Positions 1 through 64,000 of a DNA stretch of 64,000 nucleotides are shown here, one piece after another. Numbering within the stretch: position 1 is the first letter of the stretch; each line of letters begins with the position of its first letter. The notes below the pieces were generated by a model that worked only from the letters and a program-made list of their open reading frames with translations, was not told where the DNA came from and did not search any database. The DNA comes from Phycisphaeraceae bacterium (GTDB lineage: Bacteria; Planctomycetota; Phycisphaerae; Phycisphaerales; SM1A02): contig CP054178.1 of NCBI GenBank assembly GCA_015709595.1, positions 248,001 to 312,000 of the forward strand, read 5' to 3'. A program made the position numbers and the translations under genes.

Positions 1-14
1 GCGAGTCACGCTGA
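1..14 (+). CDS. possible 3' end of an upstream small gene (partial)
   Basis: The third frame reads a few codons ending in TGA at 12-14. In prophage B the equivalent place, upstream of the gpW-like gene, is the end of a 62-residue zinc-ribbon gene, so this could be the last codons of its prophage A copy. Only position supports it; too little sequence is left to show homology. Confidence 0.2.
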
Positions 15-34
15 GATCGATCACTGCCCTGGGG

Positions 35-100
35 TCTACCGGTGGAACAAACGCCGCGTTGATCGCCGAGGTGCGCCACACCACGATCGGCTTTTGCATA
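35..100 (+). promoter_or_regulatory. conserved block upstream of gpW-like gene (prophage A)
   Basis: Two words in this non-coding stretch, TCTACCGGTGG (35-45) and GCTTTTGCATA (90-100), recur in the same order and almost the same spacing at 60688-60754 upstream of the prophage B copy. The surrounding sequence is much less similar. Conservation of short words in an otherwise diverged leader suggests a late-operon promoter or other regulatory site. No convincing -35 box is visible in either copy, so the exact role is open. Confidence 0.4.
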
Positions 101-147
101 AAGGCAGCCGTGGCGAGCGTCCTCTCTTCGCCGCCCGGAGTACTTGC

Positions 148-354
148 ATGCCCGACCCCGCCCCCAACCTCGACCAAGCCATCCGCGACAACGCGTCGCA
201 GCCCGCGAAGGCGTCGGTGGACGGTCAGTCCGTCGAGCAGCACCCGCTGAAGGACCAGATCGAGGCCGACCGCTACCTCGCGTCCAAGGACGCCGCGAGG
301 AAGCCCGGCCTCGGCATCAAGTTCGGCAAGATCGTCCCGCCCGGCTCCGTCTGA
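148..354 (+). CDS. gpW-like head-tail joining protein
   Basis: A 68-residue protein directly upstream of the portal gene, the place of lambda gene W (also 68 aa), whose product sits below the portal and completes the head. The ATG at 148 is chosen because the protein then begins MPDPAPNLDQAIRDN, matching the start of the prophage B copy (MPDPSPNPDLEQAIRDN, 60802). No strong Shine-Dalgarno is seen. Over about 100 bp (226-325) the DNA is nearly identical to the B copy, with three differences seen, while the flanks are clearly more diverged. Assignment to the gpW family rests on size, position and an alternating DG-V-DQI-A-YLA pattern, not on a database match. Confidence 0.6.
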   Translation: MPDPAPNLDQAIRDNASQPAKASVDGQSVEQHPLKDQIEADRYLASKDAARKPGLGIKFGKIVPPGSV

Positions 355-361
355 ACCACTC

Positions 362-1915
362 ATGCTGAAAGCCATCGCCAACATCATGAGCCGGGTCGGA
401 CGTGAGACGCGAGGAGCATCTCCCTCCCCGGTGACGTCGCTTCCCCCCGACCCGCACGGACGCGGGTCGCGTCGGGGGGGCGGCGGCCGTCGCCCGGTCG
501 TTGCCAAGTTCGACTCGGCGCAGACCACCGCCGACAACCGCAGGCACTGGGCGAACGCCGATGGGTTGTCACCCAACGCCGCGATCAACCCCGAGGTGCG
601 ACGCGTCCTCCGCAACCGGGCGCGCTACGAAGTCGCCAACAACTCCTACGCCAAGGGCATCGTCCTCACGCTTGCCAACGACACGGTCGGCACCGGCCCC
701 CGGCTGCAGATGCTCACCGACGACGCGGCCGCGAACCGGCGCGTCGAGGTGCTCTTCGAGGCGTGGGCGGCGGCGATCGACCTGCCCGGCAAGCTCCGCA
801 CCATGCGGATGGCCCGCGCCGAGAGCGGCGAGGCCTTCGGGCTCCTGGTCAGCAGCCCCGGCATCGACTCGACCGTCAAGCTCGACCTACGGCTGATCGA
901 GCCCGAGCAGGTGGCATCACCACACCTGCCGTGGAGCCGGGCGGCCCGTGCGCTCCCGGGCGATGCCGACGGCATCGTGCTCGACGCCTACGGACTCCCC
1001 GCCGCGTACCGCGTGCTACGCCAGCACCCGGGGGATGTGAGCAACTGGGCCGGTCCGGGCGCAGGTGCCGACCCCGCGTTCGACACGCTCCCGGCCAGCA
1101 GCGTGCTGCACTACTTCCGGCCCGATCGGCCCGGTCAACTGCGTGGCGTTCCGGACATCACTCCCGCGCTGCCGCTGTTCGCGCAGCTGCGGCGGTACAC
1201 CCTCGCCGTCATCGCGGCCGCCGAGACCGCCGCCGACTTCGCAGCGGTGCTCTACACCGACGCCCCCGCCAACGGCGAGGCCGACCCGCTGGAGCCGATG
1301 GACGAGATCGAGCTCGAGAAGCGCATGGCGACCGTGCTGCCCGGCGGCTGGAAGCTGGGCCAGGTCCACGCCGAGCAGCCGACCACGAGCTACGCCGAGT
1401 TCAAGCGCGAGATCCTCAACGAGATCGCACGCTGCCTGAACATGCCCTTCAACGTCGCGGCGGGCAACTCCTCCGGTTACAACTACGCGAGCGGACGCCT
1501 CGACCACCAGACGTACTTCAAGAGTCTGCGCGTCGACCAGCATCACCTGCGGCTGGCGGTCCTCGACCGCCTGCTCCGGGCCTGGCTTGACGAAGCAACC
1601 CTCGTCGAAGGGCTGCTCCCGCAGTCGATGCGGGTGCGCGGAGCGGCGACGCCTCACACCTGGTTCTGGGATGGCGTCGAGCACGTCGACCCGGCCAAGG
1701 AAGCCACGGCCCAGGCCACGCGCCTGGCCAACCACACCACCACGCTCGCCCACGAGTTCGCCCGCCAGGGGCGCGACTGGGAGGACGAGCTCCGTCAGCG
1801 GGCCAAGGAACTCGCGCTCATGGCCGAGCTCGGGCTCCCGCTCACCACGACCGCACAGCAGGAGTCCGCCCCGAGGCGTGACGAGGAACAGGAGACCGAA
1901 GCCCATGCCATCTGA
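362..1915 (+). CDS. phage portal protein, lambda gpB family
   Basis: A 517-residue portal protein, which as a dodecamer forms the DNA entry channel of the capsid. The C-terminal half carries the family's best conserved stretch (around AAGNSSGYNYASGRLDHQ), preceded by ILNEIARCLNMPF. Length agrees with lambda gpB (about 530 aa). The N-terminal 45 residues are basic and low-complexity and differ most from the prophage B copy at 61022; from residue 48 onward the two are similar (roughly three quarters identical by eye). The 3' end overlaps the next gene by 11 bp, which suggests translational coupling. Confidence 0.93.
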   Translation: MLKAIANIMSRVGRETRGASPSPVTSLPPDPHGRGSRRGGGGRRPVVAKFDSAQTTADNRRHWANADGLSPNAAINPEVRRVLRNRARYEVANNSYAKGIVLTLANDTVGTGPRLQMLTDDAAANRRVEVLFEAWAAAIDLPGKLRTMRMARAESGEAFGLLVSSPGIDSTVKLDLRLIEPEQVASPHLPWSRAARALPGDADGIVLDAYGLPAAYRVLRQHPGDVSNWAGPGAGADPAFDTLPASSVLHYFRPDRPGQLRGVPDITPALPLFAQLRRYTLAVIAAAETAADFAAVLYTDAPANGEADPLEPMDEIELEKRMATVLPGGWKLGQVHAEQPTTSYAEFKREILNEIARCLNMPFNVAAGNSSGYNYASGRLDHQTYFKSLRVDQHHLRLAVLDRLLRAWLDEATLVEGLLPQSMRVRGAATPHTWFWDGVEHVDPAKEATAQATRLANHTTTLAHEFARQGRDWEDELRQRAKELALMAELGLPLTTTAQQESAPRRDEEQETEAHAI

Positions 1916-3944
1916 CACCATCGTCTTCAACGACCACCCGCTGGTCATCCGCGCCCAGAAAGCCGCAGACGCCGACGCGGCGGCTGCCCCGCACACGAGC
2001 CTCTCCCTGACCGCGCAGGCGGAGTTTGAGATCGTCGCGGGCGAGGACGCAGGACCGAACGCGGCGCTGCCGAAGTTCCGGATGGTCGCCTACACCGGCG
2101 GCCCCATGAAGGTCGCCGGTTGGCGGCACCCGGTCGTCATCGACCTGGCGGGCCTTGCGATCCCCTCGCAGTACCGCCCGATCCGCTTCGGTCACGATGC
2201 GTCCGCCGGCGTTGGGCACACCAGTGCCGTCGCCGTTGAGGAAGGCAAGCTCGTCGCCTCCGGCGTGATCTCCCGCGACACCCACGCGGCCAAGGAGGTT
2301 GTGGCGTCGGCGCGCAACGGGTTCCCGTGGCAGGCGTCCGTGGGCGCAAGCGTCGAGGCCTTCGAGTTCCTCCGCGAGAACCAGTCCGCGACGGTCAACG
2401 GCCGCGATGTGCAGGGACCCCTGAACATCGTCCGCCGCGCCACGCTCGGCGAGATCAGTTTCGTAGACCTTGGTGCCGACGGCGGGACGACCGCAAGCAT
2501 CGCGGCTTCAGGTGAGGCTGTGGGGGCGGGTGGTAGCGACAATGGCGGTACCGCCGGTGGTGAGACGGTGCCGGGCAGCAGCAGCGCGGGAACCCCCGAT
2601 CCCGTGCGCGACCTGCGTGCCCAGATGGCCGCCGAGACGGACCGGATCGCGGCCATCCGGCGTCTGTGCGCCGCGGGGGGCGGGACGCACCCGGGCATCG
2701 AATCGCAGGCCATCCGCGAGGGATGGGACGCCACGCGCACGGAGTTGGAGGTGCTGCGCGCCAGCCGTCCCAAGCCGCCCGCCGGTCCGGCGATCCACGC
2801 GCAGGGCCACGCGGGCGTTACGCAGAATGTGCTCGAGGCCGCGTGCATCCTCTCGGGCCGCCTGGAGAATCCGGAGAAGCACTGCAACGAGCGTGACCTC
2901 GAAGCCGCGAGCCGGGCATTCGGCCGCACGATGGGACTGCAGGAACTGCTCCTGCACGCCGCGTGGGCCAACGGCTACTCGGGGCGCACCTTCCGAGACT
3001 GGCATGGCGTGATGGACGCTGCCTTCGGCCGCCACATCGAGGCCTCGGTCGGCAACAGCACGATCAGCATCTCGGGCATCCTCTCCAACGTCGCCAACAA
3101 GTTCCTGCTGGAGGGCTTCTTCAGCGTCGAGCGCGTCTGGCGGAACATCTGCGCTGTCCGTAGCGTCACCGACTTCAAGACTGTGACCAGCTACCGCCTC
3201 ACCGGCAATGACGGGTACGAGAAGGTCGCCCCGGGCGGCGAGATCAAGCACGGCACGCTCGGCGAGGAGTCCTACTCCAACAAGGCCGAGACGTACGCGC
3301 TGATGCTCTCGATCGACCGCACCGACATCATCAACGACGACCTGGGCGCGATCACGACGGTGCCGCGGAAGCTCGGCTCGGGCTCGGGCAAGACCATCAA
3401 CGAGGTCTTCTGGGCCGCGTTCATGGCTAACAGCGGGTTCTTCACGGTCGGCAACAAGAACTACATCACGGGGGCGGACACGGCGCTGGGGATCGACGGG
3501 CTGACAAAGGCCGAGGTCGCCTTCATGGATCAGGTGGACTCCGACGGCAAGCCCATCGGCGTGCTGCCCTCGATCCTACTGGTGCCAACGGCACTCTCGG
3601 CGATGGGGAGCCAGCTCTTCAAGAGCCTGGAGCTGCGCGACAACACGGCCGCGGCCAAGTACCCCATCACCAACCCGCACCAGGGCAAGTTCCGTGTCGA
3701 GGTCAGCCGCTATCTCGGCAACCCCAAGTTCACCGGCAACTCCACCAAGGCGTGGTACCTGCTGGCGGACGCAAGTGATCTGCCGATCGTCGAGATGGCA
3801 TTCCTGAACGGGCAGGAAGCCCCGACCATCGAGACGGCTGAACAGGCCTTCAACCGTCTGGGCATCCAGATGCGCGGGTACCACGACTTCGGCGTGGCGC
3901 TGCAGGACCCGCGCGGAGGCGTCAAGAGCAAGGGTGAGGCGTAA
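1905..3944 (+). CDS. fused prohead protease-major capsid protein
   Basis: One 679-residue frame joins two functions usually on separate genes. Residues about 40-200 resemble an HK97/U35-type prohead protease (RHPVVIDLAGLAIPSQYRPI, then GFPWQASVGASVE and LGEISFVDLGADG). A low-complexity linker follows (about 205-300), probably the scaffold-like delta region. Residues about 370-679 resemble a Mu gpT-type HK97-fold capsid subunit (ILSNVANKFLLEGFF, SIDRTDIINDDLGAI). An in-frame ORF extends upstream, but the ATG at 1905 gives a protein that aligns with the prophage B copy starting at 62562. The polyprotein is expected to cut itself after assembly; that step is inferred. Confidence 0.88.
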   Translation: MPSDTIVFNDHPLVIRAQKAADADAAAAPHTSLSLTAQAEFEIVAGEDAGPNAALPKFRMVAYTGGPMKVAGWRHPVVIDLAGLAIPSQYRPIRFGHDASAGVGHTSAVAVEEGKLVASGVISRDTHAAKEVVASARNGFPWQASVGASVEAFEFLRENQSATVNGRDVQGPLNIVRRATLGEISFVDLGADGGTTASIAASGEAVGAGGSDNGGTAGGETVPGSSSAGTPDPVRDLRAQMAAETDRIAAIRRLCAAGGGTHPGIESQAIREGWDATRTELEVLRASRPKPPAGPAIHAQGHAGVTQNVLEAACILSGRLENPEKHCNERDLEAASRAFGRTMGLQELLLHAAWANGYSGRTFRDWHGVMDAAFGRHIEASVGNSTISISGILSNVANKFLLEGFFSVERVWRNICAVRSVTDFKTVTSYRLTGNDGYEKVAPGGEIKHGTLGEESYSNKAETYALMLSIDRTDIINDDLGAITTVPRKLGSGSGKTINEVFWAAFMANSGFFTVGNKNYITGADTALGIDGLTKAEVAFMDQVDSDGKPIGVLPSILLVPTALSAMGSQLFKSLELRDNTAAAKYPITNPHQGKFRVEVSRYLGNPKFTGNSTKAWYLLADASDLPIVEMAFLNGQEAPTIETAEQAFNRLGIQMRGYHDFGVALQDPRGGVKSKGEA

Positions 3945-4020
3945 CCCCATGGGCGACGTCATCGAGGGCGGCGGAGTTACACCAGGCGAGCCGGGCGAGC
4001 CCGGCTCCGGAGGATCACAG

Positions 4021-4356
4021 ATGTCCACGACGAAGTTCGTACAGGAAGGCGCAGCGATCGACTACACCCCCGGGGCCGACATCCCCGCGGGCACGGTCGT
4101 CGTACAAGGCGACCTGGTCGGCACCACGCGCGTCGATCTCAAGTCGGGCCAGCTCGGCTCGCTGGCGGTGCAGGGGGTGTTCGACTTCCCCAAGGCCACT
4201 GGCGCGGGCACGGCGTTCACCGTCGGCACGCTGGCCTACTGGGACGCGACCAACAAGGTCGCCACCAAGACCGCCTCGGGCAACAAGGTGATCGGCAAGG
4301 CCGTGCGTGCCGCGGCCGACGCCGACACGAGTGTTCGCATCCGGATGTCGCAGTAA
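4021..4356 (+). CDS. capsid decoration protein, DUF2190 family
   Basis: A 111-residue protein beginning MSTTKFVQEGAAIDYTPGAD, a typical opening of the DUF2190 family of small beta-rich capsid stabilisers found just after the capsid gene. The start at 4021 is preferred over the in-frame ATG at 3949 because GGAGG lies at 4009-4013 with ideal spacing and the extra residues are a Gly/Pro-rich tail unlike the family. Lambda gpD has a comparable role though a different fold family. Confidence 0.85.
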   Translation: MSTTKFVQEGAAIDYTPGADIPAGTVVVQGDLVGTTRVDLKSGQLGSLAVQGVFDFPKATGAGTAFTVGTLAYWDATNKVATKTASGNKVIGKAVRAAADADTSVRIRMSQ

Positions 4357-4382
4357 CCCCCACCCCCCCACCGGAGGCGCTC

Positions 4383-4771
4383 ATGGGTGACCTGCTCGAA
4401 CAAGGCGCGGCGTTCCTCGACGACCAGCGGCATCGGCACATGAGCCGAACCGTGGTCTACAAGCGAGGGAGCGACGCCAAAGAGGTGCAGGCCACCATCG
4501 GCCGCACCGAGTTCGAGCAGGCCGATGAGGCGGGCCTGATCCACCGCGTCGAATCGCGGGATTACCTCATCCGCGCGGCGGATCTGGACCTGGGCGCAGG
4601 CCCGATCCAGCCCAAGGCCGGCGATCAGGTGCGGGAGCAGGTTGGGTCGCAGGTGTTCGTGTACGAGGTCAACGCGCCTGGGGGGCGGGCGGGCAGCCGC
4701 CGTTCCGCTACAGCGACCCGTACCGCAGGACTTTTCGGATTCACACCAAGCACATCGGCACGGAGACGTGA
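4383..4771 (+). CDS. head-tail adaptor protein, apparent frameshift
   Basis: The frame opened at 4383 (MGDLLEQGAAFLDDQRHRHM) encodes about 100 plausible residues, then runs into a G6 run (about 4680-4685). Past it the sensible protein continues in the -1 frame (GQPPFRYSDPYRRTFRIHTK) and stops at 4769-4771, sharing one base with the next ATG (TGATG). One G missing from the run would restore a protein of about 129 residues. The final motif resembles the C-terminus of short phage head-tail connector proteins. A programmed -1 slip on the G run is the alternative. Confidence 0.65.
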
Positions 4772-5025
4772 TGGCAGAGTCGAACGCACAGAACGGGACC
4801 AGGCTCAATGGTGGAGCGAGGTGGGCGGGCGTGCTCGTCACCATCATCCTCGCCGCCGGCGCGATGACGATCCAGTGGGGCGTGGTCACCACCAAGCTCC
4901 AGCAGGTCGAGAAGCGGCTGGACGAGTTCCTCGGCGAGGCAAGGACGCTGCGGACCGAGTACCAGTCGATCGAGCGGCGAGTGTCGTACCTGGAAGGTCG
5001 GCTCAACGGAAGGGGTGGCCAGTGA
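4771..5025 (+). CDS. small membrane protein with coiled coil
   Basis: 84 residues starting at the ATG in a TGATG overlap with the preceding gene. Residues about 18-38 form one transmembrane helix (WAGVLVTIILAAGAMTIQWG) and the rest is a heptad-like coiled coil ending in a basic tail. This architecture occurs in holin-like and XhlA-like phage proteins and in small structural accessory proteins. Its place in the head-completion block, not next to a lysin, makes a lysis role uncertain. Confidence 0.6.
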   Translation: MAESNAQNGTRLNGGARWAGVLVTIILAAGAMTIQWGVVTTKLQQVEKRLDEFLGEARTLRTEYQSIERRVSYLEGRLNGRGGQ

Positions 5026-5453
5026 GCACCATCGCGGCTATCGCCGACGCCGTCGCCGCGCACATCAACGCCGGGACGTACACGCGCCCCGTGACCGCCG
5101 CGCGGGTCTATCAGCCCGCCTTCACGCTGGAGGACCTCAAGGACCAGCGCGTGTCGGTCGTGCCGCGGACGGTCGGCATCTCCGCCTCCAGCCGCGACAG
5201 CAGCATCTTCGAGTGCGTCATCGACGTGGGCGTGCAACAGAAGCTGCCAGCCGAGAACGAGCAAGCCGAGATCGACGCCCTGCTCGACCTCGCCGAGGAG
5301 ATCGCCGACCGCCTGCGGCTGACGAGGCTTCCCGGTGCGCCCGAAGCAGCATGGGTGGGCATCGCCCACGAGCCCGTGGTGTCGAGCGAATCGCTGGAGC
5401 AGCATCGGGTCTTCACGAGCGTCCTGAGCGTCACGTACCGGGTGCGGAGGTAA
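5022..5453 (+). CDS. putative tail-completion protein
   Basis: 143 residues from a GTG at 5022 that overlaps the upstream TGA (GTGA). The protein (STIAAIADAVAAHINAGTYT... ending in VTYRVRR) has the size, position and alternating strands of tail terminator or head-tail stopper proteins, which follow the connector and precede the tail tube. I see no decisive motif; the role is from gene order. Confidence 0.55.
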   Translation: MSTIAAIADAVAAHINAGTYTRPVTAARVYQPAFTLEDLKDQRVSVVPRTVGISASSRDSSIFECVIDVGVQQKLPAENEQAEIDALLDLAEEIADRLRLTRLPGAPEAAWVGIAHEPVVSSESLEQHRVFTSVLSVTYRVRR

Positions 5454-5456
5454 GCA

Positions 5457-5711
5457 ATGCGGAACTTCATCGCGCTCAAGATCGACCTGGACAGCACCTA
5501 CGCATCGCTCTCGGCGACGCCGCTGGTGGCGACGTGCACGCTGACGTTCGCGCACACCAACACGCAGGACGCCACGCTCAAGGGGACCGACGGCAAGGAA
5601 CTGTTGATCCCGCCCGGGGCGCAGTACCGGCTGGAGCGCGTGGACCTTTCGCGGATTGAGATCAAGAGCAAGAGCGGCGAGTGCGTGTACGTGGTCGGAC
5701 ACAGCGGCTAG
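5457..5711 (+). CDS. small phage protein, function unknown
   Basis: 84 residues, starting three bases after the preceding stop. The sequence looks like a compact beta protein (RNFIALKIDLDSTY... YVVGHSG). Position between tail-completion and tail-tube genes implies a virion or assembly role. No family is recognised. Confidence 0.5.
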   Translation: MRNFIALKIDLDSTYASLSATPLVATCTLTFAHTNTQDATLKGTDGKELLIPPGAQYRLERVDLSRIEIKSKSGECVYVVGHSG

Positions 5712-5741
5712 ACACCCCCACGAGAGGCAAGGAGAACGGCG

Positions 5742-6170
5742 ATGGCGATCAAACTGGGCATGGAGGCCGCCCTCAAGTACAAGGCCGGCGGACAGGCGGG
5801 CGGCGGCTCCTGGACGGCGCTGGGCAACACCCGCGACGTGACGCTCAATCTCGAAGCGGGCGAGGCCGACGTGACTACGCGCGCCAACGCTGGGTGGCGG
5901 GCGACCGTCGCCACGCTCAAGGAGGCGAGCGTCGAGTTCGAGATGGTGTGGGACACCGCCGACGCGGGCTTCACCGCCATCAAGAACGCCTTCTTCAACA
6001 ACACCGTCATTGGCCTGCAGGTCCTCGACGGGACCAGCGGCCAGGGTCTTCAGGCGGACTTCTCGATCACCAACTTCTCGCGTAGCGAGGCACTCGAAGA
6101 GGCCATCACCGTCTCGGTCACGGCGAAGGTGACGTACTCGACGACGGCGCCTTCATGGATCGGCGGCTAA
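5742..6170 (+). CDS. major tail tube protein
   Basis: 142 residues with a clear Shine-Dalgarno (AAGGAG) before the ATG. The chain MAIKLGMEAALKYKAGGQ, then TLNLEAGEADVTTR and ASVEFEMVWD, has the layout of siphophage tail tube subunits, which polymerise as hexameric rings round the tape measure. It lies immediately before the tail chaperone gene, as expected. Confidence 0.75.
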   Translation: MAIKLGMEAALKYKAGGQAGGGSWTALGNTRDVTLNLEAGEADVTTRANAGWRATVATLKEASVEFEMVWDTADAGFTAIKNAFFNNTVIGLQVLDGTSGQGLQADFSITNFSRSEALEEAITVSVTAKVTYSTTAPSWIGG

Positions 6171-6199
6171 CTCACACGGCAATCAGTCAGGAGGCACGG

Positions 6200-6972
6200 A
6201 TGCGGGCATTTACCGACAACGCGGGCAGGCAGTGGCAGGTCGAGATCAACGTCGCGGCGCTCAAACGGGTGCGCGGCCTGGTACGCGTGGACCTCATGCA
6301 GCCGATCGAGGGATCAGGCGGGCTCATCGAGCGGCTCGTCCGAGACCCGGTCCTGCTGTGCGACGTGGTCTACGCGCTGTGCAAGCCGGAGGCGGACGCG
6401 AAGTCCATCTCCGACGAGGACTTCGGCCGGGCGATGGCGGGCGACGCCATTGAGCACGCTACCGCGGCGGTGCTGGAGGAGCTCGTGTCTTTCTGCCCGA
6501 GCCCGAGGGACCGGGCCAACCTCGGGCGGGTGCTCCAGGCCACGCGAGAGGTGATGGACAAGGCGCGGGACCTGGCGACCCGACGGATCGATCACCTGAT
6601 CCAGAGCGGGGAGCTGGACCGGATCGCGGAGAGCGCCCTCGCGGAAGCGAACCCACCGCCGCCGACGCCTGGCGACTCGTCTGGCACTGTGCCGGAGCCG
6701 TCGGCGTCGATCCCGGCCCCCTGACGCTCCGCGAGCTGATGGACATGCACGAAGGGCGGCAGCGGCACGACTGGTCCATCGCTTCGTCGTGCCTCTCGGT
6801 CATCGCCAACCTGCACCGCGACCCCAAGCGCTCGCGATCGTTCAAGCCCAGCGACTTCGACCCATTCGCACACCAAGCACGTCAACGCCCAATCACGGTT
6901 CCCGTCTCGGTCCTCAGAGACGTGTTCATCGACGGCAAGTTCCCCGACCTGCCCAAGGAGGCTCACGGATGA
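6200..6972 (+). CDS. tail assembly chaperone, G/GT-like, frame change near 6652
   Basis: From the ATG at 6200 (AGGAGG at 6189-6194) the zero frame gives 174 residues (MRAFTDNAGRQWQVEINV...) and stops at 6724. In the -1 frame, starting around the AACCCACC at 6650-6657, a coherent C-terminal part begins (AADAWRLVWHCAGAVGVDPG) and runs to 6972. In lambda the short G and longer GT chaperones arise by a programmed -1 slip at this very position. A canonical slippery heptamer is not obvious, and one C missing from the CCC run would also explain it. Confidence 0.7.
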
Positions 6973-7433
6973 AGTTCCTCGGTTCACTCTCCACCCGCCA
7001 CGTCGTCTATCTCGTCGGCCTGATCCTGCTGGCGCTCGTGCTCGCCTCGTGCGCCGGGATCGACCTGGGCGACCTCGTCAAGGTCAAGACGCCCAACGCG
7101 ATCCAGCAGACCACGGGCCTGCGCTCGACGCTCAGCCTCAACGAGGCGGAGGTCGAGTACCAGCAATGGTTCAACCAGGTGCAGGCCACCGGCGCGCAGT
7201 GGAAGGGCAACATCCAGCGCGCTGGTGAAGTCCGCGGGCTGCTCGGGCAGCTCACGCTCTCCGCCCTCGACACCGTCGGCCCGACGGTTGCGGGCCTGCC
7301 CGTGCTCGGCCCGGCGCTGCCGGCGCTCACCGGCATCGTCGGGTTGTTCATCGGTTCGGGCCGACTCCGAAAGGAGAAGGAGGCGTCGTTCAACAAGGGC
7401 CTGGAGACCGGCCGCGATATGTCGGAAGCCTGA
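6969..7433 (+). CDS. phage lipoprotein with hydrophobic C-terminal segment
   Basis: 154 residues from an ATG overlapping the previous stop (ATGA). An N-terminal signal with lipobox ends at LASC (about residue 24), so the mature protein should be anchored by a lipidated Cys. A second hydrophobic stretch lies near residues 105-125 (PVLGPALPALTGIVGLFIGS). Lipoproteins in phage late regions include spanins, superinfection-exclusion proteins and lysis accessories; which applies here cannot be told. Confidence 0.6.
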   Translation: MKFLGSLSTRHVVYLVGLILLALVLASCAGIDLGDLVKVKTPNAIQQTTGLRSTLSLNEAEVEYQQWFNQVQATGAQWKGNIQRAGEVRGLLGQLTLSALDTVGPTVAGLPVLGPALPALTGIVGLFIGSGRLRKEKEASFNKGLETGRDMSEA

Positions 7434-7451
7434 TTCAAGGAGGAACCACCG

Positions 7452-7712
7452 ATGCAGATCGTCCCCGGACGCTTTGTCCGAGTCCCCAACAAGCCACCGT
7501 ACCAGCACCCTGCCGCCAGCCCGGACTACTTCGCCACGCGCGGCGAGGTGGTCTGTGATGGGCGGCACGCGACACTCGACATGCTCTTTACGCCCACGGA
7601 ACTGCGCCGGGCCGCGCACCGCGCGCAGAAGAACCTCGAGGACATCCCGCCGGCGAAGCGGCAGTCGCTCCTGGCCCTCATCCGGCGCGTGCTGGGTGGT
7701 GGTGAGCGGTGA
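7452..7712 (+). CDS. small phage protein, function unknown
   Basis: 86 residues with a strong AAGGAGGA Shine-Dalgarno. It opens MQIVPGRFVRVPNKPPYQHP and ends in a basic helix. It overlaps the next gene by four bases and lies in the tail cluster before the tape measure. No motif or family recognised. Confidence 0.55.
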   Translation: MQIVPGRFVRVPNKPPYQHPAASPDYFATRGEVVCDGRHATLDMLFTPTELRRAAHRAQKNLEDIPPAKRQSLLALIRRVLGGGER

Positions 7713-8149
7713 TCACCATGCGGATCAAGGACATGTTCTTCGACCGGCACGTCGTCATGCGGGCGATGGACTCGGCCAAGCGCAAGGTGCTCAGCCAGGC
7801 TGGGGCGTTCATCCGCACGGCGGCGAAGACCAGCATCCGCAAGCGCAAGGGGACCGCCCCGCCGGGCAAGCCGCCATACTCGCACGAAGGCAGCCTGCGG
7901 AAGTTGATCCTCTTCGGGTACGACCGCGCGAGCGATTCGGTCGTGGTGGGGCCGGTTGGGTTTGCCAAGTACACCGCGCCGCGGGCACTGGAACACGGCG
8001 GTGAGACGGTCGTGCATACCAGGCGCAAGGGAAGGTTGACATCACGGAAGGTCAAGATCGCCGCGCGGCCGTTCATGGCCCCGGCGCTGGAGAAGGAGCG
8101 GCCCAAGTTGCCGCTGCTGTGGCGGAACTCGATCAGGAAGGGAGCGTAA
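7709..8149 (+). CDS. HK97-gp10-like tail/virion morphogenesis protein
   Basis: 146 residues from a GTG (or the ATG at 7718). The chain has an N-terminal helix, then TAAKTSIRKRKGTAPPGKPP and VVVGPVGFAKYTAPRALEHG, the pattern of gp10/minor tail protein Z proteins that complete the head-tail joint or tail end. It sits directly before the tape measure rather than with the other completion genes. Moderate confidence by pattern only. Confidence 0.55.
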   Translation: MITMRIKDMFFDRHVVMRAMDSAKRKVLSQAGAFIRTAAKTSIRKRKGTAPPGKPPYSHEGSLRKLILFGYDRASDSVVVGPVGFAKYTAPRALEHGGETVVHTRRKGRLTSRKVKIAARPFMAPALEKERPKLPLLWRNSIRKGA

Positions 8150-8152
8150 TCG

Positions 8153-10147
8153 GTGGCCGACACGCGGGGCATCCGGGCGGGACGGGCGTTCGTCGAGCTC
8201 GGCGTGAGCGACAAACTCAGCGCCGGGCTTCGCCGCGCCCAGAAGCGACTGGAGGCCTTCGGCCAGGGGCTGCGAAGCGCCGGCACGAGGCTGGCGGGCA
8301 TCGGCGCGGCGGCGGTCACGGCGCTGCTCGGGAGCGTGAAGGTCTTCGCCGGCATGGGCGACGCCCTGGACAAGATGAGCCTGCGCGCCGGCGTCAGCGC
8401 CGAGGCCCTGAGCGAGCTGGGCTTCGCCGCCGAGCAGTCCGGGGCGGACTTGGAGACGCTTGAGAACGGCCTGAAGTTCATGCAGCGGTCGCTGGTGGAC
8501 GCGGCGAAGGGCTCGGCGACCGCACAACAGGCGCTCTCGCTACTCGGCTTGTCCGTGGCCGACCTCGCGGGCCTCTCGCCGGACCAGCAGTTCAAGCGTC
8601 TCGCCGACCGCCTCGCGCAAGTCACCGACCCGGCGTTGCGCACCGCGCTGGCGATGGAGATCTTCGGGCGCGCCGGAACGAAACTCCTGCCCCTGCTCTC
8701 GTCAGGCGCGGCGGGGATCGAGGAACTTCAGCAGCAGGCCCGCAGCCTGGGTCTGACCGTCAGCACGCAGACGGCCAAGGACGCCGCGGAACTCAACGAC
8801 ACGCTCAACATCCTCTGGCGCGTGGTCAAGCAGGGTGTATTCGCCATTGGCGGGGCACTCGCGCCCACGATCAAGGAACTCTCGCAGCGCATTACGCGCG
8901 TCATCGTCACCGCCACAGACTGGATCAAGCGCAACAAGGACCTGGTCGTGTGGGCGCTGAAGATCGCGGCGGGCGTCGTGGTCGTCGGTGCCGCGCTCAT
9001 CGGCCTGGGCGTGGTCATCTCCGGCGTCGGCGCGGCGCTGGGAGTGCTGGCCAGCATCGTTTCCGGCATCGGCGCTGTGTTCGGGCTGGTCGGGGCCGCC
9101 GTCGCGGCGTTGCTCAGCCCAATCGGGCTGGTCGTCGCCGCCGTCGTCGGTCTTGGCGCAGCGCTCCTGGTCACCAGCGGCACGGGCGGGGCCGCACTCG
9201 AATGGCTTGGCGAGCAGTTTACCCGCCTGCGCGACTGGGCCACCAAGGTCATCGGTGGCATCTCCGATGCACTGGCTGCCGGGGACATCGCTCTCGCGGC
9301 CGAGGTCCTATGGCTGTCGCTCAAGGTCATCTGGCAGCAGGGCGTCGCGGCGCTGAACAAGGCGTGGCTCGGGGCGAAGCAGTTCTTCGTGAGCACGGCC
9401 CAGTCGATGTGGCACGGGGCTCTCGCCGCCGCGGAGATCGGCTTCCACGCCATCGAGGTCGCGTGGATCGAGACCACGGCGTTCCTCAGCAAGACCTGGA
9501 CGAACTTCACGACCGGGTTCCAGCAGGTCTGGGAGTCCGCGTCGTCGTGGGTCGCCAAGCGCATGCTGGAGATCCAGGGGTTGTTCGATTCCGGGCTGGA
9601 TGTGGACGCCGCCAAGAAGGCGGTGGACCAGCAACTCGAATCGCGGCTGATCGAACTGGAGGACGCCGCGCAGCGCGATGTGGCCGCGCGGGAGCGACGC
9701 CGCGCCGCCGAGCGCGAGCAGGCGGCCGCCATCCACGAGGCCACGCTCGCGGCCATCGGGCAAGACTTCGAGAACGCCCAAGAAGCCCTGCGAAAGGACA
9801 CCGAGGCGGGGATCGCGCAGTCGCAGGCGGCACTGGACGCCGCGAAGGAGCGCCTCGCCGCCGCGATCGAGGAAGCCCGGCGCAAACGCGAGGCGGCGGA
9901 CGCCGAGCGCGGGCCCTCCAGATCGCCGCGCGACCTCATGGCAGAGTTCGAGGACCGCATCTCTGGCCTCGGCGACCTGCTCGCCAAGGGGATCAGCGTG
10001 CGCGGCACGTTCAACGCGGCGGGCGCTCAGGGCCTGGCCGCGGGGAACGACGCCGCCGAGCGCACGGCCCGGGCCACGGAGCAGACGGCCCGGCACACTA
10101 AGCGTCTGGCCGACGCGGCGGGGACGGGAGGACTTGCTTTCACATGA
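8153..10147 (+). CDS. tail tape measure protein
   Basis: 664 residues from a GTG. The N-terminal part is helical with TAQQALSLLGLSVADLAGLS, common to TP901-type tape measures. A large hydrophobic block lies at about residues 265-345 (several Ala/Val/Gly-rich helices), and a charged Arg/Glu/Ala coiled coil follows at about 500-590. The protein sets tail length and is carried inside the tube; the hydrophobic segment is expected to act at the host membrane. By lambda proportion a protein this size suggests a tail of about 100 nm, a rough inference. Confidence 0.88.
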   Translation: MADTRGIRAGRAFVELGVSDKLSAGLRRAQKRLEAFGQGLRSAGTRLAGIGAAAVTALLGSVKVFAGMGDALDKMSLRAGVSAEALSELGFAAEQSGADLETLENGLKFMQRSLVDAAKGSATAQQALSLLGLSVADLAGLSPDQQFKRLADRLAQVTDPALRTALAMEIFGRAGTKLLPLLSSGAAGIEELQQQARSLGLTVSTQTAKDAAELNDTLNILWRVVKQGVFAIGGALAPTIKELSQRITRVIVTATDWIKRNKDLVVWALKIAAGVVVVGAALIGLGVVISGVGAALGVLASIVSGIGAVFGLVGAAVAALLSPIGLVVAAVVGLGAALLVTSGTGGAALEWLGEQFTRLRDWATKVIGGISDALAAGDIALAAEVLWLSLKVIWQQGVAALNKAWLGAKQFFVSTAQSMWHGALAAAEIGFHAIEVAWIETTAFLSKTWTNFTTGFQQVWESASSWVAKRMLEIQGLFDSGLDVDAAKKAVDQQLESRLIELEDAAQRDVAARERRRAAEREQAAAIHEATLAAIGQDFENAQEALRKDTEAGIAQSQAALDAAKERLAAAIEEARRKREAADAERGPSRSPRDLMAEFEDRISGLGDLLAKGISVRGTFNAAGAQGLAAGNDAAERTARATEQTARHTKRLADAAGTGGLAFT

Positions 10148-10170
10148 CCAGAACACTGCCAACCAGTAGG

Positions 10171-10596
10171 TCAGGCAGAGTGTGTGCCGCACTCTGGGCA
10201 GATCGCATGCGTCAATCCGCGCAGGTCGTAGCCGCAGGACGAACATCGCAGGTGGACGCGACGGATCGAAGCTCGCCACAGATACCACCAAGCAGTCGCG
10301 GCCGCAAGTCCCGCTGCCAAACCGAAAGGCCATATCGGAAGCCATCGGACATCGTCCATCCACAGGTAGCCGAGGTTCATCTTGAACTCGATGTGAGTCA
10401 ACTCCCATCCTGCGACTGGCGGGTGGGACGGATGGAGGAAGCCAACGCACCCACGAGAAACGACCACGCGCCATCCCGTGCCGCCATACCAACTCAGCCA
10501 ATACCAACCACTGACAAGCCAGATGGCGAGCGTTGCGGTGGCCAGACCGGAGAGCGACCAGGCAGTCCACAGGTGTAGTCGGGCTCTTGCGGACAT
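10171..10596 (-). CDS. planctomycete-type membrane protein with CPECG zinc ribbon (moron)
   Basis: 141 residues on the strand opposite to all neighbouring tail genes. Two transmembrane helices lie near residues 12-32 and 88-108, and a treble-clef-like zinc ribbon ends the protein (CSSCGYDLRGLTHAICPECG). That ribbon is very common in proteins of Phycisphaerae and other planctomycetes. An isolated opposite-strand gene between tape measure and tail-tip genes is the classic layout of a moron, a host-derived gene picked up by the phage. Function unknown. Confidence 0.65.
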   Translation of the reverse strand: MSARARLHLWTAWSLSGLATATLAIWLVSGWYWLSWYGGTGWRVVVSRGCVGFLHPSHPPVAGWELTHIEFKMNLGYLWMDDVRWLPIWPFGLAAGLAAATAWWYLWRASIRRVHLRCSSCGYDLRGLTHAICPECGTHSA

Positions 10597-10638
10597 CGGC
10601 CCATTCTACGGGTTGGAACGCACAGGTAGGAATCAGAG

Positions 10639-11469
10639 ATGCCCATCGAGGTGCGAGAAAAGTTCGAGTCACGCCGACTCGTCAAGAGCGTCACGGGGAG
10701 CAACTCCTCGGCGGAGCTCGCGTACATCGTGCTGGGCACGGACAACGACATCGCCGCGCGCGATGCGCTGGAGGCCGAGGCCCCCGCCAACTACGCCAAC
10801 CTGCCGCGCCAAAGCGTGCAGGTCGAGCCCCTCGGGCCGGGCCTGTGGGACGGCGTCGTCCGCTACGCGCTCTCGGGCGGCGGGGGCGGCCCACCCACCG
10901 GCGAGTCCACCTTCCAGTTCGACACCGGCGGAGGCACGCAGCACATCACCCAGTCGCTGGCCACCGTGCAGCGCGTCCCCGCGCCGGGCATGGGAGGGGG
11001 GGTTGCGCCGGACTTCCAGGGGGCGATCGGCGTGAGCGCCGACGGTGTCGAGGGGATCGACATCACCGTCCCCGTCTACCACTTCGCCGAGACACATTAC
11101 AAGCCCGACGCGCAGATCACCGGCGCGTACAAGGGCGTGCTCTTCAACCTGACCGGCAAGGTCAACGGCGACGGCTTCCGGGGCTTCGCGCCCGGCGAGG
11201 TGCTCTTCCTGGGCGCGAGCGGTGCGAAGCGCGGCAGCGGCGATGAGGCAGACTGGGAGATCACGTACCGCTTCGCCGCCAGCCCCAACGTGACGGGCCT
11301 GTCGGTCGGCCCGATCAACGGCATCAACAAGAAGGGGTGGGAGTACCTGTGGGTGCGCTACAGCGACCAGGAGGACACCGCCGCCAAGGCGCTGGTGAAG
11401 CGCCCCATCGCGGCCTACGTCGAGCGCGTGTACGAGAGCGGGAGTTTCGCGGCGCTGCAGTTGGGATGA
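10639..11469 (+). CDS. minor tail / tail-tip protein
   Basis: 276 residues starting MPIEVREKFESRRLVKSV. The chain is rich in Gly and beta-strand patterns and ends in VERVYESGSFAALQLG, with no signal or membrane segment. Position after the tape measure corresponds to distal tail or baseplate proteins. No specific domain recognised. Confidence 0.6.
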   Translation: MPIEVREKFESRRLVKSVTGSNSSAELAYIVLGTDNDIAARDALEAEAPANYANLPRQSVQVEPLGPGLWDGVVRYALSGGGGGPPTGESTFQFDTGGGTQHITQSLATVQRVPAPGMGGGVAPDFQGAIGVSADGVEGIDITVPVYHFAETHYKPDAQITGAYKGVLFNLTGKVNGDGFRGFAPGEVLFLGASGAKRGSGDEADWEITYRFAASPNVTGLSVGPINGINKKGWEYLWVRYSDQEDTAAKALVKRPIAAYVERVYESGSFAALQLG

Positions 11470-11472
11470 CGA

Positions 11473-12506
11473 ATGGGTGACGACCTCCGCAAAGTCCGGC
11501 CCGGCGATCCGCTCCGCATTCCTGCGCGGGCGTACAACGCCTTTGTCGATGCGGCGCTGGAGACCAAGCGCCGCCAGCAGGACCGCCGCGCCCGGGGAAC
11601 TGTGGGACGGCGGGCGTCTTCATCGGCGGCGGCGTCGTCGCCGTCCGCAATGACAGCGGCGCGGACCTGGATCGCTACCACGCCCTGGCCATCGACGGCC
11701 CGCTCTTTGCCCCCGATGACGACGGCCCCGAGAAGTCCTTCCAGAACCGCCTGGCCTTCAAGGGCATCACGCCGACCGACACGACGCGCGCGGGCTCCTT
11801 CGCCATCGCGCGCGAGCCGATCCCGCAGGGCGAGGTCGGCCTGTGCGTCGTCCACGGCGTCACGCCCGCACGCATCCTCATCGAGGACGAGGAGCACGCG
11901 TTCGCCGAGGTCGCGCGCGATGAGACGGTGCTCACGTCCGTGGGCTCCGGGAGCGCCGCCATCCTCTGGAAGGAGGAAGGTGTCGGCGAGAAGTGGGCGC
12001 TGGTCGAGGTGGGCCGCCCGCGCGGGTGTCGCATCGTCGCCATCCTCGGCGAGGCCCGCGAGATCGAGGGCGAGCGATTCCGCTGGCGTTACCCGTGGAC
12101 CGAGGCCGCGATCGACGGCGACCCCGGCAGCGATACATTCGGGCGGTACATCGCGCTGGAGGAAGGTCTGTCGTCCAAGGGCGCGGGCGGCGAGGAAGAC
12201 CCGTCGCGCTGGGCCATCAACAGGTTCGAGAGCCATCACAGCGACGTGCCGGAGGAAGAGCCCGAAGGCACCGACGGCTTCGGCGGCCTGCGGTCGCTCT
12301 TCGTGCCGGGGCAACTCGAACCCCTCGACCCCGCGGGCTACTGCCCGCGCAAGGCCGCGGTGCCGATGCTCCGCCCCATCCTCAAAGGCGTCGCGATCGA
12401 GATGGTGGCCGAGCGCGACACGCGCGGCGGGACGGTCTGGGCGTTCCAGGCCCTCAACGGAATGGAACTGGTCGAGTTCGATGTCCCGGTGTGGCTCTAT
12501 GTCTGA
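11473..12506 (+). CDS. tail-region structural protein, frameshift near 11596
   Basis: The gene opens at 11473 (MGDDLRKVRPGDPLRIPARA). At the CGGGGAA run near 11596 the sensible frame changes by -1 and continues GTAGVFIGGGVVAVRNDSGA, running to a stop at 12504-12506. One missing G would restore about 345 residues. The middle (about 60-150) looks like a beta-rich domain seen in phage tail proteins. The overlap with the next ATG (12499) supports the frame used at the end. Exact role unknown. Confidence 0.6.
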
Positions 12507-13086
12507 CCCCAACCCCCACGAGAACCTCCCCGTGGACCTCGAAGCCCGGCGCGAGCACGAGCGAAAGAAGTACCTTGCGCTGGCCGCGCACGCCGGGGGC
12601 ACCTACGGCTCGACCAACCACGGGCGTTTCGCGTACCGGCTGGTGCAGGGATGGAAGCCTCGCTTCGTCGTGGACTTCGGCTGCGGCCGGAACTTCTTCA
12701 TCCAGCACCTGCGGCGGCTCGGGATCGACGGGCTCGGCATCGACTTCGCCTTCCCCGAAGCGGACATCGTCGCGCCCATGCACCGCGTGCCGGTCTCCGC
12801 GGGCATCGCCGACGTGGTGACCGCCTTCGACGCCCTGGAACACCTGCTCCCCGAGGAGGTGGACGAGGTGCTCGACGAGATGCGGCGGATTGCGGTGCCG
12901 GGCGGTGGCTTTGTGTTCTCGATCTGCACGCGGGAGAGCAGGACGAAGGTCAACGGCGAGGGCCTGCACCCGACGGTGCGGCCGCTGAAGTGGTGGCTCG
13001 ACCGGATCGGCCGCGTCGGCACGGTGCGCCAGGGACTCGGCGATCCTCGTGGGGGGTACATCGCGGGGGTGTTCAACCATGCGTGA
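12499..13086 (+). CDS. class I SAM-dependent methyltransferase
   Basis: 195 residues. Motif I is FVVDFGCGRNFFIQHL (residues about 56-71), followed by GIDGLGIDFAFPEADI (motif II region) and ADVVTAFDALEHLLPEEVDE (post II/motif III, around 106-125). This is the UbiE/Methyltransf_11-like fold used on small molecules, glycans or proteins. It overlaps both neighbours by a few bases and is followed by a DUF115-like enzyme, so the pair may modify a sugar or virion surface. Substrate unknown. Confidence 0.75.
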   Translation: MSDPNPHENLPVDLEARREHERKKYLALAAHAGGTYGSTNHGRFAYRLVQGWKPRFVVDFGCGRNFFIQHLRRLGIDGLGIDFAFPEADIVAPMHRVPVSAGIADVVTAFDALEHLLPEEVDEVLDEMRRIAVPGGGFVFSICTRESRTKVNGEGLHPTVRPLKWWLDRIGRVGTVRQGLGDPRGGYIAGVFNHA

Positions 13087-13984
13087 GAATGGTGGCGACA
13101 TCACGGCATTGCAGGCGGGACTCAAACAGCGCAAGCCCGCGCGGAGCGGCGTGCGCCTCTACACCGCCGACTTCGACTCCGTCTCGCTGTGCGACTTCTA
13201 CAGGGGCCGCTCGGCGTTCCTGATCCTCTCGGGGCCTTCGCTCTCGGCGCTCGACCTGGCCCAACTCAACCGGCGCGGCATCGTCACGATGGCCGTGAAC
13301 AACGCGTGGTCGCTGCACCGCCCGACGCTGTGGATGTGCGTGGATGACCCCGGTCGGTTCATCGACACGGGCTGGAAGGACCCCGGCATCCTGAAGATCG
13401 TGCCCGTGTCGCACTTCGACAAGCGCCTGCGCGTCCAGAACCCTGACGGGTCGTTCCGCGCCAGCGCGTTCAAGGTGCGACAGATGCCGGGCGTGCTCTT
13501 CTACCGCCGCAGCGACCATTTCGACCACAGCCGGTTCCTCAAGAGCGACACCATCAACTGGGGTCAGGACGGGGAACACACCGATTCGCTGGGGATCAAG
13601 GGCAAACGCAGCGTCATGCTGGCGGCCCTGCACCTGCTGCACTACCTGGGCTTCCGCACGGTCTACCTGCTCGGCGCAGACTTCAGGATGGACCGCGAGC
13701 GGCGCTACGCCTTCGACGAGCACCGAAGCAAGGACGCGATCCGCCACAACACCATCCTGTACGAGAGCCTCCAGAAGCGATTCGAGGCCCTCAAGCCGCA
13801 CTTCGAGCAGCACCGCTTCCGCGTGCTCAACTGTGCGCCCGACCCCGAGTCGTGCGCCCTGAAGGCGTTCGAGTTCGTGCGGTTCGAACAGGCCGTGGCC
13901 GACGCCGCGGCGGAGTGCAGCAAGCCCGTCAGCACCGCCGGGTGGTATCAGCCCGCGAATCCGAGTCAGGAGAACAAGGGATGA
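13079..13984 (+). CDS. DUF115/MptE-like or glycosyltransferase-like enzyme
   Basis: 301 residues. The N-terminal core FLILSGPSLSALDLAQLNRR and TMAVNNAWSLHRPTLWMCVD matches the Rossmann-like opening of DUF115/MAF and related sialyltransferase-like enzymes, where a G-x-S-L loop binds a nucleotide donor. A later FRTVYLLGADFRM segment fits the same fold. It begins inside the 3' end of the methyltransferase gene and ends in an ATGA overlap with the Hint gene, so the three are one translation unit. Reaction not determined. Confidence 0.55.
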   Translation: MRENGGDITALQAGLKQRKPARSGVRLYTADFDSVSLCDFYRGRSAFLILSGPSLSALDLAQLNRRGIVTMAVNNAWSLHRPTLWMCVDDPGRFIDTGWKDPGILKIVPVSHFDKRLRVQNPDGSFRASAFKVRQMPGVLFYRRSDHFDHSRFLKSDTINWGQDGEHTDSLGIKGKRSVMLAALHLLHYLGFRTVYLLGADFRMDRERRYAFDEHRSKDAIRHNTILYESLQKRFEALKPHFEQHRFRVLNCAPDPESCALKAFEFVRFEQAVADAAAECSKPVSTAGWYQPANPSQENKG

Positions 13985-15048
13985 GCGACGAACCCCGCCG
14001 GTACTTCCTCTACATCCCGGTGTGGGCCACCACCGGCGGCCCCGGCGGCTCGGGCTCCGGCTCGTCGGGGAGTTCGGCGAGTTCCTCGTCGGGCTCGTCG
14101 TCATCGAGCGGGAGCAGTTCGTCGGGATCATCGGGGGGCTCGTCGAGCGGGTCGTCGAGCAGCGGCTCGGGCGGATCGGGCGGGTCGGGTTCCGGCGGCA
14201 GCGGTGGCTCCGGCTCTGGCGGGTCCGGAGGCTCAGGCAGCGGCGGGTCTGGTGGGAGCGGATCGGGCAGCGGCGGCTCTGGAGGCGGCGGTTCGGGTGG
14301 TGGAGGATCGGGGGGCGGTGGTGGCGGAGGAGGAGGTGGTGGAGGCGGGGGCGGAGGTGGCGGGGGTGGGGGTTCGAACTGCCTGCTCTTTGGCACGCTC
14401 GTCCGGCGGGCCGACGGCCGCGTCACCACGATCGAGAACCTCAAGCCCGGCGATAGCGTCGCCACCATCAAGGTCCCCGGCCTCGAGGTCGATGTCCCCT
14501 ACCGCGCCCAGTACCAGTGGCTCTCTCACCACGGCATGCGCGGCACGATCCCGACCGTCGGCCGCGTCGCCAGCGTGAAACTCGGCGAGCACACGGGGTT
14601 CATGGTCATCAACCGCCGGATCAAGGCCACGCCCGAGCACCCGTTCCTCATGCGCCGCGGCGACGAGTGGGGCTTCTCGTCGGCGGAGTTCCTCAAGAAG
14701 GGCGACTACCTGATCGGCGAGCGACTTGCTGAGGAACTCGTCGAGACCGTCGAGCGTATCGACGCTCCGACCCGCACCGTGGCCATCCACATTCCCGGCA
14801 CGAACACGTTCTCCGCCGAGGGCGTCTGGGTCCACAACGACATGCCCGCGACCGCGCACTCCTCCGGTTCGGGGTCGAGCTCAAGCGGTTCGGGTTCCGG
14901 CAGCGGTTCCTCGAGCAGCAGCGGGTCCTCCTCGGCCAGCAAGTCCAGCGGCTCGTCCATGTCGTCGAGTTCCTCCTCCGGCTCCGGCAGCGGCAGCGGC
15001 TCCAGCAGCCAGTCCAGCGGCGGACCCGGAGGGACGTACTCCATCTAG
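13981..15048 (+). CDS. Ser/Gly-rich protein with embedded Hint (intein-like) domain
   Basis: 355 residues in three parts. Residues 1-18 are a short head ([18 protein letters not shown]). Residues about 19-133 are almost only Gly and Ser. Residues 134-286 form a Hint domain: Cys134 ([20 protein letters not shown]), KPGDSVAT, a TxxH box (ATPEHPFLM) and the C-terminal GVWVHN ending at Asn286. A second Ser/Gly tail follows. The residue after HN is Asp287, not Cys, Ser or Thr, so canonical splicing lacks its acceptor; self-cleavage as in bacterial intein-like domains is more likely. It is the last gene of the late operon. Substrate and role are unknown. Confidence 0.8.
14037..14376 (+). repeat. 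Gly/Ser codon low-complexity tract (N-terminal linker)
   Basis: Imperfect GGC/TCG/GGT triplet repeats encoding the first Ser/Gly linker of the Hint protein. The 3' part (about 14280-14375) becomes almost pure Gly codons. Such tracts are prone to length change by slippage and are hard to assemble. Confidence 0.9.
14860..15030 (+). repeat. Ser/Gly codon low-complexity tract (C-terminal linker)
   Basis: Second run of TCC/AGC/GGC triplets after the Hint domain, coding a Ser-rich tail that ends GGPGGTYSI. Less Gly-pure than the first tract. Confidence 0.85.
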
Positions 15049-17546
15049 GCCGCCCGCCGGAGTCGGAGACTATTCAGCACCACACTCACGCTGCTGAACG
15101 CCATCGCCGCGCTCGCGATGATCGGCGAGAGCAACCACCCGGTGATCGGGAACAGCACTCCCGCCGCGATCGGAATGCCCACGACGTTGTAGATGAACGC
15201 CCAGAAGAGGTTCTGCTTGATCGTCCGCATCGTGGCGTGCGAGAGGGCGATGGCCTGGGGCACGGCCCGGAGGTCGCCTCGCATGAGCGTGATGTCGGCT
15301 GACTCCATCGCCACATCGGTGCCGGTTCCAACCGCGAGGCCCACATCGGCCTGGGCGAGCGCTGGGGCGTCATTGATGCCGTCGCCGACCATGCCCACGA
15401 CGTGACCCTCGCCCTGGAGGGCCTTGACCTTGTCCGCCTTGTCTTTGGGCAGCACGTCGGCGAAGACCACATCGACGCCGACCTGCGAGGCGACTGCCTC
15501 TGCGGTCCGCTGGTTGTCGCCGGTCATCATGACCACGCGCAGCCCGAGGCCGTGCATCGTGGCGATGGCATCCCTTGATTCGGGTCGCACCGTGTCGGCG
15601 ACGGCCACGATCCCTGCCTCGCGGCCGTCCACCGCGACATACATCGGCGTGCGCCCCATCGCCGCCAGTGCCGCGGCCTTCTCCACTAGTGCGGACTGGA
15701 TACCGCGCTGAGCCAGCAACGCCGCCTTGCCGACCAGCACCGCGTGCCCGTCCACCGTGGCCTCGACGCCATGCCCGACCACGGCCCGGAAGCCGATGGG
15801 CTCGGCGAGCGATAGTTCGCGTGCCGTCGCCTCACGCACGATCGCCGCCGCGAGCGGGTGCTCGCTGTGCTGCTCCGCTGATGCAGCGAGCCGCAGCAAC
15901 TCGCGCTCGTCAAGCGTCCCCCCCGCACCCGCTGGGGCCGGGATGATGTCCGTCACCGCGGGCTTGCCGTGCGTGATGGTGCCCGTCTTGTCGAGCACGA
16001 TGGCCGTGAGCTTGTGCGCAGTTTCCAGCGCCTCGCCGCCCTTGATCAGGATGCCCCTTTCCGCGCCGCGCCCCGTGCCCACCATGATCGCCGTCGGCGT
16101 TGCCAGGCCCAGCGCGCACGGGCACGCGATGATCAGCACGGACACGGACGTCACCAGCGCCATGCTGAGCCGAGTCTCCGGGGGCGAGACGAACCACCAG
16201 ATGACAAAGGCTGCGATGGCAATGACGATGACGATCGGGACGAAGACCCCGCTGATCCTGTCGGCCAGGCGGGCGATCGGGGCCTTGCTGCCCTGGGCCT
16301 CCTGCACAAGCCGCACGATCTGCTGAAGGGCCGAGTCGGCCCCGACTTTGGTCGCGACCAGCCGCAGCGCGCCGGTCGTGTTCATCGTCGCACCAAAGAC
16401 GCTGTCGCCGGCCGCCTTCTCGACCGGCACGCTCTCGCCGGTGAGCATCGACTCGTCCACCGCGGACTGGCCGCTCTCTACCGTGCCGTCCACGGGGATC
16501 TTCTCGCCCGGGCGCACCAGCACACGGTCGCCCACGACCACGGATTCGATCGGCACATCCTGCTCGGTGCCGTCACCCCCACCTCGAATGACCCGTGCGG
16601 TCCTGGCCTGCATCCCGATGAGCCGCTTGATGGCCGCGCTGGTCCGGCCGGTGGCCCGGGCCTCGAAGTACTTGCCCAGCAGGATCAGCACGATGATGAC
16701 CGCGGCCGCCTCGTAGTACACGGGCACCATGATCATGCCGCCCATCGTGCCCTCGGCGTGTGCGGCGTGGGCCCCCGCCCCGCTCACGGCCGCGAAGAAC
16801 CCAGGCCAGATCGTCGCCGCGAACGAGTAGAGGTACGCTGCGCCCGTGCCCATCGCCACAAGCGTGTCCATGTTGGCGCTGAAGTGCCGCAGACCCTTCC
16901 ACGCGGCGCGAAAGAACTGCCAGCCGCACCAGAGCATCACCGGCGTCGTGAGCGCGAACTGGAGCCAGTTGATCCAGGGCACGTTGAACGCCTCGATCTT
17001 CCCGTGCGACATGGCGATGACGAGCACGGGCAGCGACAGCGCCGCGCCGACGATCGTTTTGGTGAGCAGCCGCCGCGTCTCGGCCTCGCCCACGTTCATG
17101 TGCGCCGAGTGGTCCTCGCCCCCCCCGCCGCCGCGCATCGCGTGCCCGGCGTGTGCTCCGGCACCCTGTGCAGCCAGCATCGCCGCGTGGTCGTGGCCCG
17201 CGTGACCATGAGCGGGATTGAACGCCCCGTGCTCCGCCGCAGCCGCCGTGGAAGGGGCTGCGGGCACGATCGCCTTGTATCCGATGTCGTCCACCGCCTT
17301 GGCGAGCGTCTCCGGCCCGGTCGCCGCCGGGTCGTACTTGACCGTCGCCACCTTGGTGGCGAAGTTCACGCTCGCCGATGAGACGCCGGGCTGCTTGGCG
17401 AGCCGCTTCTCAATCCGGTTCGCGCACGAGGCACAGGTCATGCCCTCGATCGGCAAGTCGCAGCGCTCCTCGGACGTTGTCAGCGTGCGAGCGGCCCCTG
17501 ACCCGTGCGCATGCGCCGGGGTCGAGTCGTGACGATCAGTGCTCAT
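15045..17546 (-). CDS. copA: copper-exporting P1B-type ATPase CopA
   Basis: 833 residues. An N-terminal HMA domain ([15 protein letters not shown], CxxC near residues 38-41) is followed by a His-rich linker (about 106-150), eight predicted membrane helices, the P1B-1 metal motif CPC (475-477, in [12 protein letters not shown]), TGES (369-372), the phosphorylation site DKTGT (519-523), SEHPL (about 560) and [10 protein letters not shown]. These identify a Cu(I) export ATPase of the inner membrane. It is last in the copZ-csoR-copA order and has an AAGGA ribosome site. Its TAG stop shares the palindrome CTAG with the TAG of the convergent Hint gene, leaving no terminator between them. Confidence 0.95.
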
Positions 17547-17579
17547 GTGCGGTGTCCTTTGTGATCGCCCCCGGGTAGC

Positions 17580-18004
17580 TCAGCGAGCGATCCTCCCAAC
17601 CAGTTCGACAAGTTCCTCCACCATCGCCTCCTGCTGAGCCTTGCCCCCGTGGAGCGCGTGGTTGGCGCAATGGGTGAGGTGATTGCGGAGCAGGTTCTTG
17701 GCGACCGACCGCAGCGACTCCTGCACCGCCGCGCACTGCTGGATGATGTCGGCGCAGTACCGGTCCTCGTCGATCATCGCGGCGATACCCCGAACCTGCC
17801 CCTCGATCCGCCGGAGGTGCTTGAGGTTCGCCGACTTGAGAGCCGCATCCACGCCCGATGCGTGCGCGCCCGGGCCGACACCATCGCGCGCCGCCTCAAG
17901 ACCCGCCGCAAGCCGCACCCGCAGCACGCCGCGGCACCCCTGTCAGGTGTCGCCGCCGCGCCCTTGCCGCCTCTCCCGTTCTTTGCCGCGTCCCGCTTCT
18001 TCAT
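17580..18004 (-). CDS. csoR: CsoR-family copper-sensing repressor, probable N-terminal frameshift
   Basis: The conserved body HLRRIEGQVRGIAAMIDEDR, then YCADIIQQ and HLTHC gives the Cys-His-Cys copper ligand set of CsoR. This all-helical repressor leaves DNA when Cu(I) binds. The frame with the body begins only at a weak GTG (17927). A better start is the ATG at 18004 (MKKRDAAKNGRGG...CCGCG), which has an AAGGA ribosome site; one missing base in the GC-rich stretch near 17920 would join the two. Lying between copZ and copA, it probably represses its own operon. Confidence 0.85.
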
Positions 18005-18055
18005 GACTGCTCATTCCTTGTGAGTATGTATTGACGCTCGCCATGGACTTCATCG

Positions 18056-18328
18056 TTACCCGCAGCACCCAGCGCGGGAAGCGCTCTCACGGGTCTCGCT
18101 TACCCGGGCCGAGTACCCGGCCTCGTCGAGCACGGCAACGGCTCGGGCAACAGTGAGCCCATCGGGCGCAGTGATCTCCGCGCTGCCCACCACGACCAAC
18201 CGGACGCCCACCCCCTGCACCCCGACCAGCGCCTTCGTCACGGCCTGCACACAGTGTCCGCATGTCATGCCGTCGATGGTGAGCGTGAACGTCGAGTGAT
18301 TGGCAGTCGCATAGCCGGTCGAACTCAT
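18056..18328 (-). CDS. copZ: CopZ-like HMA copper chaperone
   Basis: 90 residues from the ATG at 18328, chosen for the AGGAG ribosome site just upstream; a longer in-frame ORF runs through the promoter and is rejected. One HMA domain with GMTCGHCVQAVTKAL (CxxC) and a Cys-rich end (AGCCG). Small proteins of this type carry Cu(I) to the CopA HMA domain. It is the first gene after a near-consensus sigma-70 promoter with an operator-like palindrome. Confidence 0.88.
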   Translation of the reverse strand: MSSTGYATANHSTFTLTIDGMTCGHCVQAVTKALVGVQGVGVRLVVVGSAEITAPDGLTVARAVAVLDEAGYSARVSETRESASRAGCCG

Positions 18329-18346
18329 GCTGATTCTCCTGTGTGA

Positions 18347-18375
18347 AGTATACTCCCCCCCAGTATCGATGTCAA
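18347..18375 (-). promoter_or_regulatory. sigma-70 promoter with CsoR-type operator before copZ
   Basis: On the minus strand TTGACA (plus 18370-18375) and TATACT (plus 18347-18352) are separated by exactly 17 bp. The spacer contains the inverted repeat ATACT-C7-AGTAT (plus 18350-18366), resembling CsoR operators, which pair A/T arms around a G/C run. Repressor bound here would block the polymerase. This is the only promoter seen for copZ-csoR-copA. Confidence 0.8.
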
Positions 18376-18469
18376 CTCGATTCATCGTGCTCGTGCGAGC
18401 ACCGGCGAGTTCGCCAGGGGAGGGTGGCCCCCGCACAGAACGGCCGGGATGGGCGTGCCACGGCGTTGT

Positions 18470-21400
18470 TCACCGAGCCTTGGTGCGCTGATGGCGCTTC
18501 CACTTCCACTCCTCCACCGCGCAGAACGCGCAGGGCACGATGAAGAGCGTGATCAGCGACACGGTCATGCCGCCAACCGATGGGATGGCCATCGGCTGCA
18601 TGATGTCCGCGCCGCGCCCGGTCGCCCAGAAGATCGGCATGAGGGCGAAGACGGACGTGGCACTCGTCATGAGGCAAGGACGGATCCGCTTGAGACCAGC
18701 CTCGATCACCGCCTCGCGGATCTCGTGGACCGAAGCAAACCGTCGGTCCTTGAAGATCCCTTCGAGATAGGTCGACATGACCACGCCGTCGTCGTCCACG
18801 ATCCCGAAGAGCACGAGGAAGCCGACCCACACCGCGACCGAGAGGTTGACGCCCCAGAGCGCGAGCATGATGAACCCGCCCGATGCCGAGACGATCACGC
18901 CGAAGAAGATGACCGGTGCGATCCACCAGCGCGAGAATCCGAGATAGAGCATCACGAACATGATGGTGAGCGTGATAGGAACAAGGATCTGCATCCGCTT
19001 GGTGGCGCGGACCTGGTTCTCGAACTGCCCGGACCACTCCCAGTAGTACCCGGGCGGGAGCGTCAGTCTCCCGTCCGTGAGCGCCTGGCGCAGCACGCGC
19101 TCGGCGTCCTGAACCACCGAGACCTCGTCGCGGTCACGCGTGTTCATGGTCACATAGCCGACCAGCAGTCCTCGCTCGCCCTTGATCTCCTGCGGGCCGA
19201 GCACGGTGGAGATTGTCGCGAGCTGCGCCAGCGGCACCTGCGCACCGGTGGACGAGGGCACATTGATCCTCTGGATCGCGTCCATGTCCTCACGGAAGTC
19301 GCGGGCGAGCCGGACCCGGATCGGGTACCGCTCCCGTCCCTCGACAGACTCCATAAGGTTCATCCCACCCAGCGCCATCTCGATGACGTTCTGCACGTCG
19401 CGGATGTTGACGCCGTAGCGGGCAATCCGCTCACGGTCGATCTCGATCTGGATGTACGGCTTGCCGACGATGCGGTCCGCAACGATGTCCGTTGCACCGG
19501 GCACTTCTCTGAGCAACTGCTCGATCTGGAGCCCGATCTTCTCGATCTCGCGAAGATCACTCCCGAAGATCTTCACACCCATCATGGCGCGGAAGCCGGT
19601 CTGGAGCATGACCAGCCGTGTCTGGATCGGCTGGAGCCACGTGGGAAGCACCCCGGGGATGGCGGTCTTCTCCTGGAGTTCGGCGAGGATCTCCTGCTTG
19701 GTGATCCGCCGCTCCTCAGGCCAGATCCACGAGAGCGGCGTTCGGATGACTCCCGGCCAATCGGAGAAGAACCGTTCAACCCTGTAGGTGCGCCACTGGC
19801 TCTCGGGCTTCAAGATGACGATGGACTCCATCATCCCGATGGGCGCGGGGTCCAGTGCGGATTCGGCACGCCCGATCTTGCCGACCACGCTCTCGACCTC
19901 GGGCACGCTCGCGATCGCCAGGTCCTGCTTGCTGTTGACCTCGACCGCCTGGGACAGGGACGCCTGGGGCAGCAACGACGGCATGTACAGGAGCGAACCC
20001 TCGTCCAAGGGCGGCATGAACTCCCGGCCCAGGCCGGGGAGGATGCGGCCCTCCTTGAGGACCGCAAGACCAGCGCTCGACTCGGCGTCTCGCTCTGCAG
20101 GGTCCTGGCGACGCCAGAGAAGGCGGGTCCTCTCGGCGCCTCCCGCATCGCGGACACGTTGCCAGCGCAGCTGGTCGAGCTCCAGGAGTGGCCGTGTGAT
20201 GTCAGCGTCCCCCGGCTCGTACATGGCGTGCTTGAGTTGTGGCGAGGCCCGTTCCGACGCAAACGCGTTCACCACCCACCCGACGGGGGCGAGCGTGCGG
20301 TGGATGCCGAGCCACACGGAGAGCCCGGCAAAGAGGATCAGCACCGGCGCCACCATGAAGAGCCTCTTGTGGTCGAGGACCCAGCGGAGCGTCGGCACGT
20401 ACCCCCGGGCGATGACCCGCGACACCGGGTTCCGCTCCAGCGGCTGGAACTTCTCGCGCGTCATCCGGATCACGCACAGCCCGACCCCGATCCCCACACC
20501 CGCCGCCACGAGCCACCCACGGTCGTGCGCGCCCCCAAGTCCCCACATGAAGGCCAGGTGCGCCGCGAGCGTGGCCAGAATCCCGACGCCGGCCGCGACC
20601 GCGAGTGTTGTCCGGTGCTTCCACGCCACAGGCCGGTAGAGCAAGTAGCACAGGAAGGGCACCACCGTGATCGCGAGGATCACCGACGAGCCGATCGCGA
20701 AGGTCTTGGTGAACGCGAGCGGCTTGAAGAGTTTGCCTTCCTGGTCGGTCAGGAAGAACACCGGGATGAACGAGACAATCGTGTTCGTGACGGCCGTGAG
20801 GATCGCGCCGCCGACCTCCGTCGCACCCTCGTACACCAGGCCGAAGTGCCCCTTCTCCCGCCGCTCCTCCGCCGATGCGGTCGCGATCCGTCGGTAGATG
20901 TTCTCCGTCATGATGATCCCCATGTCCGTGATGCTGCCGATGGCGATTGCCAGCCCGGCCAGCGACATGATGTTGCTGTCCACGCCGACCACGTACATCA
21001 GGATGAACGACCCCGCCAGGGCCAGCGGGAGCGTCGGCAGGACGGTCGCGGTCGAACGCAGGTGCATCAGGAAGAACAGCACGATGACCCCGGCGATCAG
21101 CGCCTCCTCGAACAGCGCCGACTTCAGCGTGTCGATCGTCTCCTGCACGATGGTGGTGCGGTCGTAGAACGGCACGAGTGTGACGCCCGACACACGCCCG
21201 CCCGGGAGCGTCTTGCGGGGAAGGCCCGCCTCGAGCTGGGCGATCTTCTCCTTGACCCGCGCGATCACCTCGCGCGGGTTCTCGCCGTACCGCATGAGCA
21301 CCACGCCGCCCACCGCCTCGACGCCCCCCTTGTCCAACGCGCCGCGCCGAAAGTCAGGGCCCAGCTGGACCGTCGCGACGCTGCGCAGGTAGAGCGGCGT

Positions 21401-22152
21401 GCCCCCCTCCTGGCGGATCATGACCCGCTCAAGATCCTCTACAGACTTGATGAACCCCAGCCCGCGGATGAAGTACTCGACGCCGTTCTGCTCGATGACC
21501 TTCGCGCCGACGTCGATGTTGCTCTTGCCGACGGCCTCGACGATCTCCATCAACGTCACGCGGTGCGCCCGCATCTTGTCCGGGTTGATGTCGATCTGGT
21601 ACTGCTTGACGAAACCGCCGACGCTCGCGACCTCGCTCACGCCCGGCACCGTCTGAAGCTGGTAACGGATGTACCAGTCCTGGATCGATCGCAGTTCGGC
21701 GAGGTCGAACCCTTCCCCTCAACCGTGTACCAGTAGATCTGACCGAGCGCGGTGGCGTCAGGGCCGAGCACAGGGGTCACGCCCGCGGGCAGTCGCTGCT
21801 GGGCGACGTTCATCCGCTCGAGCACGCGCGCCCGCGCCCAGTAGTAATCCACGCTGTCCTCGAAGATCACGAAGACCATCGAGAACCCGAAGCCCGACAT
21901 GGAGCGGATCGCCTTCACCCCGGGCGTGCCGGTCAGGCTTGTCGTGAGCGGATAGGTGACCTGATCGTCAACGTCCTGCGGGCTCCGCCCCTCCCAGTCG
22001 GCGTACACGATCACCTGCTTCTCGCCGATGTCCGGAATCGCGTCCACCGGCAGCCGGAGGATGGCCCAGTACCCGGCGGCACAGATGCCGAGGATGAAGA
22101 GAGTCATCAGGAACGTGTTCTTCATGCACCAGCGAATGACGGCGTTGACCAT
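18470..22152 (-). CDS. cusA: CusA-type RND heavy-metal efflux pump, one frameshift
   Basis: The N-terminal part (from 22152, MVNAVIRWCMKNTFLMTLFI) reads to TVEG; the remainder continues in another frame as FDLAEL... to 18470. The break lies in the GGGG run near 21715; one more G would give VEGEGFDLAEL and one protein of about 1,226 residues. Motifs include LAIAIGSITDMGIIMTENIY in the proton-relay helix and GREFMPPLDEGSLLYMPSLL. Typical CusA is about 1,050 residues; the extra length lies in an added segment with several hydrophobic helices after the first helix bundle. It would pump Cu(I)/Ag(I) through CusB and CusC. Confidence 0.9.
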
Positions 22153-22167
22153 GGGTTGCTCCTCCGC

Positions 22168-23871
22168 TCAGTGCTTGTGGCCGCCGGTCGGTGCGGGCGT
22201 TGTTGGTGGCACCGCGCCAGCACCGGGCTGCGCCGGAGCGTCAGCGGGCGTTGCGGCCCCGCCGTGGTCATGGCCCATCGTCGCGTGCAGCCCGCCGGGG
22301 TAGAAGAGGCTCGGGTGCCCGGTGACCTGGAACTGGCTGTCGATCAGGAAGTTGCCGCGGGTCACCACCCGCTCCCCCGCCGAAAGGCCGGACAGCACGG
22401 GGAAGTACGCGCCCGCCCTCGGCCCGAGCGTGAGTTCTCGCGGCTCGAACAGGCCGCGAGCCTTCTCCACGTACACGATCTGGCGGGTTCCCGAGTCGAG
22501 TACGGCCGCCACCGGCACCGCCAGCACACCGCTAGCAGTGCTTGCCGCCGCCGCCGGAGCCGCTTCGACCTCCTTGAGTTTCATCTTGCACACCGGGCAG
22601 CGTCCAGGCTCGTCGTATGTCTTCTCGCCCTCGCACTTCATCGGACAGAAGTACTTGGCCGCGAGCGACGGAGCTGCCGCCGCCGCTCCGCCGTGCTCGT
22701 CACTGTGCGTGGCGTGATCCGCGGGATGTGCCGGGCTGCTCGTCGGTTCGCCCGGAATCTGTTCCAGGGGCATCTCGCAGATCGGGCAGTCCCCGTCCGC
22801 CTCCGTGAGCACCTGAGGGTGCATCGGACAGGTGAACTTGCCCTCGACGCCCGTCGGCGCGGCCCGTCCCTCGGTGGACAGCGTGGCCGAGATCGACGCC
22901 GTCACGAACATCCCCGGCTTGAGCGCGAGGTCCTGGTTGTCGATGTGGACCGGGATGCGCACCGTCCGCGACTGCTCGTTCACGATCGGTTGAACGAACG
23001 TGACCAACCCCTCGAACGTGCGACCGGGGATGGCCTCCGCAGAAAGCCGCACCTTCTGGCCGTACCGGATCCACGGCAGATCGAACTCGTACACCTCCAG
23101 GTACACCCAGACCGAGTCAAGGTTGGCGATCCGGTAGAGCATGTCTCCGGCCCTGAAGGACGCATTCTGGACGATCGCCTTCTCAATGACCGTGCCGCTG
23201 ATCGGCGAATAGAGCGTGACGCGGTCGGTCGTCTGCTTCTGGTCGACCAGTGCGGCGATCTGCGCGTCCGTAAGCCCGAGCAGACGCAGGCGTGTCTTTG
23301 CGACGTTCACCAGCGCCTCCCCCGCGCCGCCGGCCTGCAGGGCGATGAGGAGTTCCTGCTGCGCCACCAGCAGTTCGGGGCTGTAGACCTCGGCCAGGTG
23401 GTCCCCCTTGCGAATCTCCACGCCGGTGAAGTTCACGAACAGCCGCTCGGCGTACCCGTCCACCCGCGGCGTGATCGTGGCGAGCGACGACTCGTTGTAC
23501 TCGATGCGTCCGACGGCCCGGAGTTCACGCGACAGCGGGCGATGCTCGATAGCCACCGTCTCCACGCTCGCCATCGCACGCGCGTGCTCGGAGAGTTGAA
23601 GCGTGGGAGCCTCGCCGGCCGCGGTCGCCGTCGCCGAGGCCGCCGGGATGAGCGGCATCTCGCAGATCGGGCAATCGCCCGGTCGATCCAGCCGGACCTG
23701 CGGGTGCATCGAGCAGGTGTAGACCTGCTTCGCGGGTGCGGGCGAGGCCGCGACCGCTGGCCCCACGCTGGGTGCAGGCCCCGCACCGTCGCCACGCCCG
23801 AGCCAGTACCCGCCGGCGGCGGCAAGCACGATCACAGCAACGATCGACACGATGGTGGTGCTTCGCTTCAT
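22168..23871 (-). CDS. cusB: CusB-type periplasmic adaptor with three metal-binding (HMBD) motifs
   Basis: 567 residues with an N-terminal membrane anchor (about 5-25). Three CSMHP/CPMHP...CPICxM-type heavy-metal-binding motifs occur: residues 51-77, 346-371 and 407-435 (the last is CPMKC...CPVCKM). The first precedes the adaptor core; the other two are inserted within it, between the membrane-proximal barrel (about 250-330) and the final strand region (about 450-515). A His-rich tail ends in GGHKH. Most CusB-like adaptors have none or one such motif. The gene overlaps cusC by four bases. Confidence 0.92.
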   Translation of the reverse strand: MKRSTTIVSIVAVIVLAAAGGYWLGRGDGAGPAPSVGPAVAASPAPAKQVYTCSMHPQVRLDRPGDCPICEMPLIPAASATATAAGEAPTLQLSEHARAMASVETVAIEHRPLSRELRAVGRIEYNESSLATITPRVDGYAERLFVNFTGVEIRKGDHLAEVYSPELLVAQQELLIALQAGGAGEALVNVAKTRLRLLGLTDAQIAALVDQKQTTDRVTLYSPISGTVIEKAIVQNASFRAGDMLYRIANLDSVWVYLEVYEFDLPWIRYGQKVRLSAEAIPGRTFEGLVTFVQPIVNEQSRTVRIPVHIDNQDLALKPGMFVTASISATLSTEGRAAPTGVEGKFTCPMHPQVLTEADGDCPICEMPLEQIPGEPTSSPAHPADHATHSDEHGGAAAAAPSLAAKYFCPMKCEGEKTYDEPGRCPVCKMKLKEVEAAPAAAASTASGVLAVPVAAVLDSGTRQIVYVEKARGLFEPRELTLGPRAGAYFPVLSGLSAGERVVTRGNFLIDSQFQVTGHPSLFYPGGLHATMGHDHGGAATPADAPAQPGAGAVPPTTPAPTGGHKH

Positions 23872-25268
23872 GGACGGGCCTCCTTGGGCTCCGGAGACTT
23901 CGGTGGGGTCACGGGCAGCACCGGCGCACCGTCCGGTGTCGCGACGGCAATCACAAGGGAGATCGACGCGATGGCCAGCTCGCGCTGGGCGTTCGCTTCG
24001 ATGGTGGCGAGCTCGAACTCGAGCAGACGACGCTGCGCATCGATCACATCGAGGAACGTGGATCGCCCGCTCGCGTAGCCCGAGCGCGCGGCATCAAGCG
24101 ACTGCTGCGCTTTGGGAAGGAGCGTCGATCCGAACAGCGTCGCGTTCCGTCCGCTCTCCCGATACATGTAGAGCATCGAGGCCAGCTCGGCCGCGATCGC
24201 GATCTGCTCCGCCGAGAGCCGGGCCTCGGCGGACCGCTTCTCCGCCTGTGCCGCGGCGATCTCGGCCTCGATCTTGTCACGCCAGATCGGTAGCGTCATG
24301 CTCGCGGTGGGTCGCCACATGATCGGGCTGGCCTTCACGTCCGCCTCGATGCCGATCGTGAAGTCGGGCACCCGGCTCGTGCGCGCCAGGTCGAGCATCG
24401 CCGTACCCCGACGCACGTCGGCCTCCATCTGCCGAAGCACCGGATTGCGTTCCGCGGCGATCGCCAGCACCGCGTCAGCAGAAGGGGGTGGCGTGCCGAC
24501 CTCGAACGTGCCGGGGATGGGTACGGACACGTCGCCCGGGGAGTGACCGAGAGCGGCCCGAAACTCCGCCTCCAGTACGCTCCGCGAATCTTCCAGGTTG
24601 GCGATCTGATTGGCGAGTTGATCCCGCTCGATCTGAGCACGCAGCACATCCTGAATCGTGCCCCGACCGGCACCGACCTGCTGCTGCGCCTGCAACTCAA
24701 CATCTCCGAGAAGCGCGAGCGCGTCGCGTTGAACTCGGATCGTGTCGCTCAGGAAGTGCAGCCGGATGTACGCGGACTTGGTGGCATACGCGGCCGCGAG
24801 CACCTGGCGCTCGAATCCGAAGTACCCCACCCGCGCCTCCGCCGCGGCCACGTCTCCGGCTGCGCGCAACTTGCCCGGCCCGGGCAGGTCGAGCATGAGC
24901 CCGGGCATCACCGCCTCCAGCATGTCGGTGATGTCGGCCTCGAAGGTCAGCCGCGGATCAGGGAGCGACCGGGCCGGGGTGATGCGCTCAACCGAGCCCG
25001 CCCACGCGTAGTACGACGCCTCGACACGCGGATTGTTGAGGATGGCGTACCGCAGGTACTCCGCCAGCGGCGACTCGGTCGTGAGCAGGGGCAGGTGTGG
25101 CTTCGCGTCGCCGGGCCGGTAGACCGATCGGACACTCTCCAGGTCGGCCCTCGCTTGCCGCTCGCTTGCGATGGGCCTGCCGGCGCAGCCCGCCAACAGA
25201 GCCGCGGAAAGAACGATGACCACGGCAGCAATCCTCCGAGGAACAGTCCGTCTCATGGCGTGCCTCAC
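23868..25268 (-). CDS. cusC: CusC/TolC-family outer membrane efflux lipoprotein
   Basis: 466 residues with a lipobox signal (SAALLAGC, Cys about residue 28) and two long helical OEP repeats (about 90-270 and 290-455), for example YLRYAILNNPRVEASYYAWA. The family forms the trimeric outer-membrane duct of RND pumps. It overlaps cusB downstream (ATGA) and the TRASH-like gene upstream by four bases, so the block 25963 to 18470 is one operon. Confidence 0.9.
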   Translation of the reverse strand: MRHAMRRTVPRRIAAVVIVLSAALLAGCAGRPIASERQARADLESVRSVYRPGDAKPHLPLLTTESPLAEYLRYAILNNPRVEASYYAWAGSVERITPARSLPDPRLTFEADITDMLEAVMPGLMLDLPGPGKLRAAGDVAAAEARVGYFGFERQVLAAAYATKSAYIRLHFLSDTIRVQRDALALLGDVELQAQQQVGAGRGTIQDVLRAQIERDQLANQIANLEDSRSVLEAEFRAALGHSPGDVSVPIPGTFEVGTPPPSADAVLAIAAERNPVLRQMEADVRRGTAMLDLARTSRVPDFTIGIEADVKASPIMWRPTASMTLPIWRDKIEAEIAAAQAEKRSAEARLSAEQIAIAAELASMLYMYRESGRNATLFGSTLLPKAQQSLDAARSGYASGRSTFLDVIDAQRRLLEFELATIEANAQRELAIASISLVIAVATPDGAPVLPVTPPKSPEPKEARP

Positions 25269-25963
25269 TTCCTGTCAGACGTGGTGTCGCGCGAGGACCA
25301 GTGCATATGGGCGATCTTCGGCGTGCCGCCATCATCAACGATCACCAGCGTGACCGCAACGGACAGCACCTTCTTCTTGGCCCCTTCGCCCGCCGTGAAC
25401 GTCACCGTCTGGCTGACGAGCGTCGCGGTGCCAAACGGGGTCTCGGCCTCGGTCACCGTCCGCCACGTGCTCGCACCGAGAACCTTAAGTTCAGGCTTGA
25501 GATACTCTTCGCGGTAACGCTCCCAGGTCCCCGCGTCACTGCCGTTCTGGAGCACCGTGGCCCTGCCGCCGCTCAGAAAGAGGCGATCAAGCGCGGACGT
25601 ATCTCCCGCGGCCCGCGCCGCGTGGAACCGCCGGGCCAAGTCGACCGCCGCCGACGCCGGACCGACCTTCACGAACTTGCCCAGGAACGCGTCCTTCTCG
25701 GCGTCGGTCTTTGCGTCCCACTTTGTTTCGCAGCCAGGGCAGCAGAAGCCGATGGATTGCCCCCTCCACACGCGCATCGCGGTGTCAGGGTCGACCTCCC
25801 CACCTTGGATCGGGCAGCGGTCGTTGATGGCCCGTGCCGGTTGCTGGTCGGGTTGCGTCCCCTTGGGGGGATGATGACCCTGATGCTCGGGCTGGGCAGC
25901 GCTGGCCAGCAGTGTACCAAGCGAAACGGACGCGACGAGAGCGATGGCTGTGCGAACGAACAT
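25265..25963 (-). CDS. exported TRASH/YHS-like metal-binding protein with NTF2-like domain
   Basis: 232 residues. A signal peptide ends near ASAAQ (residue about 23), then a His-rich stretch. A Cys motif CPIQGGEVD...FCCPGCETKW (about 50-82) resembles TRASH/YHS-type metal sites. The C-terminal 130 residues (LARRFHAARAAGDTSALDRL, then a beta sheet ending MHWSSRD) look like a SnoaL/DUF4440 NTF2-like fold. It overlaps cusC by four bases and so is likely the periplasmic copper partner of the efflux operon. The two-domain combination is not one I recognise by name. Confidence 0.65.
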   Translation of the reverse strand: MFVRTAIALVASVSLGTLLASAAQPEHQGHHPPKGTQPDQQPARAINDRCPIQGGEVDPDTAMRVWRGQSIGFCCPGCETKWDAKTDAEKDAFLGKFVKVGPASAAVDLARRFHAARAAGDTSALDRLFLSGGRATVLQNGSDAGTWERYREEYLKPELKVLGASTWRTVTEAETPFGTATLVSQTVTFTAGEGAKKKVLSVAVTLVIVDDGGTPKIAHMHWSSRDTTSDRK

Positions 25964-26106
25964 GATGGACCTCCGTCAATCGGGAATGAACAGTGAACGC
26001 GAGCACGCGAACAGCGGATTGAGATGTGGGCACATTGGCAGTCAGGCGCCCGTGCTCGACGAGGGGGTGTCCCATGACACCCCGGAGCACCGGCCGGGCC
26101 GAACCG

Positions 26107-26586
26107 CTACACAATGAGCGCGCAGTGCATGCGCAAAAGCGACGTCAGAGGTCGCGGTACCGCCTCATCGACGCGCCCACGGCCGCCGGGCACGTCGTGC
26201 GGCCGGGGTTCAGGCCGTTGGGTCCAGTCAGGGACCGCCACGACGACCTGTACCGGTGCTTCCACGTTCGACTTCTCGACCGCGAGCAACCTGCCACCGT
26301 CGTTGCCGCACGAGCAGTCCTGCGGGTCGTCGGTTGGGGTGTTCTCAGAGTTCGAATCCGAGTTCGCACCTTCGCTCGCGGACCTGCCGTGACAGCATGC
26401 CCCCGTCGCAGGGGCGTGATCCGCCGTGCCGATCAGGCGAGCCACGCCGGGATTGTCCTGCAGCAGCGTGCCGGCCTGGCACGACAGGCCGCCGATCAGC
26501 ATGCGGAGGTTGCAGCAGCAGAACGGCACCACGCACGCCAAGAGCAAGGCGACGAAGGCGCGGACTTGGCTGCGACGTGCGAGCAT
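26107..26586 (-). CDS. Cys-rich membrane or secreted protein under the copper-site promoter
   Basis: 159 residues from the ATG at 26586, chosen because a promoter places the transcript start at or just before it. The N-terminal helix VRAFVALLLACVVPFCCCNL is a signal or anchor. Several Cys follow (CCHGRS, CSCGNDGG) in a poorly conserved acidic chain. It is the first gene of the minus-strand metal block, with a 144-bp gap to the next gene. No family is recognised; a metal-buffer or sensor role is a guess from context. Confidence 0.5.
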   Translation of the reverse strand: MLARRSQVRAFVALLLACVVPFCCCNLRMLIGGLSCQAGTLLQDNPGVARLIGTADHAPATGACCHGRSASEGANSDSNSENTPTDDPQDCSCGNDGGRLLAVEKSNVEAPVQVVVAVPDWTQRPEPRPHDVPGGRGRVDEAVPRPLTSLLRMHCALIV

Positions 26587-26625
26587 ACTACGGGGGAGTG
26601 TACGGGTGGACGATGGCCGCGTCAA
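26585..26625 (-). promoter_or_regulatory. second promoter with CsoR-type operator-like site
   Basis: Minus-strand TTGACG (plus 26620-26625) and TACACT (plus 26597-26602) lie 17 bp apart. Overlapping the -10 and the start codon is ATACTAC-GGGGG-AGTGTA (plus 26585-26602), which matches the copZ operator at most positions when read on the opposite strand. The gap from -10 to ATG is about ten bases, so the mRNA is probably leaderless or nearly so. The site would link this gene, and perhaps the cus operon behind it, to CsoR. Confidence 0.65.
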
Positions 26626-26885
26626 CCCCCCGACAGCGTGTGGGGTGTTCCGGTGTCCGAACGCCAACTTCGAAGCATCGAGGAGTGGGCGCCCCGGCGG
26701 CGATCCAGAGCCCGCCCGACGCGTCGCTTGGGTGGGAGTCCGGGCCGTGAGATTCTCCGAGCGGCCTCCCGATCTCAGTTCGACCAGAGATATTGGGTTG
26801 AACTCGTCGGGTGGCCGCATCCGCGCGTTCTGTCTCTGGGGCTCTGAAAGTCAAATCGTCACACCACCCCCCGTCCTCTATTGCC

Positions 26886-26920
26886 GGGCCGGTTGCGAAA
26901 GCAGCCGGCCCTTTGGTTTT
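26886..26920 (+). terminator. GNRA-capped hairpin terminator
   Basis: An 11-bp stem (26886-26896 with 26901-26911, one G-T pair) capped by GAAA, followed by TTTGGTTTT. Orientation suits transcripts on the plus strand. Confidence 0.75.
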
Positions 26921-26925
26921 CAGGG

Positions 26926-26955
26926 AACGCCGCCGAGAGACCTCGGCGGCGTTTT
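26926..26955. terminator. perfect 12-bp hairpin terminator
   Basis: A perfect 12-bp stem (26926-26937 with 26942-26953), AGAC loop, TTTT on the plus side and A residues on the other. It sits six bases after the previous hairpin, making a tandem insulator between the metal block and the recombinase cassette. Confidence 0.8.
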
Positions 26956-27315
26956 CGCGTTTTGGCCCACGTTCCGCGAGGGTTGGCGGCTGGGCCCGCT
27001 TTGGGCGACGTCGTCTGGCCTTCCGCCCGCCATAACCAGCGTCCGGCCAACCGGCGGCCCTTTGGGGCAGATTGCGGCCAAAGTCTCTCGATGTCTCTTC
27101 CGGACGGGCGGGGTTAACGGGCGACGCCGCTCGAAGCGCGCGCAAACCCCACTGTCACGACCGCGACGTTTGTGCGACCGCGTTCCGATCGCCATCCACC
27201 TGTTCATCGCCGCGCGCGACCGCCTCGGCGTTTGCGTCGCCCGAGACGATTCCGCGATGGGCGCGGCGATCGGACCCGGAGCCGTTGCGTGACATCATCG
27301 AAGAACCCGGACAGC
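26956..27315. other. non-coding stretch upstream of recombinase cassette
   Basis: About 360 bp with no ORF that looks coding on either strand; long frames here are GC-driven and carry no recognisable motif. It could contain the promoter or an attachment site of the recombinase cassette, but I see no repeat or promoter I would defend. Confidence 0.5.
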
Positions 27316-27507
27316 ATGACGCCCGCAGAGCGCGAAGCAGAGATCGCGAGCATCCTTGCGCGTGGCGTGGTGCGTGCCGTTCGTGCCGCACGGGCGCGGA
27401 CAGGCGGGACCAAGCGGGCGATTGACGAGCATGCCAGATCTCTCGGCGATGGACTTGAACTCTCGCCGGAAGCCGCCCTCAGTGTCGCAACGCGGCCCGC
27501 GGGTTAA
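27316..27507 (+). CDS. small recombinase-cassette protein
   Basis: 63 residues (MTPAEREAEIASILARGVVR...LELSPEAALSV). Small helical proteins like this often precede DUF2924 and large serine recombinase genes in alphaproteobacterial and planctomycete elements. The frame is intact. Function unknown; possibly a recombination accessory factor. Confidence 0.5.
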   Translation: MTPAEREAEIASILARGVVRAVRAARARTGGTKRAIDEHARSLGDGLELSPEAALSVATRPAG

Positions 27508-27537
27508 CGCTCTCGGCCCATGCGATAGGGAGATTCA

Positions 27538-28045
27538 ATGTCTGATTTGATGCAGCGCCAACTCGACGACCTTGGCAAGATGACCACAAGCGACCTCGTG
27601 CAGCGGCGGTATGAGGATCCGCACGGCCACAAGTGCCGCACTCGCCACCGCGCGTATCTGATCCGCAAGATCGCCTGGCGGATCAAGCCAACGCGGAGGG
27701 AGGTCTGAGCGAGCGGGCGCGGGAAGCGGGCAGCAGAGCTGGCCGACCTCGCGGAGGTCCGCGTGATGGCCCCGAAGGCCACGATCTGCCCTCCGCAGCC
27801 GGGGCCGGCTGCACCATGACCCGTTCCGTGAAGGAATGGTGACCGGGGATGCCCGGATCCCGCCCGCTGGCTTCGCTGTGGTGAAGGAGTACAAGGGCCG
27901 GTCCATTCGGGTCGTGGTCCCACCCGACGGCCAGGGCTTTGACTACGAGGGCGAGCGCTACCGCTCGTTGTCGGCCATCGCCAAGAAGGTGACGGGGACC
28001 CACGTCAACGGGTTCAGGTTCTTCGGCTTGCAGGGGAGATCATGA
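27538..28045 (+). CDS. DUF2924 protein, broken by several frameshifts
   Basis: Opens MSDLMQRQLDDLGKMTTSDL and runs to HRAYLIRKIAWRIKP, then continues in other frames as GLSERAREAG, AELADLAEVRVMAP and finally VVKEYKGRSIRVVVPPDGQG and FDYEGERYRSLSAIAKKVTG, ending GFRFFGLQGRS. Joined, this is a full DUF2924 protein, a family nearly always next to a large serine recombinase. At least three single-base deletions are needed in about 500 bp. Its stop overlaps the recombinase ATG (ATGA), so coupling is preserved. Confidence 0.8.
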
Positions 28046-29624
28046 GACAACGAGCCCCAACCAACCCAACCGGTAGCACGAACGGTTCCGCGGCGGCGAA
28101 AGCCGCCGCATCAGGTGCGCGATCTATACCAGAAAGAGCAGCGAGGAGGGCCTCGACCAGGAGTTCAACTCCCTGATGCCCAACGAGACGCGGGTGAGGC
28201 GTTCGTCGCCAGCCAGAAAAACGAGGGCTGGGTTTGCCTCCCGATCGCTACGACGACGGCGGCTTCTCCGGCGGCAGCATGGAACGGCCGTCCCTCGACA
28301 ACTTCTCCGGGATATTGAGGCTGGAAGATCGACTGCGTGGTCGTCTACAAAGTGGATCGCCTGAGCCGGTCGCTCCTCGATTTGCCCGCATCATGGAAGC
28401 GTTCGACCGCAAGGGCGTGTCCTTCGTCTCAGTCACCCAGCAGTTCAACACCACGAGCTCGATGGGCAGGCGACGCTCAACATCCTTCTCTCGTTCGCCC
28501 AGTTCGAGCGAGGAGATCATCGGCGAGCCGCATCCGCGACAAGGTCGCCGCCCCAAGCGTCGCGGCAAGTGGGCTGGCGGAGTGCCAGTCCTTGGCTACG
28601 ACGTCGACCGGTCCGGCGGGGTCCGCGGCTGGTGATCAACCCCAAAGAGGCCGCCCGCGTCCGTGAGATCTTCCAGATGTATCTGGATAAGGGCTCATTG
28701 CAGCCGGTGGTGACAGAGCTCACTCGGCGCGGATGGCCAAACAAGCGACGCATCACGAGAAAGGGCGCGGCAAAGGGCGGACGCCCGTTTGACCGTGCGA
28801 CGCTCTACGCCTTCTCACCAATCCGATCCTCATCGGAAAGATCGTTCACAAGGACCAGGTCTTCGACGGTGAGCACGAGGCGATTGTGGACCCAGCCGTC
28901 TTCGAACGCGTCCAGAGCCAAATGCGAGAGAACGGCCGCACCGGTGGCAAGGAGGTACGGAACAAGTACGGCGCGCTCCTTCGGGGCCTCCTGCGCAAAG
29001 TGTGCGACTCCGCGATGACGCACTCCTTCTATGGCAAGGACGGCCGGTTCTACAGGTACTACCGCTGCGTAAAGGCCATCAAGAGCGGCAGCGACACTTG
29101 TCCCGCCAGAACTCTTCCGGGAGCCGAATTGGCGAGTCGTTGTGAATGAGATCCGTTCCTTGGCGAGGACCGCGATCTGCTCGATCGTGTCCTGGCCGAA
29201 ACAAGGACCAGCCTGGCGCGAAGAGTCTGCGTCGCTTCAGCGTGAACGAGATGAGCTCAAAGCGTCGCTGAAGCGGCTCGAACAGGATCTCCAATCGCTC
29301 GTCGCTGACGCCAGCCCGACGACCGACGTGACCGGCAAACTGGCGCACGCACACGGCCGGATCACGAACTCCCGCCAGCGACTGGGGAGGTTGAAGCCCG
29401 GCTTGCCGAGATGGACGCCACCGCGATCTCAAGGGATGAGGCCCGAAAGGCCCTCAAAGAGTTTGATGGCGTCTGGGCGAATCTCGCCACGCGAACAAGC
29501 CCGCGTATTGAAGTTGATCTTCACCAGCGTCGAATACGACGCCGACGCCGCCACGGTGGCGGTGACGTTCCGCCCCACGGGCATCGCGGCGCTTTGCCGC
29601 GGCAAGCTGCAGGAGGTTGCATGA
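28042..29624 (+). CDS. large serine recombinase / integrase, broken by frameshifts
   Basis: Frames joined give about 530 residues. The resolvase domain opens CAIYTRKSSEEGLDQEFNSL (catalytic Ser in the KSS turn), then DDGGFSGGSMERP, VVYKVDRLSRSL and ERIRDKV. A recombinase domain follows (INPKEAARVREIFQMYLDKG), with zinc-ribbon residues CKVCDSAM and YYRCV and a C-terminal coiled coil. These mark a phage-type large serine integrase that joins attP and attB. At least six one-base losses interrupt it, for example CTGATGCC where CTGGATGCC is expected near 28173. Confidence 0.88.
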
Positions 29625-30009
29625 CGACCGTCGTACGCCCCATTCATTTTGTTCGACGCGGTCGGCGCACCAAGGCCGTTTCTGTGCCGGACGCTGCCCC
29701 TGGAGGCCCTGCCCAATCGCGTGCCCGCGTGGCACGCCTGATGGCCCTGGCGATTCACTTCGACGGAATGCTCCGCAAGGGCGTCGTTGCCGACCAGTCT
29801 GCGTTGGCCCAGATATGCGAAGTCACGCAGCCGCGGATAACCCAGATCATGAACCTGCTGCACCGCGCCCGACATCCAGGAGGAGATTCTGAACCTTCAG
29901 CCAGTCTCCACGGGCCGCGACCCCGTTACCGAGCGGGACTTGCGGCCTCTCGCCGCGCTTCTCTCGTGGGCACAGCAGCGTTCAGTGTGGAAACGTCGAT
30001 GCGACTTGA
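29621..30009 (+). CDS. HTH protein of the recombinase cassette, frameshifted
   Basis: Starts in an ATGA overlap with the recombinase. The readable parts are SRARVARLMALAIHFDGMLR, VVADQSALAQICEVTQPRIT (helix-turn-helix) and, one frame over, PDIQEEILNLQPVSTGRDPV and LAALLSWAQQRSVWK. Short HTH proteins with this outline follow many DUF2924-recombinase pairs and may steer excision. End placed at the TGA at 30007-30009 after one further frame change; this end is uncertain. Confidence 0.65.
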
Positions 30010-30011
30010 GA

Positions 30012-30038
30012 GCTGGGCTTGTGGTGCGAAGCCCCAGC
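30012..30038. terminator. imperfect hairpin between convergent genes
   Basis: A nine-base arm (30012-30020) pairs with 30029-30038 with one bulged C. There is no T tract. It lies between the end of the plus-strand recombinase cassette and the stop of the minus-strand defence operon, so a termination role is plausible but weakly supported. Confidence 0.35.
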
Positions 30039-30106
30039 AGCGCGCCAGGCCACATGATCTGCGTTTGGCGCATCGCTACTGGGCACGAACTACCTCTTCT
30101 TCACGC

Positions 30107-33100
30107 CTATTCGTCGTTTTCATCCGCTTCTTCGCGGGCGTGAGCCGCGATGATTTCTTCGGCCTCACGTTCATACGTCGCTGCCACCTCCCGAAGTGTT
30201 ACGGCAAGCCGATGGAAGCCCGCGTTCTCAACATCCTCAGCTCGCTTCATGTACTCAGCAGCGAGCTTCTTCTCTGGCTCTCCCGTTGGATCTACCGAAT
30301 GAACACCACGGAGTTGTAGATCCCCGCGCAGCAGCCACGACGCAGTTCAGCCATGTCATCACGATTGAGCGCCCCGGCGATGGCGCGGTGGATCCACAGC
30401 CCGTTGGGATCGGCAGGGCTGTGGATCAGCACCGCTCCCGCCTGATGAAGCCCAACCTCCGTGTGGCCCGGAGTCATCCAGTGACGTTTTGACCGCGTTT
30501 ATCCAGTCCGTGAATGCACTGGCGAAGGCAGTCACAGATACACCTGTTCCAGGAACTGTTCGCCAGTCGTGCAGGTAGGTGGTACGCGTGCTTTGCCAGA
30601 GCTTCCTGATCTGGAGTCGGCTTGTCGACATCGGCTTGCGCCTTCTTTGACCTGTACACCTTTCGTACAAGCTCACCAGAAGAAGATTGGGGATCTGATG
30701 CAATCGTGGTCTCTAATAGCTTGGGCGTAGCGCGTGATGCTCGTTCAGCAGCGGTAGATATGCCCATTCGACTTGCAGAAGAGCCTCGCTGGGTGTGGCC
30801 GGGTTCTCCTGGAGCCTGAATCACCGTGACAAGGTGATGCATGGAGAGAGTGAATCGGCTCTGAGGACGAGACGCCAGCCAATGGGACGTCGATCGCTCG
30901 CTTCAGATCGACGGTCTTCTTGTCGCGAAGACCGTGAGCTACGCATTCCAGTGCTGCTCGGGGCCGACCATGTGCCAAGAGGACATCCGCAGCAGCGTCG
31001 AGCTGGTCGCCGCACTGATACGGGTTGACCAAAACACGACGCCAGTACAGATCCCTTGTGTTCTCCCAAAGAACTCTCCACTCGCGACCAGCACTCCGGA
31101 CAAAATGGCAGCCACAGGAAGAGCTGCGCGATCTCGTCATGCGTCCACGAGTTCATCTTCAACGCGTCGACCCGACGACCACTGAAGACGATAAAAGCAG
31201 CCACGTACAAATCCCTCAGCAAACTTCCGCTGAGCTTGTGATTCGGCACGAAGCAGTCTGGGCAGTATCTGATCGTCGGACACCGTGATGTTTGAAACCG
31301 CCGGTGCGAAGCCCACTTTTCCAGGTGAGTCAACGCGCTCTGCAAACGCAATCACGCCAACCACACCTTGCGCTTGCGTGCACTTCTGCAACGGCCTCGC
31401 GTCGGCGCAGCGCCAATGCTTTTCTTGATCCTCCCAGTTGTCATTTTCTTCGTACAAGTTCCAGTCGTCGTCAGTAAACAAGACCCGGTGCACCACATCA
31501 GCCCGCTTCGGGCGATCTTGGCGATCGCGGATTCGATGGTCTCAATCTGCTGTTCCGGAAGCGACCACTCGGCGTCCGCGAATCTACGATGCTTCCTCGC
31601 CAGTGCTGCGAGGAGGCCCTGACAGATCAAATCGCGTCTCCTCAGGGAGCGATGTAATGGCCTCGGAGGTGACCATTTCCAGTGGTTTGGGAAACACTGT
31701 GGGCGGCAATCGATCCAAACACGCCGCGAGGCTTTTTGAGATGCTGCACGTCATTCGCGGCCATCTGCAAGGCAAGTTCTGCGTAACTGACTACCTGTTC
31801 CCAGTACTCCTTCGTCGACGGTCTCGGTGCCCCGTCTGCAGGGGCTCGCCCGCCAGCGAGGCGCTGCGCGTGCCCATGGATGTGCTTGTCTGATCTGGCA
31901 TCAGACTCAACAACAGTCGCCAGCCGCTACGGACGGATGCTCAGTGCACAACGTACGTATCGCAACCTGGCGCTTATGGGACGAAGCAGTCGTTTGGGGA
32001 AGCCAAGGCAAGAAGATTGCAGTGAGGGAGTTGGCTGGCCTGTTGCCCCAAGATCCACCAGGGTCGCGGGCGGCCAGACTGCCGAGCAATACGGCCGCAC
32101 GAACGATGTGCTGTTCATCCCAGGCGACGGTTTCCAACGCCCACAGCAGGCCCGTCATGTAGTTAGTACCGCCGATGCCGTTGCCCTCCTGGGCAAACAG
32201 TTCAACAAACGGACTCGGGTCTGTGGATAGGGCGCGCTCCACCGCATCCATGAACTCGTCGGGTGCCGCCTCCGCGAGAGTTGGCAACAAGTCGTTCAGA
32301 GCTTGCCCAGAGCTTCCAGTCATTGTCCGCCAAAGCTTGTCGCACCGCCACGATCGCCGTTGTTGTCGCTGCCCCTGGTGAGATGTTCCTCAGTGGCTGT
32401 GCCTGGTTTCAAGCAATGCCAGCGTCTCGGCAATCCCTCGCCGCAACGCCATCGAGTGCTCCGGGACCTTCCATAGATCGCCGCGGCGAATCTGTCGTTC
32501 GGGTCAAGCTCAGATTGTGGATGGCGCTCCGCCAGTGCCTTCGCAGCCGCGGACTGGAGCATCTTCAGCGTTTGTCGAACACACGAGCCGCAACCGACTG
32601 CCATACTTGTTGTCGGTTCCTGACTGTCCATACTCCGCTTTGCTGTGTCAGCGGCGCATTGGGCTGCTGAAGCACCTCGCGCATCGTCTTCAGCCACGCA
32701 ACTGGATCCCCTCGGTCAGGTCTGCGACTATCGCCATGTCCGCAGCTGAGTTCTCGTTCCAGCCACCCAGGAGATTGGCTACCACCAGCGCACGATCCGA
32801 ACTCGGGGCTATCCCACGCACGTGCCACACTCGGAGGCACCGCGCTCGCAATCGACGCGGAATGCTCTCGCTGGTCGACGGAGCGAACGCAGCTTGCAGG
32901 TCTACTGAGAAGGAACTCCGGTGAGTGTTCCTGCATTCTGATTCGCGTAGGCCGTTTCTTGAACGACCTGAGCCCAAACGCTGGCGGCACTCGCGGGGCG
33001 TGTCGGGCAATCACCGAATGGAGCATCGCATGCATGACTCCCGACCGCACGTCAAGGTCGTAGCCCAGCAAGTGAAAGTGCCGGAGGAACTGGAATAGCT

Positions 33101-33676
33101 CCTCGTGCGACACGGTCCGCTTGGCGGCAGCGTCAACGTGCACGCGAAACGCTTTGAGTTTCTGCCGCTTCGCGTCGCTGCTAAACTTGGCGGTTTCAAC
33201 CTTCGTGAAGAATTCGTCCGCAGTCGTCGAATGGCGTGCCCATTCGAGGATGGTGCGACTGTCCTCGATGTCGGTGGCACTAAGCGGCCCAGTTACCAGT
33301 GCGAACGCATCGCGATCTCGAGAGAAGAGTCTGGTCTCCTGAAAATCCAACCACGCCGCCTCGACGACCTCCCCAAATGTCTGATTTCCCTCTGTTAGCG
33401 AGATGCTGTGCTTAATCTGCACAAGCAACTTCCTCAGCTCTGAGCCGTCTGGAAGTGAGGTGAAGACGATAAGGTCGTCGGTGCTGTGTTTGAACCTTTC
33501 CTGCAGGATCAACTTCTGAATAGGCGGCACGGGAGGGCATGGGGCAAACCCACCGGCGAGCATCAAGGCGCAGAACGATGCCTGGACCTGTGTTTCGAAG
33601 GTCACGCCCCGCCGCCCGTTGAAAACGGGTTGCTGATCTGTTTGCCACCAGTGGTGCTCAAAGCAACCTCCATCAT
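30107..33676 (-). CDS. large defence-type protein: N-terminal PD-(D/E)xK-like nuclease, helical-repeat C-terminus
   Basis: Joined frames give about 1,190 residues. The start (ATG 33676 or 33673) reads MEVALSTTGGKQISNPFSTG; one restored G leads into VTFETQVQASFCALMLAGGF. A nuclease-like core follows: STDDLIVF then LLVQIKHSISLTEGNQTFGE (D...QxK), as in DUF4297/Cap4 restriction domains, then FALVTGPLSATDIEDSRTIL. Much of the rest is TPR/HEAT-like helix (GNRPANSLTAIFLPWLPQTT; YQCGDQLDAAADVLLAHGRP), ending LRGVHSVDPTGEPEKKLAAE. I see no Walker A, though frameshifts could hide one. It is the last gene of the defence operon. Confidence 0.7.
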
Positions 33677-33713
33677 TACGGGTGCGACCTCGCTCGTGTG
33701 TCGGACTCGAGTA

Positions 33714-36555
33714 TCACTCCCAATCCTTAGCATTGAAGCCGAGGTTGTTGGCGTTCTCGCTCACGCCCCTGCGAATCGAGTCGCTGGCCCCGTCTGGGAA
33801 GCTCGCGTCGATCTCCAGCGTGATGCGGACCGCCGCGTTCGGGTCGGACGCCAAGAGAGCGATGACCTCCTCTGCGATCGTGTTTAACCGGGACTTGGCG
33901 AGGGTCGCGGGTATCTCGGCGGCTCCGCGGAAGTTCTTTGGGCGAGCGGGCTGTTTGGAGTCGCCCGACGAGGTCATGGGGCTGGCCTTTCCGCTGCCGA
34001 AGGTCGCGGTGCCAGTTGCTGCGCTGAAGCCGGAGCCGCACCAGATGAGGTCGCCGTTGCGGGTGGCGGCAGCGTGCTCTCGTATTGCGCCCGCAGCCTC
34101 AGGGGCGATCAGGGCACGGAGTCGCTGGGCGAGGCCCCACCCTTCCCGAACTGGAAGCCCTCATACTTCCCGTCGGCGTGGCCGTAGGCGGTTGCAAAGA
34201 AGTCCCGGCTGCCTGCACCCGCACGGATCGCCGATGCCAGCACCTCGTGCGAGCGAAGGCGCGGCAGGTAGAGTACTTCAACGAGTCCTCCCAGAACACC
34301 TTCGCATCGACGTGCGCCCGGTCGGGCTTCCAGTAGAACTCTTTCAGCTTGGCGCGCAAGTGGATCGGTGACCACGCATCGATCACCAGCTCGTTCTCCT
34401 TGCACGCGTTCCAGTTCCCCGCCGGCGGTTCCACTGCTGGTGTTGAAGGGAAGGCTCCACGGCGGCCTTGGTCGCGGTGGGGTCATCCTGTGCAGGGCAC
34501 AACAGCCACTTGAAGCACTCGCGGGCCGCGCGGGCCACGACCTCCGCGGCGGCTGCGGCCTCTTTCTTGGCCTGGGTGTGCTGCGGCTTTGTCGATATTG
34601 AGCCGGTTGGAGTCAACATCGTCGACAATGCTCGCCCACGCCAGCGCCCGTCCTCGTGACATCCCGCAAGCGGCCAAGCACGGCCTGGTCCGCGGCGACG
34701 AATACGAGGCGGTTGGCGCGGTGGCGCGGTTGGCCGCCGTGCGAGCGCAGGAAGGTCTGCACCAGCTCCTCTGCGAGGCGGGTGTTGTCCTTTGCGTAGC
34801 TCGCCTCAATGGCAGGACGACCAGCCGCAGCGCGCTGTCGTCAGGCACATCGGCGTGCGCGGTGAAGACATGCACGCCCTCGAACATCGAGACGTTCGAA
34901 AACAGCTTCTTGGCGACTTCCTCGATCCGTTTGCGCACGTCGGTGTTGTCGTCAAGCGTCGCTTTCGATCCTCCATTTCGCGGCGGAGATTCGCACGCGT
35001 ATCAGACCAGAACCTGGTGCTGTCGGCGGCCTTGTCGCCAGAACTGTTCAAATAGTGGAGTCGGTCCGCCAGGCGGCTCAGGGCGTCAAGATAGACAGCA
35101 GAGGTCTGCCCAGGCTGCAAGCAGCCGAGAAGAACACGGCCGCGATCAGAGCCCGCGAATGCCGGGCTTCGTCGCCGCGGCTCGATGGCGCAGTGCCGAG
35201 GAAGAGCGTCCGCCCCACGCGCGTGCCGCGTTCACCTGTCAAGGCGGGGCTCCCGCCCCTCGAGTTCGGTGGTCTCAGCACGGTCACCATCGATGTCGCG
35301 GCTCGATGACCGGGTCCCAGCCGGGCGGCAGCAACAGGTACGTCAGTTCGTTGCGGACATCGCCGTCGGCCAGCGGGAGCTGCCCGGCATGATCATCGGA
35401 TCCTGGTTGTTGTCCTTCCAGGTCGGCTGATCACCTTCGCCATGAGCTTGAGCACGCCGCGGGTGCGGCTGGAACCCATCGATGGTGGTCCAGTCTTCAT
35501 ACAACCGGTCGAACACCCGGGATGGATGGGATAGGCCTTGCACATCCGCTCGAAGTACCTCGCTTCGTGCGTTTCGCTTGGAAGCTTGGGCCTTCGGCTT
35601 CATACCCATCCACGAACGCACGGCAGATCGCGTCGCGGGCCTTCTCGTCCTTCAGCGGCTCAGAACAGGCGGCGGCGGACGATCTCGAACGCTTCTTCAG
35701 TCGCGACGGGCTTCCACAGGGCCTGCACGCGGCCAAGACGCTCTCCAGCGCCATCAGCGCGCGCGAGCCCGCGAGCGCCGCCGACCTGGACGTTCGTGTT
35801 GGACTGCTGGGACACACTCTCGGGCAACGAGGCGAGGAATGACCGCCGTCGGCACGAGCTTGGCCGCCTCGGTGAGCGCTGGACGAAGGAGATGTTGCTC
35901 TCGAACGTGCCGCCGCTGAGGGCGGTGCCTTCAGGGAACTGGCGAATGTACGCCACAAGCTCATCCATCAGCACAACACACGGGGCGCACCGTTCCAACA
36001 GCTGGCGCAGCACCTCTTTACCGGGCGATGTACCACTGGCGTCTGCGTCGGCCACCAGCGCGTAGCCGTCGGCCTTCCTGAGCTGCCACGCGAGTTCGCC
36101 CCACAGCGTGCGGATCGTGGTCTTTCCTTGCTTCCACGGTTGGCCGGGGGCGTGGGCGGTGCCGTCGAGCACGGCAAACATTCGCCTTCGGCACATCCAT
36201 CAAGCCCGCCCTCTCGACCAGCGAGGGGATGCCGGGGAGCTCGAAAAGCGAGCAGTTGCGGGTCGCCAGGTGAAGAACAGCCAGCATGGTGTGCGTCTTG
36301 CCGCCGCCGAATGCCGTCTGCAGCTGGATGACGGGCTCGCCACCCTTGCCTGCCAGCCGCTGCGCCACCTGGGTTAGGGAGCAGGCGCATCCCCTCGGTG
36401 ATGTACGTGCGGCTCAAAGAACGCCGGGGCGTCCTGGTACTCCCTGGTGGCCTTGCCTGTGTGCACTGCCGTGATGTCCGCCGCGAACTCGGACTGCAGA
36501 AAGGTGCCCTTGAGAACATCGGTATGGGGATGGCGATCTCGCGCCAGAGCTTCAT
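33714..36555 (-). CDS. DUF499 (COG1483) AAA-type ATPase, frameshifted
   Basis: Starts [19 protein letters not shown] at 36555 in an ATGA overlap with the methylase stop. Walker A is [20 protein letters not shown] and Walker B is [20 protein letters not shown]. Further family segments are [31 protein letters not shown] and the C-terminal end [18 protein letters not shown]499 ATPases accompany DUF1156 methylases in bacterial defence islands, where they are thought to drive assembly or sensing. At least eight one-base deletions interrupt the roughly 945-residue frame. Confidence 0.88.
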
Positions 36556-39457
36556 GGCGTCTCCTTCGTGGAATCAAACAGAATGCCCTGGCTCGGCCGG
36601 GAATCTTCGCCGCGGCGGTCTCGATCGAGCTCCAACCGGTGACGACCTCGTTGTACGCCCGCGCATCCTCAGCCCATCCCTTGCGGCTCGCAGAGCGTGT
36701 AGAGCCGGTAGGCGAGCTGACGTGACGTCTCGGCCTTGCTAGCGACCGCGGCCAGAACTTTGGACGCGCCCGTGTCGCCCTCGGTCTGGTAGGCCCGGAT
36801 GAGTTGATGCAGCGCCTCCCATACCGGAAGGCGGCTGTCGGATCGAGCGTCCCAGTCGGTGGGATAGTCTCTCCAGCGGAGTAGGCGCACCGCCCCGCCC
36901 GCCTCTACAACACCCGACTGCTTCACGCCATCGACGCTCGTGCCCTTCGCGCGTGCGAGCGTGTCGGCTTCACCGAACTTGCCAGTCTCCCATCCATGCT
37001 GCTCGAACCAGTGCAAACAGAACTGGGTGTCGGCGTCGAAGTCGTCCTCGGCGAGGAATCGATTGATGAGTTGGAGAGCCGTCTTGACAGTCATGGGTGT
37101 GCCATCAGCTTCGAGCACGGCCTCGTGGCGGCTGAAGATAGACATGCCCGGTCCAATTATGGCCTGGGAGATCGACAGGCGCGACCGGTGACGGAGTCCC
37201 TCGCTCTCTCGTCATGGCATCCAGAGACAGAGGCAGGTGCTCATTCAGAAGTCGGACAAACTGCCTCCGAGACAGTACACCAGTCCCTTGCGGGCGGGCT
37301 CTACAGATAAGCACTACCGATGACGCCAGAGAGTTGGATGCTTGACTTCGCTGTCGATTATCTGCTTCCGTTCGAACTGGCCATGTGCCTGTCACAGATA
37401 AGCCAGAACTCACTACGGCCTCAAGAAACGTCTCCCAGCCAGTGCTATTGGTGAGGTCGCCCGCTTTGTTCGGACTGCTTGAAAGCGTAAAAATCACCAT
37501 TGGCGCGGCAGGGTGTGAGGTCGCTGCCAACGCCGCGAATGCGTGGCGCATGCCAGTCAGGAAGAACTGCTCAGCTTTGGCGCAGCTGCCGTGCCGATGC
37601 GGGGCCGCCACAAGTTCCTCTGCCTTCGGGACGCTCATGGTGGAGAAGAGGTCTGGGGAACTGCTTCCGGAGACATGGCCGCAGCCATGCATAGAAGAAA
37701 TCGAGAGATCGGCGTAGCCGATGTTGTCGTAGTACGGTGGATCAGTGCAAATGTGGTATCGCTGGCGGTCACTACCGGCCGTTGCGGCACGGCTGCTCGC
37801 CACGGCCGCCCTGTTCTTGCGGAAGGAACTCAATGCACTTTGCAATCACTTTCTCGCATTGCTCCCACCCTGCGCTGCTCTGCTCAGATGGGTTCGCCTC
37901 CGCATAGTCCCAAAGCATGGTCAATACCTGCTTGCCAAAGGCACTTCGGATTGCAGAGTCCTTCGGTATCCACGAGCTGTTTGTCGTCGAGAAGTGCAGC
38001 GAACGTGTCATGACGCACGACAAGTACACGCAAATGGCATCGGCATATGCCTGTGCACCAGTTCCACCCTGGCCGAATGGGACGGAATCATGCGACATGC
38101 CTCGCTGTGCCGCGTCAGCCATCACGCGCGAATGAACTTCACCCAGAAGGTCTACAAATGTCGTGAACGCACGCAGGTGTCGAGTTGTGAAGAGGTCCGC
38201 ATAGGTGCGAATGTCGTAGTTCTGTACGCTGAACCCAAGCGCCTTTTCAGGAATGGCCAGATCAGGCTTCAACTGGTGGAGCCGCACTCGGCGGAAGCAG
38301 CGTGCTCTGGACTTGGCGACAAGTAGACACGCTGTCCTTTGTGAATCGCGACCATCGCCATGAGAAGGCTCGACCCATGCGGCCAGCACGCCTCCTCTCT
38401 CGAGGTACTTGAAGGTGATCGGTGCTCCCGACGGTGCGCGGCGAAACCCTTCTTCTTGCCAAGCGAGGTACCGATCGCTGCCTCGCGAGGATAACTTCCC
38501 TGGCGAACGTGGAAGGTGAAGCTATCACCACTCACCGCCAGATCAACGTATGCCTGGCGGCCCCTTCTTGCTGCACAAAACAAATGTACTCGCAAGCGGC
38601 GTAAAGGCATGAGAAAACACCGGACTGGGACTGCGCTGGTCCTGGCCCACAGCCACGCAATCACCGGCAGCCGCTTCCCGCGAAGGTGCTCCAAGTCCGG
38701 ACGTCCGGCCACAAGTTCGTCGGTTAGCAGTACTGGAGGAAACAGACTGCCGATGGAGGCTTCGCCTTTTCGCGCAGCCACTGCCCGTAATATCGCACGT
38801 CTGCCGCCAACGCTTCTCGGCCGCGAAGAGAGCCAGCGTGTCTCCGCGGTCGTCGGGGCTGACTCTAGTCGTTAAGGCAAAGCGGGGCAATCTCCAGCAT
38901 TGCCTTGTTGATCAGTACGGCGACAGGGTTTAGATCGGTCCCCAACGAGATCAAGTCCCAATCGAAGCGACTCAACGGGGATTGTTCCGCCGCCAGCGAA
39001 TGGATCATGGATACCTGGCATGCGTTGGGGATCAAAGAGCTCCTTGGCTTGCGGATGTCCCGTGTTGAGATCGCACACCGCCCGCCATGAGCGATAAATC
39101 TCTTCCTTCGCCGAAGCGAAGACATGCGGCTTCTGAGTGTTGTCCCAAGACACCAGGTCTTCAATTATCTTGAAAAGTCGCGCTCTTTCTCTTGTCCACG
39201 CAGCTTCGGTTCTGCGATTTGGGTTCAAGCCCGGGATTCTGATGCCTCCACAAATCTTCGGGATCGTTCACAAGTTGGGCGAACACGACTGCGCGGGCGG
39301 CTGCCACGGTCGCTGGGCCCACCATTTATGGAATGCCGTGGGGTATCCACCGGAGCCTTCGCTTACGCCGTGCGCGCTTCTTCGTTGATGACATCGAGGA
39401 GGAGAGCGACCTCGATGAGCTTTTCGGCGAGATGACGGGATGCTGACTCACGGTCAT
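36552..39457 (-). CDS. DUF1156 (COG1743) adenine-specific DNA methylase, frameshifted
   Basis: About 965 residues when joined. The start near 39457 leads into LIEVALLLDVINEEART. SAM motif I is IHDPFAGGGTIPVESLRLGL and catalytic motif IV is CTDPPYYDNIGYADLS, both typical of N6-adenine methylases. The C-terminus reads SIFSRHEAVLEADGTPMTVK and RQLAYRLYTLCEPQ, ending [11 protein letters not shown] after a last frame change. The stop TGA overlaps the DUF499 ATG. It probably marks host DNA or takes part in target discrimination; this is from family context. Confidence 0.88.
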
Positions 39458-42400
39458 GCGAGACTCCAGTGCGTGCAAGAAGGTCGCTGATCGTGTAATT
39501 CACGCTCGCCGCGCCCCAATCAGGGCTCACGCTGGAATGGGTTGGCGATGTAGTGCGGGCCATCGACCGAGTCGTCGTCGTTCACGAACACGATGGCGAG
39601 CCGAAACTTCTCTGACTGATTGACGGCGTAAATGATCTCGTTGCGCGTGACGGTGATGGTGTCGGCACCCGCGACGCGGCCCTTCACCTCAATATGGATG
39701 GGTTCCGGTTGCTTTCCCTCTGCAACGGGCGGGTAACTGGAAACGTCCACCCGCACTTGTCGGCAGAAACGTCGACGACGGTGTGGCCCTTGGCCCGCTC
39801 CGCGTCCATGACGGCGTTCATGGCAAGTCGCTCGATCTTCTGACGTGCGGCGGCATCGGCGGCGGTCAGGGCGGGACCTTCGCCGCGGAGTTGCCGGATC
39901 AAGCCCGCGGGCACGACCAGCGCTCCGCCGAGCACCACGGGGTGCCGTTCTGGACGTGGCGCATCGTCTGGGTTCCTTCTTCCGGCTTTCCAGGCGATAC
40001 CAGGTCCTTCAAGGTGCGGGTCGCATTCTCGAGGTTCAGCCGAACATCTCGGCCTGGCGGCGCGATCGTCGCGGAGCTTGATCTCGCGATCCGTCCAGAA
40101 GTCGATCTCTTTGGTAAGCCGCTCATGCACGGCAGCGAGGGTGCGATCGACGTGCTCAACGCGGCGGGTGGCCACCTCGCGGAAGTGGTCAGGAACCAGC
40201 GATGTCGCGGCGAGTGCGACGGCACGCTGCTCCATGTCCGAGCGAAGCCACGGGGCGCTCAGGATGGACGCGATACGTGGACGTTCGGCTGCGGCGAGCG
40301 GCTCCAGATCCGCGTGAGGTGCCCACCCGGCGAAGGACGCGTTGCCCTCGGGCGTGACGCGGATGAACTGCATTCGCTTACTGAGCACCGTGCCATCGCC
40401 GGATTTGACCTCGTGCGTGAGCAAGAACAGCAGCCAGGGCGTATCGCCGTCATCAGTCAGGTCAACCAGCACCGAGCCCTGGCGGAGCAGGTTGGCGTTC
40501 TGCTCGAGCACGGATCGGTGACGGAGAGCATGAGCGGATGGCCCGGTGCATCAGCACCGCACGCGGCAACCCTGGCTTGTCGTTCGGCTGGATTGCCGAG
40601 CGTTCGAAGCAGACGCGGTCGTACCTCTTCAGGACCGGCTCGCTCTCGCGGCGGTTGCGCCCCGTGATGCGGCGGTCCCGCTCGCGGATCTCGAGGGAAC
40701 GTGGGTGATCTCGTACCGCTCGGGCTCGCGGCGATGGATCGTGCCGCCGAGCGCCAGAACGCCTTCATGAAGAATGAGCGCTGAAGAACGGCTGGAGCCG
40801 CCGCGCCTCGGCTTTCTCCATCTCCTCCTTGACCTTGAACAGGCGGTCTGGCGACATCGTCTGCTCCGCGAGCGCGTTGCGGTTGAGCAGGCTGCGGAGG
40901 TGGTCGTGGTTGAAAGCGTGGTCGATCCGCTGCGTGAGGCGGGCACGCACAGCGGGCTGATCGCCGTACCGGATCGCCTCGATCATCAGGTCCTTGAGGC
41001 TCTTCTCCTCGAAGACGTCGCCGAGGATGTTGAAGACCTTTCCCTTGAGGGCCTCGCACTCGGTCGCGAGCTTGTCGAGCAGTCGGTGCCAGACCGCGCC
41101 CTCGCGGGTCTCCTTGGCCACGAGGCTCAGAGGTGGCAGACCTCGGTTTGACCGATGCGATGGATGCGGCCGAACCGCTGCTCCAAACGATTCGGGTTCC
41201 ACGGAAGGTCGTAGTTGACCATCAGGCTGCAGCGCACTGCAGGTTGACGCCTTCGCCGCGGCCGCATCGGTGGCGATCAGCACGCGCACGTCCTTGTCGG
41301 AGCGGAAGAGCGCTGCGCCTTCTTGCGCTCATCGCGGTGTGTTCCGCCGTGGATAGTGACGATGGAGTCGGGTTGCCGAGGACTCCGGCGATCTTCGCGT
41401 GCAGGTAGTTCAGCGTGTCGCGATGCTCGCTAAAGATGATGATCTTGCGCTGGCGACCGTCAGCGTCGTGCATCTCCGGCGTGTTCTGGAGCAACTTGGA
41501 CAACTCGTCCCACTTGCGGTCCTGGCCTGACGCAACGACTGCTTTCGCTTGGGCTTCCAGGACGTCAGGATCAGGATTTCGGCCTCAAGCTCCGCCACGG
41601 TTCGGGCGGCGGAGAGCTGGTCGACAAGCTTCTCTTCGAGTGTTTCCTGTTCGTCGGCGTTCAGATCATCATCGTCCTCGGGGACCGACGGCACGGTCTC
41701 CGCGATGACCTGGCGGCCGCGGATCCCCAGCCGCTCCTCGCGGATCCGATCGGAGAGCGCGCTCGCGACGACGACGGAGCGACTGATAGATCGCTTCGGG
41801 GCTCGAAGCGAGCCGCCGCTAACGCCGTGAGCGCGAACCCGACCGACCCCTTTCGGTTGCCCTCGGTTGGTCGGCCTTCCCCATTTCGGTCTGGACGTAC
41901 TGCGTCACGGCCTCGTAGAACGCCGCTTCTGGATCGGAGAGGTGTAGTTGACGGTGTACGCCTTGCGCCCCGGAAGAGCGGCGTGCCGTCGAACTTCACG
42001 AGTTCCTCCTTGACCATGCGCGCATCAAGTCCGACGTGTCCACCTTGTGCACGCCGTCACGGAACTTCCGTAGAACCGATCCGAATCGAGCAGCGACAGG
42101 AAGAGCTGAAAATCTTCCTCCTTGCCGTTGTGGGGCGTCGCCGTCATCAGCAGTAGATGGCGGGTTTCCTTGCCGACACGCTCCGCAAGGCGGAAGCGAG
42201 CGGTCTTCTCGAGCTTGGGCCGTAGAAGTGGGCGGCGAGCTTGTGGGCCTCGTCGAAAACAACCAGATCCCAGCCAGCGGTGAGGAGTTTCGACTGGAGC
42301 GGGCCGGGTTTACGATCGTCTGAGCTCTCCGTGTCTTCATCACGTGAAAGCTGATCGAGGCGGACGATGAGCTGGTTGTGGTCTTCGAACGGATTGCCAC

Positions 42401-42989
42401 TCGGCGAGCCTTCGTCAAGAGCTCCGGAATAGACCTTGAACTCCAGGCCGATTTTCGAACAGTTCGTCTCGCCACTGATCGACCAGAAACCAGGCGCGAT
42501 GATGAGCACGCGACGGGCATCTGCGCATGACCAGTTCGCGGATGTAGAGGCCGCCATGATCGTCTTGCCCGCCCCCGGATCATCTGCCAACACGTAGCGA
42601 AGAAGGCGGCGAGGCAGAAGCGATTCGTACACGGCCGTGATCTGGTGCGGGAGCGGATCCACGTTGGACGTGTGGACCGCCATCATGGGGTCGAAGAAAC
42701 GCGAGGTCGATGCGTTTGGCTTCACACGCCAGTTGGAATGCTGCGCGTCGTCGCCGTCGAGCGCCCAAGGCCGCTCGACGACTGCCGGGCTGACTGCACT
42801 TTCGTCAGCGGGCCCAAGTAGCCGCTCTTTCAGCGTCCCGTCAGGGAGCCTGTAGTAGACCTGCATCGCGTCGGCGGAGAGCGGCGTGGTGGCGACGACC
42901 GTGCAGACCACGCCAGGCTCGAGGCCCACCAACGGAACGCCAGGCTGATGTCGGTCAGATTCATGTTTCGTTCGCTCGGTCACCGACAT
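39454..42989 (-). CDS. SNF2-type DEAH helicase with C-terminal DUF3883, frameshifted
   Basis: About 1,175 residues joined. An N-terminal beta domain is followed by motif [28 protein letters not shown] (DEAH) and the C-terminal helicase lobe ([40 protein letters not shown] in a joined frame). Residues about 1,060-1,170 are a DUF3883/NERD-like domain ([36 protein letters not shown]), a fold related to PD-(D/E)xK nucleases. It is the first gene of the defence operon, facing the XRE/ImmA pair. DISARM and related systems also pair a DUF1998/DUF3883-type helicase with a methylase. Confidence 0.88.
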
Positions 42990-43046
42990 GCCCCGCGGTC
43001 AAGCCTCAGTCAATGCCAGGAACGCCTGGATCGAGCCGAGACCGGG

Positions 43047-43075
43047 TTGACCCGCCGGTTATGTCCATGTACAGT
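43047..43075 (+). promoter_or_regulatory. promoter of the XRE/ImmA regulator pair
   Basis: TTGACC (43047-43052), a 17-bp spacer and TACAGT (43070-43075) precede the XRE ATG at 43106 by about 30 bp. The 116-bp gap between this ATG and the helicase ATG must also hold the divergent promoter of the defence operon, which I cannot place. Confidence 0.55.
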
Positions 43076-43105
43076 AAACAGGGAACGAGCGAGCGTCAAC
43101 CCGTC

Positions 43106-43545
43106 ATGACCGCCCACAAACCAAAGTTCGGCAACTTCGTCCGCGAGCGCCGCACGGCCAAAGGGTACAGCCTGCGCCGCTTCGCCGAGCTTGTCGGTAT
43201 CAGCCCGACCTACCTGTCGCACGTCGAGCAGGACAAGGTGGACTCGCCCCGACAGCGGACCGCATCCAGAAGATGGCGGAGCTGCTGGGCGAAAGCCGAC
43301 GAACTGATCGCGATGGCGGGCCGCGTCCCCGAAGACCTCCGAAGATCATCCAGAGCCAGCCCGAGGCAATGCGGCGGCTCCTGCGTGCGGTCAAGGGCCT
43401 GACGCCCGAGCAGCTCAAAGCTGCAGGATCAAGCGTCAAGATGCAGAGGGAGGGCGATCCGTCGTGGTGGTCGTGGGGCCATCACGGAGGTGCCATTTGT
43501 GCCGGAAGTCCGCATCGAGCGGGACGCCGATGTCCTTGTTGCTGA
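43106..43545 (+). CDS. XRE-family HTH regulator, frameshifted
   Basis: The ATG at 43106 gives MTAHKPKFGNFVRERRTAKG and YSLRRFAELVGISPTYLSHV (an XRE helix-turn-helix, residues about 10-60), then in adjoining frames PPKIIQSQPEAMRRLLRAVK and LTPEQLKAAGSSVKMQ. The pair XRE plus ImmA is a known switch of mobile elements, in which the protease cuts or inactivates the repressor. The divergent layout from the helicase gene suggests it controls the defence operon. The 3' end is uncertain because of frame changes. Confidence 0.75.
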
Positions 43546-44167
43546 AAATGCACTGCGTTGCGGCGTGCCCGTCGTCGCGCCGGTGCCCGTTGAGGACATC
43601 CTCGAACTGCATCTCGGCCTGACGTTTGCCATCGAGGATCTCGCGGCGCTGTTCGGAACCGATGGCGTGCTCGGCGCGATCTGGTTCAACGAGAGCTGGT
43701 TCGGATCGACACCGGCTCGATCCCTCGGAGAACCCGTCGCGGCTTGGACGCTACCGGTTCACGCTGGCGCTGAGATCGGGCACTGGCGTCTGCACCGCTC
43801 CTTCTACCGCGAGGACCCGACGCAGGCTGCGCGCTCTTCGACGGCCGCGGGCAACCTGCGGTCGTGTGCCGCGCCGGCGAGAAGAAGATCCCTGTCGAAT
43901 GGCAGGCCGACACGTTCGCCAGCTACCTGCTCATGCCCAAGACGCTCGTCGTCGCGGCGTGGCAAAAGTGGCGCGGCAACCTGGACCCGGTGATCCTGGC
44001 GGATCTTCCGCCTGTGACGGTCTCGGATGGCCGCGATCCGGCCGATGCCACGCTTGATCGTTTCTCGAAGCCGCTGGCCGAGGGTTTGAAGTGTCCGCCG
44101 AGGCGATGCGCATCCGCCTCGAGAAACTCGGCCTGCTGATGCGCGAACGACCCAACACACTGTTCTG
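43490..44167 (+). CDS. ImmA/IrrE-type metalloprotease, frameshifted
   Basis: From GTG 43490: VPFVPEVRIERDADVLVAEN, then TFAIEDLAALFGTDGVLGAI, YRFTLA, a damaged zinc site and WQADTFASYLLMPKTLVVAA, ending LEKLGLLMRERPNTLF. The family needs HEIGH. Here the DNA reads CGCTGAGATCGGGCAC; one A restored (CATGAGATCGGGCAC) recreates HEIGH. The loss is most likely a sequencing deletion, but as written the enzyme would be dead. Length and the downstream XADTFAxxLLMP motif match the family. Confidence 0.8.
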
Positions 44168-44251
44168 ACCCTGCACGATCCGATACCGGCACGGCACTGT
44201 CACGTCCCGAGTGTCAACCATTTAGCAAACGACAGACAAGGAAACTCAGCA

Positions 44252-45422
44252 ATGGCAAAACCGTTCGATCCCGCAAAGTCCTGAAGCAGATCGCCAACAC
44301 GCTGCTCCGCGAGTTCTTCACGCGACGCGGCGAGCTCGCCGACGTCCCGTGGGACCAGCTCAGCGAGCACCGTATCGATCCGGTGTTTGATGCGTGGCAG
44401 TCACTGCCGGAGCATCAGAAGCTCGCGGTGCAGGTGATCCTGCGCGACATCAGCGAACTCTCCGACCACCGCGGCATGGCGGTGCTGGCCGAGGAGATCC
44501 TGTGGCGCAAGCCGGAAATCGCTGACCAGTTCAAGGCGCGGGCGAGCAAGCAAGACAAGGCGATGTGGGTGTACCTCAACCTCCCGAGGCATTCAACGAG
44601 GCAACCCTGTTCGCCCGGGCCGACGCGCTCGCGCGGCGGGCCGCCACTGGAAGCGTCGCAACAGCCTGCCCAAAGAGGCAATCGTCGTCACGGACGCCAT
44701 GCTCCAGGCCCTCGGCGATGCGGCGACGTCGTACTACGGACCGGCGCAGATGCGCGGCCGGTGCTGCAAGGTCGTGCACTACCGCCGCCAGGGCGGCGCG
44801 GAGTACTTCTTCGCGTACCTCGACGACTATCCCGACAAGCACATCGTCTTCGACGGCGAGAGCGACCAGCCGATCATCCGATCGGACCGGTACGCCTTCG
44901 AGAACGTCTTCGTCTACAACCCGGACGACGGCTCGCTCGAGGTGTTCGCGCAGGGTGGCAAGAAGGTCTGGGAGCCACTGCAGTGCGCTTCTGCAAGGCG
45001 GTGCTCGGGCGGCTCCGTCGCACCGACGGACCCGCTGCGGCCGACGTTCATGCTCGATCACCTGCTGACTCCGAACTCTCCGCTGCCGCTGGAGGCGACC
45101 GACGGCGTCGAGGGAGGCGAAGATCACGCGGATGCGGATCGTGCCCCGCGGCTCCAGTGGCTACATCGAGATCAAGGCCGATCCCAAGGGCTCGCGCGAC
45201 GACATCTATCGCAAGCTCGAGCGGTGGATCCGGTCGGAGAACGTCACCGCCGATGGAGTCCGCGTCGCGTCCGCGTCGTTCGCGCTCAAGTTCGCGAACG
45301 AGGGCCCAGGCCGGGCACCGACGCTGGCGTTCGATGTCTCCGTGCCCAACTCGAGCAACCTCAAGAGCAAACCCGATGAGCACCGTGTCATCGGAGAGCG
45401 CTGCCTCAAGCGGCAGGGGTGA
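44252..45422 (+). CDS. unrecognised protein of about 390 aa, frameshifted
   Basis: Opens MAKPFDPAKS, with an AAGGA ribosome site; a missing base near 44281 then leads to LKQIANTLLREFFTRRGELA and WDQLSEHRIDPVFDAWQSLP. Later segments include AEYFFAYLDDYPDKHIVFDG, PTFMLDHLLTPNSPLPLEAT and SGYIEIKADPKGSRDDIYRK. The outline, a helical head followed by mixed beta, does not match a family I know. It is the first gene after the ImmA protease and lies on the same strand as the prophage B early genes. Confidence 0.55.
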
Positions 45423-45425
45423 CCA

Positions 45426-46319
45426 ATGACCAGTGACGCGTTCCTAAGAACACTTCTCTGCGCCCTTGACGACGTCGATCGCGTGTTCGATCACCGCGAC
45501 GTGGCCAGTGGCCGCCCGGCTCGTTCGCTACGGCCGAGCGACTCGGCGTTGTGCGCCCAACCTCCGGCGGCTTGACGGCGGCGTGCCCGCACTGCGAGGA
45601 GGCACGTTTGAGGTCGTCGCCAAACGCGCAGGCCCAGACGGGGTTGATCGGTTGTGGATCTACTGCCCCGAGGACCTGCGGGTCGAGGTGACGCCGGAAA
45701 TGTGTCGCGGATGGCAAGTCCATCCTCACGGATTCGCCGCTGCCGTCGCCGGTGCCTTGCAGCGCTCACCCCGCGCCGGTGGCGATCGTCTCCGACCGAC
45801 TCTGGCGGCTCGGTCGGATTCCATGGCGGGGAAGACTCGTAGAGGTGCTGCTGGCCCGCAGGCACGGGATCCTGACGCTGCGTCCGTGGCGGCGCATGTC
45901 GGGGCGGGCGGCCGGGCGGTGCTGCTGGTCCCTCATCATGCTCCGGATGATCGGATCTGGAAGGGACGTGCTGCGGCGGCGATCTCCTTGTCGCGCATCG
46001 CGAGCTTTGTCGAGGGCAGTTTGTGTTGGATGGTGCGGCTCTTGTGTCGCTGGTTGCGGAAGCGGACGAGGTTGCTGAGCAACGGAGCCTGCTGCCCACC
46101 GACCCCGAGGTGAAGAAGCGGGTTGTCCGCCAGCAGGTCAAGGCCGAAATCAAGGGCCACCTGCAGGACGACGTTCTCGTCGCGGCGAGAAAGACCTTTG
46201 GCTCGACCCGAAAGGCTGCGGCGGAGCTCACGAAGCAACTCGGCAGGCCGGTATCCAGGGACCAGGTTCAGCGTGCCATCGACCGATCAGGGGCCTGGGC
46301 GGCTCATCGACCAGGATGA
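45426..46319 (+). CDS. unrecognised protein with C-terminal HTH-like segment, frameshifted
   Basis: Starts MTSDAFLRTLLCALDDVDRV, three bases after the preceding gene. Joined frames give about 300 residues, with HCEEA near a possible zinc site, VEVTPEMCRGWQVHPHGFAA in the middle and a helical end DDVLVAARKTFGSTRKAAAE / LTKQLGRPVSRDQVQRAIDR that resembles a helix-turn-helix. The final frame is followed by a strong terminator. Function unknown. Confidence 0.5.
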
Positions 46320-46422
46320 TTCTGGATCGGTCGATCGCCGTGTCGCGTCGCAGTCCCGCGACAGGGCAAAGAAAATCTCGCAACGGCGATAAACGCTGTA
46401 TTTCAGGCACTGGCGGGCTTCC

Positions 46423-46446
46423 GGCGGGCGAGCAGCCCGCCTTTTT
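46423..46446 (+). terminator. intrinsic terminator
   Basis: A perfect 7-bp GC stem (46423-46429 with 46435-46441), GAGCA loop and TTTTT run. It closes the two-gene unit 44252-46319. Confidence 0.85.
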
Positions 46447-46470
46447 CATGCCGCCCGCGACACCCCGCCT

Positions 46471-46513
46471 GCGTCCGAGGCCGGTCGGCTCATAACCGGC
46501 CAGTCACGGACGC
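46471..46513 (+). other. two-part stem-loop upstream of the sigma-like gene
   Basis: An outer 7-bp stem (GCGTCCG 46471-46477 with CGGACGC 46507-46513) encloses an inner 7-bp stem (46479-46485 with 46495-46501). The apex CTCATAA equals the anticodon loop of elongator tRNA-Met, but no D or T arm is present, so this is not a working tRNA gene. It could be a leader structure or a recombination relic. Confidence 0.5.
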
Positions 46514-46569
46514 TCCTGTGTTTCCCCGCGGCACGTCGCCGCGGCGCGCGCGCGCTCCGCGGCTGGTTG

Positions 46570-47186
46570 GTGAGCCAGACCTCCGGCCTCGGAGGTCCCG
46601 CGACCAGCCGCAGCGACGTCGTTTCAAACCCGTTCACCGCCGACCTGATCCGCCGCAAGGCCGCGTTCCTCAGCCAGACGCCCGGCTTCACGCGGTCGGA
46701 GGAAGAGGACCTGCGCCAGGAGATGGCGTTGTTCCTCATGACCAAGCAGCAGCTCTTCGATGCTGGCCGTGGGTCCGTCGAGGCGTTCGTCACCTCGGTG
46801 GTGACGAGCTGGATCGGCATGGAGGTTCGCCGCCGCAAGAGCCGCAAGCGCGCGGCGGCATCCGGGCCTTCTCGCTGGACTCGGCCTTCCCCGGCGCGCA
46901 CGGCGAGTCCGATTCTCTGTCCGGGCTTATCGGCGACGAGGACGGTCGCCGCCGGACCGGCGGATCGGCGGTCCCGCACGAAGAAGGCGTCGACATCCGC
47001 GACGAGTGGAACGCCGTGGAGGCTTTGCTGACGGCCCGGGCGCGCGCGCTGCTCCAGGATGTGGTCAACCACGGCCTCAGCGGCACCGCCAGAAGCGGCG
47101 GATCCGCGCGGCGCATCGCCGCGATGCTGGCCGCCATCCGCGAGCGTGTCATCAAATCGCGCGCGGGCCGCTCGCCGTTCGCATAA
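46570..47186 (+). CDS. sigma-70-like factor of prophage B, frameshifted
   Basis: From GTG 46570: NPFTADLIRRKAAFLSQTPG, then TRSEEEDLRQEMALFLMTKQ and VTSVVTSWIGMEVRRRKSRK, the helical pattern of sigma region 2. One missing base near 46860 leads into RAFSLDSAFPGAHGESD and, at the end, RALLQDVVNHGLSGTARSGG with SARRIAAMLAAIRERV, like region 4. A phage-borne ECF-like factor could redirect the host polymerase to phage genes. Region 4 is poorly matched, so other DNA-binding roles remain open. Confidence 0.55.
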
Positions 47187-47318
47187 GGGCTCCAGCAGCG
47201 GGCGACCGCTCGCTGCGGACCGGCAACGCGGGCGTCCGGCTCACTCCCCTTGAGGCGGCGTCCGCCGCTTGCCGGAGATCGCACTGCACCGCCCCGGACC
47301 TGATCGGAGGACAAGCCC

Positions 47319-47610
47319 ATGCGTACTTCGGGTTCCGCTTCCAGTTCACCGCCGATGTCGATCTCGCCGAGGGCCAGAACACGCTTCGCCTCTCGCTTCT
47401 GGCGGCCGAGGGCCTCCACGGCGAGGCGAAGGTCCGCACCGAGGTCACCTACGCGGTGGACCCGATCCGCGCGGATCCGCGTGAGCGGCGGCACCGCTCC
47501 CGCCGAGGCGACGGCCCAGATCTACGTCGCTGCTGTCGCACGAGTTTGGTCGCGAGGCCTTCACCGTCCGGCGCGAAACCGAACCCGCCATCGCGGCGGC
47601 CGCTGCGTGA
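47319..47610 (+). CDS. small phage protein, function unknown, frameshifted
   Basis: The readable protein is FGFRFQFTADVDLAEGQNTL, RLSLLAAEGLHGEAKVRTEV and TYAVDPIR, then in the next frame RVSGGTAPAEATAQIYVAL and EFGREAFTVRRETEPAIAAA. One base restored after the ATG at 47319 gives MRYFGFRFQF. About 95 residues, beta-rich, just upstream of the recombination genes. No family recognised. The following 120 bp to 47737 show nothing convincing. Confidence 0.5.
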
Positions 47611-47737
47611 CCACACCTCTTCCGCTCGTCCGCCTCGGCCAAGGCGCATTCACCTGCGACATCTGGCCTGAAGACATCGATCCCACGTTCTGCAAACACG
47701 GAGATTCCATGCCCACGACCGCAACCCCACACCCCTC

Positions 47738-48524
47738 ATGAACCAGATCAGCAAGGGCCGCAAGGCCGCCCCACCGCGCGTGATGCTGTACGGCACGCAC
47801 GGCATCGGCAAGAGCACCTTCGGCGCGATGGCCGAGAAGCCCATCTTCGTCCCCACCGAAGATGGCCTGGCCGACATCGACTGCGAGTCGTTCCCGCTGG
47901 CCCGCAGCCTCGGCGAAGTCATGGCGGCGCTCGAGTCGTTGTACTCGGGCGACCACGACTACCGCACCGTCGTCATCGACAGCCTCGACTGGCCGAGCGC
48001 TGATCTGGGCCGAGGTGTGCGCCGACGAGAACGTCGAGAACATCGAGAAGATCGGCTATGCCAAGGCTTCTCGTTCGCCATCGACAAGTGGCGAGCCGTT
48101 CTCAGGGCGGCTCGATGCGCTCGCAGTGATCGAGGCATGACCGTCGTGCTCATCGCCCACGCGAAGATCGAGAAGTTCGAGAACCCCTGAGACCGTGCCG
48201 TACGACCGCTACTCGCCGCGACTGCACAAGCTCGCATCTGCGCTTGTGCAGGAGTGGGCCGACGAGGTGCTCTTCGCCACGTACAAGGTCCACACGGTCA
48301 AGGTGGACGAGGGATTCAACAAGGCCAAGCACAACGGCGTTTCCACCGGCGAGCGGATCATCCGCACCGTCGAGCGGCCGGCGCACGTTGCCAAGAACCG
48401 CCTGGGGTTGCCCGAGGAGATCCCGCTCGACTACCGCGTCTACGGCGCGTTCGCCCGCGGCGAAAACCCGTTCGCCGAGGCGATTGCACCTGCCACCACC
48501 TCCGACACCGCCGGCGCAGCCTGA
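47738..48524 (+). CDS. Sak4-like RecA-fold ATPase, frameshifted
   Basis: MNQISKGRKAAPPRVMLYGT begins the protein; Walker A is GTHGIGKSTF (residues about 19-28) and Walker B is YRTVVIDSLDW (about 75). Other frames supply FSFAIDKWR, MTVVLIAHAKIEKFENP and the end YRVYGAFARGENPFAEAIAP. The total is about 263 residues. Sak4 ATPases are phage RecA-like cores that support single-strand annealing and commonly stand next to a DUF669 or SSB gene, as here. Three or so one-base gaps lie between 47995 and 48190. Confidence 0.78.
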
Positions 48525-48583
48525 GCGCCGTCGTCGTCGTCCGTCGCTCATCCGTCCATCACCAATCGCAAAGGAACTGACTC

Positions 48584-49054
48584 ATGGCCACGCTGAACAA
48601 CTTTGATGCCAACCAGATTGACCCGTCCGTCGCGCTCGATCCGCTCCCCGCGGGCAAGTACCTCGCCGTCATCTCCGAGTCGGAGCTCAAGCCGACCAAG
48701 ACCGGGGGCGGCAAGTACCTGCAGTTGACATTCCAGATCATCGACGGCGAGTTCAAGGGCCGCCTGGTCTGGGCCCGCCTCAACCTCGAGAACAAGAGCG
48801 AGATGACGGTCAAGATCGCCCGCGGCGAGCTCTCGGCCATCTGCCGCGCCATCGGCGTGATGCAGCCGAAAGACTCGGTCGAGCTCCACAACGTCCCGCT
48901 GGAGATCAACGTCGGGCTGAAGAAGCGCGACGACAACGGCGAGTTCACCAACGTCATCAAGGGCTACGCCAAGAAGGGCGGTGGCGGCGCGCCAATGAGC
49001 GCCCGCGCTCCCGTCGGCGTCGGCCCGGGGAGCACGCCGCCCTGGAAGCGCTGA
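48584..49054 (+). CDS. DUF669 single-strand-binding-like protein
   Basis: 156 residues, intact. LDPLPAGKYLAVISESELKP, GKYLQLTFQIIDGEFKGRLV and MTVKIARGELSAICRAIGVM are family hallmarks. The end is a flexible Gly/Pro tail with PPWKR. DUF669 proteins replace SSB in many phages and pair with Sak4-like ATPases. First clearly unbroken gene after the frameshifted zone. Confidence 0.88.
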   Translation: MATLNNFDANQIDPSVALDPLPAGKYLAVISESELKPTKTGGGKYLQLTFQIIDGEFKGRLVWARLNLENKSEMTVKIARGELSAICRAIGVMQPKDSVELHNVPLEINVGLKKRDDNGEFTNVIKGYAKKGGGGAPMSARAPVGVGPGSTPPWKR

Positions 49055-49431
49055 CCCCCCCAAGTTCATCTGGTCGCGTCCTCGAGCTCCCGTACCCGCC
49101 CAGTGTCAATCACATCTGGCGGCGGATGGGCTCCAGAACCGTGCTGAGCCGCGAGGGTCGGCGCTACCGCGCGAGCGTGTGCGCCGCCCTCGCGGCGAGG
49201 CGGGTCGTTCGGGTGAACGGTCGGCTGGAGGTGCGTGTCACCGTCTGCCCGCCCGACAACCGCCGGCGCGACCTGGACAACGTGCAGAAGGCGCTGCTCG
49301 ACGCGCTGGCGAAGGGCGGGGCGTACCGCGACGACTCGCAGATCGATCGGCTGGTTGTTGAACGCGGCTCGGTGACGCCGGGCGGCAAGGTGCTGGTGGA
49401 GATCACACAACTCAACCCCCGCAACCCATGA
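49051..49431 (+). CDS. rusA: RusA-family Holliday junction resolvase, CTG start likely
   Basis: The RusA opening ELPYPPSVNHIWRR lies upstream of the first ATG (49126), so the true start must be earlier. The best candidate is CTG at 49051, which overlaps the DUF669 stop as CTGA; no ATG, GTG or TTG exists in frame nearby. From there the protein has 126 residues, with DNRRRDLDNVQKALLDAL and DDSQIDRLVVERG, which supply the metal-binding Asp residues. RusA cuts four-way junctions during replication and packaging. It overlaps the helicase ATG. Confidence 0.85.
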   Translation: MTPPSSSGRVLELPYPPSVNHIWRRMGSRTVLSREGRRYRASVCAALAARRVVRVNGRLEVRVTVCPPDNRRRDLDNVQKALLDALAKGGAYRDDSQIDRLVVERGSVTPGGKVLVEITQLNPRNP

Positions 49432-51119
49432 ACCTCCGTCCCTACCAATCCGAAGCCGTCGCCGCGGTGTACGAGCACCTGCGGACCCGCGACGACAACC
49501 CCTGCGTGGTCATCCCGACCGGCGGGGGCAAGACGCCCGTCATCGCCACGATCTGCCGCGATGCGGTTGGCCAATGGGGCGGCCGCGCCGTGCTGCTGGC
49601 GCACGTGAAGGAACTCCTCGAACAGGCAGCCGACAAGCTCCGCGTCATCGCGCCCGATGTGCCGATGGGCATCTACTCGGCGGGCCTCAAGCGCAAGGAC
49701 CTCGGCTACGCCGTCACGGTCGCGGGCATCCAGAGCATCTGGAAGAAGGCGTGCGACCTGGGCCCTGTCGACCTGATCATCGTCGACGAGGCCCACATGG
49801 TCCCCGCCGAGGACGATGGGATGTACCGGCAGTTCATCGCCGACGCCAAGGTGGTAAACCCCAACGTCCGCATCATCGGGCTGACCGCGACGCCGTACCG
49901 CCTCAAGTCGGGCGCGATCTGCGCCCCCGAGAACATCCTCAACCACGTCTGCTACGAGGTCGGCGTCCGCGAGCTGATCGTGCAGGGCTTCCTGTCGCCG
50001 CTCAAGACCAAGGCGGGCCTGCAGAAGATCAGCACCGACGATCTGCACGTCCGCGCCGGCGAGTTCGTCGCCAGCGAGGTCGAGGACCTGATGGACAAGG
50101 AAGGGTTGGTCGAGGGCGCGTGCGCGGAGATCGCGCAACACACCAAGGACCGCAGCGCCACGCTGATCTTCTCCTCGGGCATCCGCCACGGGCAGCACAT
50201 CGTCGATGTGCTCAAGGCCAAGCACGGCATCGAGTGCGGCTTCGTGACGGGCGACACGCCCGACGGCGTGCGTGCGGCGATCCTCGGCCGCTTCCGTTCG
50301 GGCGAGCTCAAGTACCTGTGCAACGTGAACGTGCTGACGACCGGCTTCGATGCACCGCACATCGACTGCGTGGCGCTCGTGCGGCCGACCATGTCGCCGG
50401 GCCTCTACTACCAGATGGTGGGCCGGGGCTTCCGCCTCCACCCCGGCAAGACCGACTGCCTCGTCCTGGACTTCGGCGGCAACGTGCTCCGCCACGGCCC
50501 GGTTGACGCGATCCGCATCGCCACCGACGAGCGCGGCGACGGTGAAGCGCCGGCGAAAGAGTGCCCCAACTGCCAGGCCTTGATTGCGGCGGGCTACCAG
50601 ACCTGCCCACAGTGCGGCCACCAGTTCCCCGATCCCAAGAGGCAACAGCACGAGGCGAAGGCCAGCACCGAGGGCATCCTCAGCGGCCAGACCACGCGCG
50701 AGGAGCACCGCGTCAGCGAGACCACGTACCACGTGCACTACAAGCGCAGCGACCCCTCCGCGCCGCTGACCATGCGGGTCGAGTATCGCGTCGGCTTCAA
50801 CCGCTACTTCCGCGAGTGGGTCTGCTTTGACCACACCGGATACGCGCGGACCAAGGCCGAGGCCTGGTGGCGGGCACGCTCGGTCGAGCCGGTCCCCGGC
50901 GGCACGGAGGAAGCGGTCGAGATGGCCAAGGCCGGGGCGCTTGCGCCGGCGCTCTCGATCACCGTCGAGAAGAAGGCCGGCGACCAGTTCGAACGCGTCA
51001 CGCAGCATGTGCTCGGCGACAAGCCGCCGCGTCTGGACAGCGAGGAAGGCCTGCCGGACCGGCCGCCGGAGCCCGCGGGCATGACATACGGCATCCCCGA
51101 AGACGAAATCCCCTTCTGA
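49428..51119 (+). CDS. superfamily 2 DEAH helicase with zinc finger
   Basis: 563 residues. RPYQSEAVAAVYEHL (Q-like motif), VVIPTGGGKTPVIATI (I), LIIVDEAHMV (II, about 123), IIGLTATPYRL (III), VNVLTTGFDAPHI (V) and YYQMVGRGFRLHPGK (VI) are all present. A CPNC...CPQC zinc finger lies at about 382-400, after the helicase core. Phage UvsW/RadD-like helicases of this build unwind branched DNA; position next to RusA fits replication-recombination. Intact. Confidence 0.92.
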   Translation: MNLRPYQSEAVAAVYEHLRTRDDNPCVVIPTGGGKTPVIATICRDAVGQWGGRAVLLAHVKELLEQAADKLRVIAPDVPMGIYSAGLKRKDLGYAVTVAGIQSIWKKACDLGPVDLIIVDEAHMVPAEDDGMYRQFIADAKVVNPNVRIIGLTATPYRLKSGAICAPENILNHVCYEVGVRELIVQGFLSPLKTKAGLQKISTDDLHVRAGEFVASEVEDLMDKEGLVEGACAEIAQHTKDRSATLIFSSGIRHGQHIVDVLKAKHGIECGFVTGDTPDGVRAAILGRFRSGELKYLCNVNVLTTGFDAPHIDCVALVRPTMSPGLYYQMVGRGFRLHPGKTDCLVLDFGGNVLRHGPVDAIRIATDERGDGEAPAKECPNCQALIAAGYQTCPQCGHQFPDPKRQQHEAKASTEGILSGQTTREEHRVSETTYHVHYKRSDPSAPLTMRVEYRVGFNRYFREWVCFDHTGYARTKAEAWWRARSVEPVPGGTEEAVEMAKAGALAPALSITVEKKAGDQFERVTQHVLGDKPPRLDSEEGLPDRPPEPAGMTYGIPEDEIPF

Positions 51120-51133
51120 ATAAGGAGTTCCGC

Positions 51134-51526
51134 ATGATCACGATCACGATCGAAGAGACCGACAAGGACGGGCAGTTGCTCGGACGCCACGTGGCCTCCG
51201 CGCCCATCGACAAGAACGACACCAAGGGCATCGGCTCGCTGCTGGCGCGGAGCGTCGGCGGCCTGATGTACCACACCGAAGCCCGCGCGGAGATCCCGCT
51301 GCTGATCGCGGCCGCTGGCACGCACCGGGCGAGTTCGTGCACGCGGGCGATCGGCCACGCGGCGGGCCTGGCCATTGGGACGTACGGCTTCGACCTGGCG
51401 ATCAAGCCCGTGATCGAGATCGACCGCCTGCTGGACTACCGCGCCAGCAAACGCGACCGCGAGGCCGCGGCGCAGACGCTCAAGATCATGGGCGCCATCA
51501 TCCGCCGCCGCGAGGACAACGAATAA
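51134..51526 (+). CDS. small early phage protein, function unknown
   Basis: 130 residues with an ideal AAGGAG ribosome site (51122-51127). It opens MITITIEETDKDGQLLGRHV and ends in a basic helix DREAAAQTLKIMGAIIRRRE. Located between helicase and primase genes. No family recognised. Confidence 0.55.
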   Translation: MITITIEETDKDGQLLGRHVASAPIDKNDTKGIGSLLARSVGGLMYHTEARAEIPLLIAAAGTHRASSCTRAIGHAAGLAIGTYGFDLAIKPVIEIDRLLDYRASKRDREAAAQTLKIMGAIIRRREDNE

Positions 51527-51529
51527 GCG

Positions 51530-53716
51530 ATGAGCGATGGCCCCTCCATCCTGCTCGAGTCGGCGCGCACGTACCTCGCCCGCGGGTACGCGGTGATCCC
51601 CGTGCCCGCGCGGAAGAAGATCCCCGTGCTCAAGGGGTGGACGGACCTGCGGCTCTCCGAGACCGACCTGCCGGCGCACTTCAACGGCACCGGCAACATC
51701 GGCGTGCTGCTGGGAGAACCGAGCGGGTGGCTGGTGGATGTCGACCTCGACTGCGAGGAGGCGGTGGCGCTTGCGCCCAAGTTCCTACCGCCGACCGGCG
51801 CGACGTCCGGGCGGCCCGGCAAACCCTCGTCGCACTGGTGGTACATCTGCGAGGGGATCAAGACCCGCAAGCACCAGGACCCGGTGTCCAAGAAGATGAT
51901 CGTCGAGCTGCGGAGCACCGGGGCGCAGACGGTCGTCGGCCCGAGCATCCACCCCAGCGGGGAGCCGTACGACCCGCTCGACGGCGAGCCCGCTGTGGTC
52001 GACGCCGGGGAACTGGCCGCCGCCGTCGCGGCGCTGGCCGAGGCCGTGACCGACGCGCGGCACGGGTTGAAGGAAACGATCGCTTCCCAGTCCCGATCAC
52101 TAGGAAGCGATCGCTTACCAGCGGGCGACGCTGTGCTCCGCCGCGCCGCGGCGTACCTGGACCGCATCCCACCAGCGATCTCCGGCTCGGGCGGGCACAG
52201 CCAGACCTACACCGCCGCGACGGCGATGGTGCACGGATTCGGCCTCGATCCCGAGGCGGCATTCTCGCTTCTGTGGGATCGGTACAACCCGCGGTGCGAG
52301 CCGCCGTGGTCTGAGAAAGAGCTGCGGCACAAGGTGACCGACGCCGCCAACAAGCCGCACGATCGTCCGCTCGGCTGGCTCCGCGATGCTCAGAAAGCCG
52401 AGGATCTGGGCGGCGTGGACCTGTCGGGATTCATGGCAGCGCCGGCGAAGGCGAGCGAGGACACTGCCGCTCCGGACGAGGACACGCCGATCGATCCCGG
52501 CCCGCTCCCCGAGCGCTACCTCGCCGTGCCGGGGTTCATCTCCGAAGTCATGGCGTTCAACAAGGAGACGGCGCACCGCTGGCAGCCGATGCTCGCGCTC
52601 GCCGGCGCGATGTGCCTCCAGGCCGTCCTCGCCGGGCGCAAGGTCCGCGACGAGCGCGGCAACCGCACCAACCTGTACGTCGTGTGCCTCGCGGGGTCCG
52701 GTTCGGGCAAAGACAACGCGAGGCTCATCAACAAAGCGGTGCTCTTCAAGGCCGGTCTCAACGGGCTCGAGGGCAACGAGGACCTCGCCAGCGACGCCGG
52801 GCTGGTCACTGCCGTCGAAGCCGAGCCTGCGATCCTCTTCCAAATCGACGAGTTCGGGCGTTGGCTCCGCACCATTGGCGACCCGAAGAAGGCCCCGCAC
52901 CTGTTCAACGTCATCTCCACGCTGATGAAGATGTACTCGTCGGCGCGGAGCGTCTTCAAGGGAAAGGCATACGCCGACGCCAAGCGGAACAAGGTGATCG
53001 ACCAGCCATGCGTGTCGCTGCTGGCGACGACCGCGCCCGAGCACTTCAAGCACGCGCTCACGCCCGACGCCATGAGCGACGGGTTTATGGCCCGGCTCAT
53101 TGTGTTCGAGACTGGGGAGATGCCGCCGCGCGTCTGGCAACCGGAGAAGGACCCGCCGCAGGCGATCGTGGATGCGGCCACCTGGTGGGGCGCGTTCAAC
53201 CCCGGCGGCAACCTCAGCCGCGAGCACCCCAAGCCGATGGTGGTTCCGACCACCGACGACGCCCGCGCCGTGTTCAACCGCCTCGCGGCGCTCGCCGACA
53301 CCGAGATGGAGCGCCCGCGCGAGGACCTGCGGTCGATCTGGGCACGCGTCGAGGAGAAGGCGTGCCGCCTGGCGCTGATCTACGCCTGCTCCAAGAACCG
53401 CGAGAGGCCGGTCATCGACGCCGACGCAGCGGAATGGGCCTGCGGCCTGTCCGAGCACCTGACCCGTCGCGTGCTCTACCTCGCCCACGAGTATGTGTCG
53501 CAAGGCGAGTTCGACGCCAAGCAGAAAGCCGTGCTTCGCGCGATGCGGACGGCGGGCGGGCGCATGACCCGGTCGCAGATGTGCCGCGTGACCCAGCACC
53601 TGACCCAGCGGGAGCGGGACGAGGTGCTTGAGAACCTCAAGGAGACCGGCCGCTTGAAAGAAGGGGTCGAGCCGACCGCCGGGCGGTCAAGGAGGGTGTA
53701 TGAACTCCTGCCGTAG
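51530..53716 (+). CDS. Prim-Pol/DUF3987 replicative primase-helicase
   Basis: 728 residues. The N-terminal bifunctional primase-polymerase domain (about 8-190) has RGYAVIPVPARKKIPVLKGW and the catalytic DxD in WLVDVDLDCEEAVAL. A short helical domain (about 205-285) joins it to a DUF3987 ATPase (about 330-728): Walker A VVCLAGSGSGKDNARLI, then FQIDEFGRWLRTIGDPKKAP as the Walker B region. This is the usual self-contained replication initiator of such phages. The linker DNA contains an 11-bp inverted repeat (52077-52113). Confidence 0.9.
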   Translation: MSDGPSILLESARTYLARGYAVIPVPARKKIPVLKGWTDLRLSETDLPAHFNGTGNIGVLLGEPSGWLVDVDLDCEEAVALAPKFLPPTGATSGRPGKPSSHWWYICEGIKTRKHQDPVSKKMIVELRSTGAQTVVGPSIHPSGEPYDPLDGEPAVVDAGELAAAVAALAEAVTDARHGLKETIASQSRSLGSDRLPAGDAVLRRAAAYLDRIPPAISGSGGHSQTYTAATAMVHGFGLDPEAAFSLLWDRYNPRCEPPWSEKELRHKVTDAANKPHDRPLGWLRDAQKAEDLGGVDLSGFMAAPAKASEDTAAPDEDTPIDPGPLPERYLAVPGFISEVMAFNKETAHRWQPMLALAGAMCLQAVLAGRKVRDERGNRTNLYVVCLAGSGSGKDNARLINKAVLFKAGLNGLEGNEDLASDAGLVTAVEAEPAILFQIDEFGRWLRTIGDPKKAPHLFNVISTLMKMYSSARSVFKGKAYADAKRNKVIDQPCVSLLATTAPEHFKHALTPDAMSDGFMARLIVFETGEMPPRVWQPEKDPPQAIVDAATWWGAFNPGGNLSREHPKPMVVPTTDDARAVFNRLAALADTEMERPREDLRSIWARVEEKACRLALIYACSKNRERPVIDADAAEWACGLSEHLTRRVLYLAHEYVSQGEFDAKQKAVLRAMRTAGGRMTRSQMCRVTQHLTQRERDEVLENLKETGRLKEGVEPTAGRSRRVYELLP
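52077..52113. repeat. 11-bp inverted repeat inside the primase gene
   Basis: CGATCGCTTCC (52077-52087) is repeated in reverse as GGAAGCGATCG (52103-52113) across a 15-base loop; the right arm continues into the palindrome AAGCGATCGCTT. It falls in the linker between Prim-Pol and the next domain, where amino-acid constraint is low. Confidence 0.6.
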
Positions 53717-53750
53717 CAGGTCAGAAACGCGGCTTGGCTGTGGTCGGACC

Positions 53751-53865
53751 CTTCTTTCACATTCTTCACGCGCGATCTCTCGGGGCGGGGGGGCGGGCGG
53801 GAAGGGAGCAGAGAAGGAGGGGTTGAAGAAAGTGAAAGAAGGTATCTCTCTCCTTTCTATACCTT
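53751..53865. repeat. 17-bp inverted repeat enclosing a G-quadruplex motif, plus second hairpin
   Basis: Arms 53751-53767 and 53825-53841 are complementary at 16 of 17 positions. Their 57-base loop holds G4-C-G7-C-G3-C-G3 (53782-53801), a textbook quadruplex pattern. A second hairpin (AAGGTAT 53839-53845 with ATACCTT 53859-53865) touches the right arm. The block follows the primase gene and carries no believable ORF. Confidence 0.7.
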
Positions 53866-54328
53866 CCCCCACCCCTCCCCCGGCCCCCCGCCTCCCCACC
53901 GCAGCGCCCATGCAGGTCGTGTGCCAGGCCGCGCCTAGCGGGAGCCTTACAGCCGGAAGCCTTACGGGAGGGGAGGCGGATGGCGTTAGGTACTTCCCGG
54001 GCCAGATCGCGTGGCTTGGCCCGCGGGAACAGCCGCGCTTGGCGACAGAGTTTGTTTCGTCCGTCCGAGCGCGGGGCGGCCCCGTGGCGGGGTTGGTGCG
54101 CTTCGCCGCCAACGACGCGACGTGGGCCAACGTGGGCGGACCCGTGGCCAACGGGCGGGCCCCGTAGCGGGCGGGACTCGGGGCGCTGAACGCCCCAACG
54201 GACGGGCCCGTCGCCCGAGCGATCCAGCCATCCAGCGACCCACCGATCCTCGGACCCACCGCATGTGCGGCGGGCCACCACGACGCTTTGCGCTGGCGTT
54301 CCCCGCCGCGCTTCCGACGGAGATCGCT
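53866..54328. other. non-coding region between primase and ParB-methylase genes
   Basis: A pyrimidine-rich, then GC-rich stretch. A 155-codon frame crosses it (53700-54167), but its composition is low-complexity and it starts inside the primase gene, so I do not call it. Two near-copies of GCCTTAC lie at about 53944-53971. With the hairpins before it, the region could be an origin or control region. Confidence 0.5.
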
Positions 54329-55699
54329 ATGAACATCGAGACGCTGCCCATCGACGCGGTCAAGGAATACGACCGCAATCCCCGCACCATCAACGACGCC
54401 GCCATCGACGCGGTGGCCAAGAGCATCGAGGCGTTCGGCTTCAAGGTGCCGATCTTGATCGACGCCGACGGCGTGATCATCGCCGGGCACACGCGGCTCC
54501 GCGCGGCGCGGAAACTCGGGCTCAAGGAGGTGCCGACCATCCGCGCCGATGATCTGACGCCGGAACAGGTCAAAGCGCTGCGCATCGCCGACAACAAGGT
54601 CGCCACGCTGACGTCGTGGGACATGGAGCTCCTGCCGCTAGAGCTGGCCGACCTGAAGGGCGTGGACTTCGACCTCGCGCTGCTCGGCTTCAGCGCCGAG
54701 GATCTCAGCGCCATCATGGCTCCTGCGGGCAGCGAGGGTTTGACCGATCCCGATGACGTGCCGGGCGCACCTGACGCAGCGACGACAGTGCCCGGCGACA
54801 TCTGGGTGCTCGGCAACCACCGCCTGATGTGCGGCGACTCGTCCAAGCCCGAGGACCTGGACCGTCTGCTTGATGGCCAGCCGATCCATCTCGTGAACAC
54901 GGACCCGCCGTACAACGTGAAGGTCGAGCCCCGCTCAAACAACGCCATCGTCGCGGGCCTCAGTTCGTTCGCACTGCCCGGCAAAGCAGACCAGCACGAT
55001 CAGCAGAGCGCCGACCTCAACCGCTACCCCGAGAAGAGCCGCGCCACGCACAAGAAGCTCCGGGCCAAGGACCGGCCGCTCGCCAACGACTTCGTGTCCG
55101 ATGACGAGTTCGATCGGCTGCTCGCGGCGTGGTTCGGGAACATTACCCGCGTGCTCATCCCCGGCGGCACCTTCTACATCTGGGGCGGCTACGCCAACTG
55201 CGGCAACTACCCGCCGGTGCTGAAGCGGTGCGAGCTCTACTTCGCGCAGGCGATCATCTGGATCAAGGAGCACCCGGTCCTCACGCGGAAGGACTTCATG
55301 GGCAACCACGAGTGGTGCTTCTATGGCTGGAAGGAAGGCGCGGCGCACCGCTTCTTCGGCCCGGCCAACGTGCCCGACACCTGGTCGATCAAGAAGGTCA
55401 ACCCGCAGAGCATGGTCCACCTCACCGAGAAGCCCGTGGAGCTCGCGCGGCGGGCCATCGAGTTCTCGTCGCGTCCGGGCGAGAACGTGCTCGATCTCTT
55501 CGGCGGCAGCGGCTCCACGCTCATCGGCGCGGAGATGACCGGGCGGCACGCATTCCTCATGGAGCTCGACGCCCTCTACTGCGATGTCATCGTGCAGCGC
55601 TGGGAGAAGTTCACGGGCCGCAAGGCGGAGCGGCTGCCTGCGAAGGGTGTGGCCGAAGAGAAAGCCGCGACGGGCATCGCGGCTGGGAGCAAGGCGTGA
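54329..55699 (+). CDS. ParB-N domain fused to beta-class DNA methylase
   Basis: 456 residues from ATG 54329, with GGAG upstream. Residues 1-95 are a ParB/Srx-like domain (VPILIDADGVIIAGHTRLRA; LRIADNKVATL). The methylase part has TDPPYNV (motif IV, 191-197) before VLDLFGGSGSTLIGAEM (motif I, near 390), the order of beta-class enzymes. Phages carry such fusions to modify their DNA against host restriction. The sequence recognised is unknown. Intact, and convergent with the small gene at 55959. Confidence 0.92.
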   Translation: MNIETLPIDAVKEYDRNPRTINDAAIDAVAKSIEAFGFKVPILIDADGVIIAGHTRLRAARKLGLKEVPTIRADDLTPEQVKALRIADNKVATLTSWDMELLPLELADLKGVDFDLALLGFSAEDLSAIMAPAGSEGLTDPDDVPGAPDAATTVPGDIWVLGNHRLMCGDSSKPEDLDRLLDGQPIHLVNTDPPYNVKVEPRSNNAIVAGLSSFALPGKADQHDQQSADLNRYPEKSRATHKKLRAKDRPLANDFVSDDEFDRLLAAWFGNITRVLIPGGTFYIWGGYANCGNYPPVLKRCELYFAQAIIWIKEHPVLTRKDFMGNHEWCFYGWKEGAAHRFFGPANVPDTWSIKKVNPQSMVHLTEKPVELARRAIEFSSRPGENVLDLFGGSGSTLIGAEMTGRHAFLMELDALYCDVIVQRWEKFTGRKAERLPAKGVAEEKAATGIAAGSKA

Positions 55700-55707
55700 T
55701 GGGCGCT

Positions 55708-55959
55708 TCACTCGTCGTCGAGCGTTGGCAGAGCCCCGTCGGTCGCTTCGTCCCAATCAAGCGCGTAGCGCTCGGCGATGTCCTCGAGGTCGTGCTCGGT
55801 GAGGTAGTCGGCCGTCTTGCGCTCCTGGCAGGCGGCAACAGCCCGCGCCAGGTCCGTCCATTCCTCGATGGTGAGCATCCGGTCCTGTCGCGCGCCGAGG
55901 AGGTAGAGGGCGGCCTGCAGCACGGCCTCGAGTTGGGTTTGGGTGGGCGTGGCAGGCAT
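55708..55959 (-). CDS. small acidic helical protein, function unknown
   Basis: 83 residues (MPATPTQTQLEAVLQAALYL...DWDEATDGALPTLDDE). It starts three bases after the HARE-HTH stop, so the two are cotranscribed. It lies on the strand opposite to the phage operons. No family recognised. Confidence 0.5.
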   Translation of the reverse strand: MPATPTQTQLEAVLQAALYLLGARQDRMLTIEEWTDLARAVAACQERKTADYLTEHDLEDIAERYALDWDEATDGALPTLDDE

Positions 55960-55962
55960 GGC

Positions 55963-56493
55963 TCAGGCCCCCTTTCCCGCGACGAAGACGCCGCGTTCGT
56001 GTTTCTTGAACCGGGCGGCGGTGCCCTTGGCGGCGATCTCGCGGATGATGGCGGCGTAGAGCGTGGCCTCGGGCGTCTTCCCTCCGGGGCTCGTCCACAG
56101 GCCCTTGGCCTCCATCGCGGCGATCATCTCCTTGGCCCGCATCGGCACCTCGCTCGCGGCGAGCACCTGCGCCGCCGCGTTGAGCGCGCTGACGCGCTTG
56201 GGCTTCTTCTCCTTGACAGCCTTCGTCTTGGGGGCCCTTTCACCCTTGGCCTTCGTGCCCTTGGTAGCCGCCCCAAGGCTCGCGTTGTTGGCGACATCTT
56301 TCTCGCTGGGGACCTCGTGGTCCTGCTTCCCGCCCGCCAACCGGTCGTTGATCTCGGCGAGCGCCGCTTTGCGGAGGCGCTCCGTACTCGACGCGGTGGC
56401 GTCGGCCTTGCGCTTGGGGATGCGCTTGCCGCCTGGGCCGACGGCTCGCTTCATCGCGGGGGTGCTGCTGGACTTCTTCGTCTTCGTGCTCAT
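55963..56493 (-). CDS. HARE-HTH domain protein with Lys-rich tail
   Basis: 176 residues from ATG 56493 (GGAG upstream). The first 100 residues are Lys/Ala-rich and probably disordered, with several KxxK patches. The last 70 form a HARE-HTH winged helix (SALNAAAQVLAASEVPMRAK; MIAAMEAKGLWTSPGGKTPE; LYAAIIREIAAKG; FKKHERGVFVAGKGA). In eukaryotes (HB1/ASXL) and bacteria this domain is linked to DNA modification and restriction contexts; next to a phage methylase this is suggestive. Function inferred only. Confidence 0.75.
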   Translation of the reverse strand: MSTKTKKSSSTPAMKRAVGPGGKRIPKRKADATASSTERLRKAALAEINDRLAGGKQDHEVPSEKDVANNASLGAATKGTKAKGERAPKTKAVKEKKPKRVSALNAAAQVLAASEVPMRAKEMIAAMEAKGLWTSPGGKTPEATLYAAIIREIAAKGTAARFKKHERGVFVAGKGA

Positions 56494-56586
56494 GGTCATC
56501 TCCGAACTGGGGGTTGGGTCTCCCGTCGCACGCTGCGGCGGGGAAGCGTGGCCATCGCGGTTCCCCGCGACGCCGCGTGGGGCGGG

Positions 56587-56838
56587 TCAGCGGCTCTGCA
56601 CGATGCTGATCTGGAACTCGGAGCCGTCCTCCATCCGCAGGACCAGCCCCTTGTTGCTCGTGAGCAACTGCACGCCGTCGAAGGTGTCAGCGTGGGCCAG
56701 GCCTTCGGCCTCGCTCACCATGTCGCGGGCGATGTCGGCCAGCGCGATGTCGTCGTCTTCGCCTTCGATCTCTTCGCGGGCGTCGAGGAGGTTTTGGATC
56801 AGGGACAGCAGCGTGTTCTGCATTTCGATCTCGTTCAT
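56587..56838 (-). CDS. small acidic protein, function unknown
   Basis: 83 residues with an AGGAG ribosome site. MNEIEMQNTLLSLIQNLLDA, then an acidic stretch (EEIEGEDDDIALADIARDM) and a beta end FQISIVQSR. Part of a minus-strand series of small genes. Confidence 0.5.
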   Translation of the reverse strand: MNEIEMQNTLLSLIQNLLDAREEIEGEDDDIALADIARDMVSEAEGLAHADTFDGVQLLTSNKGLVLRMEDGSEFQISIVQSR

Positions 56839-56865
56839 GGCGGGTCTCCTGGGTGGCGCGGGCGT

Positions 56866-57150
56866 TCAGGATCCCGCGATGCGTTCGATCTCGTTGAGGA
56901 CGTCGTGGACCATCGAGTTGGTGGCGGCTGCCTGTCCCCAGGCGTCCCGCCCATAGACGTGCTTGGCCACCTCGGCGGCCTTCGCGTAGCGGGCCTCGCG
57001 GCTCTCGTCGCGGCGGAACTCGGCGATGACCTTGTCGAAGCGGCCTTGCGCTCGGCTCATGCGGACCACGCTCGCGGTCGCGCCGTCGTTCGTGGCTCGC
57101 ACCGTGATGTCTTCCTCGCTGCCCTCGATGACGATGTGCTTGATCTTCAT
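56866..57150 (-). CDS. small protein, function unknown
   Basis: 94 residues with GGAG upstream: MKIKHIVIEGSEEDITVRAT, two or three beta strands, then helices ending VLNEIERIAGS. Member of the same minus-strand series. Confidence 0.5.
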   Translation of the reverse strand: MKIKHIVIEGSEEDITVRATNDGATASVVRMSRAQGRFDKVIAEFRRDESREARYAKAAEVAKHVYGRDAWGQAAATNSMVHDVLNEIERIAGS

Positions 57151-57171
57151 GGCGTGTCTCCGTGGTGGCGG

Positions 57172-57435
57172 TCATTCGGCGTCGTTCAGAAATGCCTCGA
57201 CGTGCTCGGGATCCATGTTGCTGAGGAAGCCGACCAGGTCGATCAGGTCGCTGCGGACCTTCCCGAGGCTTCCCGCAAAGCCCCAGTTGCGCGGGTCGGC
57301 CTTCGCCCCCTCGGCGTGCTTGTCGAGTTCCATCTGCAGCACGTCCATCAGGCGGGCGATGTCGTTCTGCCTCGCGGCGTAGGTCTGGGCGGCGGTCGGT
57401 TCGGGCTTCTTGGCGTCGGTCGTGCGCTTGTTCAT
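57172..57435 (-). CDS. small helical protein, function unknown
   Basis: 87 residues with AGGAG upstream: MNKRTTDAKKPEPTAAQTYA, ARQNDIARLMDVLQMELDKH and an acidic end. No family recognised. Confidence 0.5.
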   Translation of the reverse strand: MNKRTTDAKKPEPTAAQTYAARQNDIARLMDVLQMELDKHAEGAKADPRNWGFAGSLGKVRSDLIDLVGFLSNMDPEHVEAFLNDAE

Positions 57436-57495
57436 GCTTCTGCTCCTATGCGAATGGGTGATCGGGTAAACAGCGAAGCCCGCATTTCGCGGGCT

Positions 57496-57804
57496 TCAGG
57501 TCGTCGGCAGTTCAGGATTTCGCGGGCTTGTCGGGGCCTCTTCGCGGGCCGCCTCGCGGCAGGCGTCGGTTCGCCCTTGGCGGTAACCCGTGTGCAGGCC
57601 CTCGTGGTACCCGGCCTCAAAGGCGTGGCGGACCAGGTCGCGGATCGACCAGACCGGGATCTCGTGAAAGTCGAGACCGTCGTTCTTGCGGGTCTCCAGG
57701 GTTTCGAGCAAGAGCTCGACCTTGGCCCATTCCATCTCGGCGTCAAGCGCCTTCTGCTTGCTGATCCCGTCGAGGCTGGCCTTGGTGGTCTTCTTGGCGT
57801 TCAT
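57496..57804 (-). CDS. small helical protein, function unknown
   Basis: 102 residues from ATG 57804: MNAKKTTKASLDGISKQKAL, a charged helix (LLLETLETRKNDGLDFHEIP) and IRDLVRHAFEAGYHEGLHTG. First of the minus-strand series. The longer in-frame ORF upstream is rejected since it overlaps the likely control region of the terminase operon. Confidence 0.5.
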   Translation of the reverse strand: MNAKKTTKASLDGISKQKALDAEMEWAKVELLLETLETRKNDGLDFHEIPVWSIRDLVRHAFEAGYHEGLHTGYRQGRTDACREAAREEAPTSPRNPELPTT

Positions 57805-57965
57805 CTTCGTGGTCTCCGTCGCGTGCAGCCATCCCGCTCGCGTGTGACACACATTCGTCGGCATCCGGCCAACTGGCAAGGCGTTGGGGCTGCATTTCTC
57901 GATGATTCTGCGACATGTGGGCAACTCTTCCGCCCATGTGGGCAAGTCCACGCGGGAGGTCCGCG

Positions 57966-58214
57966 ATGACTCCCGAACACGCGCCTAGTTCCCAGCCCGG
58001 CGGGGGCGGACAGGGAATGTCCCGGCTCAACCCGGCGGCGATGCCCGTGGCGGACGCCGCCCGCGTGCTCACTCGGCTTGGCGGCAAGCCCGTGACCGAA
58101 GCGATGCTCCGCGCCGACATCGATGCGGGCGCGCCGACAAACGCCGACGGCAGCGTCAACCTCGTGCATTACGCCGCCTGGCTCGTGAAGGAGATGTCCG
58201 CCGGTGGCGATTGA
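57966..58214 (+). CDS. putative small terminase-like DNA-binding protein
   Basis: 82 residues with a GGAGGT ribosome site. The body ADAARVLTRLGGKPVTEAML and VHYAAWLVKE looks like a small helical DNA-binding domain. It is similar in outline to the first 60 residues of the large terminase encoded next (LARLLNSTTLGEVISERQLH...YVAWLATT), so both may carry the same fold. Position just before the large subunit fits the small terminase. Evidence is positional. Confidence 0.45.
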   Translation: MTPEHAPSSQPGGGGQGMSRLNPAAMPVADAARVLTRLGGKPVTEAMLRADIDAGAPTNADGSVNLVHYAAWLVKEMSAGGD

Positions 58215-60489
58215 CCCGCGCAAACTCAAGCCAGGCGAACTCGCGCGGCTGCTCAACAGCACGACGCTGGGCGAGGTGATCAGCGAGCGGCAGCTCCACC
58301 GACATCGCACGCGCGCGGGGTTCCGCGTCGCGGCCGACGGCGATGCGGGCAAGGTTGATCTGTTCCGATACGTGGCGTGGCTGGCGACCACGCGGCACGA
58401 GGCGATCGCCGATGCTGCCAATGCGCCGGAAGGTCTGACGGGTTACGACGCGATGAAGGAGCGTGCTCGGCTCCGCAACGCGATGCTGTCGCTGTCGGGA
58501 CGGGACATTGGTGATCTGCCGTCGGTTGCGGACCCCGCCAGGCGAGATCGAGCCGCGCGGGACTTCCGGTACTTCTGCGAGGCGTACTTCCCGCAGACGT
58601 TTCACCTGAAGTGGTCGGATGACCATCTCAAGGTCATCGCCAAGATCGAACAGGCGGTGCTCGAGGGCGGGCTGTTTGCGATGGCGATGCCGCGCGGCTC
58701 AGGCAAGACCTCGCTCTGCGAGATCGCGTGTCTGTGGGCGTTGGTGTACGGGCACCGGGAGTTCGTGGCGCTCGTGGGGTCGGACGAAGAGCACGCGGCG
58801 GGGATGCTGGACTCGATCAAGGCGGAGCTGGAGAACAGCGAGATCCTCGGCGGGGACTTCCCAGAGGTCTGCCACCCGATCCGCTCGCTCGAGGGCATTC
58901 ACCAGCGGGCGTCAGGGCAGCTCTACCAGGGCAAGCAGACCCACATCGGCTGGACCGCCCGGGAGATCGTGCTGCCCACGATTCCGGGCTCCGCGGCATC
59001 GGGCGCGATCATTCGTGTCGCGGGGATCACGGGCCGCATCCGTGGCATGAAGCACAAGCGTGTCGACGGGGTGAGCGTCCGCCCTTCGCTCGTACTGATC
59101 GACGACCCGCAGACCGACGAGAGCGCTCGCTCGCCGTCGCAGTGCGCCAATCGCGAGCGCATCCTCGCCGGTGCAATCCTCGGCATGGCCGGACCCGGAC
59201 GGAAGATCGCTGGCCTGATGACGCTGACGGTGGTCCGCCCTGACGATCTGGCGGACCGCATTCTCGACCGCGACAAGCACCCGCAATGGCAGGGCGAGCG
59301 GACCAAGATGGTCTATTCGTTCCCCAAGAACGAGAAGCTCTGGGCCGAGTACGCCCGCGTGCGGGCCGAGGGGCTTCGCGCCGATCGCGGGATAAGCGAT
59401 GCCACGGCGTTCTACGGCAAGCACCGGACGGCGATGGATGAGGGAGCGGTCATCGCCTGGCCGGAGCGGTACAACCACGACGAGTTGTCGGCGGTGCAGC
59501 ACGCCATGAACCTGCGGCTGCAGAACGAGTCCGCATTCTTTGCCGAGTATCAGAATGAGCCGCTGCCAGAGGTCGAGGTCGCCGACGACCTTCTGAGCGC
59601 CGACCAGATCGCAGCGAAGGTGAACGGGCACGCCCGCGGGCTTGTCCCACTCGGGTGCTCGCACCTGACGATGTTCGTGGACGTGCAGGGCAAGGCACTG
59701 TTCTACCTCGTGGCCGCCTGGGAGGACGACTTCACGGGGCACATCATCGACTATGGCACCGAGCCGGACCAAAAGCAGGCGTACTTCACGCTTCGGGATG
59801 TGCGCCGGACGCTCGGGGCCGCTTCGCCACGCGCTGGCGTTGAAGGCGCGATCTACGGCGGTCTGGAGCGGCTCATCGAGGCGACTGTGGCTCGCGAATG
59901 GCGGCGCGACGACGGCGCGATGGTGCGGATCGACCGGTGCTTGATCGACGCCAACTGGGGTTCGTCAACGGACGTGGTCTATCAGTTCTGTCGCCAGAGC
60001 CCGCACGCGAGCGTGCTGACACCCAGCCACGGCAGGTATGTCGGCGCGAGCAGCCTCCCCTTTAGTGACTACAAGCGCAAGCGCGGCGAGCGGGTCGGAC
60101 TGAACTGGCGCGTACCGATCGTGACCGGGAAGCGGGCGGTGCGGCACGTCCTGTTCGACACCAACTACTGGAAGTCATTCGTGCACGCGCGTCTCGCGGT
60201 GCCCATGGGCGATCCCGGCGGGCTCTCTCTGTTCGGCCAGAAGCCCGAGATACACCGTCTGCTGTCGGAGCACCTCACCAGCGAGTACCGCGTGCGTACG
60301 GAGGGTCGGGGCCGCACTGTGGACGAGTGGAGGCTCCGTGTCGAAGGACTCGACAACCACTGGCTCGACGGGTTAGTCGGCGCTGCGGTCGCCGCTTCCA
60401 TGCAAGGCGCTGTGCTCTTTGGCACGGACCACAAGGTCATTGTCCGACCTCGGATCAGGCTCTCGCAGCTTCGAGGAGGCCGTCGATGA
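58204..60489 (+). CDS. terminase large subunit
   Basis: 761 residues from a GTG that overlaps the preceding gene. After an N-terminal HTH-like part comes Walker A MPRGSGKTS (162-170) and Walker B SLVLIDDPQTDES (about 295-306). The nuclease part has an Asp in TMFVDVQGKALFYLVAAW (about 490) and another in RIDRCLIDANWGS (about 575). The motor packages DNA through the portal. Length is above the roughly 640 of lambda gpA. Intact, with ATGA coupling to the next gene. Confidence 0.92.
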   Translation: MAIDPRKLKPGELARLLNSTTLGEVISERQLHRHRTRAGFRVAADGDAGKVDLFRYVAWLATTRHEAIADAANAPEGLTGYDAMKERARLRNAMLSLSGRDIGDLPSVADPARRDRAARDFRYFCEAYFPQTFHLKWSDDHLKVIAKIEQAVLEGGLFAMAMPRGSGKTSLCEIACLWALVYGHREFVALVGSDEEHAAGMLDSIKAELENSEILGGDFPEVCHPIRSLEGIHQRASGQLYQGKQTHIGWTAREIVLPTIPGSAASGAIIRVAGITGRIRGMKHKRVDGVSVRPSLVLIDDPQTDESARSPSQCANRERILAGAILGMAGPGRKIAGLMTLTVVRPDDLADRILDRDKHPQWQGERTKMVYSFPKNEKLWAEYARVRAEGLRADRGISDATAFYGKHRTAMDEGAVIAWPERYNHDELSAVQHAMNLRLQNESAFFAEYQNEPLPEVEVADDLLSADQIAAKVNGHARGLVPLGCSHLTMFVDVQGKALFYLVAAWEDDFTGHIIDYGTEPDQKQAYFTLRDVRRTLGAASPRAGVEGAIYGGLERLIEATVAREWRRDDGAMVRIDRCLIDANWGSSTDVVYQFCRQSPHASVLTPSHGRYVGASSLPFSDYKRKRGERVGLNWRVPIVTGKRAVRHVLFDTNYWKSFVHARLAVPMGDPGGLSLFGQKPEIHRLLSEHLTSEYRVRTEGRGRTVDEWRLRVEGLDNHWLDGLVGAAVAASMQGAVLFGTDHKVIVRPRIRLSQLRGGRR

Positions 60490-60674
60490 GCACTGCCCGC
60501 GAGGCCCCGCGACCTCTGAAGCAAGAAGCCCGCGGGCTGATATGTCCAAAGTGCGGGTGTCGCCACTTCGAGGTGCTCTACACCCGTGCCGCACCTGGCG
60601 GTGCCCTGCGACGCCGCCGCGCGTGCCGTCATTGCGGTCGCCGCGTGACGACCCATGAACGAATCGGCGGCTGA
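60486..60674 (+). CDS. small NrdR-like zinc ribbon protein
   Basis: 62 residues. ICPKCGCRHFEVLYTR and RRRACRHCGRRVTTHERI give a CxxC...CxxC ribbon closely patterned on the zinc finger of the NrdR repressor, but without the ATP-cone. It overlaps the terminase stop (ATGA). Possible DNA-binding or terminase partner; the family role is unknown. Confidence 0.65.
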   Translation: MSTAREAPRPLKQEARGLICPKCGCRHFEVLYTRAAPGGALRRRRACRHCGRRVTTHERIGG

Positions 60675-60687
60675 CTCTGCATCGTGG

Positions 60688-60754
60688 TTCTACCGGTGGC
60701 ATTGGTTGCTTCAAAACGGGCTGCGACGCGCGCAGGGCGAGCCGCTTTTGCATA
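60688..60754 (+). promoter_or_regulatory. conserved block upstream of gpW-like gene (prophage B)
   Basis: Carries TCTACCGGTGG (60688-60698) and GCTTTTGCATA (60744-60754), the same two words found at 35-100. Probable late-operon control region. Confidence 0.4.
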
Positions 60755-60801
60755 GGTAGCACGTGACGACGAGCTTTCGCTCGCTCGTCTCGCTACACCC
60801 G

Positions 60802-61014
60802 ATGCCTGACCCATCTCCCAACCCGGATCTCGAGCAGGCCATACGCGACAACGCGTTGCAGCCCGCCAAGGCCTCCGTCGACGGCCAGTCCGTCGAGCAG
60901 CACCCGCTGAAGGACCAGATCGAGGCCGACCGCTACCTCGCGTCCAAGGCTGCCGCGAGGAAGCCCGGCCTCGGCATCAAGTTCGCCAAGATCGTCCCCC
61001 CCGGTTCTGTCTGA
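60802..61014 (+). CDS. gpW-like head-tail joining protein (prophage B)
   Basis: 70 residues, the second copy of the gene at 148-354, identical in most positions and nearly identical in DNA over 60886-60985. ATG 60802 is set by alignment of the two copies. It sits seven bases before the portal ATG, as in prophage A. Confidence 0.6.
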   Translation: MPDPSPNPDLEQAIRDNALQPAKASVDGQSVEQHPLKDQIEADRYLASKAAARKPGLGIKFAKIVPPGSV

Positions 61015-61021
61015 CCCGCCC

Positions 61022-62578
61022 ATGCTGAAAGCGATTGTCAACATCATGAGCCGGGTCGGTCGCGGGACGCAGGCCGCCTCTCCCTCCCCGGCGGCGTCGC
61101 GTGCTCCGCACGGAGGCGGATCGCGTGGCGGCCGTCGTTTGGTCGTCGCCAAGTTCGACTCGGCCAAGACCACGCCGGAGAACCGCAAGCACTGGGCGAA
61201 TGCGGACGGCCTCTCGCCCAACGCCGCCATCAACCCCGAGGTCCGTCGCGTCCTCCGCAACCGCGCTCGCTACGAAGTCGCCAACAACTCGTATGCCAAG
61301 GGCATCGTACTCACGCTCGCCAACGACACCATCGGCACCGGTCCCCGGCTGCAGATGCTCACTGACGACGCCGACGCGAATGCTCGCATCGAGGATGCGT
61401 TTGAGCAGTGGTCGCGGGCCGTCGACCTTCCCGGCAAGCTCCGCACCATGCGGTTGGCCCGGGCAGAGAGTGGCGAGGCGTTCGCGCTTCTGATCAACAA
61501 CCCCGGCATCGCGTCAGCGGGCTCGCCCGTGTCGCTTGATCTCAAGCTCATCGAAGCGGACCAGGTCTGCACGCCCTTGCTTCGCCGCGGGCGCAACGAC
61601 GAGATCGACGGCATCGCTCTGGATGAGTGGGGCAACCCCTCCGCGTACCGTGTGCTCAAGCGTCACCCCGGGGACAGCGGCGTGTTCCGCACGCCCATCG
61701 ACGACCTCACGGCCTACGACACGTTCCCGGCCTCTTCGGTCGTGCACTACTTCCGTCCGGACCGGCCTGGCCAACTCCGCGGCATCCCTGACATCACGCC
61801 GGCGCTCCCGCTGTTCGCGCAGCTCCGCCGGTACACATTGGCGACCATCGCGGCCGCCGAGACCGCCGCCAACTTCGCCGCCGTGATCTACACCGACGCG
61901 CCGGCTAACGGCGAGGCCGATCCGCTGGAGCCGATGGACGAGGTCGAACTCGAGCAGCGTCTGGCGACCGTCCTTCCGGGCGGCTGGAAGCTCGGCCAGG
62001 TTCATGCCGAGCAGCCGACGACGACGTTCGGCGAGTTCAAGCGCGAGATCCTCAATGAGATCGCCCGATGCCTGAACATGCCGTTCAACGTCGCAGCCGG
62101 CAACTCCTCCGGGTACAACTACGCCAGCGGTCGCCTTGACCACCAGGTGTACTACAAGAGCATCCGCGTCGAGCAGCACCACCTGCAGCTTGCCGTGCTC
62201 GATCGCATCCTGAAGGCGTGGCTCAACGAGGCGGTGCTTGTCGAGGGACTGCTCCCGCAGTCCCTGCGGACCATCGCCGCAACGCTCCCGGAGCACGCGT
62301 GGTTCTGGGATGGCGTCGAGCACGTTGATCCAGCCAAAGAGGCGAACGCCCAGGCCACCCGACTGGCCAACCACACGACCACGCTCGCCGCGGAGTTCGC
62401 CCGGCAAGGCCGCGACTGGGAGCAGGAGCTCCGCCAGCGTGCCAAAGAGCTCACGCTCATGAACGAGCTCGGCCTCGCGCTCGCAAGCGCACCGGCCGCC
62501 GCTCCGGCCGCGAACGCGCCCGCCGAAGACCCCGCAGACAACGTTGATGAGGAGACCGCCAGTGCCAGTCACCGCTGA
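61022..62578 (+). CDS. phage portal protein, lambda gpB family (prophage B)
   Basis: 518 residues, a paralogue of the prophage A portal with the same conserved C-terminal motif (AAGNSSGYNYASGRLDHQ). Differences cluster in the N-terminal tail, around residues 165-240 and at the C-terminus. It overlaps the next gene by 17 bp. Confidence 0.93.
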   Translation: MLKAIVNIMSRVGRGTQAASPSPAASRAPHGGGSRGGRRLVVAKFDSAKTTPENRKHWANADGLSPNAAINPEVRRVLRNRARYEVANNSYAKGIVLTLANDTIGTGPRLQMLTDDADANARIEDAFEQWSRAVDLPGKLRTMRLARAESGEAFALLINNPGIASAGSPVSLDLKLIEADQVCTPLLRRGRNDEIDGIALDEWGNPSAYRVLKRHPGDSGVFRTPIDDLTAYDTFPASSVVHYFRPDRPGQLRGIPDITPALPLFAQLRRYTLATIAAAETAANFAAVIYTDAPANGEADPLEPMDEVELEQRLATVLPGGWKLGQVHAEQPTTTFGEFKREILNEIARCLNMPFNVAAGNSSGYNYASGRLDHQVYYKSIRVEQHHLQLAVLDRILKAWLNEAVLVEGLLPQSLRTIAATLPEHAWFWDGVEHVDPAKEANAQATRLANHTTTLAAEFARQGRDWEQELRQRAKELTLMNELGLALASAPAAAPAANAPAEDPADNVDEETASASHR

Positions 62579-64000
62579 CAAGACCAAGACGATCCCAGCC
62601 CTCACGCTCACGGCAACCGCCGACATCACCGTCGCCGCGGCCGCTGACGGGCAAAGCGCTCCGCTCCCACGCTTCAAGATGGTCGCGTACACCGGTGGCG
62701 CGATGCGCGTCGCGGGTTGGCGGCACCCGGTCGTGATCGATCTCGCGGGCTTGGCGGTGCCATCGCAGGCACGCCCCATCCGCTTCGGGCATGACCCGCT
62801 GTCGGGCGTCGGCCACACCGATTCGATCCGCGTCGAGGCCGGGCAGCTCGTGGCGACGGGCGTGATCTCGCGTGACACGAGCGCCGCCAAAGAGGTCGTC
62901 GCGTCCTCGCGGAACGGCTTCCCCTGGCAGGCCTCCGTCGGCGCGAGCGTCGAGGAGTTTGAGTTCATCAAGGACAACCAGAAGGCGACGGTCAACGGCC
63001 AGGAACTCACCGGCCCGGTCAACGTCGTCCGCAAGGCCACGCTCGGCGAGATCAGCTTTGTGGATCTCGGCGCAGACGGCCGCACCAGCGCGAGCATCGC
63101 CGCGCGTCAGAACAAGGAGCCCAGCGTCATGGCCGACGATCCCACGACTTCCAATCCCACCCCGTCCCCAATCATCGCCACCGAGCAGACGCCTGAGCAG
63201 GTCCGCGCTGCGGCGCTCGCTGAGACCGCCCGCATCGCCGCCGTCCGCAAGGTTTGCGGCGGCAAGCACAGTGAAATCGAGGCCCAGGCTATCCGCGACA
63301 ACTGGGATGCCACGCGTACCGAGCTCGAGGTCCTGCGTGCCAGCCGACCCAAGGCCCCGGCCATCCACGCCCCCGACACCAGCGTGACCAGCGAGGTGCT
63401 CGAAGCCGCGTGCTTCCAGAGCGCCAAGCTCGAAGGCATCGAGAAGGTCTGCTCCACGCAGGCAATCGAGATCGCCGCCAAGCGGTTTCAGGGCGGGCTG
63501 GGCCTGCAGGAACTCCTGTTCGAGGCCGCCATCGCCAACGGCTACACCGGCCGCACCTTCCGCGACAGCCGCCGCGTGCTCGAGGCCGCGTTCGGTCGCG
63601 GGATCGAGGCGGGCATGACCACCATCGATGTGGGTGGCATCCTCTCCAACGTCGCCAACAAGTTCCTGCTCGAAGGCTTCTTTAGCGTCGAGCGCGTGTG
63701 GCGGAGCATCTGCGCCGTCCGCAACGTCAGCGACTTCAAGACCGTCACCAGCTACCGCCTGGTCGGCAAGGACCAGTACGAGCAGGTCGCCCCCGGCGGC
63801 GAGCTCAAGCAGGGCACGCTCGGCGAGGAGACCTACACCAACAAGGCCGACACCTACGGCCTGATGCTCTCGATCGACCGCCGCGACATCATCAACGACG
63901 ACCTCGGGGCGATCACCACTGTCCCCCGCAAGCTGGGCCGCGGCTCGGGCCTGAAGATCAACGACGTGTTCTGGACGGCGTTCATGAACAACGCCGCGTT
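62562..64000 (+). CDS. fused prohead protease-major capsid protein (prophage B), cut by window end
   Basis: Starts at GTG 62562 (PVTADKTKTIPALTLT) and is open to the end of the window (479 codons). It shows the same order as the prophage A gene: protease domain (RHPVVIDLAGLAVPSQARPI; GFPWQASVGASVEEFEF), linker, capsid part (ILSNVANKFLLEGFF; SIDRRDIINDDLGAI). The linker differs in length and sequence while both domains are conserved. Finding the same fusion twice shows it is not an assembly artefact. Confidence 0.88.
   Translation, partial: MPVTADKTKTIPALTLTATADITVAAAADGQSAPLPRFKMVAYTGGAMRVAGWRHPVVIDLAGLAVPSQARPIRFGHDPLSGVGHTDSIRVEAGQLVATGVISRDTSAAKEVVASSRNGFPWQASVGASVEEFEFIKDNQKATVNGQELTGPVNVVRKATLGEISFVDLGADGRTSASIAARQNKEPSVMADDPTTSNPTPSPIIATEQTPEQVRAAALAETARIAAVRKVCGGKHSEIEAQAIRDNWDATRTELEVLRASRPKAPAIHAPDTSVTSEVLEAACFQSAKLEGIEKVCSTQAIEIAAKRFQGGLGLQELLFEAAIANGYTGRTFRDSRRVLEAAFGRGIEAGMTTIDVGGILSNVANKFLLEGFFSVERVWRSICAVRNVSDFKTVTSYRLVGKDQYEQVAPGGELKQGTLGEETYTNKADTYGLMLSIDRRDIINDDLGAITTVPRKLGRGSGLKINDVFWTAFMNNAA

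Follow-up and report, generated by a model that had tools for sequence, protein, structure and literature searches.

What is the role of a Hint (intein-like) domain that stands between two tracts of nearly pure glycine and serine, in a gene that closes a phage late operon? The question is raised by an open reading frame at positions 13981-15048 (+ strand) of a stretch of 64,000 nucleotides from a Phycisphaeraceae bacterium (contig CP054178.1, positions 248,001 to 312,000), the whole of which we refer to as the window.

The reading frame encodes a protein of 355 residues, composed of a head peptide, a Ser/Gly tract, the Hint domain, Asp287 and a Ser/Gly-rich tail. The head (13981-14034) has been described as short and indeed comprises 18 residues, but it carries a strongly conserved motif with the core [KRQ]Y[FY]L[YF][IL]PVWA, which recurs in relatives; a DNA pattern for this core finds three Hint genes in the organism's own genome and nothing else. 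The N-terminal tract (residues 19-132; 14035-14376) has Gly or Ser at 112 of its 114 positions (66 Gly and 46 Ser) and contains neither Lys nor Cys, as do the N-terminal tracts of all 84 copies with a recognised head. Asn133 (the −1 residue) and the Hint domain from Cys134 to Asn286 follow at 14377-14838. The block-B box is T217-P-E-H220, and the domain ends in H285-N286, with Asp287 at +1. From there the tail (14839-15045) runs to GGPGGTYSI, and of the 68 residues past Asp287, 16 are Gly and 38 are Ser. Lys321, the sole Lys outside the Hint domain, lies in the motif KSSGSSM (14941-14961). The original prediction of a Hint domain with Cys134, a TxxH box, a terminal HN and Asp at +1, with linkers of Gly and Ser on both sides, agrees with this protein in every respect (112 of 114 residues before the domain and 54 of 68 in the tail are Gly or Ser). 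The tracts draw on each of the four Gly codons and on both families of Ser codons, and are thus not a simple DNA repeat. Across relatives, 15-144 residues follow the Hint domain, and they are Ser/Gly-rich in the copies read.

The ATG of the Hint gene overlaps the stop codon of the preceding gene by 4 nt (ATGA); our home-made gene caller wrongly places the start at 14536. The genes upstream, all on the + strand, encode a portal protein (362-1915), a capsid/protease protein (1905-3944), a decoration protein (4021-4356) and a tail tube protein (5742-6170), with further unassigned genes within 362-6170, and a tape measure protein (8153-10147). They are followed by a conserved tail-region gene for what we call the cluster-5 protein (10639-11469), the tail-region gene of the cluster-4 protein (11473-12506), a methyltransferase gene that is a conserved neighbour (12499-13086) and a gene for a sialyltransferase/MptE(Maf)-like putative glycosyltransferase (13079-13984). 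Since the portal-to-tape-measure series lies upstream, the Hint gene stands last in a late operon that belongs to a siphovirus-type prophage, in keeping with its predicted position, and relatives have an identical gene order upstream of it. Neither the cluster-4 nor the cluster-5 protein has a PHROG or Pfam match at E ≤ 0.01, and the designation "tail tip" for this region is therefore based on position. Their profiles found nothing in the PDB apart from one match at E 0.034, which we take as chance, and a DNA search of named phages with part of cluster 4 gave zero matches. The window copy of the cluster-4 gene is frameshifted, and we read its frames apart without mending them. The gene is intact in the two other copies in the same genome, and the frameshift represents either real decay or a sequencing error.

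The Hint gene also delimits the conserved core of the phage. Directly after it, or after the two transferase genes that follow it in some relatives, the cargo is highly variable. In the window (15045-25223) it includes genes for copper ATPase and Cus-like efflux; other loci have what appear by eye to be restriction/helicase genes or MacB-like transporters, or else a serine recombinase (L031) accompanied by ParB-like genes. A second, related prophage, in the same orientation, was read over window positions 58204-63998 and on the adjoining genome positions 310001-325000, with a terminase gene at 58204-60489 and a capsid/protease homologue from 62562; its own Hint gene lies past the window end, at genome position 322566. 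At one locus (L188:6711-8504), the second half of a Hint gene, tail included, is joined in frame to an apparent phage helicase gene, a chimera that perhaps arose by recombination between prophages or by an assembly join.

The genome (one contig, 3.84 Mb) contains three copies of the Hint gene in all; the domains of the other two are 96% and 56% identical to that in the window, and both genes follow the same tail genes. A single profile detects 77 loci in contigs of a genome collection and 35 in viral contigs (16, 35 and 40 viral loci were found in three partly overlapping scans). By record title, 65 of the 77 are Phycisphaer-, six are other Planctomycetota and six are others (Rhizobiaceae, Leptolyngbya, Cyanobacteria, Dehalococcoidia, Vicinamibacteraceae and "bacterium"), perhaps mis-binned contigs. 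Several records have multiple copies, and CP054186.1 has five. The same layout was to be sought in other planctomycete prophages, and many of these, as well as viral contigs, have it. NG86 omega of the Hint domain was computed for the 112 of 129 domains that share one length, using the 6056 pairs with pS > 0.05 and dS < 1.5; its median is 0.37, its 95th percentile 0.58 and its maximum 0.99, values that are rough for a GC-rich genome. Given three copies in one genome, 77 and 35 loci elsewhere and this omega of 0.37, the reading frame is not a chance one. A class-wide scan gave a match in 17 of 298 genomes, own genome included. We reject an ordinary host gene as an explanation, with further context read for some of these matches; one of them (G232, locus L144) is an unrelated host protein. 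The L144 gene, on the − strand, encodes three successive Hint domains, each ending in HNKG, together with hydrophobic stretches, and looks like a non-phage host membrane protein.

To describe conservation we used 129 distinct copies. These were obtained from 193 reading frames at E ≤ 1e-10, of which 182 were near-complete, by removing other families (L140-L142, L144, L187 and L189-L191) and collapsing the remainder; the head is cut or unrecognised in 13 of the 129. Cys134, the TxEH box and the last His are present in 129/129 copies, the terminal Asn in 127/129 and Asn at −1 in 128/129; some of our search patterns held active-site residues (EGVWVHND; [IV][KR][AVL]T[FP]EHP[FLM]; N[TVL][YF][LV]A[EDG]G[VIA]W), and part of the conservation at those sites is therefore built in. 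None of these patterns includes Cys134 or the Lys motif of the tail. A scan with the head alone, which is free of this bias, gave 62 matches, of which 43 have a Hint domain, 14 are cut by the end of the stretch and five are Hint-less. In the sample selected in this way, Cys is found in 42/42 copies, and TxEHP and HN each in 41/41 among those uncut; L238 was missed by the domain-end pattern, yet it reads WAHND. The conservation of Cys134, the TxxH His and Asn286, which was proposed as a check, thus held, apart from the Asn in two copies. The residue after HN is Asp in 121 of the 129 copies, Ala in two, Thr in two, Gln in one and Tyr in one, and two domains have non-canonical ends (HHD in L063, HDN in L064), so that +1 is a non-nucleophile (Asp, Ala, Gln, Tyr or Asn) in 127/129 copies and Thr in the other two. 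One copy, L038, is broken and lacks the head, the Lys motif and a transferase neighbour.

An AF2 model of the Hint domain (pLDDT 92.5) was compared with the PDB. Foldseek matches it to 2lwy (E 3.1e-9) and 6y75 (E 1.3e-8), both of which are BIL domains. With VIA-align, 6y75_B has a Z-score of 19.6 (132 residues aligned, 1.4 Å) and 2lwy one of 18.7 (129 aligned, 1.4 Å); true inteins reach up to 18.1, so the best BIL match is only 1.5 ahead and 2lwy is tied with the inteins. The nearest solved relative by sequence profile is again 2lwy, the C. thermocellum BIL domain (E 3.1e-7), and the Pfam Hint families match the window copy below their cut-offs. Four features of an A-type BIL are found: a Hint fold, an N-terminal Cys with TxxH, a C-terminal His-Asn and, in the window, no Cys, Ser or Thr at +1. 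By its predicted fold and its residues, the domain is BIL-like, and self-cleavage is its putative activity. An intein was considered and rejected, because the +1 residue is Asp in the window (Thr in two of 129 relatives) and the flanks are Ser/Gly tracts in place of a conserved insertion site in a host protein. From −1 to +1 the domain spans 155-161 residues in 83/83 copies measured, which leaves no room for a homing endonuclease. We also discarded the idea of a selfish relic, as almost every copy retains the active site.

The gene at 13079-13984, a candidate GT42/Maf-like glycosyltransferase gene, matches phrog_4603 (alpha-2,3-sialyltransferases; E 2.9e-8). At E ≤ 0.1, 44 of its 45 relatives match MptE-like and 29 of 45 match CST-I, and the window copy scores below both Pfam cut-offs. 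Its AF2 model is poor (pLDDT 58.2) and gave no Foldseek match at E ≤ 0.001. To be testable, a copy needed 3 kb or more of sequence before the Hint gene and 2 kb or more behind it (46 of the 129 have too little flank), and 82 of 83 such copies are flanked by a transferase-like gene. Among all 129, 46 have a transferase of an additional type, 74 have the shared upstream gene only and nine, some of them cut, have none; for the 74, the case for a transferase neighbour is a weak one, made solely through relatives of the putatively assigned gene at 13079-13984. The additional transferases form non-homologous sets by lineage (a Gly_transf_sug pair, a GT25-like plus sulfotransferase gene, and a phrog_1962 glycosyltransferase). 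The shared upstream gene is one inherited association, and the additional transferases vary by lineage. In one clade, two Gly_transf_sug genes follow the Hint gene, the first beginning four bases inside its end. The GT25-like/sulfotransferase gene is present in the fusion lineages described below: in L145, Sulfotransfer_3 passes its Pfam cut-off, GT25 falls short of its own and a PHROG glucosyltransferase matches at 1.2e-8, and in L143 the sulfotransferase is the sole Pfam match. At L146 we find a methyltransferase and a match to a PHROG glycosyltransferase (E 6.2e-38). PF12919, the catalytic glycosyltransferase domain of TcdA/TcdB, is a further match of the second Gly_transf_sug gene and exceeds its cut-off, but its best-scoring stretch covers 23 residues that fall within the region matched by Gly_transf_sug; we take it as a shared glycosyltransferase motif and discard a toxin reading.

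The tail contains a second conserved element, K-x-S-G-S-S with a hydrophobic residue in the next two positions, KxSGSS(x)[FML]. The loose pattern K..[GS]SS is present in 127 of 129 tails, the exceptions being the broken copy L038 and L177, which keeps KSSG. The hydrophobic residue accompanies the motif in all 127 of these tails, compared with 24 of the 1337 [GS]SS triplets found elsewhere in these tails; two or more Lys are present in 60/129 tails. The head-selected sample comprises 42 distinct reading frames, and we recorded the motif in 39 of them. Of the remaining three, two are truncated upstream of its position, and L236, which lies on the contig of L177, retains just KSSG.

The five Hint-less orthologues come from viral contigs (L193, L200, L209, L226 and L244) and have the head and the tract. 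In place of the Hint domain they have a beta-like repeat, followed by a tail end of the type EGVPPA, and the Lys motif is absent in 5/5. All five have the methyltransferase and sialyltransferase-like genes upstream; Gly_transf_sug genes follow in three, and the other two stretches stop at the stop codon. In a tree of the upstream gene (FastTree, 105 sequences, hand-chosen outgroup), the Hint-less copies form one clade (support 0.98). Its sister clade has the Hint domain, and so do the lineages among which it is nested; a single loss is therefore the simplest account. Since the transferases remain when the Hint domain is lost, they go with the tract; since the clade lives without the domain, processing is not essential to the scaffold. 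The Lys motif was lost together with the Hint domain and is thus probably part of the processing, although a single event is suggestive only.

The EGVPPA-type end is common to 40 of the 129 Hint-bearing tails (as EGVPxA near the tail end) and absent in the window copy. Adjoining Gly_transf_sug genes are found in 38 of these 40 and in 0 of the 89 others, and the two co-occur in a clade with the head, in a fusion lineage (L186) and in the Hint-less clade. EGVPxA may be a putative recognition tag for the transferase, or the link may simply reflect adjacency on the DNA.

In loci L143, L145, L153-L155, L185 and L186, the Ser/Gly-Hint part is fused to the N-terminal domain of cluster 4, which links it to a tail-region protein that is encoded separately in the window. 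In L143:5413-7611 (− strand) and L153:6374-8603, a Ser/Gly-Hint cassette interrupts the cluster-4-type domain, and the second half of that domain continues in the next reading frame, which has its own Hint domain.

To our knowledge, the natural functions of BIL domains are poorly known. The C. thermocellum BIL (2lwy) and the T. thermophila BUBL1 BIL2 (6y75) share with our protein the Hint fold, the N-terminal Cys, TxxH and the terminal HN, and BIL domains are further alike in a mostly non-nucleophilic +1 residue, in a position between conserved and variable parts and in presence or absence among orthologues. Unlike those systems, the present one lies in a phage late operon and has Gly/Ser tracts on both sides, linked transferase-like genes, a conserved Lys motif in the tail, a conserved Asn at −1 and mostly Asp at +1. 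The nearest matches in the named phages that we searched (25.8-28.4% identity) are Hint C-termini of virion or tail-fibre proteins in Erwinia jumbo phages and phage NCTB. A collagen-like part precedes the Hint domain in the two Erwinia jumbo phage proteins read (pEa_SNUABM_1 and pEa_SNUABM_5), and the terminal HN is alike. However, the Erwinia and NCTB proteins have neither Ser/Gly tracts nor the KxSGSS motif, with 3-10 residues past HN in the four read. Phage NCTB (L142:1-6483) has several Hint domains in neighbouring tail-region genes, each ending in HN and a few residues.

The S74 chaperone domain of tail fibres and spikes has a fold unrelated to Hint. It is nevertheless a functional analogue, a self-removing autopeptidase domain in a low-complexity virion protein, and its chemistry differs in using a conserved Ser and Lys, according to PMC7824862. 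Class 1 MafB toxins of Neisseria have an optional A-type BIL between conserved and variable parts (PMC4287609), but MafB is a secreted toxin with a signal peptide and an immunity gene, neither of which we recognised in the window system. In mycobacteriophages, phage-encoded enzymes O-glycosylate the capsid and/or tail; the passage on this (PMC11652166) makes no mention of a Hint domain, and in our system glycosylation is a prediction.

Taking these data together, we give an even chance to the following reading: the product is a mucin-like scaffold, glycosylated and associated with the virion, whose A-type-BIL-like domain severs the chain and may also rejoin it. The prophage would produce this scaffold as the last gene product of its tail region and attach it to the virion, the adjacent putative transferases would glycosylate the Ser/Gly tracts, and the BIL-type Hint domain would process the chain by itself. 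The transferases could instead act on the host surface. The layout, the place in the operon, the conserved active site, the BIL-like fold model, the transferase-like neighbours, the Lys motif and the Hint-less orthologues are read from the sequence; from these we infer glycosylation of the tracts, autoprocessing and the form of the product, as well as the virion location, for which operon position and the fusions are the grounds.

Cleavage without rejoining, with the tail freed as a peptide and the head and tract left as a separate chain, is somewhat less probable than an even chance. The non-nucleophilic +1 residue in 127/129 copies points this way, as do PMC7664689 and PMC7765530, in which BIL domains lack a +1 nucleophile, mainly cleave and predominantly yield cleaved products. 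However, the five Hint-less orthologues hold the head, the tract and the EGVPPA-type end in one chain, which fits a rejoined or uncut product better. The source paper of 2lwy, as cited in PMC7664689, also speaks in its title of ligation without nucleophilic side chains. The original prediction that the domain should cleave rather than splice agrees with what most BIL domains do, and it was too strong because of that title.

Splicing of the BIL type would join tract and tail again and leave a mature product like the Hint-less orthologue. In its favour, the domain is present or absent in otherwise matching proteins, a pattern also seen for the A-type BIL of MafB (PMC4287609). We rate it at about one chance in four, since +1 has no nucleophile and the swap is imprecise, a beta-like repeat module replacing the Hint domain together with the Lys part of the tail.

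That the gene belongs to a lysogenic-conversion (moron) module at the operon end, altering the host surface with a protein outside the virion, is unlikely. It borders cargo, such as the copper ATPase genes, in many loci, but it overlaps the preceding late-operon gene by 4 nt, forms a single chain with a tail-region protein in the fusion lineages and has no signal peptide by eye.

Slightly less likely still is a cross-linking reaction, in which the side chain of the tail Lys, from the same or a neighbouring subunit, would attack the Cys134 thioester to give an isopeptide-linked loop or polymer. The KxSGSS-type motif with its hydrophobic residue (127/127 against 24/1337 background triplets) and the tracts without Lys and Cys (84/84) are consistent with such chemistry, and the absence of the motif from all five Hint-less copies ties it to the Hint domain rather than to the transferases. 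Against this, the joint loss is one event in one clade, many tails have extra Lys (two or more in 60/129), the motif may simply bind something, and a literature search on this chemistry, among open-licence papers, gave no Hint example. The fuller version, a Hint domain acting as a cross-linking enzyme that passes a thioester-activated Ser/Gly chain to the tail Lys and so builds closed or polymerised, glycosylated, brush-like tail structures, has about one chance in ten; if true, it would be Hint-catalysed isopeptide formation on a virion. Finally, delivery of a polymorphic toxin released by a PT-HINT pretoxin domain is very improbable: PT-HINT matches 41 of 59 members at E ≤ 0.01, but the window copy scores 22.5 (whole protein) and 26.6 (domain) against a cut-off of 27.7, the window protein matches no toxin family, and the part after the Hint domain, where a toxin domain would be expected, is 15-144 residues long and Ser/Gly-rich in the copies read.

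We found no description of the Ser/Gly-Hint-Ser/Gly layout, and none of mucin-like glycosylated appendages in planctomycete viruses, in the open-licence literature; the transferase flanks, the Lys motif of the tail, the Hint-less clade and the cluster-4 fusion are new here. A conserved late-operon gene for a BIL-like domain, a clade that amounts to a natural knock-out and a nearly invariant tail motif make the form of the product directly testable. The glycosylated scaffold that we favour suggests that planctomycete viruses may carry phage-encoded, mucin-like, glycosylated appendages.
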